50,327 bases of DNA. Source: a virus. Below are positions 1 to 50,327 of the stretch, one piece after another (the stretch's first letter is position 1; each line of letters begins with the position of its first letter). The stretch is from positions 1 through 50,327 of the IMG/VR virus record IMGVR_UViG_3300025601_000028. The stretch is one strand, 5' to 3'. Under the pieces are notes generated by a model. The model was not told the origin of the DNA, ran no database searches, and saw nothing but the letters and a program-made list of their open reading frames with translations. A program made the translations under genes and the position numbers.

Positions 1-80
1 TATGCTCTACGTAAATCAGCGAGACCTTCGTTTGTCGAACCTATTAGCTCAAATCTATCTAGTATTTTATAAATTTCCAT
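1..80 (-). CDS. Hypothetical protein, N-terminal fragment (runs off window)
   Basis: The reverse strand opens with an ATG at 78-80 and stays open for 26 codons to the window edge, beginning MEIYKILDRFELIGSTNEG. An AAAGGA ribosome binding site lies 8 nt upstream of the ATG. The start overlaps the last 14 nt of the preceding gene, the same compact spacing seen throughout this cassette, so it is probably the next gene of the operon. Too little is visible to assign a family. Confidence 0.6.
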   Translation of the reverse strand, partial: MEIYKILDRFELIGSTNEGLADLRRA

Positions 81-1128
81 CAAACCGATCCTTTAACCAA
101 TCAAAGTCGTTTATTTTTTTAAGTGCTTCAATGTTACCGTTGTTAGCACTACCATAAGCCATTCCTGCTTTTGCACCCGAGATTGCATGTTCTCCAAATG
201 CTTTGTCTTTGCCTATTGTTGTCCAAATTTTTAGCCTAAGTTCAGTTTCGTCGTCTTTTTGCCGATCAATTACTTTGCTAGATAGCTTACAACATTCTCT
301 AAACGAACTACGCCATGTGCTGAATGCATCTACGTTAAATGCAGTAATGTTGGATATTTCTTTTACTGCTACAAACTTATCGCTTATGCTGGTGGTCATA
401 TCCGGTTTGTTAGTGTCCATGCTTTGTGTAAGCTGTGTTGGAAACAACTTTATGCCGCCATAGCCGTATATAAGTCCGTTGATTGGATTTTTGCTGCGCC
501 ATACGTGTACATGATTGTATTGCCATGCTGGCACCTGATAATCAAAGTTAAAACTTTCTACTATTTCTGCATCGCCGTCTACTATCCAAAACATCGGCGT
601 GTTGCAGAGTTTGGCAGCAGCAATATGTGCCTGATGAATACCTTTTACACCATGTACACGCTTTGCAGTTGGTACTTTTTCCAATAACTTGGCATAATTT
701 TCGTCAGCATTTGGTTCTTGATAACTGATAAAAACAATATCGTAAGTGTTTGGCATACTAGCAACAGTATTGTGTTCTTTTTTACCTGCAATAAATTTAA
801 ATTGCCATTCTCTAGCACTAATTTTCAAGTACTTACTACAAAGTATAACTCCGTCATGGTATTTGCCGTTTAAAAACACATGATTGATTCTTCTGTCGTA
901 TTGGTTGTGATGATCAATAGTCCAGTTAAAATCAAAACTAGTTTCCAAAGTTACTGTATTAGGAACTATCCAAAAAAGATCTTGCTTTGAAGTTTCAAGT
1001 GCCTGAACATATTGATCATATGTGTCGGCATAAAAAATTTCGTACGGCCTAGGATAACTAGCTACAATCTCAATTTCTTTTGTTATTTCATCAATACGCT
1101 TGATTTCTTCGCTTTCGCTACGTTCCAT
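67..1128 (-). CDS. GT-A-like 'VHGVKG' family protein with an extra N-terminal domain
   Basis: Predicted nucleotide-sugar-transferase-like protein of 353 aa; the function is inferred from fold-type motifs only. The C-terminal ~225 residues start with YDIVFISYQEPNADENYA, continue with KRVHGVKG and AAA, and carry the DxD-like FWIVDGDAEI, typical of metal-binding GT-A enzymes. This part closely matches the 228-aa protein at 2683-3369 and more distantly the 309-aa proteins at 1128-2057 and 7854-8783. The N-terminal ~125 residues contain DLFWIVPN and NHVFLNG and look like a degenerate copy of the same half-domain lacking the DxD. The start ATG shares one base with the stop of the upstream gene (TAATG), suggesting coupled translation. 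Acceptor and donor are unknown. Confidence 0.75.
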   Translation of the reverse strand: MERSESEEIKRIDEITKEIEIVASYPRPYEIFYADTYDQYVQALETSKQDLFWIVPNTVTLETSFDFNWTIDHHNQYDRRINHVFLNGKYHDGVILCSKYLKISAREWQFKFIAGKKEHNTVASMPNTYDIVFISYQEPNADENYAKLLEKVPTAKRVHGVKGIHQAHIAAAKLCNTPMFWIVDGDAEIVESFNFDYQVPAWQYNHVHVWRSKNPINGLIYGYGGIKLFPTQLTQSMDTNKPDMTTSISDKFVAVKEISNITAFNVDAFSTWRSSFRECCKLSSKVIDRQKDDETELRLKIWTTIGKDKAFGEHAISGAKAGMAYGSANNGNIEALKKINDFDWLKDRFDGNL

Positions 1129-2057
1129 TATACTTCTCTATCTAAAAATTGTTTGCTGTTATCGCGAGCAGGATTTTGATACACAGTTTTAAAGAATCTA
1201 CTGCCGCCCGCATCAAACGGTGTTTCCGCAATAGGAATGTTTAACTCATTGATTAGTAGCGCACCCATATCTTCAACACGGTCAGGAAGTTCTTCTTCTG
1301 TAATTGGTGCAATCTCTGTGTTGTAAAAATCGTTTAGATATTCAAAATCACGAACATTTACAAAGTCCCAGTCAGTACACATAGTACGCCATAGGCCTTC
1401 TCTTGCTCCGTAGATAGCCCACATGCCGTTTTCTACATCTGCACCTATCATAAGCCAAATGTATAAACGATGCAAGTTCTTCCAATGATTTTTATGAAAG
1501 TCTTCTATGTTTACACGCATACCTCTATCCAGTGCCATTTTGACACCTTCGCGGAAACCAGCACGCCATGCTTGCTTTGGACTAGCGTTGTTGTATATAT
1601 CGCTGAATGTACCATTCATTTGGATGTATTCAGTGTTCCAACAAAAATCTACCTGTGCATGAATGTTGTCAGGATCGGCATTTTCGTGTGTACGCATATC
1701 CAACACGTATTCTTTAGGCCAGCATTTTAATCCGCCGTTGCCGTATGATAATCCGTTGATAGCATTTTTTGCAGTCCAACTGATTACTTTATTTGTTAAG
1801 TCGACGTTGGTATCAAAGTCAATGCTTTGGCTGAGAAAGTCGTCTCGTATTCTATTGTCGCCGTCAACTGTGATAAATCTGTCTGTTTCGCTTAAATTTG
1901 CCGCTGCTTTGTGAGCGCTGTCGCTGCCTTTTACTCCATGCACACGTTTTGCCCATGGCACTTTTTTACAAAGGTCTGCGTAATTTTGTTCAGCGTTGGG
2001 TTCGTCATAACTTAGATATACAATATCATAGTCAATAACCCTAAATGTTTTAGCCAT
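1128..2057 (-). CDS. GT-A-like 'VHGVKG' family protein
   Basis: Paralogue of the gene at 7854-8783: both begin with VIDYD followed by YLSYDEPNAE, share WAKRVHGVKGSD, the DxD-like ITVDGDN, NGGLKCWPK, and end with a proline- and aromatic-rich tail. I take the ATG at 2055-2057 (309 aa) rather than the TTG one codon upstream. The start overlaps the 64-aa ORF by 8 nt, mirroring the order 205-aa gene then 309-aa gene at 9397-7854. That points to a segmental duplication. Likely a glycosyltransferase-like enzyme of the infected cell; the substrate cannot be read from the sequence. Confidence 0.75.
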   Translation of the reverse strand: MAKTFRVIDYDIVYLSYDEPNAEQNYADLCKKVPWAKRVHGVKGSDSAHKAAANLSETDRFITVDGDNRIRDDFLSQSIDFDTNVDLTNKVISWTAKNAINGLSYGNGGLKCWPKEYVLDMRTHENADPDNIHAQVDFCWNTEYIQMNGTFSDIYNNASPKQAWRAGFREGVKMALDRGMRVNIEDFHKNHWKNLHRLYIWLMIGADVENGMWAIYGAREGLWRTMCTDWDFVNVRDFEYLNDFYNTEIAPITEEELPDRVEDMGALLINELNIPIAETPFDAGGSRFFKTVYQNPARDNSKQFLDREV

Positions 2058-2244
2058 CAATTACCTCATAAGCATATGTAGAGAACTTACGAACAGTATA
2101 TATTGATAAAGACAATGTGTCAATTTCAAAGTCGTGATTAAACGGTACTATATATTCGTTGTCTTGTTTATTAAATTTTAAAAGTCTATAAAGTATATTA
2201 GGATCATGTTTTTTTGTAACACTGTAATATTGTGCTGTAGACAT
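2050..2244 (-). pseudogene. Truncated copy of the 205-aa gene (C-terminal remnant)
   Basis: A 64-residue ORF that aligns only with the last third of the protein at 8780-9397. Both contain SVTKK followed by DPNILYR, then IVPF or IIPF, a DFE segment and SIYT, with the same ending pattern. The first six codons (MSTAQY) have no counterpart, and no convincing Shine-Dalgarno precedes the ATG. In another frame the same DNA forms the tail of the truncated radical SAM ORF. I read it as the surviving 3' end of a duplicated gene after a deletion. It may still be translated through coupling, since the next gene starts within it. Confidence 0.65.
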
Positions 2245-2714
2245 TTATCACCAAACTCTTCTTCTTGTGCAAATTCTGCATGGTAGCTGGCTGTTATGCT
2301 TCTACGCTGTAATGTTTTGGTATTTTCTAGCCAGCGTTCCCACCACTTAGTGCCAGGGCTTAGATTAGTGGTCATATGCAGACTTTGATATTCAACTTCG
2401 TTGTCGTTTGCATAATGCTCTATTATCTTATCAAAGTGTTTATACGCTGTAGGTTCGCCGCCACTGAAACTGAAGTGAAAATCAGTGAAGTTATTTGCAC
2501 GGGCTTGTGCCTTGATACTATCCACTGTGTGTAAGTACAATTCTAAATCTTGGTGGTCGGGGGTACTAGATCTAGCGTAAGGCCAGCAATAACTGCACGA
2601 ATAATTACAAAATCTAGCCAAGATCCACGAAACTGTAAAAAGACGACCTTTTAGCATAGTCTCTTGCCCAAATTCTGTTATATCATTCCAGGGTATTTTT
2701 TGAAAACTGTTCAT
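2178..2714 (-). pseudogene. Radical SAM protein truncated by a deletion junction
   Basis: From the ATG at 2712-2714 the ORF encodes 178 aa. It carries the [4Fe-4S]-binding CxxxCxxC (CNYSCSYC, residues 36-43) and the SAM-contacting GGEP motif in FHFSFSGGEP. Radical SAM barrels normally need about 200 residues or more after the cluster. Here the homologous sequence stops near EEEFGDKC, and the last ~20 residues are an out-of-frame reading of the neighbouring 205-aa-gene remnant. The start overlaps the upstream gene by 32 nt. A TTG 12 nt upstream is an alternative start. Probably non-functional or a half-barrel; the intact ancestor was likely a peptide- or sugar-modifying radical SAM enzyme. Confidence 0.7.
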
Positions 2715-3369
2715 ACATCCAATCAAAATCGTTTATTAGTTTAAGTGCTTCTGTATTAATTTTATTTTTTACGCCGTATTCAAAACCTGCGTTGGCACCA
2801 GCAATTGCATATTTGCCGAACGGCCTGTTTTCTCCTACAGTTTTCCAGGCAAGTAATCTTTCTTCAGTTTCTATATTATTTTGTCGATCTATAATCTTAC
2901 TAGACAATTTGACACATTCTCTAAACGCACTACGCCATGCACTAAACGAATCCGTGTTAAATGCAGTAATGTTAGATATTTTTGACATAGATTTAAATTT
3001 ATTTGTAATACTAGTAGTCATGTCAGGTTTTGATGTATCCATATCAATAGCAAGATGTCTAGGAAATAATTTTACACCACCGTAGCCGTACACTAAATCA
3101 TTTACGGGATTTTGACTTCTCCATACATGAACAGCGTCTTGATCCCAGTCTGATACTAGATAGTCAAAGTTAAAGTCGTCGACTATTAATGCATCAGCAT
3201 CAACGATCCAAAACATTTTAGTAAAGCAACGCTTTGCTGCGGCAATGTGTGCTTGATGTATACCTTTGACGCCGTGGACACGTTTTACTGATGGAAATCT
3301 AGCCTTTAGGGCAGCGTAGTTAGCATCTGCGTTAGGTTCTCGATAACTTATGAATACAATATCATACAT
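2683..3369 (-). CDS. GT-A-like 'VHGVKG' family protein, single-domain form
   Basis: A 228-aa protein corresponding to the C-terminal domain of the 353-aa protein at 67-1128: MYDIVFISYREPNADANYA, KRVHGVKGIHQAHIAAAKR, the DxD-like FWIVDADALI, HVWRSQNPVN and GYGGVKLFP are nearly the same. The second residue of the metal motif is Ala instead of Gly. The protein starts directly at the conserved domain, so it defines the minimal unit of the family. It lies 6 nt after the SGNH-like gene and overlaps the truncated radical SAM gene. Catalytic activity is inferred, not shown. Confidence 0.75.
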   Translation of the reverse strand: MYDIVFISYREPNADANYAALKARFPSVKRVHGVKGIHQAHIAAAKRCFTKMFWIVDADALIVDDFNFDYLVSDWDQDAVHVWRSQNPVNDLVYGYGGVKLFPRHLAIDMDTSKPDMTTSITNKFKSMSKISNITAFNTDSFSAWRSAFRECVKLSSKIIDRQNNIETEERLLAWKTVGENRPFGKYAIAGANAGFEYGVKNKINTEALKLINDFDWMYEQFSKNTLE

Positions 3370-3375
3370 ACTTAA

Positions 3376-4137
3376 TTATAACAATCCTATCTTTTTCATT
3401 TCTTTCTCTAATACGTCTGCCCATATTTCATGACCGTTTTCTAAATAGTGATACCATCTATCGCCATCTCTTGGATCTAATTTATATTTGTGTTGTAACG
3501 ACTGAAAATAACTGTCCTCTGAACTGAACGGCAATCTGTAATAAAGATCGTTCTCTACTTCTTTAAATCCTGTCAAATCAACTGTGTTATCATTAAAGAA
3601 ATTAGTAGGATCATTATTAGGATAGTTAATTCCGTCTATTGCATTAAAGGCGTAGTATTTGATACCTTTGTTACGAAGATAACCCGACAGCAACTGATGT
3701 CTTACTACATGAGCATTACATAAAACATCATAATCTACAAATCTTGTCCATAACTTATAAAATTTTCTAATATCACTGGTTGCATAGGTTTTCCAATCTT
3801 TAGCAAGGTGTTGATTAAGTGTCCATCCCCAATATGTATTGTTTTGAATTACATAATCTCTCGAAAAACTAGACCATCCTATTAGTACTATTATATCTTC
3901 TGGAAGAATACCTGTTGCAGTAAGCCTATTGATATTTTTTACAATACTTGATTCGATTAATCTATTTGAGGCGCCAACAGATGCTATGTTTACCATCTGC
4001 ATATTATTTCTTACTGCTATCTTATTACCGAAACATTTCTCTAAATTTTTTGGATCTTCTCTACCAGATCCTACACTCATTATTTCTGATCCGCACGAAT
4101 GACTACATCCAGCAACTAATAATATTTTTGACATCAT
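3376..4137 (-). CDS. SGNH-hydrolase-like protein
   Basis: 253 aa. The N-terminus ILLVAGCSHSCGSE resembles block I of SGNH/GDSL hydrolases with Ser in a GCSHS context. VGASNRLI could be block II, and IVLIGWSSFSRDY a block III-like strand. The C-terminal HYLENGHEIWADVL ends in a Gly-His that fits block V. Such proteins de-esterify or acetylate sugars or lipids. Next to glycosyltransferase-like genes, a role in trimming or decorating a glycan is plausible but inferred. Tandem ATGs at 4137 and 4134 are both possible starts. The start overlaps the end of the radical SAM gene by 4 nt. Confidence 0.6.
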   Translation of the reverse strand: MMSKILLVAGCSHSCGSEIMSVGSGREDPKNLEKCFGNKIAVRNNMQMVNIASVGASNRLIESSIVKNINRLTATGILPEDIIVLIGWSSFSRDYVIQNNTYWGWTLNQHLAKDWKTYATSDIRKFYKLWTRFVDYDVLCNAHVVRHQLLSGYLRNKGIKYYAFNAIDGINYPNNDPTNFFNDNTVDLTGFKEVENDLYYRLPFSSEDSYFQSLQHKYKLDPRDGDRWYHYLENGHEIWADVLEKEMKKIGLL

Positions 4138-5123
4138 TTAATTTCCTTTGATAATAAAATATCCGCAGCACAGTGACATTCATTTTTATTACATATTATA
4201 CTGGTTGTTGGCCAATCTACACTGGTATTTATATTTCCAATATTGCCGCCGACTGCACAATTGCCTCGATGTACTCTGCCGTCGTAATGTACAAACAGAC
4301 TTTCTAATCCTACATTACAAGTCCATCCTTCAAAATTAGTGTTTTGTGAGTTTGTTAACCCACTTACAAACTCGTATGAGAAGTCTTCTTTAGTATTTGA
4401 TACATCTACTATTTCTGATCGGATATTAATATTCCTGTAAGTAGAAGGTAATGTAGCCCATCGTTGAATTATCGGAGTTTCATTTAAAAGTTTATCTTGC
4501 TCTGCTGTGTAATTTATTACACAGAACGGGTCGCCAATTCCAAAATTATCTAAAATCCTTACAATTTCTAAAGAGATCATCAAATCACTATCCTTAAGCC
4601 TATTATAAAACGCTATGCATTTGTCCCAGTGATCAGGGTGCATCATTACACGAACTGTTACTCCGGTTAATTTTGAAGTTACTGCAATTTTTTCAAAAAA
4701 TAGATCTTCATCGTTCTGTGTTAACATAAACTCAGGATGATAACTACAACCGATACTAGACATTTTAGACGCTATTTTGCCCCACCATTGTACTGATTTT
4801 GCTAAATTAGTCGTAAGTGTTACTGAGCCGCCTCGATCATAAATCAAATCTACCATTTCTTTAAAGAAAGGACTTATCGACGGCTCGCCGCCTGCTATAC
4901 TAAAATGCAATTTACCGTATCGATCGAAACATTCATTGATAAACTCTTTAGCAGTATTCCATTCATAATGATGATTTTTTCCTGTATGCAAATCAGCAGG
5001 GCAATATGAACAACTATTTGTACATATATTATTAATTACCCAGGTTATTACTACAGAATCCGAAAGATTAATTATTTTATTATAATGTTTTCCGTTATAA
5101 TTAATCAGTGCTGCTTTACTCAT
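4134..5123 (-). CDS. Radical SAM protein with C-terminal cysteine cluster
   Basis: 329 aa. CTNSCSYC at residues 34-41 is the canonical CxxxCxxC that holds the SAM-cleaving [4Fe-4S] cluster, and LHFSIAGGEPS is the SAM-binding GGEP motif. The C-terminus has WTCNVG, HRGNC, ICNKNEC and CHCAAD, a spacing typical of SPASM/twitch-type auxiliary Fe-S domains. Enzymes of this build usually modify peptides or sugars through a 5'-deoxyadenosyl radical. The ATGA overlap with the preceding radical SAM gene (5120-5123) implies coupled translation. The N-terminal organisation resembles the truncated protein at 2178-2714 more than the two larger radical SAM proteins. Substrate unknown. Confidence 0.88.
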   Translation of the reverse strand: MSKAALINYNGKHYNKIINLSDSVVITWVINNICTNSCSYCPADLHTGKNHHYEWNTAKEFINECFDRYGKLHFSIAGGEPSISPFFKEMVDLIYDRGGSVTLTTNLAKSVQWWGKIASKMSSIGCSYHPEFMLTQNDEDLFFEKIAVTSKLTGVTVRVMMHPDHWDKCIAFYNRLKDSDLMISLEIVRILDNFGIGDPFCVINYTAEQDKLLNETPIIQRWATLPSTYRNINIRSEIVDVSNTKEDFSYEFVSGLTNSQNTNFEGWTCNVGLESLFVHYDGRVHRGNCAVGGNIGNINTSVDWPTTSIICNKNECHCAADILLSKEIK

Positions 5124-6478
5124 GCTAATGTATCCTTAAAAATTTGGTCTAACTGAGGAATAGACTCTTTGTAACTTACACCGCGATGCTTATCTAATAC
5201 GTCTAGCGAATCTCTTAATAAAGTTAATTTCTTTATTGAATCGTTATTATTACACGGTATTGATAATTGATCGATTAGTAAATCAATTTTAATTTGTAAT
5301 TCTGGAAACTGTTTTATCATACTACTATTATCGATATAATTTTGTAATTCATTAATAATAGGCTCACGAAATTTTTCAGGTATTATTGTAATTTCTTGGT
5401 GTGGAGGGTACGCTAGCAAATTAATGTTAAACGGCCATTCTTTATAATACGGATACAATTTTGATTGCTCGTCAATATACCATAACAATTTATGTATTTC
5501 AAATATATTAAATATACTTACAGTAGCGTTAACTAAAATTTTAATATTATTATGCTTCATATATTGTTTGGCTTCTTCAAAATTCTTTTGTATTTGGCTC
5601 CAGCGTGACGGGAATCTACTATACTCTTGTACTTCGCCTACTGCATCGATACTTGCAATCAATTCAAATTTCTTAAAATGTCTCATAGATTTGAGAAACT
5701 TTGCATTAAGATTAGTAAAATTGCTGCTAACAAATACTGTAATATTTTTAGCATAGTCATTAGTTACACAATATTCAATCATCTTATGTACTACCGGATT
5801 AAGTGTAGGCTCGCCGCCTGCAAAACTTAATACTTCAATTTTAGGGAGAAACATCTCAACTTCTTTCCAAAACTTTACCGACTCGGCCCAATCCGCCGTT
5901 GATACTTGTTCGAGCGGAAATCCTGCTTCCCAAATACCTGGTTTGTCAATCTTTCGAAAGAATGAGCCTCCTTTGGTTTCGATGCCAGAGTCTTTGCTCA
6001 AAGCTATAAATTCTTTTTCGATCTGCGACGAATCATAAGAGTTACATATTAAACATTTTAGATTACACAAGTTACTTGGTTTTAATTCAAGTTTTATTGG
6101 AGTATGAATTGCTATGCCACTATTGTCTAATGTATCTTTAACTAATTGAAGTTTATCTCTATCGTTGCTATATTCTTTAATACTGCGCTGTCTCATACTA
6201 GACTTACCGTCTCGATAACAAGTAGAGCAGCCGCCTACTTTCTTTTCGCTAGCAACATCAATTCGAACACGCTGTACTAAATCATTATTCCAAAAAGTAC
6301 GTATTGTATTGTCATTGCTTATTCTTTCTTGATCGTAGAAACCTTGAGTAGTAAAGTCATTCCAGTAACAACAAGGAAATACTGCGCCGTTTGGACGAGT
6401 GCTTATTTCTAAAAACGGATAGAAACAAAATGTTTCACTATCTAGAATTGCTTCGCGTAACTTATCTAATTCATCCAT
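5120..6478 (-). CDS. Radical SAM protein with N-terminal SPASM/twitch-like domain
   Basis: 452 aa. The N-terminus carries an auxiliary-cluster-like set: C18 in FCFYPFLEIS, the PCC pair at 36-37 after RPNGAVF, and CSTC at 84-87. It is followed by the radical SAM core with CNLKCLIC at 138-145 and FAGGEPTLNP near residue 220. The order, auxiliary domain first and core second, is the reverse of classical SPASM maturases and matches the 'twitch domain-containing radical SAM' type. It pairs with the 431-aa gene upstream, separated by 31 nt. It probably donates or abstracts hydrogen on a protein or sugar substrate; the actual reaction is unknown. Confidence 0.88.
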   Translation of the reverse strand: MDELDKLREAILDSETFCFYPFLEISTRPNGAVFPCCYWNDFTTQGFYDQERISNDNTIRTFWNNDLVQRVRIDVASEKKVGGCSTCYRDGKSSMRQRSIKEYSNDRDKLQLVKDTLDNSGIAIHTPIKLELKPSNLCNLKCLICNSYDSSQIEKEFIALSKDSGIETKGGSFFRKIDKPGIWEAGFPLEQVSTADWAESVKFWKEVEMFLPKIEVLSFAGGEPTLNPVVHKMIEYCVTNDYAKNITVFVSSNFTNLNAKFLKSMRHFKKFELIASIDAVGEVQEYSRFPSRWSQIQKNFEEAKQYMKHNNIKILVNATVSIFNIFEIHKLLWYIDEQSKLYPYYKEWPFNINLLAYPPHQEITIIPEKFREPIINELQNYIDNSSMIKQFPELQIKIDLLIDQLSIPCNNNDSIKKLTLLRDSLDVLDKHRGVSYKESIPQLDQIFKDTLA

Positions 6479-6509
6479 TCATCATCTCTCTGTATACTGT
6501 ACAATTATT

Positions 6510-7805
6510 TTAGATTTTTTTATCGTGCTTTTCAACTTCTTCTTTTACATAAAGCATTTCGGGCACAGTTGCATACATATTTTCGTTTCTAAGTTTATCC
6601 ATTATTTCGGTATCTTTAACAAATTTTCTAGCAAACTCGAGATCAAACGGTTTAGTTAGTTCATGTAAGATATGCTCTAAACGATGTCTAATTGATGTAT
6701 TATATTTCTTATCGTGATCAGCAATAAAATTATTTAATTTAATTATTGTTTCTTTTTTAAACCAATCTGGTAAAATTCTAACATTATATTTTTCAGGACG
6801 ATCGAGATAATTTAAAAAGAAGTTAGTATAGTTATAACCTAACTTCTCATCTTTTTTAACAACACCAAGTTCTATTAGTCTCTCAACAATTTCTGGTATT
6901 CTAAATACATTCCAGGCACCTGTAGTAATTCCAGGACGAACAACAATATTATCCAATGTAGTCATTTCTTTTAAATTTTCCTCTACCTTGGCCCAATCAG
7001 TGCCAGCACGTATTAGTTCTGCGCGGTTATCAATCTCGTCTAAACTAGTCCATACTTCAATTTTGCCAGGTTCCCATTGTTTCCAATAATCTAATACACT
7101 TTTTCCTTTGTATGTTAACTTAGATGTATTTGTGTTATAACATATTTTAACGTCAAATCTTTTAGCTTTTACTAACATTTCAAGGATATACCAATGTTCT
7201 GGCATTAGTAGTGGTTCACCGCCAGCAAAGTAAATCTTTTCTACTTCGCCTACTTGACTCTCGAGAAATTTGTAGTTATCTAGACCATCAATTTCGTCAG
7301 TAGTAACTACTTTTTGCCAGTCTTCTACAGGCCAATTTAATTTTTTAGCATCGGGTAACCAGCTAGAACTATAAACTGGGCCGCACGAACGGCACTTAAA
7401 ATTACAGAGATTACTGAATCTAAAGTCCCAATATTTTAATTTCATTTCTGTAACAGTACCATCTGCTAGTGTAGTTTCAGGTATTCTATCAATCACATGA
7501 GGAAACTCTCTCAGATGAAAGATTCTACTACTGTCCCCTGTAATAGGTTCTCGGTCAGTACAAGTCTTACAATAATTAGGAATTTCTCCGTTCAGCATAT
7601 CAACTCGGAGTTTTTTCATCCTGTCGCTGTTCCAAATATCTTCAAATTTATCTGTTTTGATATTTCCTAAATTTGCAGATTCATGTTGTGACGTCAAACA
7701 ACAGGGAATAATTTTACCATTAGGTTCTAATGCCATATGCATCCATGGAACTGGGCAAATAGAACAGTTTGCCTTTTTAACATCTTCTTTTGTATATGCT
7801 GTCAT
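6510..7805 (-). CDS. Radical SAM protein with N-terminal SPASM/twitch-like domain
   Basis: 431 aa. CSICPVPW (14-21), the PCC pair (35-36) after EPNGKII, and CKTC (79-82) form the N-terminal auxiliary cluster region. LGNIKTDKFEDIWNS is the linker typical of SPASM proteins. The core cluster motif is CNFKCRSC at 134-141, and YFAGGEPLL is the GGEP motif. It is a diverged paralogue of the 452-aa neighbour with the same domain order. The ATG follows TAGGAATAAAATT, an acceptable ribosome binding site. The enzyme should be cytoplasmic and oxygen-sensitive; its target could be a phage or host protein or a nucleotide sugar, which the sequence alone does not decide. Confidence 0.88.
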   Translation of the reverse strand: MTAYTKEDVKKANCSICPVPWMHMALEPNGKIIPCCLTSQHESANLGNIKTDKFEDIWNSDRMKKLRVDMLNGEIPNYCKTCTDREPITGDSSRIFHLREFPHVIDRIPETTLADGTVTEMKLKYWDFRFSNLCNFKCRSCGPVYSSSWLPDAKKLNWPVEDWQKVVTTDEIDGLDNYKFLESQVGEVEKIYFAGGEPLLMPEHWYILEMLVKAKRFDVKICYNTNTSKLTYKGKSVLDYWKQWEPGKIEVWTSLDEIDNRAELIRAGTDWAKVEENLKEMTTLDNIVVRPGITTGAWNVFRIPEIVERLIELGVVKKDEKLGYNYTNFFLNYLDRPEKYNVRILPDWFKKETIIKLNNFIADHDKKYNTSIRHRLEHILHELTKPFDLEFARKFVKDTEIMDKLRNENMYATVPEMLYVKEEVEKHDKKI

Positions 7806-7815
7806 AATTTTATTC

Positions 7816-7857
7816 CTACTTATTAAGTGATATTATTCTATAAGATTCGTTGCTCAT
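7816..7857 (-). other. 13-codon minicistron, possible vestige
   Basis: Between the 309-aa and 431-aa genes an ATG overlaps the upstream stop as ATGA. It opens a 13-codon frame (MSNESYRIISLNK) ending in TAG, just before the ribosome binding site of the 431-aa gene. It could be a translational-coupling leader or the remnant of a lost gene. There is no family evidence. Confidence 0.25.
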
Positions 7858-8783
7858 TGTTGATCCATTAAAAACCCAGCTTTTAGTCTTGCTGGACTTT
7901 GGTATGTATGCTTATAAAATTTACTTGCTTCAGCGTCTAGTGGTACAGTTGGAACAGGAATATCAATATAACTCTTAATAAGTTTGCCTAGCTTTTTAAT
8001 TTCTTCTATTAGATTGTCCTCTGAAACTGTTTCAGTTGTTTCATTCCAGTAGTTATTTAGATAATCAAAATCTCTAACATTTACAAAATCCCAATCTGTA
8101 AACATTGTGAGGAAGAATCCTTTTCTAGCACCATATATTGACCAAAGGCCGTTGTTAGCATCTGCACCTACTGTCATCCATATATATGCTCTATGTAGAT
8201 TGCGCCAATCGTTCTTAAAAAAGTCTTCTACAGCAGCAGGACGTGCTCCTCTGTCAAGACACATTTTTACGCCTTCGCGGAAACCAGCACGCCATGCTTG
8301 TTGAGGAGTAGCATTGTTCATAATTTTACTAAAACATTTTTCTATTTGGATATATTGAACATCCCAACAAAAGTCAACCTGCGCATGTTTATTATTAGGA
8401 TCTGCTGCTTCATGAGTACGCATGTCTAGAACATACTTTTTAGGCCAACATTTTAAACCGCCGTTTCCGTAGATTAATCCATTTACTTGATTATTTGCAG
8501 CCCAGCTAATTACGCAATGTCCTAGGTCTTCGTTTTGAGCTAGGTCAATTTCTTGCTGTAAAAAAGTAGGATCTATAATATTGTCGCCATCGACAGTAAT
8601 AAAGCGATCAGTTTCTGATAATTCAGCACAAGCCTTGTGTGCTGCATCTGATCCTTTAACCCCGTGGACACGTTTTGCCCACGGAACCTTTTGACATAGG
8701 TCAGCATAATTACGCTCTGCGTTTGGCTCGTCATAGCTTAGATAGATCATATCATAGTCTATTACTTTTAATTTGTTAGTCAT
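7854..8783 (-). CDS. GT-A-like 'VHGVKG' family protein
   Basis: 309 aa, the closest paralogue of the gene at 1128-2057. It shares VIDYDMIYLSYDEPNAERN, KRVHGVKGSDAAHKA, the DxD-like ITVDGDN, NGGLKCWPKKYVLDMRTHE and WRAGFREGVKMCLDRG. The DxD and the Rossmann-like opening suggest a nucleotide-sugar-dependent transferase; this is inference from motif type. It starts with an ATGA overlap on the 205-aa gene (8780-8783), so the two are probably co-translated and may work together. The same pair, with the first partner reduced to a remnant, occurs at 2244-1128. Confidence 0.75.
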   Translation of the reverse strand: MTNKLKVIDYDMIYLSYDEPNAERNYADLCQKVPWAKRVHGVKGSDAAHKACAELSETDRFITVDGDNIIDPTFLQQEIDLAQNEDLGHCVISWAANNQVNGLIYGNGGLKCWPKKYVLDMRTHEAADPNNKHAQVDFCWDVQYIQIEKCFSKIMNNATPQQAWRAGFREGVKMCLDRGARPAAVEDFFKNDWRNLHRAYIWMTVGADANNGLWSIYGARKGFFLTMFTDWDFVNVRDFDYLNNYWNETTETVSEDNLIEEIKKLGKLIKSYIDIPVPTVPLDAEASKFYKHTYQSPARLKAGFLMDQQ

Positions 8784-9397
8784 TGCGTGACCTTATAGCT
8801 GTATGATTTAAAATATTTATTTGTGTATATACTTACTTCTCTTTGTTCGAATTCGAAGTCAAACTTGAAAGGTATTATTATAGAATTTTCTATTGCATTT
8901 CCTAATTCTATATATAAAGTTCTGTATAAAATATTTGGATCATCTTTTTTAGTAACACTTAACAGTATTTTATCGTGTGATGAAAGATTATTAGATCTTG
9001 TAAACTGAATAGTTTCATTACTTATTGATACTTTCCATGTGTTAGTGATAAAGTCTTGTTTAATTATTAAATCTGAAATTTCTAAATCTTCTTTTGGAAT
9101 TTTATACAAAACTTTATCGTATAGAAATACAGTGTTACCTTCGTGTATATTTTTTAATATAACTAATTTAGTAACTATGTCATAAGAAACTTTATAATCA
9201 GCGGTCTTTTTTTCTCCTGTTAATAAATCTTTAACTTCTTTATGATCAAGTTCTAAGATTTCATAATTAGAATCTTCTTTTCTAGGAGAAATTTTGTGAA
9301 TTTCTCCAGACTTTTTATCATAATAAACATAAGAAATGTCAGCAGTTTGTGCATCTATTTTTATCTTTTCAAAAAGACTTTTTAAACTATTTGACAT
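8780..9397 (-). CDS. Hypothetical protein, partner of the VHGVKG-family gene
   Basis: 205 aa, not recognised. It is rich in short beta-strand-like segments with charged turns (for example KKSGEIHKISPRK, LLSVTKKDDPNILYR, SIYTNKYFKSYSYKV). There is no signal peptide, membrane segment or cysteine motif. Its last ~60 residues recur as the remnant ORF at 2050-2244. The gene sits between a GT8-like gene (11-nt overlap) and a VHGVKG-family gene (4-nt overlap), so it probably belongs to the same pathway, perhaps as a binding or scaffold protein. Confidence 0.7.
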   Translation of the reverse strand: MSNSLKSLFEKIKIDAQTADISYVYYDKKSGEIHKISPRKEDSNYEILELDHKEVKDLLTGEKKTADYKVSYDIVTKLVILKNIHEGNTVFLYDKVLYKIPKEDLEISDLIIKQDFITNTWKVSISNETIQFTRSNNLSSHDKILLSVTKKDDPNILYRTLYIELGNAIENSIIIPFKFDFEFEQREVSIYTNKYFKSYSYKVTQ

Positions 9398-10232
9398 TTA
9401 GTTTTTTCCTGTACTTCAATTTCGCATTAATAGTATCGATAAAATCTTTTTCTGTATAATGAAAAATGCCGTGCTGTTGATGATTGCCTATTTTTAAGAC
9501 ACAGTCGGCATCGAGATATGCGCTGATATTTCGTTGCCAATTATTAGAAGACAATTCCCAATTTTGTATTTTAGATTTCATATGTACAAAGGTCGGAGTT
9601 GTTATGTTTGGATTGACTATTTGATGTTCGCAGTCTAGTATTTTTGCTACAATTGCTGTACATACGTCCATGCTTATAAATTCAGGACAATCGGCTTTGA
9701 GAAAGATTTTATAAAATTCTTGCCAGTTTTTTACTACTATTTCTAGTTGTGCAAAAAATTCTTGTGCAAAGTCACTCTTTTTAAAGTAATATACACCAGT
9801 GTACAAGTTAGATAGATTGTTGTTTACAAAAGTTTTTCTATAATAGTCACTTGTAACTGTTTCGCCTCGATAAGTCAGCACTGAAGATGTAAAGAATAAA
9901 TTATAATTTTCTAAAAATTTCCACCAATGCGATATGTCTTCCAATACCAACATATCAGTATCCATAACTATAGTTTCGTTGTATGGAGTTGCATGATACA
10001 CTTTCCAACGATTTTCTATTTTCCAATCTGAAGCTGCTGATAGGTCGTCCCAAGGAATTTCTATAATTTTATCAAACAACACTGCGTCTTTTTTTGTAAT
10101 TTTTTCATTTGTAATTATAGATATAGGCAGATCAGGATTGGTTAATTTTAGACTGAGTGCAAGAACTACTGCTTGATCTATGTAATTTACTTTATAATTA
10201 TTTTGAGCTAGAACTAATACTCCTTTAGTCAT
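9387..10232 (-). CDS. GT8-like glycosyltransferase candidate
   Basis: 281 aa. The N-terminus TKGVLVLAQNN is a Rossmann-like first strand. It is followed by ISIITNE and NETIVMDTDMLVL, where DTD corresponds to the metal- and nucleotide-sugar-binding DxD of GT8-type enzymes. The later NLYTGVYYFKKSDFA and HMKSKIQNW segments fit the usual acceptor-side and C-terminal histidine regions. It is a paralogue of the next gene upstream, with which it overlaps by 8 nt. Likely transfers a sugar in the cytoplasm of the infected cell; neither donor nor acceptor can be deduced. Confidence 0.7.
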   Translation of the reverse strand: MTKGVLVLAQNNYKVNYIDQAVVLALSLKLTNPDLPISIITNEKITKKDAVLFDKIIEIPWDDLSAASDWKIENRWKVYHATPYNETIVMDTDMLVLEDISHWWKFLENYNLFFTSSVLTYRGETVTSDYYRKTFVNNNLSNLYTGVYYFKKSDFAQEFFAQLEIVVKNWQEFYKIFLKADCPEFISMDVCTAIVAKILDCEHQIVNPNITTPTFVHMKSKIQNWELSSNNWQRNISAYLDADCVLKIGNHQQHGIFHYTEKDFIDTINAKLKYRKKLNVK

Positions 10233-11082
10233 TCACAATCTCTCCTTGATTGTCTATTACTCTCTGCAAACTTAATTTATTCATAACATGTACATTTAAA
10301 GAATCAGTTTTAAGCAAAGTATATTCTCCAGGACCATCTTTTTTCCCTACTAAAAAAGTCATAGCAGTGTTGTTATGTTTGATTAACAGATCTTTGTCAG
10401 TTGTATAGTATTTTTTTCCAGGTAATTTTTTAGCAAAAGAACCCGTTTGAAACCCATTCATTATGTGAATTGCTATACTGAATACGTAGTCGTTGCGATA
10501 GATTGAAGAAGGGAGCCTGTACACTCGCACATAGTGATCCCACTCTTGTCGAACGTGTTTTACTAAGTCAAAGAAAGTTTTGTTGTTGTGTGTTTTTGTA
10601 AAATACACAACTGTGGCCCAATAGAAATCAACGCTGGTATCACTTACCTGTTTAAATTCTACAGTATTTCTAACTTGCGATAACTCATATGCATCCTTAT
10701 ACAGCATAAACTCATTAGAACTGTCAAATACATTTTTTAATAGACTGTTGTTTATAATAAAATCTGTATCCATTAAAAGTGTTTGGTCATAAGGAGAAAG
10801 ATCATAAGCATCAACTCGGGTGCCGTTTTGCCACTGAACTGTTTTTTGACTGTATTCTCCGTCAAATAGTATTCGACGATTTTTATCGTCAGTATCGTTT
10901 ACAGCAATAATTTTATCAAACACAGAAGCGTCAAAGCAATCTGTTGCGTAACCAGGACTGTTGGTTACTAGGCTAACAGGCACTTCTAAATATTTCTTTA
11001 TTCTTTTTGCTAGGTATACAGACTGTTTTACATAATCAATTTGACTGTTGTTATTAGCAATTAAAAGTACGCCTTTACTCAT
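10225..11082 (-). CDS. GT8-like glycosyltransferase candidate
   Basis: 285 aa from the ATG at 11,080-11,082. The TTG two codons earlier is less likely, because the paralogue at 9387-10,232 starts at the equivalent methionine (MTKGVLVLAQNN against MSKGVLLIANNN). QTLLMDTDFII supplies the DxD; VSLVTNSPGYA and WATVVYFTKTH follow the same plan as the paralogue. The start overlaps the 117-aa gene by 8 nt. A tandem duplication followed by divergence would explain the pair. Function is inferred from the fold-type motifs. Confidence 0.68.
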   Translation of the reverse strand: MSKGVLLIANNNSQIDYVKQSVYLAKRIKKYLEVPVSLVTNSPGYATDCFDASVFDKIIAVNDTDDKNRRILFDGEYSQKTVQWQNGTRVDAYDLSPYDQTLLMDTDFIINNSLLKNVFDSSNEFMLYKDAYELSQVRNTVEFKQVSDTSVDFYWATVVYFTKTHNNKTFFDLVKHVRQEWDHYVRVYRLPSSIYRNDYVFSIAIHIMNGFQTGSFAKKLPGKKYYTTDKDLLIKHNNTAMTFLVGKKDGPGEYTLLKTDSLNVHVMNKLSLQRVIDNQGEIVND

Positions 11083-11428
11083 GGTCAATTAATTTTTCAA
11101 CACTTCTATTTGATTTTAATTTATTATACTCTGCGTGATAAGTGTTTAATGCATTAAAATACTGATCTTGTATGTCTTCTAAGAATTGAGTCAAATCAAT
11201 AACTTCTACAGGTATTTCATTATCATCAACAAAAATAACATTTTCAGTATTGTCTTTTTCTACTAGCCAATTAACATAGTTAATCAGCGTTGTATTAATT
11301 GTAAATTGGCAACCTTTATAAAAGTAAACAAGACTTTCATTAAACTGTTCCTGTAAGACTCTGCGTTGATTTGACAGTGTCTGCATGTAATTCGCAAAGT
11401 CTAATGCTTTTTCAAGACGTTCGTCCAT
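11075..11428 (-). CDS. Small helical hypothetical protein, first gene of the cassette
   Basis: 117 aa with long predicted helices (LEKALDFANYMQTLSNQRRV; FLEDIQDQYFNALNTYHAEY), one cysteine, and no recognised family. The ATG follows AGGAG with a 6-nt spacer, the best ribosome binding site of the cassette. It is the first gene after the sigma70-like promoter at 11,450-11,478. This placement and its small acidic helical nature would suit an early phage protein or an adaptor for the downstream enzymes, but no function can be claimed. Confidence 0.65.
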   Translation of the reverse strand: MDERLEKALDFANYMQTLSNQRRVLQEQFNESLVYFYKGCQFTINTTLINYVNWLVEKDNTENVIFVDDNEIPVEVIDLTQFLEDIQDQYFNALNTYHAEYNKLKSNRSVEKLIDHE

Positions 11429-11449
11429 ATATATCTCCTAGTTCGTTAA

Positions 11450-11478
11450 AGTATATATGAAAAACTGTGTAAAGTCAA
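11450..11478 (-). promoter_or_regulatory. Sigma70-type promoter of the radical SAM/glycosyltransferase cassette
   Basis: Read on the minus strand, TTGACT (11,473-11,478) and TATACT (11,450-11,455) are separated by exactly 17 bp. The promoter lies in the 61-bp gap after the 333-aa structural gene. The downstream sequence TTTAACGAACTAGGAG closely matches that after the gp47 promoter. It implies host-polymerase (early) expression of the cassette, separate from the late tail operon. The -35 box is also one arm of an AGTCAA/TTGACT inverted repeat. Confidence 0.75.
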
Positions 11479-11489
11479 GCAGTTATTGA

Positions 11490-12491
11490 CTAAAGCGTAC
11501 TGATATTTGTGCCTGTAGGTAAATCCGCTGAAGGTATAACTACTGTATCTACTACAGTTCCGTTAACTGTTACCGATCCGTCTGGCTGTAATAATCTAAG
11601 TGCGCTGGTAAAGTCACCTAGTACTGATTCGTCGATACCAAAGGTTCTGTTGTTAGGCCGGCCATCTACAAAATCTATCTTAAATTGTATTTCTCTATCA
11701 TTAAGCTGTAGTGCTGAGATGCGATAACGATTTCTAGCATAGGTTGCTCCGCCAGTCTGATCATAACATAGTTGATAAGTGCTAGTAAGATTATAATTAC
11801 CAATCGAATAACTAGTACCTATTCCGTTATTTGATATAGTCTGATTGGCTTTAAAGCTGATAGTGCCCATAGCACTGAGTTGTGTTTGCCAGTCAACTGT
11901 TTTAGCTTGGCTTCCTGCATAATTTACAGAAGCATTAAATCTTACTTCGCCGCCAGAATTAAAAAATTGTCTACGTTGTAGTGCATCGTCAAACGTAACT
12001 TTTACAATATGTGTTATTGTACCGTTCCAGGCGCCGGTATTTGCGAAAGATCTTGTACTAGAAATCGGCGTGCCAACTGATGTTAACAAATTCAATTCGG
12101 CGGCCTGTGTTGCGGAATCTATTAAAAATCGATCTGTTTCTACGTTCGTGCCTAATGCTTCTAATGCTTGGATGTATGCTAATTCTATTTTGTCAGCACT
12201 AGGATTAGTGTCAAAACCGCCTTCGACAAACGGATCGATTGTTGTAGAAGAAACTCCAACTTGATGTACACGTAATCTTATAAGATCTATATAGAGATTT
12301 TCGTACTGTTCTGCGGTAACTTTATCAGTAGCTAAAGTATTAACGTCATAATCTCCTACAACAGCTACAGTAGAAAAGAGTTGTCCGTAGCCGTAATTAG
12401 GAAAAGACAAAGTAGAATCACCTAGTATTTTATTTACTAGGGTTCTTAAGGTGTTGTATCTACTAGCTGTTACAGGTATAGTTGTTGACAT
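11490..12491 (-). CDS. Virion structural protein, twin of the next gene upstream
   Basis: 333 aa with no signal peptide or membrane segment. It shares a full-length plan with the 309-aa protein at 12,541-13,470: RYNTLRTLVNKILG, YGYGQ, LYIDLIRLRVHQVG, QRRQFFNSGGEVRF, a DW near the middle, SIGNYNL, and a C-terminal receptor-like region. Ser/Thr/Asn/Gly richness and beta-strand character fit a tail appendage or baseplate decoration protein. It has its own late-type promoter, TATAAATA at 12,509-12,516. This is the last structural gene before the accessory cassette. Confidence 0.65.
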   Translation of the reverse strand: MSTTIPVTASRYNTLRTLVNKILGDSTLSFPNYGYGQLFSTVAVVGDYDVNTLATDKVTAEQYENLYIDLIRLRVHQVGVSSTTIDPFVEGGFDTNPSADKIELAYIQALEALGTNVETDRFLIDSATQAAELNLLTSVGTPISSTRSFANTGAWNGTITHIVKVTFDDALQRRQFFNSGGEVRFNASVNYAGSQAKTVDWQTQLSAMGTISFKANQTISNNGIGTSYSIGNYNLTSTYQLCYDQTGGATYARNRYRISALQLNDREIQFKIDFVDGRPNNRTFGIDESVLGDFTSALRLLQPDGSVTVNGTVVDTVVIPSADLPTGTNISTL

Positions 12492-12495
12492 TTAC

Positions 12496-12538
12496 AATTC
12501 TCTCAATGTATTTATAGTAATTATATACTAAGAGAATT
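12496..12538 (-). repeat. Inverted repeat enclosing a late promoter
   Basis: AATTCTCT (12,496-12,503) and AGAGAATT (12,531-12,538) are perfect 8-bp inverted arms 27 bp apart. They flank the late promoter TATAAATA (12,509-12,516). No T-tract follows, so an intrinsic terminator is not supported. It may be an operator or an RNA hairpin on read-through transcripts. Confidence 0.5.
12509..12516 (-). promoter_or_regulatory. T4-type late promoter
   Basis: A perfect TATAAATA on the minus strand (extended TATAAATACATTG), 17 nt before the ATG of the 333-aa structural gene. T4-like late genes use this element as the gp55-recognised -10 box without a -35. Confidence 0.75.
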
Positions 12539-12540
12539 TA

Positions 12541-13470
12541 TTATGCAAGAGTTGAAGAGTTAAAGTACGACGGTGCTGCTACTTCTACATAATCGCCTGT
12601 TGCTCTGTAATGTCTTACAGTGCTTTCTAATCTGCCATCAACATTATTGTCTACGTTATTGTCTACAACTACATCGTTAAATTCAATTCTAAAAACAATT
12701 CTAGTATTTCCATCTAGTCTTGCTTTGATTGTATAGATGTTACCAGCGTAAATTGCACTGTAAGTACCAGATCCGATCTTTTGATAGATCACTTGTAAGC
12801 CGCCGTTTAGATCATAATTGCCTATGCTCGATCCGCCGCCTGTGGTAGATATAGTTGCGTTTGCTCCAAATTTTACTGTTCCTACCTGAGCACAAAGTTC
12901 TGCCCAGTCTAGTCCTTTGGGTTGACTAGCAACACTATTGTTGGCCTGAATCCAAATTTCGCTGCCTGTATTAAAAAAGTGGCGACGTTGATCTTCGTTA
13001 ACAAAATTGATCTGTACTTCGTGTACAATTAATCCGTTCCAGGAAACTGTTCTAACGCTGCTTATGCCAGGTTCGATAGTAGCTTGACTGGGGTGTATTA
13101 GAAATTTATTTGCTTCGATCGTAGTCATTAAACGTTCAAAATCAGCAATACCTTTTTTATCACCATCAGCATCTATTTGTGTTTGACCTAGGTCGTTTAC
13201 AAAAGAACTAGTTTCTTCAGCAACTACATTTAAATTTTCTATAACTTCAGCAATGCCTACGTCGCCTGGTCCAACTTGGTGTATCCTAGCACGAATCATA
13301 TCAGCATACATATTATTTAAATCATCTGCTACAATAGTAGCGTTGCCGTCGTTGAGAACGTTAGCACTGGTTATGGTTTGCCCATAACCATTTTGTCCTG
13401 CACCATTTCCTAGAATAAGTTCAACTCGTGCCTGTAAGTTATTAAGTCGTGCTGCTGTGATTTCTGCCAT
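12541..13470 (-). CDS. Virion structural protein, twin of the next gene downstream
   Basis: 309 aa. It shares with the 333-aa neighbour the opening ARLNNLQARVELILG, GYGQ, NNMYADMIRARIHQVG, QRRHFFNTGSEIWI, GLDW and SIGNYDLNG. The pair most likely arose by tandem duplication, and the two proteins may occupy related sites on the particle. The composition is Asn/Gly/Thr rich with alternating hydrophobic strands. The ATG follows AAGGAACCACC. No late promoter of its own is seen, so it is probably read from the promoter upstream of the 492-aa gene. Confidence 0.65.
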   Translation of the reverse strand: MAEITAARLNNLQARVELILGNGAGQNGYGQTITSANVLNDGNATIVADDLNNMYADMIRARIHQVGPGDVGIAEVIENLNVVAEETSSFVNDLGQTQIDADGDKKGIADFERLMTTIEANKFLIHPSQATIEPGISSVRTVSWNGLIVHEVQINFVNEDQRRHFFNTGSEIWIQANNSVASQPKGLDWAELCAQVGTVKFGANATISTTGGGSSIGNYDLNGGLQVIYQKIGSGTYSAIYAGNIYTIKARLDGNTRIVFRIEFNDVVVDNNVDNNVDGRLESTVRHYRATGDYVEVAAPSYFNSSTLA

Positions 13471-13479
13471 GGTGGTTCC

Positions 13480-14958
13480 TTAAACTTTCAGTACACATTC
13501 TACTAGTTTTTCGCCCTCATCGCTGTTTGTTTCTAAAGCAACACCCACTAATCCGTTTGAAGCTATAGTTGACGCTACTCCATCTTTCCAAGCATATACA
13601 GCTTGACCTTTTGACACTGGTCCTACGATTCTAACAGGAACACGTCCTTTGAGACCAATTGCTTGCCCTTCGCAATCGCTGTTCATTAGGTAAGCAGGTT
13701 TATCTGAAATTACACCTATTGCTATATCACTAACTGTTGCTGCTCTTGTTTCAGCAGTGCCTCCTACTGTCATTACAGTTCCAACTGAATATTCTTGATC
13801 TGTTGTATACTTTTCTGCAAGGTCAGCGTAGCGAGCTTGTGTTGCGGTACCTTGGAATAGATTAGCAGCTAGATTTCCTGTTGCATCTCTCACTGCTACA
13901 CTGTTGTTCGTTGCACTTACGCTGGCTGTGCGGAAATCTGATCCCACTCTTAAACTGGTTGCTCGACTTGCTTCTCCGACAAAGTTTACAGCATACACAT
14001 CTTTCCAACGTATGCTTGAATTACCTAAGTCAAATGTATTGTCTGTATCTGGAATAAGTCCCACAGTGCTAGCTGTTACAACCGTTGTTAGTACACCGGC
14101 ACTGTTAGTTGCTTTAATTTTAATTACACTGCTTTGACCTGTAACGTTTTGTAATACAGCTTGGTCGCCGTTTTCGATAATAAGTTGAAGATCTTGGCTA
14201 TCACCCACAGTCAAGCCGGCTTCGCCAAATGTAACCACGCTGTCGAAACTTATGCCAGTTCTTCTAATATATTCTGCTGCTACAAAGCCGCCTAGTTTTT
14301 CTGCGTTTGAAGCAGTGCCCCAAAAATTAAAATCTCTACCTATTACACTAGTACTGTTAGTAATGCCTGCGTTGGCCAACTGTGTCCACTTTAAGGTAAT
14401 ACCTTTTTTAATTCTATCAAAACCTGTTATAGGAGTAGTTGCGTTAAGATCAAATTCGTTTGTGCTTACAACAAACACAATCTCGTCTTCGATAGTAGCA
14501 GCAATAATGCCTCGAGTAGCGCCTGTAGTGTCAAGTACTTCACGGCTTTGCATTTGTGTTACACCTTCGCCGGCATTTTGCGGGCCGATTAAGATATAAC
14601 TAGTTCCATTAAATACATAAAGTTGATCGTTGCCGCTGTCCCACCAAAAATCACCTATTGCTAGTCCAGTAGGTTCTGTTGTAGCAATTTCTGATCCGCC
14701 TGTTGTACGAAATTTTGTTCCATCATAAAACTTTAACTTGCTGTTAGCAGTGTCAAACCAAATTTGGCCACCCAGGGGTCTTGCGGGCTGATTTGCTCCT
14801 GAAAAGTTTTCTAGTAGATAAAGGAAATTTTCATTTTGTATTTCGCCGTATCCAGCATAGTTTTTACCTATAAACTTTAGATCAGTTGTTTGATCTATTG
14901 TGCCGTCTTCGACCGCAGTTAGTAGTGTGTTGTTATATCTATCAATTTGATATGCCAT
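13480..14958 (-). CDS. Tail fibre-like protein with shared N-terminal module and 'DLAEKY' tip
   Basis: 492 aa. The first ~95 residues (AYQIDRYNNTLLTAVEDGTI, NYAGYGE, NFLYLLENF, GGQIWFDT, LKFYDGTKF) match the N-termini of the 624- and 686-aa proteins and probably attach to a common site on the baseplate. The middle holds IPDTDNTFDLGNSSIRWKDV, a repeat found in many phage fibres. The C-terminal ~110 residues begin ARYADLAEKY and continue with GTVMTVGG and LKGRVPVRIVG. That resembles the Peptidase_G2/intramolecular-chaperone type tail ends, but a catalytic residue cannot be assigned. A GATAAATA late-type box precedes the gene. Confidence 0.72.
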   Translation of the reverse strand: MAYQIDRYNNTLLTAVEDGTIDQTTDLKFIGKNYAGYGEIQNENFLYLLENFSGANQPARPLGGQIWFDTANSKLKFYDGTKFRTTGGSEIATTEPTGLAIGDFWWDSGNDQLYVFNGTSYILIGPQNAGEGVTQMQSREVLDTTGATRGIIAATIEDEIVFVVSTNEFDLNATTPITGFDRIKKGITLKWTQLANAGITNSTSVIGRDFNFWGTASNAEKLGGFVAAEYIRRTGISFDSVVTFGEAGLTVGDSQDLQLIIENGDQAVLQNVTGQSSVIKIKATNSAGVLTTVVTASTVGLIPDTDNTFDLGNSSIRWKDVYAVNFVGEASRATSLRVGSDFRTASVSATNNSVAVRDATGNLAANLFQGTATQARYADLAEKYTTDQEYSVGTVMTVGGTAETRAATVSDIAIGVISDKPAYLMNSDCEGQAIGLKGRVPVRIVGPVSKGQAVYAWKDGVASTIASNGLVGVALETNSDEGEKLVECVLKV

Positions 14959-14983
14959 TTAGTTTACCCCTAAACATTTATAT

Positions 14984-14991
14984 TATTTATC
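14984..14991 (-). promoter_or_regulatory. Probable T4-type late promoter
   Basis: GATAAATA on the minus strand (extended GATAAATAATATAAATG), 25 nt before the ATG of the 492-aa fibre gene in a 37-bp gap. It differs from the TATAAATA consensus at the first position. Confidence 0.55.
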
Positions 14992-14995
14992 GTTT

Positions 14996-16870
14996 TTACG
15001 AATATGTAGTAGTGCTCTGATATTGCCATACTGATCCAGTAGACTGGTACGTCATCATTGTTCTCGACGGTTCTAGCACAACTGTACCGCTAGCACCTTC
15101 GGGATCAAACACAATATCTTGTACTACTGATTCGTTTTGTGTTCCGTTTGAATCAACTGCTATCAGGCTGATATTTTTTACACTTTCAATGTCTACGCCT
15201 TCTACTGTTGCTCCAGCATAAGATGTTGTATGTATTCTTGCTATTTTACCTGTGTTAATACCTACAGGTGAATATAATTCAGTTAAAAAGCTGCCAACTG
15301 CTGTTTGAAGTGTTGCTCCAGCGCCTAAACCAGTGATGTCCATGCTAAAAACAATAGGTTCTATAGCAATTTGTGTATCTACATAAATCTTAGTAGCAGC
15401 ATCTTGATTGTTTTCAGGATCAGCTAGACCTGTTATTTTTCTACTGTCTTGAATTGCAATATCACCGTTAGCAGTAATGTTAACACCGCTGGTTGCGGTA
15501 ATATTCATAGCAGCGTTTGAACTGATGATTGTTCCATCAATACCAATACTGTCTACATTTAAATATAGCAGTGTACCAATCTCATCAAGATCTAATGCTT
15601 TTTGAACGTTAGTTAAGCTTGTATTTGTAATCTTATCAACTCCGCCTATTTTATATGTTTTAGCAGTGTCAGTTAAGTCTACATTAACGTTGGTGCTCCA
15701 CGCATCTGTAGTGTTCTTCCAGGTCCATAGCTTTTGACCAACGTTACTAGTGTCAAGGATTAAACCAGCGTTGTCTGCATTAATTCCAGTTAGTGTTGAA
15801 CCGGTTGATGTTTTGGCTATTTCGATATTTTTATCTTCTACTCTCAGAGTAGCGACATCAATACTAGTAGTAGCACCTTCTACTAGTAAATTGCCAGTCA
15901 CACGTAAATCACCTTCGACGTCCAGTGTATACTGTGGAAGTCTATTTACATTGAATATACCAACTCTAGCAGTGCTTGCGTCAATGTATACACCATCTAC
16001 TGTTAGAGCTCCGAAGGCACTACTGCGCACTCTAAGGCTAATGTCATGATCAGTTAGCTGATTTTCAAAGAAGAATCTTGGGCCTACAACTTTTTGAACA
16101 TGGTTTTGAGATAGACCAACTGTTAGACCACCTGAGTTTTGTATAGTCAATGTTCCTGTTGTAATCCCGTTTGCGTTTGATGGTAGAAAACTGTCAGCTG
16201 TTCTAACTACGCCGCCTGCAGTGACCAACGCATTTGCTGAATCTGCTATACCTCTGTATTTAAAGTTAGCTTTGTCAATAATGTTAAATCCGGGGAATAT
16301 AGTTCCGTTAGGATTAGTCGCTGTAACAAGTCCGCTGATTCTTTGACTAAAGATTGGAGTAAATTCGATATTACTAAACAGTCCAACTAGTTGATTGCCT
16401 ACAAATAGATTAGCCACTGTTCTAGAACGGCTTTGTTCGTCTAGTATACTACCTATTTGAAAGCCGCTGACACCTTGTTGTTCGGTATATTGTGGACCAA
16501 CCAGTATAAGATCAGTTCCATCAAAAGCATACAGTTGATTTCTTAGATTGTCAATCCAGAGATCACCTGCAACCATCTGAGGGCGAGTTGATTGTACAAA
16601 TGGTCCGCCGCTTGCTTTCCATACTGTACCGTCATATACTTTGAGTCTTTGGTCATTGGTGTCCCACCATAGCTGACCAGTTAACGGATTGCTAGGGGCC
16701 GCAGTGTTAGCAAAGTTTTCTAATAATTTAATAAAGTTTTCGTTAAAAAATTCACCGTAGCCTGTGTAGTTTCTGCCAACCAACACAAGATTAGTGCTGT
16801 TGGTATCGATTTGGCCGTCGATCAAATCAGTTAACAGTGTCCCGTCAGTCTTGTTTAGTTGATAACTCAT
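14996..16870 (-). CDS. Tail fibre-like protein
   Basis: 624 aa. The N-terminal module (SYQLNKTDGTLLTDLIDGQI, NYTGYGEFFNENFIKLLENF, LTGQLWWDT, LKVYDGTVW) is shared with its two neighbours. The centre contains YTLDVEGDLRVTGNLLVEG and VEDKNIEIAK, typical of trimeric phage fibre shafts. The C-terminus (VFDPEGASGTVVLEPSRTMM, then a tyrosine-rich YQSTGSVWQYQSTTTYS) differs from both neighbours and would be the receptor-facing or assembly end. It overlaps the 686-aa gene by 4 nt. No separate promoter is seen, so it is expected to be co-transcribed. Confidence 0.72.
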   Translation of the reverse strand: MSYQLNKTDGTLLTDLIDGQIDTNSTNLVLVGRNYTGYGEFFNENFIKLLENFANTAAPSNPLTGQLWWDTNDQRLKVYDGTVWKASGGPFVQSTRPQMVAGDLWIDNLRNQLYAFDGTDLILVGPQYTEQQGVSGFQIGSILDEQSRSRTVANLFVGNQLVGLFSNIEFTPIFSQRISGLVTATNPNGTIFPGFNIIDKANFKYRGIADSANALVTAGGVVRTADSFLPSNANGITTGTLTIQNSGGLTVGLSQNHVQKVVGPRFFFENQLTDHDISLRVRSSAFGALTVDGVYIDASTARVGIFNVNRLPQYTLDVEGDLRVTGNLLVEGATTSIDVATLRVEDKNIEIAKTSTGSTLTGINADNAGLILDTSNVGQKLWTWKNTTDAWSTNVNVDLTDTAKTYKIGGVDKITNTSLTNVQKALDLDEIGTLLYLNVDSIGIDGTIISSNAAMNITATSGVNITANGDIAIQDSRKITGLADPENNQDAATKIYVDTQIAIEPIVFSMDITGLGAGATLQTAVGSFLTELYSPVGINTGKIARIHTTSYAGATVEGVDIESVKNISLIAVDSNGTQNESVVQDIVFDPEGASGTVVLEPSRTMMTYQSTGSVWQYQSTTTYS

Positions 16871-18927
16871 GTTTCTGTTCCAGTATAGATAATATAATTC
16901 ACAGCTAGGTATGGGTTCATTACGCTTAGAGGATCTCCTAGAGAACCAGTTGTTTGTACACCGCCGCTGGACGCAAGACCCTGTGTACCGCCAAGACCAG
17001 GTTCGATAGTTAATGTTACAGCATTGTCATCAACTGGTTCACCGGAGCCAGCACGTATACCGTAGAACTGTGTTCCGCTTTCGCCTTCTAGATCGTGCTC
17101 GTGTTCTGGTAAGTTGTTAACCCCTACTGTTGTAGTTTCGCTACCTGCGTTTCCGCCTATAGCATCAGCAGCAATGTTAGTAACTCTGTTAGCACTTGGC
17201 CCACCTAGATTATCAAGACCTAACGGAACTCTGCCTCTCATGTCAGGCAATGCAAAAGTGTTAACTCCACTGTCACTTAGTAGAGACGGGTCTCTAAAGT
17301 TGAATCTAATTGCTTCGAATAATAGAGTATAGTCTGATTTAAAAACTTCTGATCCGTCACAGAGTAGCCAACCTGCGGGGGCAGTTTCTCCTCCAAAGGG
17401 CATCATAGCACCAGCTGGAATAAGCGGAATGCTTTTTAAGAAGTTGCGTTTGGTAATTTTGTAAACACCAGTTTCGCCGATTACTCTATTGATAAGGATT
17501 TCATCAGCATTATTAGCATCAAATATTGTTTCTTTGTTTGATATAAAGCTGTTGGCAATTCTCACGTCAAAAGTTTTTGTAGTTCCGCCGGTTTGACCAT
17601 CAAACGCAAAGCTGGTATTTTCTACGTCGCCGCTTACACCAAAAGTTGTAGCACTGGCCAATCTGTCTGCTGATCCTGCTCTACCGCTGACTGTACCGCT
17701 TACGTTGCCTTGTAGATTACCAAAGAAAGTCTGAGCATACACTTGATCGTAACGAAGATTAGTAGCACCTATGTTCCTTGTAACATTTTGATCAGGAACA
17801 ATGTTTCCTGATATAATCGTGCCGCCGACATCAAGGTCTGCACCTATATATGCGTTTAGTGCTACAGCTAGGCCGCCTTGGGTAACAATCGACCCTGTGC
17901 TGATATTAGAACTGTTAACTGTACTTTCAACTCTTAGTACACCTGTTTGAGGTTCGCCTGTTTTTGATGATATCTTAATGTTGCCTCTAATATCAAGGGC
18001 TTCTTCAGGCGCAGCATTGTTAATACCTACTAGGCCAGCACTGTCAATTCTCAGTATAGTAGGTGTGCTGGTTCCACTTCTTAAACGGAAATCAATATTT
18101 GATCCGCTGGTATTGTGTTGTATAACCCCAGCTTCGCCATCTATACCAATACTAAGCTGCCCGCCTGTGCCTATTTTTAAACCTTCGTTGTTTTTAATTC
18201 TAAGATCAAAGTCTGTAGATGAGCTAGCATTGCCTCTTAAAAAGTTACTAGCAGGAATAGTCTGACCTGCAACTACTAGGTTTTCTGCTTTTTCCGCAGT
18301 GCCCCAGTATTTTAGAACATTTGTGCCTACCAATGCTTCAGCACTGATATTCATGCCTGGATTAACACCGCTTCTAAAACCTGGTATTGCTGTTTTAGGA
18401 ACAAACTGTTGCGCACTGATTATTATAGCAGTTTGATCTTGTATTTTTATCGAAAGCACATTATATGTTTGATCATCCGTACCCACTATCGATTCGGCTT
18501 GTGCTCCAGTTAGTAGTCCATCGCTAAATTCTGGGCCGACCAGTACCCAACTTGTACCAGTAAACAGATATAGCTGCTGACTTTCAGTGTTTACCCAGAG
18601 ATCGCCTGCGTTTGAATTTGCTACAGCAGGTTCTGCGTTGGCTTTTTTAAGACCACCTGATGCGACCCAATTAGTGCCATCATATATTTTTAATTGATCT
18701 ACACCTAAGCTGGTATCATACCATAGTTGTCCTTCTACTGGACGCTGTGGTGCAGTAGAATTAGCAAAGTTTTCTAAAAGATGTAAAAAGTTTTCAGCAA
18801 ACACCTGTCCATAGCCTGTGTAGTTTCTTCCTACAAATACTATACTGGTTTCATCATTAATTGTACCGTCTTCAACAGTAATAATGCCTTTGTTAACAAA
18901 GTCGGTATATTTAATTTCGTATGCCAT
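16867..18927 (-). CDS. Tail fibre-like protein with phage tail collar domain
   Basis: 686 aa. Its N-terminal module (AYEIKYTDFVNKGIITVEDG, NYTGYGQVFAENFLHLLENF, EGQLWYDT) is shared with the 492- and 624-aa proteins. A beta-rich shaft with VTRNIGATNLRYDQVYA follows. Residues ~500-580 hold a phage tail collar domain: IPAGAMMPFGGETAPAGWLL, CDGSEV, ALPDMRGRVPLG. The end, NPYLAVNYIIYTG, is the usual collar-protein tip. T4 gp12 (short tail fibre) carries the same domain, so a short-fibre or baseplate role is likely. It lies 10 nt from the 200-aa structural gene. Confidence 0.8.
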   Translation of the reverse strand: MAYEIKYTDFVNKGIITVEDGTINDETSIVFVGRNYTGYGQVFAENFLHLLENFANSTAPQRPVEGQLWYDTSLGVDQLKIYDGTNWVASGGLKKANAEPAVANSNAGDLWVNTESQQLYLFTGTSWVLVGPEFSDGLLTGAQAESIVGTDDQTYNVLSIKIQDQTAIIISAQQFVPKTAIPGFRSGVNPGMNISAEALVGTNVLKYWGTAEKAENLVVAGQTIPASNFLRGNASSSTDFDLRIKNNEGLKIGTGGQLSIGIDGEAGVIQHNTSGSNIDFRLRSGTSTPTILRIDSAGLVGINNAAPEEALDIRGNIKISSKTGEPQTGVLRVESTVNSSNISTGSIVTQGGLAVALNAYIGADLDVGGTIISGNIVPDQNVTRNIGATNLRYDQVYAQTFFGNLQGNVSGTVSGRAGSADRLASATTFGVSGDVENTSFAFDGQTGGTTKTFDVRIANSFISNKETIFDANNADEILINRVIGETGVYKITKRNFLKSIPLIPAGAMMPFGGETAPAGWLLCDGSEVFKSDYTLLFEAIRFNFRDPSLLSDSGVNTFALPDMRGRVPLGLDNLGGPSANRVTNIAADAIGGNAGSETTTVGVNNLPEHEHDLEGESGTQFYGIRAGSGEPVDDNAVTLTIEPGLGGTQGLASSGGVQTTGSLGDPLSVMNPYLAVNYIIYTGTET

Positions 18928-18937
18928 TATCTATCCC

Positions 18938-19540
18938 TTACCCTGCTAAACTCTGTACTCGTACGGTATAATCTATCTGTATCAATCTGTTCAGTGACTT
19001 TTGTACAGGGTGGAAAATAACGTGAGTTAAAAGTCTGCCTGTAGCGTCTGGGTTATAACTACGCAGGCCCAGTTCATCAAATACAAACGCATCATCAGCA
19101 TTGGTAGCTGTGTCAAATGCCTGTTGACCATTGGGTTCGCCATAGTCTAACAAACAGCTAACAAGAATGTCAGTATAATTTGTGCCGCTTACATGACGTG
19201 TTTCAATTTTGTTGCGAGCGGAATCAGTGTTGTTTACGCTGCGATCATCTACAATCTTAGTATAGGTTTGATTGTACAGGCTAGCATTAGTACCAGTTGA
19301 GTTTGGTGTAAGATATGTAATCACACCAGTTTGGTCTACAGTAGTTCCGCCGTTACCAAAGCTCATTTCGTATATAAACCCTTGGCCAGCGTTGCTCAAG
19401 CTTTCAGCAAGAGCAATACTCATATTTTCATAATGAATGGCATTTCTTTTGTCAATATAGACATGATTAGTTGTAGGATCGAATATCTTAATATGACCTT
19501 GTATTCTTACACCATTGTTGTCTTGCATGTTTCCGCTCAT
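18938..19540 (-). CDS. Virion structural protein (baseplate region)
   Basis: I place the start at the ATG 19,538-19,540 (200 aa, MSGNMQDNNGVRIQGHIKIF). It follows AGGAAAAACA and sits 15 nt after an AATAAATAC late box. A longer reading to 19,588 would start inside the giant gene and upstream of that promoter. The protein has IFDPTTNHVYIDKRNAIHYE, ALAESLSNAGQGFIYEMSFG and VIFHPVQKSLNRLIQIDYT; no T4 homologue is recognised. Its place, between the giant protein and the collar-domain fibre, suggests a baseplate or fibre-connector component. Confidence 0.65.
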   Translation of the reverse strand: MSGNMQDNNGVRIQGHIKIFDPTTNHVYIDKRNAIHYENMSIALAESLSNAGQGFIYEMSFGNGGTTVDQTGVITYLTPNSTGTNASLYNQTYTKIVDDRSVNNTDSARNKIETRHVSGTNYTDILVSCLLDYGEPNGQQAFDTATNADDAFVFDELGLRSYNPDATGRLLTHVIFHPVQKSLNRLIQIDYTVRVQSLAG

Positions 19541-19555
19541 TGTTTTTCCTATACT

Positions 19556-19563
19556 GTATTTAT
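19556..19563 (-). promoter_or_regulatory. Probable T4-type late promoter
   Basis: ATAAATAC on the minus strand (GAATAAATACAGTATAGG), overlapping the stop codon of the 5,262-aa gene and 15 nt before the chosen ATG of the 200-aa gene. The extended ATAAATACNGT context recurs before gp25. Confidence 0.6.
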
Positions 19564-22500
19564 TCTGGTAGCTCAGTTGTTCCAGCACGTAAGAATCTTG
19601 CTATGCTATTTTCAGCAGTTGACAGTGATTCTCCCAGTCTAGTCCAAGTTTGTCCTATTTTTTTGACCACTGTGATTCTAGTTTCGTTTGCAGGAATTGT
19701 CGAAGTACCTAATGCTGTAGAATTACCATTTTCGTCTAAGTAAACGTCAGTAACTTCGAGTTGGATGTCTTGGATATTTCTAGCAGCAATTTGTGCAGAT
19801 GTATACAACTCCGATACTGGTATTGTTAATATGTCGCCGACTTTATAATTAAATCCGCGATTTGTTGCTCTACTTACAGAAACTACTCCATTAGTTAGTG
19901 TAACATCAAACTTAGCAAATAATCCAGAACCGCCGGCTGCACTTATAGTATATATTGTAGGTTGTATAATGCCCGAGTCGTCTTTGTAAGTACGAGTATC
20001 AAGCACTGGATCTAATTGATATTTTTCTGTATCAATTATTGTATAAGAATTATTCTTTTCGATAAACTCGTTTATCGGGTCAACTCCAAATTCTTTCAGT
20101 GCTATTGTATCGCCTTTCGGACTATCAAGTGCTATAGTAGCATTAAACACGTCTAGTGATGTTTTTCGCAGGCGTGTGCCGCTACTAAACACTTCTATAT
20201 TATTGTCTGTTATAGTAAATCCAGGCACAAATGTATTTGTTACCTTAATAATATCGTTATCTGTTGTTTGTTCGTTATATACCAGTGTCTGATCCTTGTA
20301 TGGAACAGTCTTGCTAGCATTTTGATCAAACAGTTTTTCAGCCGCAGGATGAACTACAGGAGTACCTGTGCCCAGTGTACCTCTGCGCAACTGACGCAGT
20401 GTATTTCCTTCTTTTACAAAGTATTCAATACGTTCGCTGTTGATCCAAACGATGCCGGGCAAGTTGCCGCCTTTGTTTGGTTCTGCTAGATCTGTTCCGT
20501 CTACTACTTCAATTCTTAGATCATAATAGTTTAATGGTTGTGCAAGTGCTGTTGTTGCAGTGTCGAGACGCTTGAAGTGTGTACGATTCAGCATATCCTT
20601 AAACTGTCTGTAGGCAAATCTTGGCGCATTTACAGGCATAGTAAAATGTATTATGTCAATGACATCATTTGCCGCTGGCAGACGTACTAGTCTAACCTTG
20701 GTTCTATCATCAGTTACATAATAATCAACGCTGGGTGTTAATAGTTCTCCATTTACAGCTACCCAAACATACTCTGCATCAACAGCAGGTGTTCTCAGTG
20801 CTATTTCGCCCACTGTTAATCTATTGTATGTAACATATTGTACATCTTCAGGTATTAGTGTAGTTCTAGCAACTACATCATAGTTTATTCTTTCAATTCC
20901 TAGTACGTTGTGATTGCTAAATTGATAAATTTCTACTGTAGTGCTGTTAGTCGGAGCAGTGTTTAGTATAACAGTCTTGTTTGAAATTCTGTAGTCACCA
21001 TCTGTAATCACATAGACCTCAACAAAGTCGCCTGGAGCACCAACTTCATCTGCTAGTATAATGCTGCTGTTGGCAATTTCTAAACGCCACTGTACTGGAG
21101 ACACAATTTCAACTCCGTTAAGGAATACACTAACATCCTCAACTCCCAGCGATCCCACTGGTTGTTGGAATGTTTCAAGCGCAAACTCTCTTTCACTTAG
21201 TTGAGAAATTGTAAATTGCTTGTTATATCCAGCGTTTAGTATAGTGTTGCCGACTTTAACTAAGATGTTGTGTTCATTTGGCAGAGCATAGAACGGTGCA
21301 GACAACAGTTCAAATTGTGTATCTGTACCATTGGCAACGAACGTGTCTTTTGATACTTGACTATAGTTTATTTCTGTGTTAGTATTAAATATAACCCAGT
21401 ATATAGTCTTATCTGCTGTGGTAGGAGTATCAAATCTAAATGTTGCTCTATTATCGTCCTCAAACAGTGTAACAGTTTCAGCTTCTCCGTCAACAGTTAC
21501 ATAGACGCTGGCAGTGTCGACCCATTCTACACTAGTTTTGTAGTCAGTTTGACCTTCCACAGATGTAAAGAATCCGTAGTCCATAATATCCTGTGTACCA
21601 AGACCCATTGTGAGAATGTTTAGTTCTACGCCGTCAACTGGGTTAAGAATAGTTACAGTGTTGTCGGTCCAGTCTATAGTATATTCATCGTCTGCTAGGA
21701 TTTCGTTGTCTAGTTTTACAAATACACTGTCGGCGTTGCCGGGTGTTGTGCCCAGTGCGTACTGTGTTATGCTTGCGTCCATAATATAGCTTTGGCTATA
21801 TATGGTGCCTTGACCACCGCTTTCTCTAGTGTAAACTTTGATGTCAAGTGTATCAAGTACTTGGCCTGGGACTAGTTCTTCTGGGCCGCTGCTGGTTGTA
21901 GGTGTTACAAAGCCATCACCGTCTACTATGATTTCTTCTGGGTTCAGACCTTTGGCAGTTTGGTATGACAGGTCACCGCCTGACAGTGCTACATCATAAC
22001 TCAACGGATCAGGAATAACACTACCATCGCTGGTAATTTTTCTAACAATTAGAATATCACCATCTAGTAGCGATATACCTCTGTCATCAAGGTCTATAAT
22101 TTTAGTAACGCCATCGCCTGTGATACTGTTGGTAATTGCTGTTGGATTTACGGGTGTGCCTAGGTCGTAGTCAGGGTCGTCAAGTCTTACACCATTTTTA
22201 TAGATGTTGTAAACTATGCCATTTTCTAGAACATTGGTCAATTCTACAGCAATAGTAGAACCGTCGGCTATGAATACTTCATCTTCAAACGTGTTGTCAA
22301 AAGTATCCCAAGTATCTGTATACCATCCTTGACTGTCCCAGCCGCTTGGTCCGCCGAAATCAAATCCGCGCACTTCAACTCCGCCATAGTCTACACCACT
22401 CATAAGCTGTGCTAGATCGTTGCCCAACATACCTGCTACTGGTGTATAGGCGAATTTGATTCTATCTTCCGCACTCAACATGCTGAGAGGTCTGTAGTAT

Positions 22501-25500
22501 CCGACTGTGATGGTTGCTTCATTTGCAGGAGGACGAGTAAACGTTATACGACCTTTTTGATAGGAATATCCGTCTGTAATTTTCTGTGTGCCTGGGCCTG
22601 CTGCGCTGTTTACATCGCCATAATTAAACTCTTTAGCAAGTGTTTCAGCAGTTGGTATATAATCGACATTGCTGTAGGTATATTGACTTCTTAATTGTTC
22701 TACTCCGTTGACAGATATCTTGACTTTTCTGTTGTCAAGATCCATTGGCCATTCTAGATTAAACACTGTGTTGATGTTTGTTCCTGAGAATGTTTCTGTT
22801 TCTGCTAGATCTTCAAAAGTGTAAACTCCTGCTGTTCTATCAAACTTGATTCTGATGCTGGGTGTTCTTACTAGACCATTGCCCAATATAGCACTGGCTG
22901 CGGCGACTACTCCATCGTCAGTCTGCGGGCCTTCAATAACAACACGGGGTGTAGTGATATATCCACTGCCAGGATTAGTTATTTTAATTTCGGTAATACG
23001 ACCGTAACCTAGATAAGCTTTTGCTGTGGCTCCTGTGCCTTCACTTGATTCAAATCTAATTCTTGGTTCACTGGTATATCCGCTACCTGGGTTAGCTATT
23101 TGTATTTCTTTTATACTATAACCTATGTTGTCTGCCCAGTGCTTTCTAGGATATGACTCACTCAACACATTAGCCCCAACCAACACACCGTCTTGTATAA
23201 CAGCTCTGCTGGCTTCTATACGCTTGGTCAATCTGTCGTAGTAAGGAGCATTGTCAAAATCAGTTACACTGCTGTTGGTGCTGTCTAAGCTAGTGTACGA
23301 GCTAATGAATTCTCTAATCTTAGTGCTATATGGCTTAACTTCTTCAACATAGGCTTCGAAACTTGGAAGCTTGTTGTTTTCAAAGTTAATTTTTTGCTCA
23401 AGTTCTCCGAGATTATGCTTGACATTAACAAAGCTAGACTTGAACATCCAATCAACTCTCTGTTGCTCTGATAGGATGTAACGCAGGCTAGCAAAGAACA
23501 ACTGATTGTATTCTACTGCTAGGTCTGTGACGAGAATATCGTCTCTCAGTGTTTCTAGAATAATTCTCAACTCTTTGGCAGGATTGTTATCGTAGAACCA
23601 GCTGTCAAAGCTGCGGTTGTCGAAGCCTACTGTGTTTTTACTAAAATCATAGAGACTGTCGCTGAATTGTACAGTTCCATTTTGACGACCTATGGTTTTA
23701 TAGTTTATAGTGTAGTCTTCTGTGTCTTCGTTGGCAACTTTTTCTAACAGTAGCCAGCCGCCAGTACCCACATTATTGATTTTAACTATATCACCGACTA
23801 GGTCATCTAAGCTGGTTAATAGATACGCTCCTTCGATTTCATAATCTATATTTGTAAATTGATTGAAGCTAGACGCATACCAGTCAGCGTAATTCCAGTA
23901 TATACTTACGTCAAAGTCTTGTAGGCTGCTTCTGAACCAGGTGTTAGCAGTGTCGTTCCATGAGTACAATGCCCACTTTCCGTTCAGTGTTTCGTCACTG
24001 TTTACTAGTACAGAGAATCTTCTTGTATTAACTAGAGTGCTTTCATTATAGCCGCTGCCGTCATTTACAACTTCGGCTGACACAACCTGTCCTAGATTGT
24101 TTATAGTTAGTTCAACGTCAGCATTAACTCCAGTGCCTACAATATCTACACTAGGTGCTGTTTTGTATCCGCGGCCACTGTCAACTATGTCTACACGTAT
24201 TAGACGACCGTTTAGAATTACTGGGCTTAGTCTAGCAGGTGTTACTTTGTTAGTGCTTACAAAACGCAGTTCAGAATAGGTATCAACTGCTAGGTCATAC
24301 AGCTTTGTGGCTGTCGACGGTGTTGGCTCTTTTTCAAAAAGTCTGTCTATGTCATATTGGTCTACAACAAGATTTTCTGCTAGCACTAGGTTGGCACGTT
24401 CTATAGTCTGCTTGAGTGCTTCTATTCTGTTGACAAACATGCCCTGTCTTGGACGGTTCTGTATACCATAACGCTTGGCTATAGGAATATTAGGATCAGG
24501 CACTGGTCTATTGTTGGTGTCAACGCCTATCAAGCTGTCAAACCACTTGCGTTCAATGTCAGCATCAGGACGACTGCGATCTAAGCCGTCTGACATTAGA
24601 CGATACTGTGCGTGAGTGTTTTGTAATTTTTGTGAGCCAACATTGTAACGAATGTTTAGAACTAGATCATCTGATGTTACTAGGTTATCAAAATTGTTAA
24701 GAACAAATTTATTCTCACTTAGGAAACTAACAAATCTGTATCCCTGTTCTCTTGGTCTGGCTACTAGATTAGCCATTTCAAATGTACTGATGCTTCTGTC
24801 TCTAGTAGATGGAATTGTTCTCTTGTTTTGTACCCAGTAGTAATACTTGGTACTGAATATTTGGGCGATATCATCGTATGTCAATCTAGCACTGTACTTG
24901 CTGTTGACGTAAGGAGCAGTTCCACTTACGCCCAGTTCGATACCTTCATCAGTATCTGCTAGTTGATTCCATTGACTTGGTAGATATTCACTTTCTACCC
25001 ATTCATAGATATCAATAGTAGCATCAGGCATTAGTCTATTCCACTCGTTCTTTTGGAACGCAGTAGTGCCCTGGTATGCGAAACTAAATCTAGCGGTATT
25101 GATGTTCCACCATGTTTGACCTACGTGTTCACCTGCCCAGTATCTGCTGGGATCAACTGTTAAATCTGTTAGATCACCTACGTTGTAAGCAGCAGGATCA
25201 AATCCTATTTTGTAGGTCAATTCTTGTTCTACAATACCAGGTATCTTGCCCTGTATAGGATCAACATAGTCAACATAGCTGACTATTTGATTTGTACGCT
25301 TGTTATATAAGAATACACCTTCAATTCTCGATACATCTACAGGAGTTACGCTTGATCTTAGCGTATTCCATGCTGTATCGCCTTTTGGTTTTCTGTAGTC
25401 TACCACAATGCCCTTGCTTGAATCGCCAGCACTGTGTGAAGGCACGCCCACATACACATGGTTAGCATTGGCTAACAGTATTTCGCCAAACTCTGACTGA

Positions 25501-28500
25501 GCAGTGTCGTAACGGAATTGTTCGCTGTATACTAGTCTATCATTTAATTCTTCAAAGATATAAACTACACCTGTGTCTAGTTTGATATTTCTAAAATTAG
25601 TGAATCCGTTGTCAAATGTTACGTCACCGTTGTCAAAAGTAGTTGGTATTCTTTGATCGCCATTTAGACTCGAAACTGCTAAATTATCTTCGCCAAAACT
25701 AATATCATATCCAAACTGTTCGCTTTCTTCGTTGTTTGGAGGAGTTAATGTTTGACTTAGTACAAACTCTCCATCAACTTGTGTATAAACATAAACCTGT
25801 CCTTGATCAGTTTTAGCAGTATCGTCAAGCGGAGCACTGATAGCAAACTGTGTGCCAGCTGGATTAATAGTGATCTTTCTAGCCCAGTTGATAGTGTTTT
25901 GTAGCTGCGGTGCGTCAATAATTTGATCTAGCAGATACTTGTCGTCCGTTTCTCTGTAGATCAACACTTTGGTTTCGCTAGTGCTGCTGGCATCGACTAA
26001 TTCAGCAGTTACTACAATTACCTGTGCGTCACCACTTACATCATACGCATTGCTAAACTGAGCAATATTTGTAACTGGGTCAAACACTGCTTCATCATAA
26101 GATGCTATATCTGTTAGGTTTGGCAGATATCCTACATAATCAATTAGATCAGTTATCTCTGCCCACACAGTTGTTGAGAACGGTTCGTTGGCAGCTATGT
26201 TAGTTGTAGCTCTGTAGAATTTGTTGTTGAATCGTACAATGCTACCTACTGCGTAACCATAGCTGTTGTCCCAGTCTCCTCTGTAGTCAGTGTCCTTGCC
26301 TCTGCGCCAGCTGATATTGTTCCAATAAATAGGATCCTGTATTCTGTTTTCAGTTTCTGACATATTTTTAAGAGCAACGTAATAGTCATCTCTATAAATT
26401 ACAATATCGCCTTCTGAATACGCAGTAATCTGATATTCGCCACGGAAGCGATCAGTAGGTTTGACGCCATGACGGAATATTTCTATACTGCCTGGATGTT
26501 CTCTTCTCTCTGTTGAGTCATCTCCAGGAAGCACAACACTATTGCTTGAAACAAACAGTGTGTAGTAGTTGTCAACCTGTTTAATTTTAACTGATTTGCC
26601 GAATCCTCTGTTGGCTGTTCTGTACTCGCTTACAAACAGTTTTTGGAATCTATATCTTCCGTCTGGTAATTTACGGAATATTGCTACAGCGCCTTCACCG
26701 TTGGGGCCTGCTGTTCCAAATTCATCAGCTGAAATGTGATATACCTGTGTATAATCTTTGTTTAGACTGAACGGTGGGTTTGGTAATCTTTGTACACCTT
26801 GTTCTATTATTTCGTTAAAGAAGAAATACTCTTCATCTACCACTGGCGGTATTTCATTCCATGCTCTAGTATCGTTAAAATCTGAACTGTGTTCAAATAC
26901 TATTAATTTTCCAACTTCATTTGTTCCGACAGCGATATCATTTCCTGGATCGTTCACAGTTCCGATAACACGGTCAACATCGCCCGGGCCTCTAATTATA
27001 TTGTTGGCGTTGCGTCTTATTTCGTAACGTCCAATATTATTTTGTTGTAACCATGAGCCCGATAATACTTTTACATAAACTCTTACACTATTAAAATTAC
27101 GTTTCATATACATAATTTCTGCACTACTGGTTGTTGTAGTTGTAAGTGCTAGGCCGCCTGCGCCATCTCTCGGAGTTTGTACATCTTCAATAATGTCTCC
27201 TACTTGCGGCTCGAAAGGAAATCCACCAAAGTCAAATCTAGTAAATTCAAAATCAATATATCCGTCCCATAGATCATATATAGTCTGTGTTTTATTAGTT
27301 ACAGAATAGTTTCCAGTAATTCCAGCAGTTTCTAATGCATCGGTCAAATCTCTATTGTCTAGGTCGTACACACGGAATTCAAAGCTGTCTCCTGTAGACA
27401 ATGTGTCAGTAAATAATTTACCTGCTCTTACAACCCAAAGGTCACTAGGAATTTGTTGTTCTGTACCGTTAACACCGTCAGCGCCTGCTGGGTCGCCACG
27501 GTATGACAATTGAGTAATAACGCTTACTCTATTTCGATTGAGAACATAGTTACCAATTGTAGCTATTGTGTCTTGAATATTGTAATAAGAATTTAACGAT
27601 CTATTAGAATCTTGTAGACGAATGTCAGCATACACTAAGCCTCGGCCTATATCATAGTAACGTCCATTATTAGAATAACTAGGGGTTTCGATATACCAAA
27701 AACCTGCTACTGCATCGGTTGTACTGAATGTATTCTCTTCTGTATAAAATCCTACAAAGTCTACATCTTCAATAAACAATTCGCCTGTGATATCAAACGT
27801 ACCGTTGGTATCTTTTAGATACAATACAGTACTGTCTCTGCGGGTGCCTACATAAGCAACTTCGGCTTGGCCAGTATCTGTTGTAACTGTATCTCCTACG
27901 CCAGGCAGGGTAATAAAAGTCTCTATGAAAAATACATGATCAATCTTTTCTATGATTTCATGATCTTGCTGTAAAAATTCAGGAGTTATCTGTGGTATTT
28001 CGCCGTCAAATGGCAGGAATACATCCAGTGTTGGATATGCAAAGCTGCGTCTGTTCCAAAATAGATTTACGACATCACCAGCTTTTGTACCTAGATACGT
28101 GTCTCGAGGAGCTCTTACTAGTAGGTGATCTACTGTGTTGCCTTCTAGACCAGGGTCGCCTGCAACTAGCAGAGTTAAGCTAGTTGAGTCCGCATCTGCG
28201 CTGCTGGCTATATTAATGTAATTGTCAAATGTGCTGAATGGCTGTGTTGTGATTTGTGGTAGAATTTCTCTATTTGCTTTCCAGAGGCTGTCGCGGTCTT
28301 TGACTATATCATTTTTATTGTAGGCAGCATCAGCATCAAAGTCGCCTTTGAATCTTGTGTTAACTCCGCTGGCTGTTGGCAATCCTACTACTAGATATTC
28401 GCCGTCTTCAGTTACATCTAAACTAGAAGCAAATCCACTATCTGAAACTGTGAATAAATCACCGTCGTCTAATACCAATTCTTGGTCTATATTAAAATTA

Positions 28501-31500
28501 AATGTTTCTTTGGTTCTGCGATAGTAAAAAATCTTGCCGTTGCCGTCGCCTGGGGCTGCTACAAATAAATTGTTGTTGTCAGGAGTAGCTGCTATGTTGG
28601 TGCCGAAATCTTGTACAGTGCTGTCAAATTCAGAAAGATTTACAAGTGTCTGACGGTTTACGTAAACAGGATCGTTTTCTAAAACTGACCAGTCTCCATT
28701 ATAATTGTCGACCCACACACGCTGTTGGTTGTACAATTTTTCTTGTGCTAGCTGTGCTAATTCATCTAAATCGTCAACTCTTACACTTCTTAATTTAGTC
28801 AGTATATAACTCTGTGTAGCAAAAGGAACAATTTCATTATCTTCAGGAACCTGTATTTTAACTTCTTCTAGGCTTACGCTGTCTACTTTGTAGATGCTGT
28901 TTATGTTAAATTCTTGTGCTGATCTAACACCTACAAGATCGCCAGCCTGTACATGATCCTTGGCCCATTTGTCTAGACAGAGACTGCGTAAAGGTATCCC
29001 TTCGCTGTTAAGTTCTTGACGATCTTCTAGTTCAATTACGTTAGCATTGGTTGACACATGTTGGTATACGTCCCAGGGTGTAGCATTTACTTCAGTGACC
29101 CATACATATTCGCCGAGTCCCAGTTGATTCACATCACCTGTGTTAAGTTCGTCAGTGGTGCCTGCTATAAATGTAACATCTTCTTCGTTGACATAGCCTG
29201 CTGAACGTATGTATTCGTCAACTAACGGTTTAGTTGGGAAAGGTGTGTGATCATAATCTGCAGGGCGATCATACATTTCAAAAGGCAGTATACGATAAAT
29301 TTTATCAAAGTTAACAGCAGGTATACTGTTCACAAGTTCTACTGATTGCGGTGATTCTTGAATTTTGTCCTGCTTGAGATTGATTTCTATTTGCTGAATA
29401 TTATCCACAGCACCATATCTGCCGACCTGTAGTGCCCATTCTTCAAAGAATTCTAAGCTTTCTTCGCCAGCACTGCTGAGTTTGACAAACATCTTGTCAA
29501 GAGCATTTTTAGTGCCTTTGTCTTGAATCATTCCTTGATAGAATTTGTATTGGCTTACATCGTCGTTGATAATGTTTGCTAGATACTGACGCTTTTGATA
29601 ACCAGTTAGGTGCTGTGCCATCTTTTGTAGTTCAGCATCAAATCCGTCTGTGTCGAGATCGTAGAAATCTGCGAACTGATTAATTCTGTAATCAAAGTTT
29701 GTGATCAGTTCAGCCTCTGGCTTTTCATTTAATCTAAACCAGAAGTTGCTGTTAAAATCTTTAGTGCCCGGAGCATTTTCTGTAGCCACATAGAAGAATT
29801 GCTTGTATTTTACTAGGCTACCGATGGCATAGTCTTTCCACTGTGTCCATTCTGTGGTTTTGGCATCATCAAACACAAATCCAGGAATGTTTAAGCTGCC
29901 GTTCCAACCGTCTGAACGATATCCTGCTACTTTAATTCTGTCTCTTCTATAACCAGTGCTGGGTTGATAAAGAACGTCGTTGAATATAGTAAGATTGTTG
30001 ACCAATACAACATGCTCTTTTTGTACAAGAGGTAACGCAATAGAATACAGGCCTTCGTCTGTGCTAACTATTTCAAGACCGAAACTGTTTTCATCTCTTA
30101 GCAAACTTCCAAATTCTCTTGGAAGTGATTGTCCGTCTGATTGAAGTAAGCTGTAGTTATAAAAATCATCATAGATATCATCAACTACTACAAATTCTCT
30201 TTGGAAGAAGAATCTGTTGGCAGCAGGAGAAAGTGTAATAACAGTGCCACTGGCCCAACCCTGTGTGGTCCAGAATAAGAATTCTCTAGCGGCGGCATTC
30301 CAGTTGTTTACACGACCTTCAGATTCTACAAAATTAAAATCAAATCCAAGGTCATTTAATCTTGCGCCATATCCTAATAGGAAATCAACTACGTCTTGAC
30401 TGGTTCTCAGTACTGTGCCGTAAGGTATAGAAAGAGGTTTTCTTGATTCAAAGTTTTTCTTAAACTCAGCAGTTTTTCCTCCTACTATCGGAAGAGCAGG
30501 CAGTCTTGCTAGATTGTCTGTATTAAAAGTGTCACCCGAAGTAAAGGTTGCTGTTGCTCTATAGAATGTATTATTGAATTGTACAACTTGACCTTCTTGA
30601 TATCTTTTGTCGTTTTCCCATTCTGCTGCTGTTTCTGATATACCACCCACAGTGACCGCTGTGCTGCTGGTTCCTGCTTGTGGAGCATAGTAATCGAAGA
30701 ATGATGCGTCGTTGTTATAACCTCTAACAATAAATCCGTTGGCTACTTTTTCAACGGCCACACCACTGTACACTGCCAGTTCAATAGGCGAGCTGGTATT
30801 GAAGAATATTTGATAATTTTCTTGTGGGACAAAGATGCCGCCTTCAAAATTAGCACTGGGTGATCTGCTTTCTAGTATTAGGTTTAATTTTTGAGTATCG
30901 CTAAATCCTGCTAGTTTAAATCCTAGTTGATTTATTAGCGTTGTTAACTGTGTTTGATAATCACTGTATACTGCTAGTACATCGCTGGCTACTAGATTGT
31001 AGATGTAGTTTACAAATCCGGCAGTGAGTATTCTTTCGTCGTCAGCAAATGTGTTAGGGAATACTATGTCTGTGTTTGAGATAGGCTTGCTAGATTGTTG
31101 ATAAACTTTTTGGCCGGCTAGGTTTCTTGATATTCTGCTTACGTCAAATCCTGCGCCCATTGTTTGTGCAGGCTTGTTTAACAACATACTGGTAATTAAC
31201 GCAAACGGATATTGTGAACTTCTACGCCATGCTGTTTCTACAGGTGCTTCGTCGCCGAAGTTAAAGTTGCCAGTGCTCAATCTCAACACAAAATTCTTAA
31301 CATAGCCGGAGCGTAGGGGAGATTTTAAATTGCCTTGATTGTCTGCTGGGATAAAGTTGGCCAGGCCGGCACGAACAAATTTATCCTTTACTTGTATTTC
31401 TTTACCAGGTTCTCTTACAATGCCCTGCTCTAGGTCTCTCCAAAGTATAAGGTTATCGCTGGTATATGGTGCTGGACCATAAACTGTGTTCCACCATGTT

Positions 31501-34500
31501 GGCTTGATTGTGAATCCCAACATTTCCCATGGATGTGAGTGAGGACGATCTGTGTCATACGCACGCTTGTACACACCTCTCCAAAATCCTGGTGCTAGTT
31601 CTCCTTGTGGATTGTTAGCATTTGAATAGTTGAATGTAAATTCGTTTAGACGATCGTAGAAGAAATTGTCAGTGTAATCGTTGTCAACCAGTTTTAACCA
31701 TTGTGTAAATTCTGTTAACAGACTTCTGTTTAGTTCTGTTCTAGTAAATTCACTAGATCTAAAATCGCCGCCTGCAAATCCGTAGACGTCAGTTATATCT
31801 TCTGACCATTCAACTTTGATGTTGTTGAATATTCTTTTTTCTAGTTCTAAAAGTAGCTCGTCTCTATAGTCTAGGTATGCTCTAATATAGCTGCCGTCGT
31901 GACCTCTTACAAAAGGTATGCCCACAGGATACGCATCTATTTCAATATTGTCTTGGCCACCACGAGTGTTTTCTGCTGATGCTGCCATGTACAGTGTTCT
32001 GTTTAGACCTTTGAACTGTAGAGATTCAATTGTGCCTGTGCCTCCCAGAGCTGTGTCTGCTGCTCTAGCTGCTGAACGTGAAGTGTATACTGGATAGAAC
32101 CATCCTCTGGCTCCTAGCAGCGGATGACCGTCGACTATAGAACCGTAGATTTTATATGGGCCTTCTGAAGCGGGCTCGTCAGTTTGGAAAGTATCATCAA
32201 TAGTTAATTCAGGTTCGTACTTTGGATACAATCCCAACTTGCTAGGTGTTGGGGCAACAAAGCCGCCATCTGTTGTAGCATATTCTACTATTTCAATAGT
32301 GTCGCCTTCTCGTTGATCAGCACTGATAAGAGCATATCCATCGGTGTTAAATGTATAATCTCTGTTGTGTGTTAGTTGACGACCATTGAGGTAAATCAGC
32401 GCACTTCTAGCACTGGGATCGCTTAGAGAAAATGTTCGGCTCAGAGCATAGAATGTTGATCTGGGATCTAATACTTCGTATTCGATTCTATTGAACGGAC
32501 CATAGCCTATCATATCTGAGAAATAGAAAGGCTGACTTTTGATCTTGTCCTTGTTCATTTCTGCTAGAACTCTGTCAACGTGTATTCTAGTTTCGCCGTC
32601 GAATCCCAGTGTTTCGGCAGTTTCTAAAAACACACGCTTGAACTTAGCATATTCATCTCTGCTGTATCTCAATGCCTTGACAATGTTGTAGTCTTTGGTG
32701 GTAAGGTGATACAAAGGTAGGTTGATTGGTCCGGTGTGCTTTACAAACTTTTTACCGTATCTGTCAATATCGCCAAGATCTCTGATGTTGCTGGTTCCTG
32801 GGAATACTCCGCTGAACTGATTCAGTTCTTCGACCATGCTGCTAACATGATCAATTACTTCGCCTAGTGTAAATTCAGTCACGTCTTGGTTCAGTGGATT
32901 GCGCTCAAGGTTATGAGGAAATTCATAATATCCGTTGACATTTTTAACTGTTGTGCTGCGAGTTTTTATTACAACTACGTCGCCTTCATTGAGATCTTGA
33001 TAAAATCTCACAAACGCTCTTGAATTAATTCTGTCGATTTCATAGTCTTGAAGTCTAACTTTTAAGCTGTTGTTAACCTGTACAATTACCTTGAGATCAT
33101 TTAGATCGCCTGCACGATCATAAACGTCTACTTCAAAACTGTTGACTGTTAGATCGTCGGCGATGTACTGTGTTACGACATACTGCTTGCTTAGAGCAGG
33201 CACACTTGACCATCCGTTAACCCAAGCAAAGTCAGTTCTGGTGCGATATCTTCTTAGGTTTGCTGTGTCTGTGGTAACTGTTTCTACACCACTGTCAGTT
33301 TGTACTGTAAAACTGTCAGTAAGTAAATTGAAGTCAAACAGTATGTCACCGCTGTTTTCAATATTTCTATATGTTAGAGCAAAATCTAATTCAGGATCAG
33401 TCGAGCCGGTGTCCTGTCTATAGCTGAATATTTTTGTCCCTCTAAATGTAGCACTGTCAAACACATCAGTATCTGCGAACTCGTTGCCCTGTGGACAGCA
33501 TAGATCAAACAGCGGAGGTTGGTTGCGCTGTGTTTTTTCCTGTGCTATTTGCCAGTCTGTACCATTGTAGAAAAATGTTTGACCAGCATATCTATTACCC
33601 TGTGTAACAAACACTGTTTCGTTTTCTAAAGGATCAGTGTCCGCTGTTTCAACTAGACTAATCTGTCTGTTATTTCCTATTTCTATAAAGTTTACTTGAT
33701 AGATTTTACCACGCACTAGTATGTCAGTATCTGCTATAAACAATACTCTCATACCATCAGCAATATCAACACCGTCTACGTTATATCCTAATTGACCTTC
33801 TATTGTACTAAACACATCTTGAGTAAATGTATCCACAAGATCAACATCACGTTTGGCTTCTGTACCAAAGTTGTACAGTTTAAGTCCTGCTTCAAATTCA
33901 ATAATAGGACGCTTGGCTCTAGTTTCTTCGTCAATGTTAACTGGTAGATCGTTGCGCAGAAAACTAGTCTCAACAACACTTCTATGGAACCAACGGTTGT
34001 AGCGACTCCACGCATTTCTATCACGTGCGGCTCTGTTGATTACTAGGTAATCTTTTTCAGCTGGGAAAGAACTAGCATTAGCAAATGGCAGTACATCAAA
34101 CTGATCTGAATCAAAAGGTATTAATCTGTTTTCAGAATAAGCTGCTGGAATAATTAGATCAACGTCTTTGATCAAACGAATCTTGTCGCCAACACCTTCG
34201 ACGTACCATTGATTCTGATTGTATTCAGCAGGAGTAACGTCACCAGTGAATTGTAATTTCATACCGTTTGACAGTTCTATTCCATCTGCGTTGCGATAGG
34301 TCTTCTTGCCTAGAATATCTGCTTCTACGTCGAGAAAAGTATTTTCTTCTACATCATAGATTCTTAACAGACCGCTGGTATCAATACTGTTTTTACTGAT
34401 ATAGTAAAGTCTTTCAGGTGAGTCGGCAGGTATTGTAAATTCAATAGTTCCACGTTCTACATAAACAGTAGCAACTTCTTCTCCATCTTCGCCTAGCTTG

Positions 34501-35348
34501 CGAATACCGTCTGGATACAGTGTGCTTACATTATCATCAGCTTCAAAGAAAACGCTGCCGCTGCTGGGAAGGATAATAAAGTCTCCCTGATCGTATTCGT
34601 TGCCATAGAGAACGCCGTCAAAAAGTCCGTTAGCTCTTAGACCTTCTGATCCAGCAGTGAGAATAGCAGTGCCTGGTGTAAACGTTCTGCTGATCGAAAA
34701 TGCAATAGGATGGCCTGGTGTGTCTATTTCAAATCTGTAGGTCTGTCCTCTGTACAGTTTAAGAGTTGGGTTTCTAGTAAACCCGTCATTGAACACATAA
34801 GCAGTGTTGTCATCTTCTGTCACAGTGGTTACAGTGTAGGTGCTGACGATTTCTCTCTGTTGTCCTCTTAGAGGAATACTGAGAGGTCCGTTTGGTAGCC
34901 AGTAGTATTCACGGAAGTTTACAAATTTGTCCCAGTCTATGTGGGGATCCCAGGCATAGTATTCTTGGCTGTTTAGACGGTCGTGGTTGTCTGTGTTTGC
35001 TCCGAAGAAACGTAGAGATCCTAGATAGTCGTTATAATCTTTGTAGAAGGTAACATTATCCAGTGTGTCTTTGATTACAGCAGCTGGTTCAAACTGATAA
35101 TTTTCTCTATCTGCACTTACATCACCGATATAGTTGTCGTCAGCTTTGCGAGCTTTGGCTGTTTTACGTCCTACAAATCCACTTAGCTTTTCTGCTACGC
35201 CAGGTTGTATCAGCTGATCGATTGTTCCTTGTAGAAACTTTCTGTTGGCTTCTGTTTTAAAAAACTTCGGTATTAGATCAGATGCTGTGCGCTTGTCATT
35301 GCCTGGTGTTGGTAGCGGACTTTCATTTTGATTATCGTTGTACGCCAT
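19560..35348 (-). CDS. Giant modular virion structural protein (5,262 aa)
   Basis: An uninterrupted 15.8-kb ORF starting one base into the gp6 stop. The N-terminus (~1-180) is a unique anchoring region. Residues ~190-320 look like a cupredoxin-type beta-sandwich (LKLYRGQTYRFEI, PGHPIAFSIS, LYYISKN). About five CBM5/12-like modules follow the pattern W/F-x-x-Y-x-x-G-x-x-V-x-[FY]-x-x-x-[FY]-[YW]-x-A, near 30,600, 29,830, 28,340, 26,420 and 26,260. They are interleaved with FG-GAP/propeller-like blades (NIAATPDNNNLFVAAPGDGN; QFAISAPLDD; HVYVGVPSHSAGDS). NPGSGY repeats occur around 22,900-24,200. The position after gp6 matches T4 gp7 (about 1,030 aa), so a wedge core plus host-binding modules is my inference. 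Confidence 0.8.
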   Translation of the reverse strand: MAYNDNQNESPLPTPGNDKRTASDLIPKFFKTEANRKFLQGTIDQLIQPGVAEKLSGFVGRKTAKARKADDNYIGDVSADRENYQFEPAAVIKDTLDNVTFYKDYNDYLGSLRFFGANTDNHDRLNSQEYYAWDPHIDWDKFVNFREYYWLPNGPLSIPLRGQQREIVSTYTVTTVTEDDNTAYVFNDGFTRNPTLKLYRGQTYRFEIDTPGHPIAFSISRTFTPGTAILTAGSEGLRANGLFDGVLYGNEYDQGDFIILPSSGSVFFEADDNVSTLYPDGIRKLGEDGEEVATVYVERGTIEFTIPADSPERLYYISKNSIDTSGLLRIYDVEENTFLDVEADILGKKTYRNADGIELSNGMKLQFTGDVTPAEYNQNQWYVEGVGDKIRLIKDVDLIIPAAYSENRLIPFDSDQFDVLPFANASSFPAEKDYLVINRAARDRNAWSRYNRWFHRSVVETSFLRNDLPVNIDEETRAKRPIIEFEAGLKLYNFGTEAKRDVDLVDTFTQDVFSTIEGQLGYNVDGVDIADGMRVLFIADTDILVRGKIYQVNFIEIGNNRQISLVETADTDPLENETVFVTQGNRYAGQTFFYNGTDWQIAQEKTQRNQPPLFDLCCPQGNEFADTDVFDSATFRGTKIFSYRQDTGSTDPELDFALTYRNIENSGDILFDFNLLTDSFTVQTDSGVETVTTDTANLRRYRTRTDFAWVNGWSSVPALSKQYVVTQYIADDLTVNSFEVDVYDRAGDLNDLKVIVQVNNSLKVRLQDYEIDRINSRAFVRFYQDLNEGDVVVIKTRSTTVKNVNGYYEFPHNLERNPLNQDVTEFTLGEVIDHVSSMVEELNQFSGVFPGTSNIRDLGDIDRYGKKFVKHTGPINLPLYHLTTKDYNIVKALRYSRDEYAKFKRVFLETAETLGFDGETRIHVDRVLAEMNKDKIKSQPFYFSDMIGYGPFNRIEYEVLDPRSTFYALSRTFSLSDPSARSALIYLNGRQLTHNRDYTFNTDGYALISADQREGDTIEIVEYATTDGGFVAPTPSKLGLYPKYEPELTIDDTFQTDEPASEGPYKIYGSIVDGHPLLGARGWFYPVYTSRSAARAADTALGGTGTIESLQFKGLNRTLYMAASAENTRGGQDNIEIDAYPVGIPFVRGHDGSYIRAYLDYRDELLLELEKRIFNNIKVEWSEDITDVYGFAGGDFRSSEFTRTELNRSLLTEFTQWLKLVDNDYTDNFFYDRLNEFTFNYSNANNPQGELAPGFWRGVYKRAYDTDRPHSHPWEMLGFTIKPTWWNTVYGPAPYTSDNLILWRDLEQGIVREPGKEIQVKDKFVRAGLANFIPADNQGNLKSPLRSGYVKNFVLRLSTGNFNFGDEAPVETAWRRSSQYPFALITSMLLNKPAQTMGAGFDVSRISRNLAGQKVYQQSSKPISNTDIVFPNTFADDERILTAGFVNYIYNLVASDVLAVYSDYQTQLTTLINQLGFKLAGFSDTQKLNLILESRSPSANFEGGIFVPQENYQIFFNTSSPIELAVYSGVAVEKVANGFIVRGYNNDASFFDYYAPQAGTSSTAVTVGGISETAAEWENDKRYQEGQVVQFNNTFYRATATFTSGDTFNTDNLARLPALPIVGGKTAEFKKNFESRKPLSIPYGTVLRTSQDVVDFLLGYGARLNDLGFDFNFVESEGRVNNWNAAAREFLFWTTQGWASGTVITLSPAANRFFFQREFVVVDDIYDDFYNYSLLQSDGQSLPREFGSLLRDENSFGLEIVSTDEGLYSIALPLVQKEHVVLVNNLTIFNDVLYQPSTGYRRDRIKVAGYRSDGWNGSLNIPGFVFDDAKTTEWTQWKDYAIGSLVKYKQFFYVATENAPGTKDFNSNFWFRLNEKPEAELITNFDYRINQFADFYDLDTDGFDAELQKMAQHLTGYQKRQYLANIINDDVSQYKFYQGMIQDKGTKNALDKMFVKLSSAGEESLEFFEEWALQVGRYGAVDNIQQIEINLKQDKIQESPQSVELVNSIPAVNFDKIYRILPFEMYDRPADYDHTPFPTKPLVDEYIRSAGYVNEEDVTFIAGTTDELNTGDVNQLGLGEYVWVTEVNATPWDVYQHVSTNANVIELEDRQELNSEGIPLRSLCLDKWAKDHVQAGDLVGVRSAQEFNINSIYKVDSVSLEEVKIQVPEDNEIVPFATQSYILTKLRSVRVDDLDELAQLAQEKLYNQQRVWVDNYNGDWSVLENDPVYVNRQTLVNLSEFDSTVQDFGTNIAATPDNNNLFVAAPGDGNGKIFYYRRTKETFNFNIDQELVLDDGDLFTVSDSGFASSLDVTEDGEYLVVGLPTASGVNTRFKGDFDADAAYNKNDIVKDRDSLWKANREILPQITTQPFSTFDNYINIASSADADSTSLTLLVAGDPGLEGNTVDHLLVRAPRDTYLGTKAGDVVNLFWNRRSFAYPTLDVFLPFDGEIPQITPEFLQQDHEIIEKIDHVFFIETFITLPGVGDTVTTDTGQAEVAYVGTRRDSTVLYLKDTNGTFDITGELFIEDVDFVGFYTEENTFSTTDAVAGFWYIETPSYSNNGRYYDIGRGLVYADIRLQDSNRSLNSYYNIQDTIATIGNYVLNRNRVSVITQLSYRGDPAGADGVNGTEQQIPSDLWVVRAGKLFTDTLSTGDSFEFRVYDLDNRDLTDALETAGITGNYSVTNKTQTIYDLWDGYIDFEFTRFDFGGFPFEPQVGDIIEDVQTPRDGAGGLALTTTTTSSAEIMYMKRNFNSVRVYVKVLSGSWLQQNNIGRYEIRRNANNIIRGPGDVDRVIGTVNDPGNDIAVGTNEVGKLIVFEHSSDFNDTRAWNEIPPVVDEEYFFFNEIIEQGVQRLPNPPFSLNKDYTQVYHISADEFGTAGPNGEGAVAIFRKLPDGRYRFQKLFVSEYRTANRGFGKSVKIKQVDNYYTLFVSSNSVVLPGDDSTERREHPGSIEIFRHGVKPTDRFRGEYQITAYSEGDIVIYRDDYYVALKNMSETENRIQDPIYWNNISWRRGKDTDYRGDWDNSYGYAVGSIVRFNNKFYRATTNIAANEPFSTTVWAEITDLIDYVGYLPNLTDIASYDEAVFDPVTNIAQFSNAYDVSGDAQVIVVTAELVDASSTSETKVLIYRETDDKYLLDQIIDAPQLQNTINWARKITINPAGTQFAISAPLDDTAKTDQGQVYVYTQVDGEFVLSQTLTPPNNEESEQFGYDISFGEDNLAVSSLNGDQRIPTTFDNGDVTFDNGFTNFRNIKLDTGVVYIFEELNDRLVYSEQFRYDTAQSEFGEILLANANHVYVGVPSHSAGDSSKGIVVDYRKPKGDTAWNTLRSSVTPVDVSRIEGVFLYNKRTNQIVSYVDYVDPIQGKIPGIVEQELTYKIGFDPAAYNVGDLTDLTVDPSRYWAGEHVGQTWWNINTARFSFAYQGTTAFQKNEWNRLMPDATIDIYEWVESEYLPSQWNQLADTDEGIELGVSGTAPYVNSKYSARLTYDDIAQIFSTKYYYWVQNKRTIPSTRDRSISTFEMANLVARPREQGYRFVSFLSENKFVLNNFDNLVTSDDLVLNIRYNVGSQKLQNTHAQYRLMSDGLDRSRPDADIERKWFDSLIGVDTNNRPVPDPNIPIAKRYGIQNRPRQGMFVNRIEALKQTIERANLVLAENLVVDQYDIDRLFEKEPTPSTATKLYDLAVDTYSELRFVSTNKVTPARLSPVILNGRLIRVDIVDSGRGYKTAPSVDIVGTGVNADVELTINNLGQVVSAEVVNDGSGYNESTLVNTRRFSVLVNSDETLNGKWALYSWNDTANTWFRSSLQDFDVSIYWNYADWYASSFNQFTNIDYEIEGAYLLTSLDDLVGDIVKINNVGTGGWLLLEKVANEDTEDYTINYKTIGRQNGTVQFSDSLYDFSKNTVGFDNRSFDSWFYDNNPAKELRIILETLRDDILVTDLAVEYNQLFFASLRYILSEQQRVDWMFKSSFVNVKHNLGELEQKINFENNKLPSFEAYVEEVKPYSTKIREFISSYTSLDSTNSSVTDFDNAPYYDRLTKRIEASRAVIQDGVLVGANVLSESYPRKHWADNIGYSIKEIQIANPGSGYTSEPRIRFESSEGTGATAKAYLGYGRITEIKITNPGSGYITTPRVVIEGPQTDDGVVAAASAILGNGLVRTPSIRIKFDRTAGVYTFEDLAETETFSGTNINTVFNLEWPMDLDNRKVKISVNGVEQLRSQYTYSNVDYIPTAETLAKEFNYGDVNSAAGPGTQKITDGYSYQKGRITFTRPPANEATITVGYYRPLSMLSAEDRIKFAYTPVAGMLGNDLAQLMSGVDYGGVEVRGFDFGGPSGWDSQGWYTDTWDTFDNTFEDEVFIADGSTIAVELTNVLENGIVYNIYKNGVRLDDPDYDLGTPVNPTAITNSITGDGVTKIIDLDDRGISLLDGDILIVRKITSDGSVIPDPLSYDVALSGGDLSYQTAKGLNPEEIIVDGDGFVTPTTSSGPEELVPGQVLDTLDIKVYTRESGGQGTIYSQSYIMDASITQYALGTTPGNADSVFVKLDNEILADDEYTIDWTDNTVTILNPVDGVELNILTMGLGTQDIMDYGFFTSVEGQTDYKTSVEWVDTASVYVTVDGEAETVTLFEDDNRATFRFDTPTTADKTIYWVIFNTNTEINYSQVSKDTFVANGTDTQFELLSAPFYALPNEHNILVKVGNTILNAGYNKQFTISQLSEREFALETFQQPVGSLGVEDVSVFLNGVEIVSPVQWRLEIANSSIILADEVGAPGDFVEVYVITDGDYRISNKTVILNTAPTNSTTVEIYQFSNHNVLGIERINYDVVARTTLIPEDVQYVTYNRLTVGEIALRTPAVDAEYVWVAVNGELLTPSVDYYVTDDRTKVRLVRLPAANDVIDIIHFTMPVNAPRFAYRQFKDMLNRTHFKRLDTATTALAQPLNYYDLRIEVVDGTDLAEPNKGGNLPGIVWINSERIEYFVKEGNTLRQLRRGTLGTGTPVVHPAAEKLFDQNASKTVPYKDQTLVYNEQTTDNDIIKVTNTFVPGFTITDNNIEVFSSGTRLRKTSLDVFNATIALDSPKGDTIALKEFGVDPINEFIEKNNSYTIIDTEKYQLDPVLDTRTYKDDSGIIQPTIYTISAAGGSGLFAKFDVTLTNGVVSVSRATNRGFNYKVGDILTIPVSELYTSAQIAARNIQDIQLEVTDVYLDENGNSTALGTSTIPANETRITVVKKIGQTWTRLGESLSTAENSIARFLRAGTTELPE

Positions 35349-38300
35349 TAGTAGCTAAAACCTCCGCCCATAGTGCTTGTTGGTGTGCTAGGAGAACTAG
35401 TTATGCCTGTTGTAGCAGTTGTGCTAACGCTGGTTAATACTGTGCCAGTGGCTTGTAGTTCTGTAGCAGTTAATTCGTCGATGATTTCTACATCCGCAAC
35501 TGTTGCTGCGCTGATAAAGATTTCATCTGGTTCTGATTTGATTTCAAAAAGACTTCCAAATGACTGTGATCCTTGTCTAGGAACAATAATCACACTCAAT
35601 AGTTTCGGACTAAGTTGATTCATAATGTAGGCACTCAGTTCTTGGAAGAAAAATGTTTCGCCGAAGTCCCAGTTTTCAATTGCGAAAAATCTGTCAACAG
35701 CCTGTATAATATCTGCTTTGAGTTCATTTTCGTTAACTACTAGATCTTTATTTCTTACAATTTTAAATTTCACTTGTAGGTCTTCTTTTGCTTTGCTGCC
35801 AAACAGCATCTTATACTTAACCGGATGATAAATCACTTCATCGCTGATTGATTTTATAGAATTAATTGCGCTGCCATAGTTTCTAAACAGCTGGTCATTG
35901 CTTTCTGGTTTCGGGTCAGTAGCTCTGCCACCAGTGAGGAATTTTCTCACTTCTGTATCATAGTTTCTAGTAAGCAGGTAAGTGTCGATTATGTTGCTAG
36001 CACTTGGGTCAATTCTGTAGTTTGAATCTGCAACATGTACATAATGAAACTTAAGGCCACTGCGACCTACAAAAGCTCTGTAGTTGGTATTAATTGTGGT
36101 GTTGTTGCGAGATTTATTTAGAGTCTTAAACACACCTTCTTCAAACAGATAAAATACTTGACCTTCAACTTCCCTGCTGTAAACTATCGCAGCTTCGTTG
36201 GTTACAATTTTAACAGTATTATTAGCGTTGTCAAAATATCTAAAATCTTCTACGCCGTCTGTAGTAGTATAACGCTGTTGAATAATTATTTTTTGCTGAG
36301 GATTGGCACTAGGCTCGATTAATTTTTCAAACAGGTCTGGGTCATCTATTACGCCGTCGTCGTCTAGATCAAAAAATTGTACTTGTATTTTTCTAGTATC
36401 AACATAGCCTTCGTTGTCTCTGTAAGCATCGCTGATATTCCATACAAAATCTCTAGTAAAACTATTGTTAGCGTCTGGTTGCTTGTTGATGTTTAATACT
36501 GTGATATTGTCTCTAACTATTTTTCCGGTTTTTGGATCGTAAATTTTATCAGCACTGTCAAAGAAGAAACGTATTTCTCCAGCACTTTCAAACACATAAC
36601 GAAGATTTCTGTATGTAATGGTATATGTTTCGCCGTTGGTTTTAAAATACAGTAGCCAGCTTGAATCTAGATTCTGTCCGCTGATATCGCCTGCTTTACC
36701 TACTGCAAAATCATTAATAGTATTGACATCCGCTGCTAGCACAAGTTCCCAGTCTCGTTGGTCCACATCATATCTCAGAGCATAATCTTTGTAGGCAAAG
36801 GTTTGATCGATGATCTGTGTCTTGAGATCATTTGATAACGATCTGGAAAACTTAGGAACGATCTGTTCTAGTATAGCACCGTTGGGTATAAAGTCAACCA
36901 GTGTAACTGCTCCGTCGCCTGCTTCAGTAGGTTCAGCACCATTGCCCGATACAGCAGCTACTCTGGTCCATTTGTAACTGGTTGCTCCTACTGCTTCTAT
37001 ATTAGTAGTATAAGCACCGTCGGGTAAGAAATATTGCACAGCGCCTGACGATGAAAGTGGTGGAACAAATCTCACCAGTGTTCCTGCTTCTACTAATCGC
37101 AAATTGTTGACAGTGAACGAACCCAGTGTGTAAGCGGTGCCGTCTACGTCTTTGATAAATCCTGTATATTGATTTGTAAATTCAGTTGTGTTTTCCCAAC
37201 TGGCATTTAGGTCAGTAACAATAATTTGTGGAAATTCTGAATAGTAGAAATTCTTAAGATTAGTGCTGGCAATTATATCTTCAACAGTGTTTACAATTAT
37301 GCCTTCGATATCACTCTGTGTAGCAAAACTAAACTGTGTTTTTGTATCAAATGTTTCTTTATAAACTACACCGTCATCTGCGAACAGGCTGGTATTTGAA
37401 TATTTTCCGCTGGCATCTTTGAGATCAAAGTATCTGCTGATGCCGCTGGATATTCTGTTTACTGCTTTGGTTTTTATAATGTCTTGGCTGATCGCAAGAG
37501 GACCAATGTTGTAGTCTTCACCAGTGATCAATCTATTTTGTGTGTAGTATGTTGCCGGGGCATTTTGTTTGATGCTGGCGTTTGATTCTGTAGCAGTGCC
37601 GTTGGCTACTGTGTTTTGTAATCTCAGGCCAAGTGTAAGAGTTTCTAGCGAACCTGTACGACCTTGGTATGGCACTTCTATGGTCACAGTGCCTATTGCA
37701 CCTGGTGCAATAACACTAGGTCTATTAGCACTGGTTCTGTAATAGATTTTAAAATTGCCAGCAGGCAGGTTGCCAAATACACCATCACTAAACACTAGAT
37801 TAATTCTGTCGCCTATTCTAGTAGTCACAGCATATACGTTTCTTATATTTTGAAATAGGCTGTTGTAGATGATGTTGTTGCCTTCTACTGAATCCAGTTT
37901 GGTCCAGGCAGTTGTTTCAAAACCGTTGGTGTCAACTGAATATATCCAAACGTCCGAATTGTTAATGTTTTCTGCGTCGATAGAAACTATTTGATTTGGA
38001 GTAGGATTATTAACAGAAAAAGTTCCGTTGTCTAATTTTCCTTGACGGAAATGCATAAAGAATCCTGTGTTGTTGCTGCCTGCACCTTGGCCGTCATCAC
38101 GGAATAAAAACGCAGGACTAGTTCCAGGCAGTGGCGGTTCTTCTTTGATACTGCCGTTGTCGAAATCTGTGCTTACTACTTCAAAGCGAGTGCTTACACC
38201 TTCTACGTTCTTTGCGAATGGGAAAACTGGAACAGTGCTGTTGGTAGCATTGAATCGATATTTTTGTGTTTGTACGCCGTCTATGTTTTCGCTTTTGAGC

Positions 38301-38818
38301 GGAGTTCCTACAGCATTTGTAACTGGCAGTGCAGCGTTGAGCACTTTGATAAACTGTTCAAAATAATTAGAATTTGATTGATCATTCCAGCGAACAACTA
38401 CGCCAGCAAGATTTACCCCAGAACTGTCTCTTATTGATTCAGTAGTTTTTACTGTGGTAATTTTTAGTAAACCGTTGGCTGCTTGATTGCGTCTTGGGTT
38501 GTAGGCAAGCATTCTAGCAAGACGCAGTATTGATTCTCTACGCTCTGCTGTTTCAAGGAAATTTTCTCTAGCATTGAGATCAATACGGAAACTTAGATTC
38601 TGCCCAAGGAAAGCAATCATATCAATCAGTGCAAGATATTCCGAACTTTCAATATAATCATTAAAATCTTCGGGGTAATTTTGACGCAGATAATTGATCA
38701 TTGTTCTGCGAAGATTGTCGAAATCATAGCTTTGGAAGTCTGCGTTCCTAAAGCTTTGATATACTCTTTTCCAATCTTCGGCTACTAATAGTCTGTTTTG
38801 TCTATCGCTTGAAGACAT
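35348..38818 (-). CDS. 6: Baseplate wedge subunit gp6
   Basis: 1,156 aa, nearly twice T4 gp6 (660 aa) but with the characteristic start: WKRVYQSFRNADFQSYDFDN, LRQNYPEDFNDYIESSEYLA, LIDMIAFLGQNLSFRIDLNA, RENFLETAERRESILRLARM. gp6 forms the wedge dimer ring of the baseplate and contacts gp25 and gp53, both encoded just upstream. The C-terminal third (FFAIENWDFGETFFFQELSA, LSPKLLSVIIVPRQG) is typical of the GpJ/gp6-like wedge family. The last ~40 residues are Thr/Ser-rich low complexity. An ATAAATAT late box and AAGGAA ribosome site precede the ATG. Confidence 0.93.
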   Translation of the reverse strand: MSSSDRQNRLLVAEDWKRVYQSFRNADFQSYDFDNLRRTMINYLRQNYPEDFNDYIESSEYLALIDMIAFLGQNLSFRIDLNARENFLETAERRESILRLARMLAYNPRRNQAANGLLKITTVKTTESIRDSSGVNLAGVVVRWNDQSNSNYFEQFIKVLNAALPVTNAVGTPLKSENIDGVQTQKYRFNATNSTVPVFPFAKNVEGVSTRFEVVSTDFDNGSIKEEPPLPGTSPAFLFRDDGQGAGSNNTGFFMHFRQGKLDNGTFSVNNPTPNQIVSIDAENINNSDVWIYSVDTNGFETTAWTKLDSVEGNNIIYNSLFQNIRNVYAVTTRIGDRINLVFSDGVFGNLPAGNFKIYYRTSANRPSVIAPGAIGTVTIEVPYQGRTGSLETLTLGLRLQNTVANGTATESNASIKQNAPATYYTQNRLITGEDYNIGPLAISQDIIKTKAVNRISSGISRYFDLKDASGKYSNTSLFADDGVVYKETFDTKTQFSFATQSDIEGIIVNTVEDIIASTNLKNFYYSEFPQIIVTDLNASWENTTEFTNQYTGFIKDVDGTAYTLGSFTVNNLRLVEAGTLVRFVPPLSSSGAVQYFLPDGAYTTNIEAVGATSYKWTRVAAVSGNGAEPTEAGDGAVTLVDFIPNGAILEQIVPKFSRSLSNDLKTQIIDQTFAYKDYALRYDVDQRDWELVLAADVNTINDFAVGKAGDISGQNLDSSWLLYFKTNGETYTITYRNLRYVFESAGEIRFFFDSADKIYDPKTGKIVRDNITVLNINKQPDANNSFTRDFVWNISDAYRDNEGYVDTRKIQVQFFDLDDDGVIDDPDLFEKLIEPSANPQQKIIIQQRYTTTDGVEDFRYFDNANNTVKIVTNEAAIVYSREVEGQVFYLFEEGVFKTLNKSRNNTTINTNYRAFVGRSGLKFHYVHVADSNYRIDPSASNIIDTYLLTRNYDTEVRKFLTGGRATDPKPESNDQLFRNYGSAINSIKSISDEVIYHPVKYKMLFGSKAKEDLQVKFKIVRNKDLVVNENELKADIIQAVDRFFAIENWDFGETFFFQELSAYIMNQLSPKLLSVIIVPRQGSQSFGSLFEIKSEPDEIFISAATVADVEIIDELTATELQATGTVLTSVSTTATTGITSSPSTPTSTMGGGFSY

Positions 38819-38841
38819 GCTGAGATTCCTTGTTTACTATG

Positions 38842-38849
38842 ATATTTAT
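38842..38849 (-). promoter_or_regulatory. Probable T4-type late promoter of gp6
   Basis: ATAAATAT on the minus strand (GGATAAATATCATAG) in the 56-bp gap between gp25 and gp6, 23 nt before the gp6 ATG. Confidence 0.6.
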
Positions 38850-38874
38850 CCAGTTTGAAAAACTGCGTAGTTAA

Positions 38875-39312
38875 TTATAGTAAGCCGTTTGCTTGGTCAA
38901 AACGGAATCTCAACTGCTCTGAAATATTATAAGGAAGGTACGCTATTTGACATTCTACACTTATACCCTGTTCGTAGGTGTCTACTATTATACTGTCAAC
39001 ACTTACTCTGGGATCAAAGTTAACAATAGTAGTAACATTTTGTATAATCGCTTCCTGAACCTGAGCAGTAAATGGTTCAAACAGTAGATCCCAAATTATG
39101 CAACCAAATGAAGGATCGCTTAATTTCTCACCTTGACGGATATGAAAATGATTGATAATGTCCTGCTTAATAAGTTCAAAGTCGTAGAGGCTAAATCCTT
39201 CGTTTTTAGTGCTAACTGTGCTGAACCCTCTATAGGCCCTGCCACTGCTGGCAGTTGACCCATTGGATTTAACAGTTACACGTTTGTACAGATTTTTTTC
39301 TAGCTCACTCAT
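38875..39312 (-). CDS. 25: Baseplate wedge subunit gp25
   Basis: 145 aa (T4 gp25 is 132 aa). The GPW/gp25 family core is plain: LYDFELIKQDIINHFHIRQG, EKLSDPSFGCIIWDLLFEPF, VQEAIIQNVTTIVNFDPRVS, then a strand-rich end with YLPYNISEQLRFRF. gp25 sits at the wedge centre, triggers sheath polymerisation and resembles type VI secretion TssE. The ATG is only 3 nt from a GATAAATAC late-type box and has no clear Shine-Dalgarno. It may therefore be translated by coupling from gp5 (18-nt gap) rather than from its own transcript. Confidence 0.93.
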   Translation of the reverse strand: MSELEKNLYKRVTVKSNGSTASSGRAYRGFSTVSTKNEGFSLYDFELIKQDIINHFHIRQGEKLSDPSFGCIIWDLLFEPFTAQVQEAIIQNVTTIVNFDPRVSVDSIIVDTYEQGISVECQIAYLPYNISEQLRFRFDQANGLL

Positions 39313-39315
39313 ACA

Positions 39316-39324
39316 GTATTTATC
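39316..39324 (-). promoter_or_regulatory. Late-promoter-like box directly at the gp25 start
   Basis: GATAAATAC on the minus strand, followed by TGT and the gp25 ATG. If used as a T4 late -10 box, transcription would begin at or inside the start codon, so it is either a promoter for a leaderless transcript or a fortuitous match. Confidence 0.35.
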
Positions 39325-39330
39325 TCGTTA

Positions 39331-41997
39331 TTATGAGCCGGTTCTAGATGTGCCGTCAGCATTTTGTGGTCCTGGTAGATTTGAATCATCGATATCTGAT
39401 GGTGTTTTGATATCAGTTCCGTCTTCAGGTACAAGCGGTACTCCGTCTGCTCTCTCTGAACTAGGCCCTAGAGGAATGAATCCTCTAGGGAAATCAAAGG
39501 CGCCGCCTTCATTCTTGCGAGCACTGAAATGCATAGCATCATCAATCGAAGTCCAGGCGCCGCCCCAACCTAGTCCATGTTTATTAGCAAGTTGTAGTGT
39601 GTTGGGTGGCATGTCTGTCATAGGTGCGTTAGCAGGACGTGGCGAGTAAAATCCATTAGGATATTGATTGTGTACTGGGTTTGGTGGATTGATGTCAATA
39701 GCGGCGCCGCTGGCATGAACACTCCAGGATCCTCCGCTAACAGTTTGACGTTTAGCATATCCCAATAGAGTGCGTATTTCATAACCACTGTCTTCTAGAT
39801 CATCAATAAATCCTTGGAAATTAGGTACAAACAATTCTGCTACTTGTGTAGTAAGTCCGCGTTTTTTAGTTTTAATAGTTCCTAAGGGTCCGTCGCCTAC
39901 AAAGAATCTTGTAGTAATGTTGTCAGGATTTCCTCTAGCTGCGTCAATCTGTTGATCGCCGCTGAATGTATTTACAGAGCCCTGAGACTCAGTTCCGTTT
40001 ACTATAGAACCATCGCCTGTTCCGCCGTCGAATCCTTGTATGTTACCAGAATTAAGAACTGTCTGGCTGGTGGTAATTGATCCTTTGTTTTTAGCAAATG
40101 TATCAGGTGTTACAATTCTATCATTTGGAGGCAACATGCCAGGATCTTCTCTGTCTGTTTGTTCTTTTTTAAACGCTTGTGGGTTCATGTTTTCGTGATG
40201 CGACCAAGGTTCATGCTGTGGTGCTCTTGTTAGTATACTTTCATATGGTACAGGCTGTTGTGCTCCAGGAAATGTATAAGGTAGTGTAACTGTAGTTAGC
40301 GGAGATACTCTGTCAGCATCTAATGCAGCCTGTGCAGTTAATGCATTTTGCGCTGTGACTGCTGGGGTGCCAGATCCAGCAAGGTCACTGTTCCAATGAA
40401 TTAGGCGAGCATCACCGGCTATGATCGACCCACCTAATAGATTAATACCAACCGCAGCTTCGTCGTATATACTAGCACCGCTTTGTCGTGTAATACTGGC
40501 TCCTGCTGTGGTACGAACTTCGCCGCCTGCTTGTTGGCTTAGTAATCCACCCACTGTTAGTCTATAACCAAATCCTATATTTGAATCAAAATTAGCAGCT
40601 TTTAGCATGTAACTCTGTGCTACATTATCATGCATAGTGCGGCCTGAAGTTCTAAAGAAACTTTGACCTGATTTCATATGTGTTGATTTATCTGACAATG
40701 TCATAATATCTTGATTAGCGTGGAGATAATAGCTTTCTTTGACTGTGGTGTTTAGATCTAAATCAATAGCAACGTCGCCGTTACCCTTAACTGTTAGTTT
40801 ATAATCATGTCCTACAAAAAAGTTTGTATCCCAAGCACTTTCAACCTGTACACGGCCACTTTCTTTGTTATCAAGATATTGTGCTCCATCGCTGTATCTA
40901 GCAGTGGCTTTCATATTGATGTTGCGGCCGGCTTCTACGTTAAAATCTCTTTCAGCAGTAAAATTAATATCATTGTCTGACATGATGCTGATACTGTCTT
41001 GAGCATGAATATCAATTTTACCGTCTGATGTTATTTCTATCCATGCTGTGCCGCGACTGTTGCCTATGTAGATTAAATCTTCTGAATTGTGTAATAAAAT
41101 TTGGTGTCCGGTTCTAGTTCTCAATCTAAGCAATTCGTTTTGCGGTATAGTTTCGTCGCCGCCTGTTTCGCCGGCTCCTTTGTTAATATAGAACGGTGGT
41201 CCTTCCTCTGCGTGAGTAGCACGAACAAATTTGTCATCGCCGTCGTCCATTACAAAGCTGGATCCGCCCAATCTATTAAAGGGCATGTTGGCACGTCTTC
41301 CAACGGCTCCTAGTTCTACTCTGGGGTTGCCAGTTCTTTTATCTGCAGGTCCAGGAGTACTCCATCCAGATACCATACTGGGAGTATCTCGTCTAGCACT
41401 GGTTGTGGTTGTGCCTCTAACTTCATCAAAAAGTAGGCCTTGTACTTCTAGCACATTTGTAAAATCTTTATTGTAGGGTTTTTTAAACAGTGTTGGGTCT
41501 ACTAGTTCGCCTGTTTCAATAAGTTTGTTGTATTCGCCTACTGGTAATTTAACGCCTGTTAAATTTTGAGGTGTAGCTTCGGTTGTGCGCTCTGTACTTG
41601 CTCTGCCATCAGGAACCATAAAATTCATATAGTCGTCTTGTACACAACCGATCCAGTATCCGAAGTTAGGATTTCCTTCAGCAAATATCACAAGAACTCT
41701 AGTACCTATGTCAGGTGGTACTGCCCAAAATCCATAGCTTTTTTGAGTGTTGGCATATCCGTCGTCAAGGTTTATGCCTCGGCTAGAAGTAACTCCATAG
41801 AACGGTGACAGATACCTCACTGTTAATATTTCGCCGCTGCGTTCTGGACTGTTGCCTGCACCGGTATATTTTAATATTTCTACTTCAAGTGATCCCATAT
41901 ATTTTGGATCAAGATTGTTTACTATAAGAGCTTCATATGGTCCTGAGTTTTTTATTATTGTGCCGCTAGCTGCGGTTCTTGTATAGCTGGATGCCAT
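39331..41997 (-). CDS. 5: Baseplate hub/spike protein gp5 with M15-type peptidase domain
   Basis: 888 aa (T4 gp5 is 575 aa). The N-terminal OB-fold region has YEALIVNNLDPKYMGSLEVE, YGFWAVPPDIGTRVLVIFAE and NFGYWIGCVQDDYMNFMVP. The middle has beta-helix-like repeats (NRGTAWIEITSDGKIDI, DINFTAERDFNVEAGRNI), matching the needle. T4 gp5 carries a lysozyme in its centre. Here the C-terminus instead has a peptidase M15/VanY-like domain at ~755-830: SVHASGAAIDIN (His761, Asp768) and DDAMHF (His823), the usual zinc ligands. It should cut peptidoglycan cross-bridge peptides during injection. The C-terminal tail is Asp/Pro-rich. Confidence 0.88.
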   Translation of the reverse strand: MASSYTRTAASGTIIKNSGPYEALIVNNLDPKYMGSLEVEILKYTGAGNSPERSGEILTVRYLSPFYGVTSSRGINLDDGYANTQKSYGFWAVPPDIGTRVLVIFAEGNPNFGYWIGCVQDDYMNFMVPDGRASTERTTEATPQNLTGVKLPVGEYNKLIETGELVDPTLFKKPYNKDFTNVLEVQGLLFDEVRGTTTTSARRDTPSMVSGWSTPGPADKRTGNPRVELGAVGRRANMPFNRLGGSSFVMDDGDDKFVRATHAEEGPPFYINKGAGETGGDETIPQNELLRLRTRTGHQILLHNSEDLIYIGNSRGTAWIEITSDGKIDIHAQDSISIMSDNDINFTAERDFNVEAGRNINMKATARYSDGAQYLDNKESGRVQVESAWDTNFFVGHDYKLTVKGNGDVAIDLDLNTTVKESYYLHANQDIMTLSDKSTHMKSGQSFFRTSGRTMHDNVAQSYMLKAANFDSNIGFGYRLTVGGLLSQQAGGEVRTTAGASITRQSGASIYDEAAVGINLLGGSIIAGDARLIHWNSDLAGSGTPAVTAQNALTAQAALDADRVSPLTTVTLPYTFPGAQQPVPYESILTRAPQHEPWSHHENMNPQAFKKEQTDREDPGMLPPNDRIVTPDTFAKNKGSITTSQTVLNSGNIQGFDGGTGDGSIVNGTESQGSVNTFSGDQQIDAARGNPDNITTRFFVGDGPLGTIKTKKRGLTTQVAELFVPNFQGFIDDLEDSGYEIRTLLGYAKRQTVSGGSWSVHASGAAIDINPPNPVHNQYPNGFYSPRPANAPMTDMPPNTLQLANKHGLGWGGAWTSIDDAMHFSARKNEGGAFDFPRGFIPLGPSSERADGVPLVPEDGTDIKTPSDIDDSNLPGPQNADGTSRTGS

Positions 41998-43352
41998 TAT
42001 TGAGGTCCTACGTTGTTAGCAGATGGAAAGGCTTTATCTGGTCTAGTTTGTCCTGGTCTTGTCGGTATAGTTATTGGGACAGGGCCGTCCGTTCTATTAG
42101 AAATGGTAGGCTCAGCGTTTTGTAACACTTCCAGCTGTCTTGTTACAGCACTGGCAAAATCAGTAGCACTTGTTGATTGGCCGCCGGTGAGTGCTGAATT
42201 AATAGCACTTTCATTGAACAGTGAACTTGCCCTCTCTACTAGATTAGATAACACAGCACCAGGATCTGCTAGAGTGCTTAGTGCCTCACTAATATTAGAT
42301 TGTAGATCACTAGACAGAGCAGATTCAGTGCTGTCTGCGACTGGTACTGTTGTTGGCGGTTCTACGCCACTGTTGGTTGTAGCTACTCTAGCCAATCCAA
42401 TATTGCCATTTATTACAGGTGATGCTGAGGCTGGTCCAGTTCCGTGTATGCCTAGATCTTTTATTTTTTCTCCAGTCCTAAAGTCATATCTATCATCTAG
42501 TGGATCTGTAGTTCTATACTGATAAACAGCGCCTGTTGCAGCCGGTAAAATAGTCGAAGGTATTGGTCTAGAGCCTGCATTTCCTCCTGTATACGCACCT
42601 ACTCCTACTCCTGCGGCTTGCGCAGCAATTTGCGCTCTTGGAGTAGTTCCCGCTGCTGGGGCGGCGGTGTTAGGGCCGTCGAGCGCTAAAGAAATAGTTC
42701 TTATATTTCCAGTTTCGGCAGCAAGTATATCTTCTAATTCTTGATATATTGTGTTGGTGCCTTGTTCTCTTGTTTGTATCCTGTCAGGATCTGTGAGGGA
42801 CAGATTGGAGTGTATATCGACTTTTGACCTATTATTTGGAGATTCTACTAATGGTTGTATATACTCTCCATTTTTATCTTTCACATAGTCAGCATAGTAA
42901 GTTTCACCTTTACGCACCGGTCTAAAATGTCCTTGCATAGCATAAGGCACAGGCATCGAAGCAAATTCTTGTGCTAGTTTAATCATGAATCTATCAGTGG
43001 ATAGTGTTCCTGCTAGCCATTGATCTGACTGTCTAGTTCTTAATACATACATTATTAATGCATCCTGTACATCGGGTGTAAATCTAATTCTTGTAGTATT
43101 AATGCCTATTAATCCTATAGTATATCGTAATGTTTTTCGAATAAATTGATATCGACCAGCGGCTGAGCCTTGGTTAGCTGCTATCCTTTGTGTTTGAAAA
43201 CGATCAACTTCAGCCAGGGTTATTTGTGTAAGCTGTGGATTAGAAGAATTAGGGACTATGCTAGTATAAGGATCGACTCCGGCTGTTGCTTCTCCTCTAG
43301 CCACAAAAGATAATAGCTGCATTTCTTTATCTGAAATTCTTATTTCTGTCAT
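41997..43352 (-). CDS. Lambda-R-like lytic transglycosylase domain protein, baseplate hub region
   Basis: 451 aa. Residues ~10-140 match the plan of phage lambda endolysin R (COG4678): Glu21 in ARGEA as candidate catalytic acid, SAAGRYQFI at 63-71, FTPDVQDALIMYVL, and KLAQEFASMPVPY. Such enzymes cut the MurNAc-GlcNAc bond without hydrolysis. The remaining ~280 residues are low-complexity Ala/Thr/Pro with no signal peptide, unlike a free endolysin. Together with its position between the hub-like gene and gp5 (1-nt overlap with gp5), this suggests a tail-borne glycan-cutting enzyme that partners the gp5 peptidase domain. A role in lysis is possible. Confidence 0.75.
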   Translation of the reverse strand: MTEIRISDKEMQLLSFVARGEATAGVDPYTSIVPNSSNPQLTQITLAEVDRFQTQRIAANQGSAAGRYQFIRKTLRYTIGLIGINTTRIRFTPDVQDALIMYVLRTRQSDQWLAGTLSTDRFMIKLAQEFASMPVPYAMQGHFRPVRKGETYYADYVKDKNGEYIQPLVESPNNRSKVDIHSNLSLTDPDRIQTREQGTNTIYQELEDILAAETGNIRTISLALDGPNTAAPAAGTTPRAQIAAQAAGVGVGAYTGGNAGSRPIPSTILPAATGAVYQYRTTDPLDDRYDFRTGEKIKDLGIHGTGPASASPVINGNIGLARVATTNSGVEPPTTVPVADSTESALSSDLQSNISEALSTLADPGAVLSNLVERASSLFNESAINSALTGGQSTSATDFASAVTRQLEVLQNAEPTISNRTDGPVPITIPTRPGQTRPDKAFPSANNVGPQ

Positions 43353-43382
43353 TTGTCTTTTTTACCTTGCGCTAATCAATAG

Positions 43383-43457
43383 CTATACTTTAATATAATT
43401 AGTTTGTTGATGTGCGCTAGAACGCAAACTGGCTTTCTGTTTATATGGTTGCGACAT
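43383..43457 (-). CDS. Small 24-aa ORF between hub genes
   Basis: The 119-bp gap between the 1,064- and 451-aa genes holds a minus-strand ORF, MSQPYKQKASLRSSAHQQTN then YIKV. An AGGAAAAT ribosome site precedes its ATG (43,455-43,457). It is basic (pI well above neutral by composition) and has no hydrophobic segment. The spacing fits a translated small gene, but without comparative data it could be chance. Confidence 0.45.
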   Translation of the reverse strand: MSQPYKQKASLRSSAHQQTNYIKV

Positions 43458-43471
43458 TAATTATTTTCCTA

Positions 43472-46400
43472 TTAAACACTAGAATTGCCTTGTTGACTGT
43501 CAATTTTTTGAGCACGGCTTTGGTCTATTGCAGATTGACCGGAAGTATTTTGTCCAGGTCTTGTTGGTCTTGGTGCAGCACTACCAGTTCTTAGTGGAAT
43601 CGGCGGCTGGGAATTAATGCCAGAACGTCCAATACTATTGAGAACATTATTAACTTCATCATTTCGAAATTGATCTAAGTCAAAAATTTCTGTATTAGAA
43701 GCAGAATCTGCACTTTGTCCAGGAAACACTCCAGTCCTTGGATCAAATGTTACTCCGCCTGCTCTTACAACTGGTGGTAGTCTCGATCCAGGTCTAGCTG
43801 CTTGACCTGAACCAGCAACTGTGCCGTCAGAATTAAATGTAGCACCTGTGGCTATATTTTGGGCACGCTGCTGTCTTAAAGCGGCATCGTCAGTAGACGC
43901 AAAGCCTTCGACTATGCTGGCGGAATTATCTATAGCTAGTATGCCTGTATTTTCGGTAGTAGATTCGGCGTCTTGTCCTCTGCGTCTTATCAGTTTAATT
44001 GTTTGTTCGAAACGACCTTTAGAAAAATTATTAGTAACTGCCCAGCAACTGAACAATCCACTAAACTGAGATACAACTTGTGGGAACTCCATAGTAGCAC
44101 CTTCTATCTGATAATCGAACGGTGTTTTAAAATTAACTACTACAAACACTTCATTTTGCATATAATTCATTGTGCCGTCTGTGGTAAGGTTAGGACTACC
44201 GGCGGCAGATTGACCAATATAATTTCCAGTCTGTTGTGGTAAGAAAAATGGATCACCTATGATACGCATTTCTGCTGTGATTAGATCTGACCATTGATTT
44301 AGTAGAGTATTTTGAAACATCTGTGCTACTCTTAACTGGACGTTGTCTGACCTAGAAAGAGAGTTAGGATTTTGTCCGAATTCAGTAACTTCTTCGATTG
44401 TTGTGTTTGTTTCGCTGCTTTCTGATTGTCTCGGTGCCGGAAGCAGAGAAGTTCCTTGTGCTGAATCGTTGCCTGTTATAACAGACTTATTGCCAAAGGT
44501 TCCGGCACCACCGGGATTTTGTGCAAAATTTGATAGGGCAGTTGTTATATATGCCAAATTGAAATTTATATCAAAATCTAGCACGTCTTCGTTAACACCA
44601 GTATAGATATAATTGTATTCTTTAGCGGCACTGTCTTTGAGCCCTTGAGTGTTTTTTGGTATTTCGTTAGGGCCGCAGTGTTTTGCCTCATCAAGGGAAT
44701 AGGTAATTACATTGTAAACATAGATTCTAGCAGGGCGGCCTCTTTCATCTATACTTGTTTCTGTTTCATCTATATACACCTGTGTTTGTATTTTAAACCA
44801 TTTTCTAGTTCCGTTAGCGTCGCTGTCTGCTGTGGCATTTTCAGCAGCATATTCGCTCGACAGTAAGACACCGGTGATTATATTTACAATTGTATCATTT
44901 TGATGAAATTGATGTACTCTAGATTTTTCATTAGGAGATAATGTTATATCTGCAGAGTTATTAGTGTCAGTTTTTTGGTCACGGACTTGACTACCGTCAC
45001 CCATAGGAGCATCTCCGCTGGATCCGCTATCTTCGTCGATTAGGCTTTTTCCTATAGCATTCATTCTGCTGGTATCATTAGCAAAATTGTTTAACAATTC
45101 AAAAAGTTGCGAACTGGGCGGCACTACTACTGGGTCAAATTCTCCCTCAGGTGCTGATGCTAGTCCTTGAGATATGGCAACCTGTTCTGCTGGCGTTGTT
45201 AGAGAGTCTGGACTTGTGTAGGTTCCTGCTATTACTTCAGCATAGTCGGTTAATTTTTGCGGAAAAGCAATGATGTATCTATCACCTGTAGACAAAACAT
45301 CGTTGTCTTCAAGATTGGCTATTCTATCGTTTAACGCAGCACTTACAGAATTAACTTCTCCGTTTAGAACTTCGTGAACTGTTCTGCCCACAGCATTTAT
45401 AGTGGTCATACTTTTATTGACAGAGTCACCCAGTCCAGTTTCACTATATGCAACTGCTTCTACATCGTAGACACTGCCTTGGCCACTAACATTGAATTCC
45501 ATATTGATTATATTAATCGGAATAAAAATAGGTGCTGTAACAAAATTAGCATCTGTTTCACCGTCTTCGTTCCATCCTGCAAAGTCTATTCTCAAACAGA
45601 ATGGTACACCTATAACATTGTCATACCCTTGTTCTGTAGCAGATCCTATGATTGCTTGAACAAAATTACCCATGCTGTAGGGTTCTGTTACTTTGAATCT
45701 AATAGTAGTTCCCATAGCCAAACCTGTGTTTGAGTTAGGAACGATCACAGCATCTATTTCTAAATCGTCTATGAAATATTCCGCATGATCTCTAATAGGG
45801 ACTCCAAAAGCAGTAAATGAATTGCCTGCTGCTTCGTCTAATACTTGATAACGGTTGCTGTATTGTCCGCCACCTGAACGAATTATGTATTTGTTAAATC
45901 CGTTACTTCTGTATAATTCAGGTCGATTGTATTCGCTAGCACTTAAAACACCTAATGTGAGAATATAATTGAAACTGTTATGATTTCTCAAAGGGTTTGG
46001 TATTTTGCTACGGCTGGCGCTTTTGTCGGCAGCTACTCCTACTCCTCTTATTGAATTTCTAAGAGCAGAAAATGTATCATCTACAAAATCTTCTAGATTT
46101 GAAGTATCACCTATTTCTTCGATTTCCTGTCTAAGAGTATCAAAATCTCCACCCACAGCAAATGCTAGTTCAGACAAACTTCTAGGTATTACATTTATAA
46201 TATTTGTAGAAAATTGTTCAAGGTCAAAGTTTCCTATCAGTGAACTCAGTTGTCCAAATGTTGTGCCAGAAGTAAGACTGGTCACAGCCCCAGTGATTCC
46301 ACTTATTGTGTTTGTAAAATTAGATACTACAGATCCTATCTGTCCAATTTGACCCAGTTGTCCAACTGCTGATCCTAGGCCTGAGGATAACAATTGATTT

Positions 46401-46666
46401 ACGTTTACACTTCCTAGTCCTGAAAGACTTGATATTTGATTAGTTGTGCTTGAAAAATTGTTAGCAGCAGAGCCTATACTTTGAAATCCGTTGGTTATTT
46501 CTCTGGCATTGATATTAACAGAACCAATTTGGCTTGCTAAACGTTGTATTTGTGCAGCATCTTGATTAACAGCACCAGTCAAGGATTGTGTATTTGACAA
46601 ACTAGAATTTAATTGTCTATTTACTTTATTAATTGATGTAGATATGCTTCCAAATTTCAATGCCAT
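43472..46666 (-). CDS. Large baseplate hub-like structural protein
   Basis: 1,064 aa. The N-terminal ~120 residues are Ser/Asn/Gln-rich helices (INKVNRQLNSSLSNTQSLTG, AQIQRLASQIGSVNINAREI) like the gp48 N-terminus. Residues ~230-430 have beta-rich structural segments (YNRPELYRSNGFNKYIIRSG). Near residue 675 is AAKEYNYIYTGVNEDVLDFD, a hub-protein-like motif (tail hub proteins of the gp27/gpD type often have KTYxYxYTGxNxDIxxFDI). I therefore propose a gp27-like hub role, which the order gp48-gp53-this-gp5 supports, but it is unproven. The C-terminal ~150 residues are low complexity, ending in a PTRPGQ motif also found in the 451-aa neighbour. Confidence 0.65.
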   Translation of the reverse strand: MALKFGSISTSINKVNRQLNSSLSNTQSLTGAVNQDAAQIQRLASQIGSVNINAREITNGFQSIGSAANNFSSTTNQISSLSGLGSVNVNQLLSSGLGSAVGQLGQIGQIGSVVSNFTNTISGITGAVTSLTSGTTFGQLSSLIGNFDLEQFSTNIINVIPRSLSELAFAVGGDFDTLRQEIEEIGDTSNLEDFVDDTFSALRNSIRGVGVAADKSASRSKIPNPLRNHNSFNYILTLGVLSASEYNRPELYRSNGFNKYIIRSGGGQYSNRYQVLDEAAGNSFTAFGVPIRDHAEYFIDDLEIDAVIVPNSNTGLAMGTTIRFKVTEPYSMGNFVQAIIGSATEQGYDNVIGVPFCLRIDFAGWNEDGETDANFVTAPIFIPINIINMEFNVSGQGSVYDVEAVAYSETGLGDSVNKSMTTINAVGRTVHEVLNGEVNSVSAALNDRIANLEDNDVLSTGDRYIIAFPQKLTDYAEVIAGTYTSPDSLTTPAEQVAISQGLASAPEGEFDPVVVPPSSQLFELLNNFANDTSRMNAIGKSLIDEDSGSSGDAPMGDGSQVRDQKTDTNNSADITLSPNEKSRVHQFHQNDTIVNIITGVLLSSEYAAENATADSDANGTRKWFKIQTQVYIDETETSIDERGRPARIYVYNVITYSLDEAKHCGPNEIPKNTQGLKDSAAKEYNYIYTGVNEDVLDFDINFNLAYITTALSNFAQNPGGAGTFGNKSVITGNDSAQGTSLLPAPRQSESSETNTTIEEVTEFGQNPNSLSRSDNVQLRVAQMFQNTLLNQWSDLITAEMRIIGDPFFLPQQTGNYIGQSAAGSPNLTTDGTMNYMQNEVFVVVNFKTPFDYQIEGATMEFPQVVSQFSGLFSCWAVTNNFSKGRFEQTIKLIRRRGQDAESTTENTGILAIDNSASIVEGFASTDDAALRQQRAQNIATGATFNSDGTVAGSGQAARPGSRLPPVVRAGGVTFDPRTGVFPGQSADSASNTEIFDLDQFRNDEVNNVLNSIGRSGINSQPPIPLRTGSAAPRPTRPGQNTSGQSAIDQSRAQKIDSQQGNSSV

Positions 46667-46667
46667 A

Positions 46668-46967
46668 TCAGTAACCTAATGTTTTCTTTAAATTATTACC
46701 TTGAGGTAGATAGATCTTTGTTCCTGCTACAAAATCATAGATTGGGTCTTTTATAATATCTGGATTTCTCTGAGCAAATACCCACCAAAGTTCTTTTTTA
46801 CCGTAAAGGTCATATGCTAGTAGATCTGGTCTACGAGTATAGCTGGGAGTTATTTCATATAAAACATCATTACCTGCTACTGGAACAGATCTTGGTTTTA
46901 GAATATCTAAATATCCTGACGGATTGATAGGTGTGTTTGCGTATGCTCCTAGATTTTTATTAGCCAT
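46668..46967 (-). CDS. 53: Baseplate wedge subunit gp53
   Basis: 99 aa, about half of T4 gp53 (196 aa). It has the conserved core: VLYEITPSYTRRPDLLAYDL, YGKKELWWVFAQRNPDIIKD, PIYDFVAGTKIYLP. The core has a LysM-like character. gp53 connects wedges around the hub. It sits between gp48 (1-nt overlap) and the large hub-like gene, the order common in marine T4-like phages. Confidence 0.88.
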   Translation of the reverse strand: MANKNLGAYANTPINPSGYLDILKPRSVPVAGNDVLYEITPSYTRRPDLLAYDLYGKKELWWVFAQRNPDIIKDPIYDFVAGTKIYLPQGNNLKKTLGY

Positions 46968-47944
46968 TATACAAATCCTTCCGGTCCGTCAACGTGTCTA
47001 CCTGCTGCAAAGTCTTGTAGGCTAAATCTAGACTGACTGCGTCGAGCATAGTTTGGAGCACAGGTAACTGTGAACACACACTGGGTAGGAACATAATTTA
47101 CTTTACCGTTTTCTTCTACAGTACAAGGAATATAATCTACGTCTTGCGGAAGGTCTGTGGTAAAGTTTGTGATCAATACTGGAATATTATTGAGAACATA
47201 AGTTCCGTAGCCATTTAGTCTTGCTATAAGTGGTGGATTTCCCAACGAACTACTACTGGATCCATAAAACATTTTGGTCATGGTTCTTAGATAGTGTAAA
47301 CAAGCTAGCCAGTATAATGCGTCAGCTTCATTTTCTTGTATAAATTCTCCAGTCACTGTGATATTGTCAACTTGACTGTTTTCGTAAGCATGATAAACAT
47401 AGTTTGTATGTGTAGGATGAACCTGTGAATAATTAGCAGTGTGACTGAGTAGTATTGTTGGTGTAAAGGGAAATATCATTCTATTACCAGTACTGCCTAA
47501 TACACTCAGCACCTCGCCGCCGGTGTCCATAAGTATCTGCGGTACACTTAGACTTACACGCCAATCGCTAGCATCGGCTGTTGAAATATTTGAACTGATA
47601 ATAGCACGACTGATGTTTCTACTCTGCGGAGCAGCGTTGAATCCTACATTCTGTGCTACGTTGCCTATCATTCTTATAGAAGTACCGATATTTCCAATGC
47701 CGCCTCTGCCGCCGTTGATTAGATTGTCAACCACACCCAGCGTGTTTCTTACATTTCTAACAGTGTCACTGATTTCATTTGCTGCTCTTCCGAGAGGATT
47801 AGTACTGACCAATGTTTGAAATTGACTAGCACTGCGATTTATATTAGCAGTGAATCCGTTAATGGTTTGGCTTACCTGTCGTATGTTTCCAAACGCATTT
47901 CCGATGCTGTTATTAAGTCTGTTAAACCCGCTGAATATTGACAT
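46967..47944 (-). CDS. 48: Baseplate tail tube cap gp48
   Basis: 325 aa (T4 gp48 is 364 aa). After a helical Asn/Ser-rich N-terminus (NRLNNSIGNAFGNIRQVSQT) comes the family core: RMIFPFTPTILLSHTANYSQ, VHPTHTNYVYHAYENSQVDN, ITVTGEFIQENEADALYWLA, CLHYLRTMTKMFYG and a tube-like beta domain ending YVPTQCVFTVTCAPNYAR. gp48 (with gp54) caps the hub and nucleates tube assembly. It is the first gene of the leftward tail operon; a CTAAATAC box lies 19 nt before the ATG and TTGGAG serves as ribosome site. Confidence 0.88.
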   Translation of the reverse strand: MSIFSGFNRLNNSIGNAFGNIRQVSQTINGFTANINRSASQFQTLVSTNPLGRAANEISDTVRNVRNTLGVVDNLINGGRGGIGNIGTSIRMIGNVAQNVGFNAAPQSRNISRAIISSNISTADASDWRVSLSVPQILMDTGGEVLSVLGSTGNRMIFPFTPTILLSHTANYSQVHPTHTNYVYHAYENSQVDNITVTGEFIQENEADALYWLACLHYLRTMTKMFYGSSSSSLGNPPLIARLNGYGTYVLNNIPVLITNFTTDLPQDVDYIPCTVEENGKVNYVPTQCVFTVTCAPNYARRSQSRFSLQDFAAGRHVDGPEGFV

Positions 47945-47963
47945 AACCTATTGATCTCCAACA

Positions 47964-47971
47964 GTATTTAG
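47964..47971 (-). promoter_or_regulatory. Possible late promoter of the gp48 operon
   Basis: CTAAATAC on the minus strand (ACTAAATACTGTTGGAG), 19 nt before the gp48 ATG. It has two mismatches to TATAAATA at its left end but keeps the TAAATACTGT context seen before gp25. It abuts the -35 box of the divergent gp55 promoter. Confidence 0.45.
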
Positions 47972-48000
47972 TTGACAAAATTAACTGCGTATATTATAAT
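47972..48000 (+). promoter_or_regulatory. Consensus sigma70 promoter of gp55
   Basis: TTGACA (47,972-47,977), a 17-bp spacer, and TATAAT (47,995-48,000): a perfect match to the housekeeping consensus. The expected transcript starts near 48,007, before the TGGAGGA ribosome site at 48,016-48,022. It would let the host polymerase make the phage late sigma factor. Confidence 0.85.
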
Positions 48001-48026
48001 AAATAAGTAAACTCCTGGAGGAATAA

Positions 48027-48869
48027 GTGAGAAAAAGAAATTATCTAAACAATAGAGACATTTTATCAGAAATACACAGATCTAAAAATACGTTTAACAG
48101 TTATGTTGACAAAGAATATCATCAATACGATATTATTCTATTTGATGTTAATAAGATTAACATTCGCACAGTAGCAGAAGCAAAACGAAATCGTGCGAAA
48201 CGAATGGCATTAGAAAATTATGAGACCAGAGCAACAGCAGGCGAAAAGATCAAACTGTCTGAATGCGAGATTGATTATAAAACTATAGAAAAGACAGACG
48301 TAATTTTTAGAATTATGACGTTTGATCATGTACCCGACGAGCCTGGTCGTAAGAAGAATCCAAAAACGGTTGCAGACAGTAAGACCAAACTGAACTTTCC
48401 GCCCTTTCAGCATTGGAAATACAACGACGCAGGCGAATTAGTCTGTGTAGGCAAGAGTCATTGGGCTGGTGGTATGGAAAACGGATGTTTTTCAAAAGAC
48501 CACGGAAGAGCAACCAACAAACTTGCTATGATGTGGATGAAGTTGGTGGATCGATATGCTACTCGTGGCAACGTTCGTGGCTATACCTACAACGATGAGA
48601 TGAAGGGTCAGGCCATACTACAGTTATCACAGATTGGCCTACAGTTTGATGAAGCCAAGTCAAACAATCCGTTCGCATACTATACCGCTGCGGTCACGAA
48701 CAGCTTTGTTCGAGTGATCAATATAGAAAAGCGTAACCAAAACATTAGAGATGACATTCTGGAGATGAATGATCTTAACCCTAGTTACACCAGACTACAT
48801 GAAGGTGAATGGGAAGCCAGTGTTAAACGCAATGAGTCAGCTGGTGCTACTGGATTTTCAGACAAATAA
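48027..48869 (+). CDS. 55: Late-transcription sigma factor gp55
   Basis: 280 aa (T4 gp55 is 185 aa) from a GTG start with a strong TGGAGGA site 4 nt upstream. The conserved sigma region-2-like part is at ~180-245: RGNVRGYTYNDEMKGQAILQ, FDEAKSNNPFAYYTAAVTNS, FVRVINIEKRNQNIRDDIL. gp55 binds host core RNA polymerase and, with gp33 and the sliding clamp, opens late promoters of the ATAAATA type seen before the tail genes. The ~90-residue stretch around residues 85-165 (including FPPFQHWKYNDAGELVCVG) is an insertion or extension relative to T4. Confidence 0.92.
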   Translation: MRKRNYLNNRDILSEIHRSKNTFNSYVDKEYHQYDIILFDVNKINIRTVAEAKRNRAKRMALENYETRATAGEKIKLSECEIDYKTIEKTDVIFRIMTFDHVPDEPGRKKNPKTVADSKTKLNFPPFQHWKYNDAGELVCVGKSHWAGGMENGCFSKDHGRATNKLAMMWMKLVDRYATRGNVRGYTYNDEMKGQAILQLSQIGLQFDEAKSNNPFAYYTAAVTNSFVRVINIEKRNQNIRDDILEMNDLNPSYTRLHEGEWEASVKRNESAGATGFSDK

Positions 48870-48872
48870 CAG

Positions 48873-48901
48873 TTGACTTTTGTCCAACGATATCATATAC
48901 T
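48873..48901 (+). promoter_or_regulatory. Sigma70-type promoter of gp47/gp46
   Basis: TTGACT (48,873-48,878), 17-bp spacer, TATACT (48,896-48,901). Downstream TTAACGAAACTACGGAG parallels TTTAACGAACTAGGAG after the cassette promoter at 11,450-11,478. The predicted transcript start (~48,908) lies before the TTG start at 48,925. Confidence 0.78.
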
Positions 48902-48924
48902 TAACGAAACTACGGAGTTTAAAT

Positions 48925-49938
48925 TTGTTTAACAAAGCAGCGGTATTCACCGACATACATTTTGGCAATAAAAACAACAGTAAAGTACACAATCAAGATT
49001 GCGAAGATTTTGTAGACTGGTATATTGAGACTGCGCAAGCAAATGGTTGTGAGGTTGGTATTTTTTGTGGTGATTGGAATCACAATCGCAACAGTCTTAA
49101 CCTCACAACCATGGATGCTGGTATCAGAAGCCTAGAAAAACTTGGCAAAGCCTTTGACAAGTTCTACATGTTCGCAGGCAATCATGATCTTTACTACAAA
49201 GACAAGCGTGATATCAAAAGCACTGAGTGGGCCAAGCACATTCCAGGCATCACAGTGGTAGATGAGATCAAGGTGATCGACGATGTAGCACTGGTGCCTT
49301 GGTTGGTAGGTGATGAATGGAAGCGTGTAAAGAAGTTAGAGTGCAAATACATGTTTGGACACTTCGAACTGCCTACGTTCTTAATGAATGCCATGGTTCG
49401 TATGCCAGACCACGGTGAACTCACAGTTGAACAGTTGGCAAAACCCAAGTATGTGTTCAGTGGTCACTTCCATGCTCGTCAGAAACAGGGTAATGTACAC
49501 TATATGGGCAATGCGTTTCCACACAACTATTCTGATGCTTGGGATGATCGTCGAGGTATGATGATCCTGGACAGAGCCAACGATCTAGAACCTGAATATA
49601 TCAACTGGGAAGACTGTCCAAAGTATAGAACAGTAAAACTGAGCCGGCTGATAGATGAACAGTCTACCATGATCAAAAGTAAAATGTATCTGCGGGTAGA
49701 ACTGGATCTGCCTACCAGCTTTGAAGAGGCCAGCTTTGTTAAAGAAATGTTCATTCAACAGTATGGTTGTAGAGAAATTACACTAATTCCGCAAAAACAG
49801 ATCAATGAGATCAATACTGATCTGGATATTGCTCAGTTCGAAAGCGTGGATCAGATCGTAGCCAACGAAATTGCTGCTCTAGACACAGAGTCGTATAACA
49901 AAAAACTGCTTTTAGACATTTATAGTGGATTAGAATAA
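48925..49938 (+). CDS. 47: Recombination nuclease subunit gp47 (Mre11-like)
   Basis: 337 aa from a TTG start (48,925-48,927), chosen because GGAG lies 7 nt upstream. The longer reading from the TTG at 48,880 would begin inside the promoter. Metallophosphoesterase motifs are complete: FTDIHFG (Asp10, His12), GDWNHN, AGNHDLY, FGHFE and SGHFHARQ. gp47 pairs with the gp46 ATPase to resect DNA ends for T4-type recombination-dependent replication; T4 gp47 is 339 aa, so the length fits. gp46 follows after 3 nt. Expression is expected to be early or middle. Confidence 0.93.
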   Translation: MFNKAAVFTDIHFGNKNNSKVHNQDCEDFVDWYIETAQANGCEVGIFCGDWNHNRNSLNLTTMDAGIRSLEKLGKAFDKFYMFAGNHDLYYKDKRDIKSTEWAKHIPGITVVDEIKVIDDVALVPWLVGDEWKRVKKLECKYMFGHFELPTFLMNAMVRMPDHGELTVEQLAKPKYVFSGHFHARQKQGNVHYMGNAFPHNYSDAWDDRRGMMILDRANDLEPEYINWEDCPKYRTVKLSRLIDEQSTMIKSKMYLRVELDLPTSFEEASFVKEMFIQQYGCREITLIPQKQINEINTDLDIAQFESVDQIVANEIAALDTESYNKKLLLDIYSGLE

Positions 49939-49941
49939 CCA

Positions 49942-50214
49942 ATGGCAATTAAAATCAAAGATTTAACTGTAAAGAACTTTATGAGTGTGGGCAATCAGAC
50001 CCAGGCTGTTAACTTTAACAGGGAACAACTGACTTTGGTGCTGGGGGAGAACCTAGACCAGGGTGGTGATGACACTGGTTCACGCAATGGTACTGGTAAG
50101 TGTGTTTGTATAAATACTATTGTAAAGGTAAAAAACACTAAAACTGGTGAAATTTACGAAACAACTGTAGGAGATTTATACAATGCCGCGATGGGACAAC
50201 AATCTAAAAGATAA
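49942..50214 (+). CDS. 46: gp46 (Rad50-like) N-terminal extein fused to an intein N-fragment
   Basis: Residues 1-53 are the start of gp46: IKIKDLTVKNFMSVGNQTQA and LTLVLGENLD leading into the Walker A region GSRNGTGK. The conserved Ser/Thr that should follow GK is replaced by Cys54, and from there the sequence is intein-like to a stop at 50,212-50,214. A complete gp46 is 500 or more residues, so this ORF alone cannot be an active ATPase: it lacks the Walker B, coiled coil and zinc hook. It must be completed in trans by a C-intein plus C-extein encoded outside the window, or be dead. It lies 3 nt after gp47. Confidence 0.85.
   Translation: MAIKIKDLTVKNFMSVGNQTQAVNFNREQLTLVLGENLDQGGDDTGSRNGTGKCVCINTIVKVKNTKTGEIYETTVGDLYNAAMGQQSKR
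50101..50214 (+). mobile_element. N-terminal fragment of an atypical split intein
   Basis: Directly after GTGK the sequence reads CVCINTIVKVKNTKTG. Cys1, Thr6 and Val8 fit intein block A (C-x4-T-x-V). The following GEIYETTVGDLYNAA resembles the beta-turn and GDLY end of the N-fragments of phage-borne inteins. The frame ends after only 37 intein codons. Conventional N-inteins are ~100 residues, whereas a rare class (for example the AceL TerL intein) splits after about 25. The splice junction would be 50,100/50,101, inside the ATP-binding loop, a favoured insertion site for inteins. A frameshifted full-length intein is the main alternative. Confidence 0.75.
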
Positions 50215-50327
50215 TTGTATTAATATTTTGGATAATGTTATTAAAAACTTAAAACCTGATCGTAGAGAATTAATTCTCTACGAAATTTTATCTTTAGGTA
50301 TTATTAATAATAAAAAAAAGATTGAGC
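50183..50327 (+). CDS. ORF nested in the split intein gene, possible homing endonuclease (runs off window)
   Basis: ATG at 50,183-50,185 begins MPRWDNNLKDNCINILDNVI and stays open for 48 codons to the window end, in the +1 frame relative to gp46. It overlaps the intein fragment by 32 nt. A GGAG site (50,170-50,173) lies 9 nt upstream, inside the intein coding sequence. The visible part is lysine/asparagine-rich and AT-rich, more so than gp47. In published fractured genes an endonuclease ORF separates the two intein halves; by position this would be it, but no catalytic motif is visible yet. Confidence 0.55.
   Translation, partial: MPRWDNNLKDNCINILDNVIKNLKPDRRELILYEILSLGIINNKKKIE

What the first reader, a model, noticed from the sequence alone, without database searches (positions are those of the whole stretch)
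50101..50214. gp46 split in its P-loop by an atypical, N-short split intein
Seen: after GTGK the expected Ser/Thr of Walker A is a Cys that starts CVCINTIVKV, matching intein block A spacing (Cys1, Thr6, Val8). The frame closes 37 codons later. Known: inteins favour P-loops, and a rare class of split inteins has N-fragments of about 16-25 residues. Inferred: this is such an intein in a Rad50-like recombination ATPase, so ATPase activity would depend on trans-splicing of two gene products.
Basis: partly seen in the sequence, partly recalled or inferred. Interest (0 to 1): 0.9.

Follow-up and report, generated by a model that had tools for sequence, protein, structure and literature searches.

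The report
Phage Rad50 gene split by intein
A phage DNA-repair gene (gp46, a Rad50 relative) is broken in two inside its ATP-binding loop by a self-splicing protein element with a homing-nuclease gene between the halves, so the phage must glue two separate proteins together to get a working enzyme; related phages carry the same arrangement, which is of a known kind but in a gene for which I found no earlier report.

Summary
Window 49942-50214 encodes gp46 residues 1-53 (ending GTGK), then a 37-aa N-intein with Cys1, then a stop. The window ends in a homing-endonuclease gene (50183 onward) that overlaps the N-intein. Other public viral contigs carry the missing part. A 368-aa Vsr-like endonuclease is followed by an ORF made of a ~124-aa C-intein ending SHN, then TTIINALSYALYG and the rest of gp46. 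The predicted spliced product matches intact gp46 without a gap at the junction. The reconstituted intein is predicted to adopt the intein (Hint) fold, with VidaL as best PDB match, and its split lies after the first helix. All 51 distinct relatives examined (30 gp46, 21 TerL) keep the C-terminal catalytic residues. The same intein lineage sits in two unrelated Walker A loops, both at GK^T/S. Two phages whose flanks are about 60-75% identical share the 1,536-bp intein plus endonuclease unit with 3 mismatches, and the identity ends at the splice junctions, which indicates recent homing. Several loci have lost the endonuclease but remain split. This is a 'fractured gene' with an atypically split intein: a known arrangement in a host gene that I could not find reported. 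Trans-splicing itself is untested.

The parts
48880..49938 (+). gp47 (Mre11/SbcD-like nuclease subunit), partner of gp46
   Evidence: phrog_100 SbcD-like E=7.6e-63; Pfam Metallophos 3e-7
49942..50100 (+). N-extein: gp46 (Rad50/SbcC-like) residues 1-53, ending in the Walker A residues GTGK
   Evidence: phrog_77 SbcC-like E=1.3e-6; tblastn to SbcC-like ATPases of phages Phosso, Atu_ph07 and others
50101..50211 (+). N-intein, 37 aa, CVCINTIVKVKNTKTGEIYETTVGDLYNAAMGQQSKR; Cys1 at 50101-50103
   Evidence: Direct reading; homologues in 27 distinct gp46 loci, all Cys1; Hint fold of the reconstituted L008 homologue
50212..50214 (+). Stop codon of the N-precursor
50169..50173 (+). AGGAG, Shine-Dalgarno-like site 9 nt before the endonuclease ATG, inside N-intein coding sequence
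   Evidence: direct reading; function inferred
50183..50327 (+). Start of the Vsr-like homing endonuclease gene (48 codons in the window, then the contig ends; 368 aa in L003); overlaps the N-intein by 32 nt in another frame
   Evidence: 100% identical to L003 6242 onward; profile and structure match to Vsr

Best explanation
The gp46 gene of this T4-like phage is a fractured gene. Its Walker A loop is interrupted between the invariant Lys and Thr by a class 1, atypically (N-short) split intein of 37 + ~124 residues, with a free-standing Vsr/EDxHD-type homing endonuclease gene between the two halves. Three overlapping ORFs (gp46-N/IntN, endonuclease, IntC/gp46-C), the last two with Shine-Dalgarno-like sites of their own, are translated separately. 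IntN and IntC associate, Cys1 starts the acyl shifts, the chain passes to Thr+1, the terminal Asn cyclises, and a seamless gp46 with an intact P-loop is released. No ATP-binding gp46 exists before trans-splicing. At the DNA level the endonuclease is expected to cut intein-less gp46 near the GK^T site, so that recombination copies the whole intein + endonuclease unit across. Shown by sequence: the anatomy, conserved catalytic residues, predicted fold, purifying selection, and transfer bounded by the splice junctions. Inferred: splicing, cleavage, and dependence of ATPase activity on splicing.
For: (1) Complete loci in L003, L005, L006, L007, L009 and most of L082-L112 with N-part, endonuclease and C-part in order. 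(2) The predicted spliced product of L007 is 595 aa and aligns to intact gp46 of L010 (593 aa) at 440 identical residues, without a gap at GTGK|TTIINAL. (3) All 51 distinct C-inteins (30 gp46, 21 TerL) keep the block B and block F motifs and the terminal HN; +1 is Thr in 46 and Ser in 5. (4) AlphaFold2 of the L008 homologue read through its stop: mean pLDDT 85.3, pTM 0.76, disorder only at residues 39-65, i.e. the split point. Its best PDB match is the VidaL split intein, E 2.4e-9, TM 0.77 by target length, and 53 matches have E<=0.001; the 50 listed are intein, intein-endonuclease or intein-like (BIL) entries. Profile search: VidaL 1e-10, gp41-1 1e-6, Cat 5e-5. (5) L003 against L005: three mismatches in 1,536 bp from Cys1 to the terminal Asn, flanks about 60-75% identical per 100 bp, identity block 6154-7700 around an intein at 6160-7695. 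(6) Median pN/pS 0.26-0.43 in all five segments. (7) Endonuclease C-terminus: Vsr (1vsr) Foldseek probability 1.00, invariant D287, E296, W302, H303, W347, E348.
Against: The window itself stops at base 145 of the endonuclease gene, so for this genome the C-half is inferred from contigs identical at the intein (L003). No splicing or cleavage assay exists. The N-part alone gives no intein HMM hit, and Pfam's Intein_splicing score for the C-part is below its curated cut-off. Block B has Ala where the usual Thr of TxxH stands. The Vsr profile matches are weak by sequence (E 0.014-0.23).
Confidence: 0.94

Rival explanations
1. gp46 is a pseudogene or an assembly artefact: a frameshift or chimeric join puts junk after GTGK.
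For: The frame closes soon after GTGK and the window contig ends 113 bp later.
Against: The same junction occurs in many contigs from different samples, down to about 41% protein identity in the intein, with open frames under purifying selection. The C-extein is intact and joins exactly.
Confidence: 0.01
2. The halves are expressed but not spliced: the insertion inactivates gp46, or the two halves assemble non-covalently into an ATPase without ligation.
For: No biochemical test. A phage ribonucleotide reductase split by a homing endonuclease is reported to keep its function as two peptides (cited in PMC10448857).
Against: Cys1, block B and F His, terminal His-Asn and Thr/Ser+1 are all kept, and the intein parts are under purifying selection. 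The break lies inside the P-loop, between Lys and Thr, so unspliced halves would lack an intact Walker A.
Confidence: 0.04
3. The insertion is a group I or group II intron with an intron-encoded endonuclease, spliced as RNA.
For: Vsr-like endonucleases also occur in phage introns (PMC12350094).
Against: Both flanking pieces encode conserved intein protein sequence running exactly to the junctions and ending HN^T, and the two pieces fold together as a Hint domain. Endonuclease-free gp46 versions are only about 485-620 bp from Cys1 to +1, nearly all of it intein coding. Rfam was not run.
Confidence: 0.01

Closest known systems
Fractured genes: split intein with a free-standing homing endonuclease between the halves (Dassa et al. 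2009, NAR 37:2560; not held here, contents from my own knowledge and from citing papers)
   Same: Phage DNA-metabolism gene cut in two by a split intein, free-standing Vsr-related endonuclease gene between the halves.
   Different: Host gene is gp46 (Rad50/SbcC). I could not read the original list of host genes, so a gp46 entry there cannot be excluded.
AceL-TerL / GOS-TerL / Cat atypically split inteins (PMC11766414, PMC13014065)
   Same: N-short split after the first helix (S2 position); GOS-TerL also has a 37-aa N-part, with a 115-aa C-part; AceL 25/104.
   Different: Those have Cys+1 (and Ser1 in GOS-TerL); here Cys1 and Thr+1, in gp46. Sequence similarity to Cat is weak (E 5e-5).
VidaL split intein (PDB 6vgv)
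   Same: Best structural and profile match.
   Different: VidaL has a 16-aa N-part split after beta-strand 2 (S1), according to PMC13014065; here 37 aa and S2.
TerL inteins of Ackermannviridae (Vibrio phage Kuja, Klebsiella phage Magnus, Salmonella phage Marshall)
   Same: Closest named sequence relatives of the C-intein (46% Kuja, 41% Magnus); also inserted at Walker A GK^T.
   Different: Contiguous mini-inteins (159 aa in Magnus, 173 aa in Kuja) in the terminase, with no endonuclease gene.
TerL1-a inteins of mycobacteriophages (PMC5050341)
   Same: Classic P-loop insertion between Lys and Thr.
   Different: Host gene is the terminase; the passages read do not describe them as split.

Membership tests
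Class 1 intein | Cys or Ser at position 1 | tested here: met
   Cys in 27 of 27 gp46 loci with an N-part (the N-part search itself looked for GK followed by Cys)
Class 1 intein | Block B TxxH | tested here: inconclusive
   The His is invariant but the Thr position is Ala (C-A-D-x-H); gp41-1 has Ser there (alignment)
Class 1 intein | C-terminal His-Asn and Ser/Thr/Cys at +1 | tested here: met
   HN in 51 of 51; +1 Thr 46, Ser 5
Class 1 intein | Hint fold | tested here: met
   AF2 pTM 0.76; top Foldseek matches are inteins
Class 1 intein | Protein splicing activity | not testable with these tools
   needs an assay
Naturally split intein, N-short (atypical) type | Two separate ORFs with a short N-fragment and a long C-fragment | tested here: met
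   37 and 124 aa in L003; 34-43 and 123-128 aa in the other gp46 loci measured
Naturally split intein, N-short (atypical) type | Split at S1 or S2 | tested here: met
   Disorder in the model at residues 39-65, at the end of helix 23-45; S2 defined as after helix 1 in PMC13014065
Fractured gene | Free-standing endonuclease gene between intein halves of a conserved gene | tested here: met
   21 of 27 distinct gp46 loci with an N-part have an ORF of 100 aa or more between the halves, typed Vsr-like by motif
Vsr/EDxHD homing endonuclease | Vsr-like C-terminal nuclease domain | tested here: met
   Foldseek 1vsr and 1cw0 probability 1.00, TM 0.61 and 0.54 by target length; weak by sequence
Vsr/EDxHD homing endonuclease | Site-specific cleavage of the empty allele | not testable with these tools
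   indirect support only: transfer block bounded by the intein
gp46 (SbcC/Rad50-like) | Walker A and zinc hook present after splicing, SbcC-like over its length | tested here: met
   phrog_77 E=3e-87, weak Rad50_zn_hook match with CxxC, GTGK|T join

The most novel reading that the evidence does not exclude
A single split-intein lineage specialised on Walker A loops has moved between two non-homologous phage ATPases, gp46 and the terminase, always landing at GK^T/S. In gp46 it occupies one subunit of the recombination nuclease that may process the DNA breaks its own endonuclease makes, so that trans-splicing couples element homing, recombination activity and phage timing.
Probability: 0.3. Interest if true: 0.8.

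Novelty: new member of a known kind. Interest (0 to 1): 0.6.

Why it matters
It adds the phage Rad50 homologue to the genes that can depend on protein trans-splicing, with the cut in the one loop that makes ATP binding impossible until the halves are joined. The large set of homologues (with endonuclease, endonuclease lost, contiguous, empty site) gives a natural series for how endonucleases create split inteins and what happens after they leave. The N-fragments are short enough for chemical synthesis, so the family (30 gp46 and 21 TerL variants found here) is also a source of new protein-ligation tools with Thr+1 or Ser+1 instead of Cys+1.

Tried and rejected
Assembly artefact or pseudogene: rejected by many independent homologues and purifying selection. 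RNA intron: rejected on protein-level conservation up to the junctions; Rfam was not run. Extending the window's own genome: the record is only this 50,327-base contig; L002 ends at the same place, so the C-half comes from L003, which is identical to the window from 49942 to its end. Searching the N-part alone against Pfam and NCBIfam: no intein hit, as expected for a 37-aa fragment. First alignment of N- and C-pieces together (A2) put the C-part starts in the N columns and was not used; A3 and A4 replaced it. Tree of C-inteins: the best tree needs 5 gains or losses for gp46 against TerL, but well-supported branches force only 1, so several jumps between the genes are suggested, not shown. L125 was an extreme long branch and is not interpreted. 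The 2009 fractured-genes paper is not in the library.

Full report
What is in the window. gp47 (48880-49938) is followed at 49942 by gp46, whose first 53 codons end in GTGK (for the SbcD- and SbcC-like assignments). The next codon is Cys, and 37 codons CVCINTIVKVKNTKTGEIYETTVGDLYNAAMGQQSKR run to a stop at 50212-50214. At 50183, inside this stretch and in another frame, an ATG preceded by AGGAG (50169-50173) opens an ORF that runs off the window end. The record is this contig only.

The missing part. The first 90 residues were used to find relatives in IMG/VR. L003 is identical to the window from 49942 to its end and continues: the overlapping ORF is a 368-aa protein (6242-7348), and a further ORF starts at 7324, overlapping it by 25 nt. 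Its first 124 residues are MHTISNTVKRKFVNS...TENMFDLTVDSNDHRFYTNGILSHN, then TTIINALSYALYGQALTNIKRN and the rest of gp46. The same order is found in L005, L006, L007, L009 and in most of L082-L112. Joining the extein halves of L007 gives 595 residues that align to intact gp46 of L010 (593 aa, 440 identities) with no gap at GTGK|TT. Of the 80 best relatives of the N-half, 72 have Thr after GTGK (empty site) and 8 have Cys; the 80 were chosen by similarity, so this is not a frequency.

It is an intein. NCBIfam's intein C-terminal model scores 23.0 bits against a cut-off of 15.6, and Pfam Intein_splicing E=4e-6, below its curated cut-off. A profile of the C-parts finds VidaL (1e-10), gp41-1 (1e-6) and Cat (5e-5) in the PDB. 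In L008 the endonuclease is gone and the two halves lie in one frame separated by a stop; reading that stop as a residue gave a 180-aa chain. It was modelled by AlphaFold2 with other loci as alignment: mean pLDDT 85.3, pTM 0.76, disorder at 39-65 only. VidaL is the best PDB match (E 2.4e-9), and the 50 listed matches are inteins, an intein endonuclease or intein-like (BIL) domains. The split point follows the first helix, the S2 position described for AceL-TerL and GOS-TerL (PMC13014065); GOS-TerL has the same N-length, 37 aa (PMC11766414). Across 51 distinct C-inteins the block B His, block F and terminal His-Asn are kept, with Thr+1 in 46 and Ser+1 in 5; all 27 gp46 N-parts found start with Cys, which the search pattern required.

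The endonuclease. Eleven homologues align over their length, with invariant D287, E296, W302, H303, W326, D329, W347 and E348. Sequence matches to Vsr are weak, but the model's C-terminal domain matches Vsr 1vsr and 1cw0 at Foldseek probability 1.00. That is the EDxHD/Vsr homing type known from fractured genes and phage introns (PMC12350094). The reading frame overlaps both intein halves, and the Shine-Dalgarno-like GAGG for the C-half lies in the endonuclease's last codons.

Evidence of homing. L003 and L005 are about 60-75% identical per 100 bp outside, yet from Cys1 (6160) to the terminal Asn (7695) they differ at 3 of 1,536 positions. The identity block runs from 6154 to 7700, the splice junctions plus a few bases. 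This is what a recent gene conversion of the whole unit would leave; the enzyme's cutting is inferred.

The wider family. A profile search showed that the same split intein also sits in the terminase large subunit at its own Walker A, GK^T or GK^S. Distinct loci with an identified N-part: gp46, 21 with an ORF between the halves and 6 without; TerL, 10 with, 2 without, 2 contiguous. Named phages carry contiguous TerL relatives: Kuja (46% to the C-intein) and Magnus, annotated as a 159-aa intein. In L102 and L008 the endonuclease is deleted but its last codons remain (reading ..VLVIWESDFKKNKEEVVKKCIQFLTQ and ..QNKEETLKKCLQFLKQ), including the GAGG before the C-half start; a plausible reason is that this stub supplies the ribosome-binding site (inference). 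In L109, L110, L150 and L178 no ORF of 100 aa or more lies between the halves, yet the gene is still split. The tree of C-inteins is too weakly supported to prove several jumps between gp46 and TerL.

How it most likely works. Two precursors, gp46(1-53)-IntN and IntC-gp46(54 to the end), are translated from overlapping ORFs, probably on one transcript, associate and splice in trans. Because the cut lies between Lys and Thr of Walker A, ATP binding should be impossible before ligation. The endonuclease spreads the unit to empty gp46 genes. Splicing, cleavage and the dependence of ATPase on splicing were not tested; they follow from the conserved residues, fold, selection (median pN/pS 0.26-0.43 in all five segments, with synonymous sites near saturation) and the transfer pattern.

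Known or new. The arrangement is the fractured gene described by Dassa et al. 2009 (paper not held; cited). P-loop Lys|Thr insertion is classic (TerL1-a, PMC5050341). N-short natural split inteins are rare but known. I found no paper reporting an intein in gp46, within an open-access library only. Hence: new member of a known kind, in a notable host gene, with an unusually complete set of relatives.

Noticed in passing
L113:295-3150, L114:3783-6638, L115:3837-6169: A different, contiguous intein (Ser1, several hundred aa, with a LAGLIDADG-like motif) occupies exactly the same gp46 GTGK|T site, so two unlike intein types share one insertion point.
   Followed up: no
window 2178-7805, - strand: Several ORFs with radical-SAM/SPASM-like cysteine motifs (2178-2726, 4134-5123, 5120-6478, 6510-7805) interleaved with glycosyltransferase-like ORFs (67-2060, 2683-3369, 7854-8783, 9387-11088); by eye, it looks like a modification cassette next to tail genes.
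   Followed up: no
window 19560-35348, - strand: A single ORF of 5,262 aa, probably a very large tail or baseplate protein.
   Followed up: no
L102:3744-4610 and 910-2649: Where the gp46 endonuclease is lost, an HNH-like ORF sits between gp47 and gp46-N, and a Vsr-like ORF lies just upstream of gp47: possible replacement by other homing endonucleases.
   Followed up: no
L085:154-1445; L172: Copies with frame-broken endonuclease ORFs (L085 also with a broken N-part), consistent with decay after homing or with sequencing error.
   Followed up: no
L125 near 5001-5843: A relative of the endonuclease on a contig that also holds a C-intein-like end HQYYTNGIVSHN^TVLLIDTMKFLLFG, perhaps a third host gene; it formed an extreme long branch.
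   Followed up: no
L219, L220 (Bacteroidales and Prevotella MAG contigs): The only two relatives of the C-intein found by the scan of 84,980 bacterial and archaeal genomes, probably phage contigs binned into MAGs.
   Followed up: no
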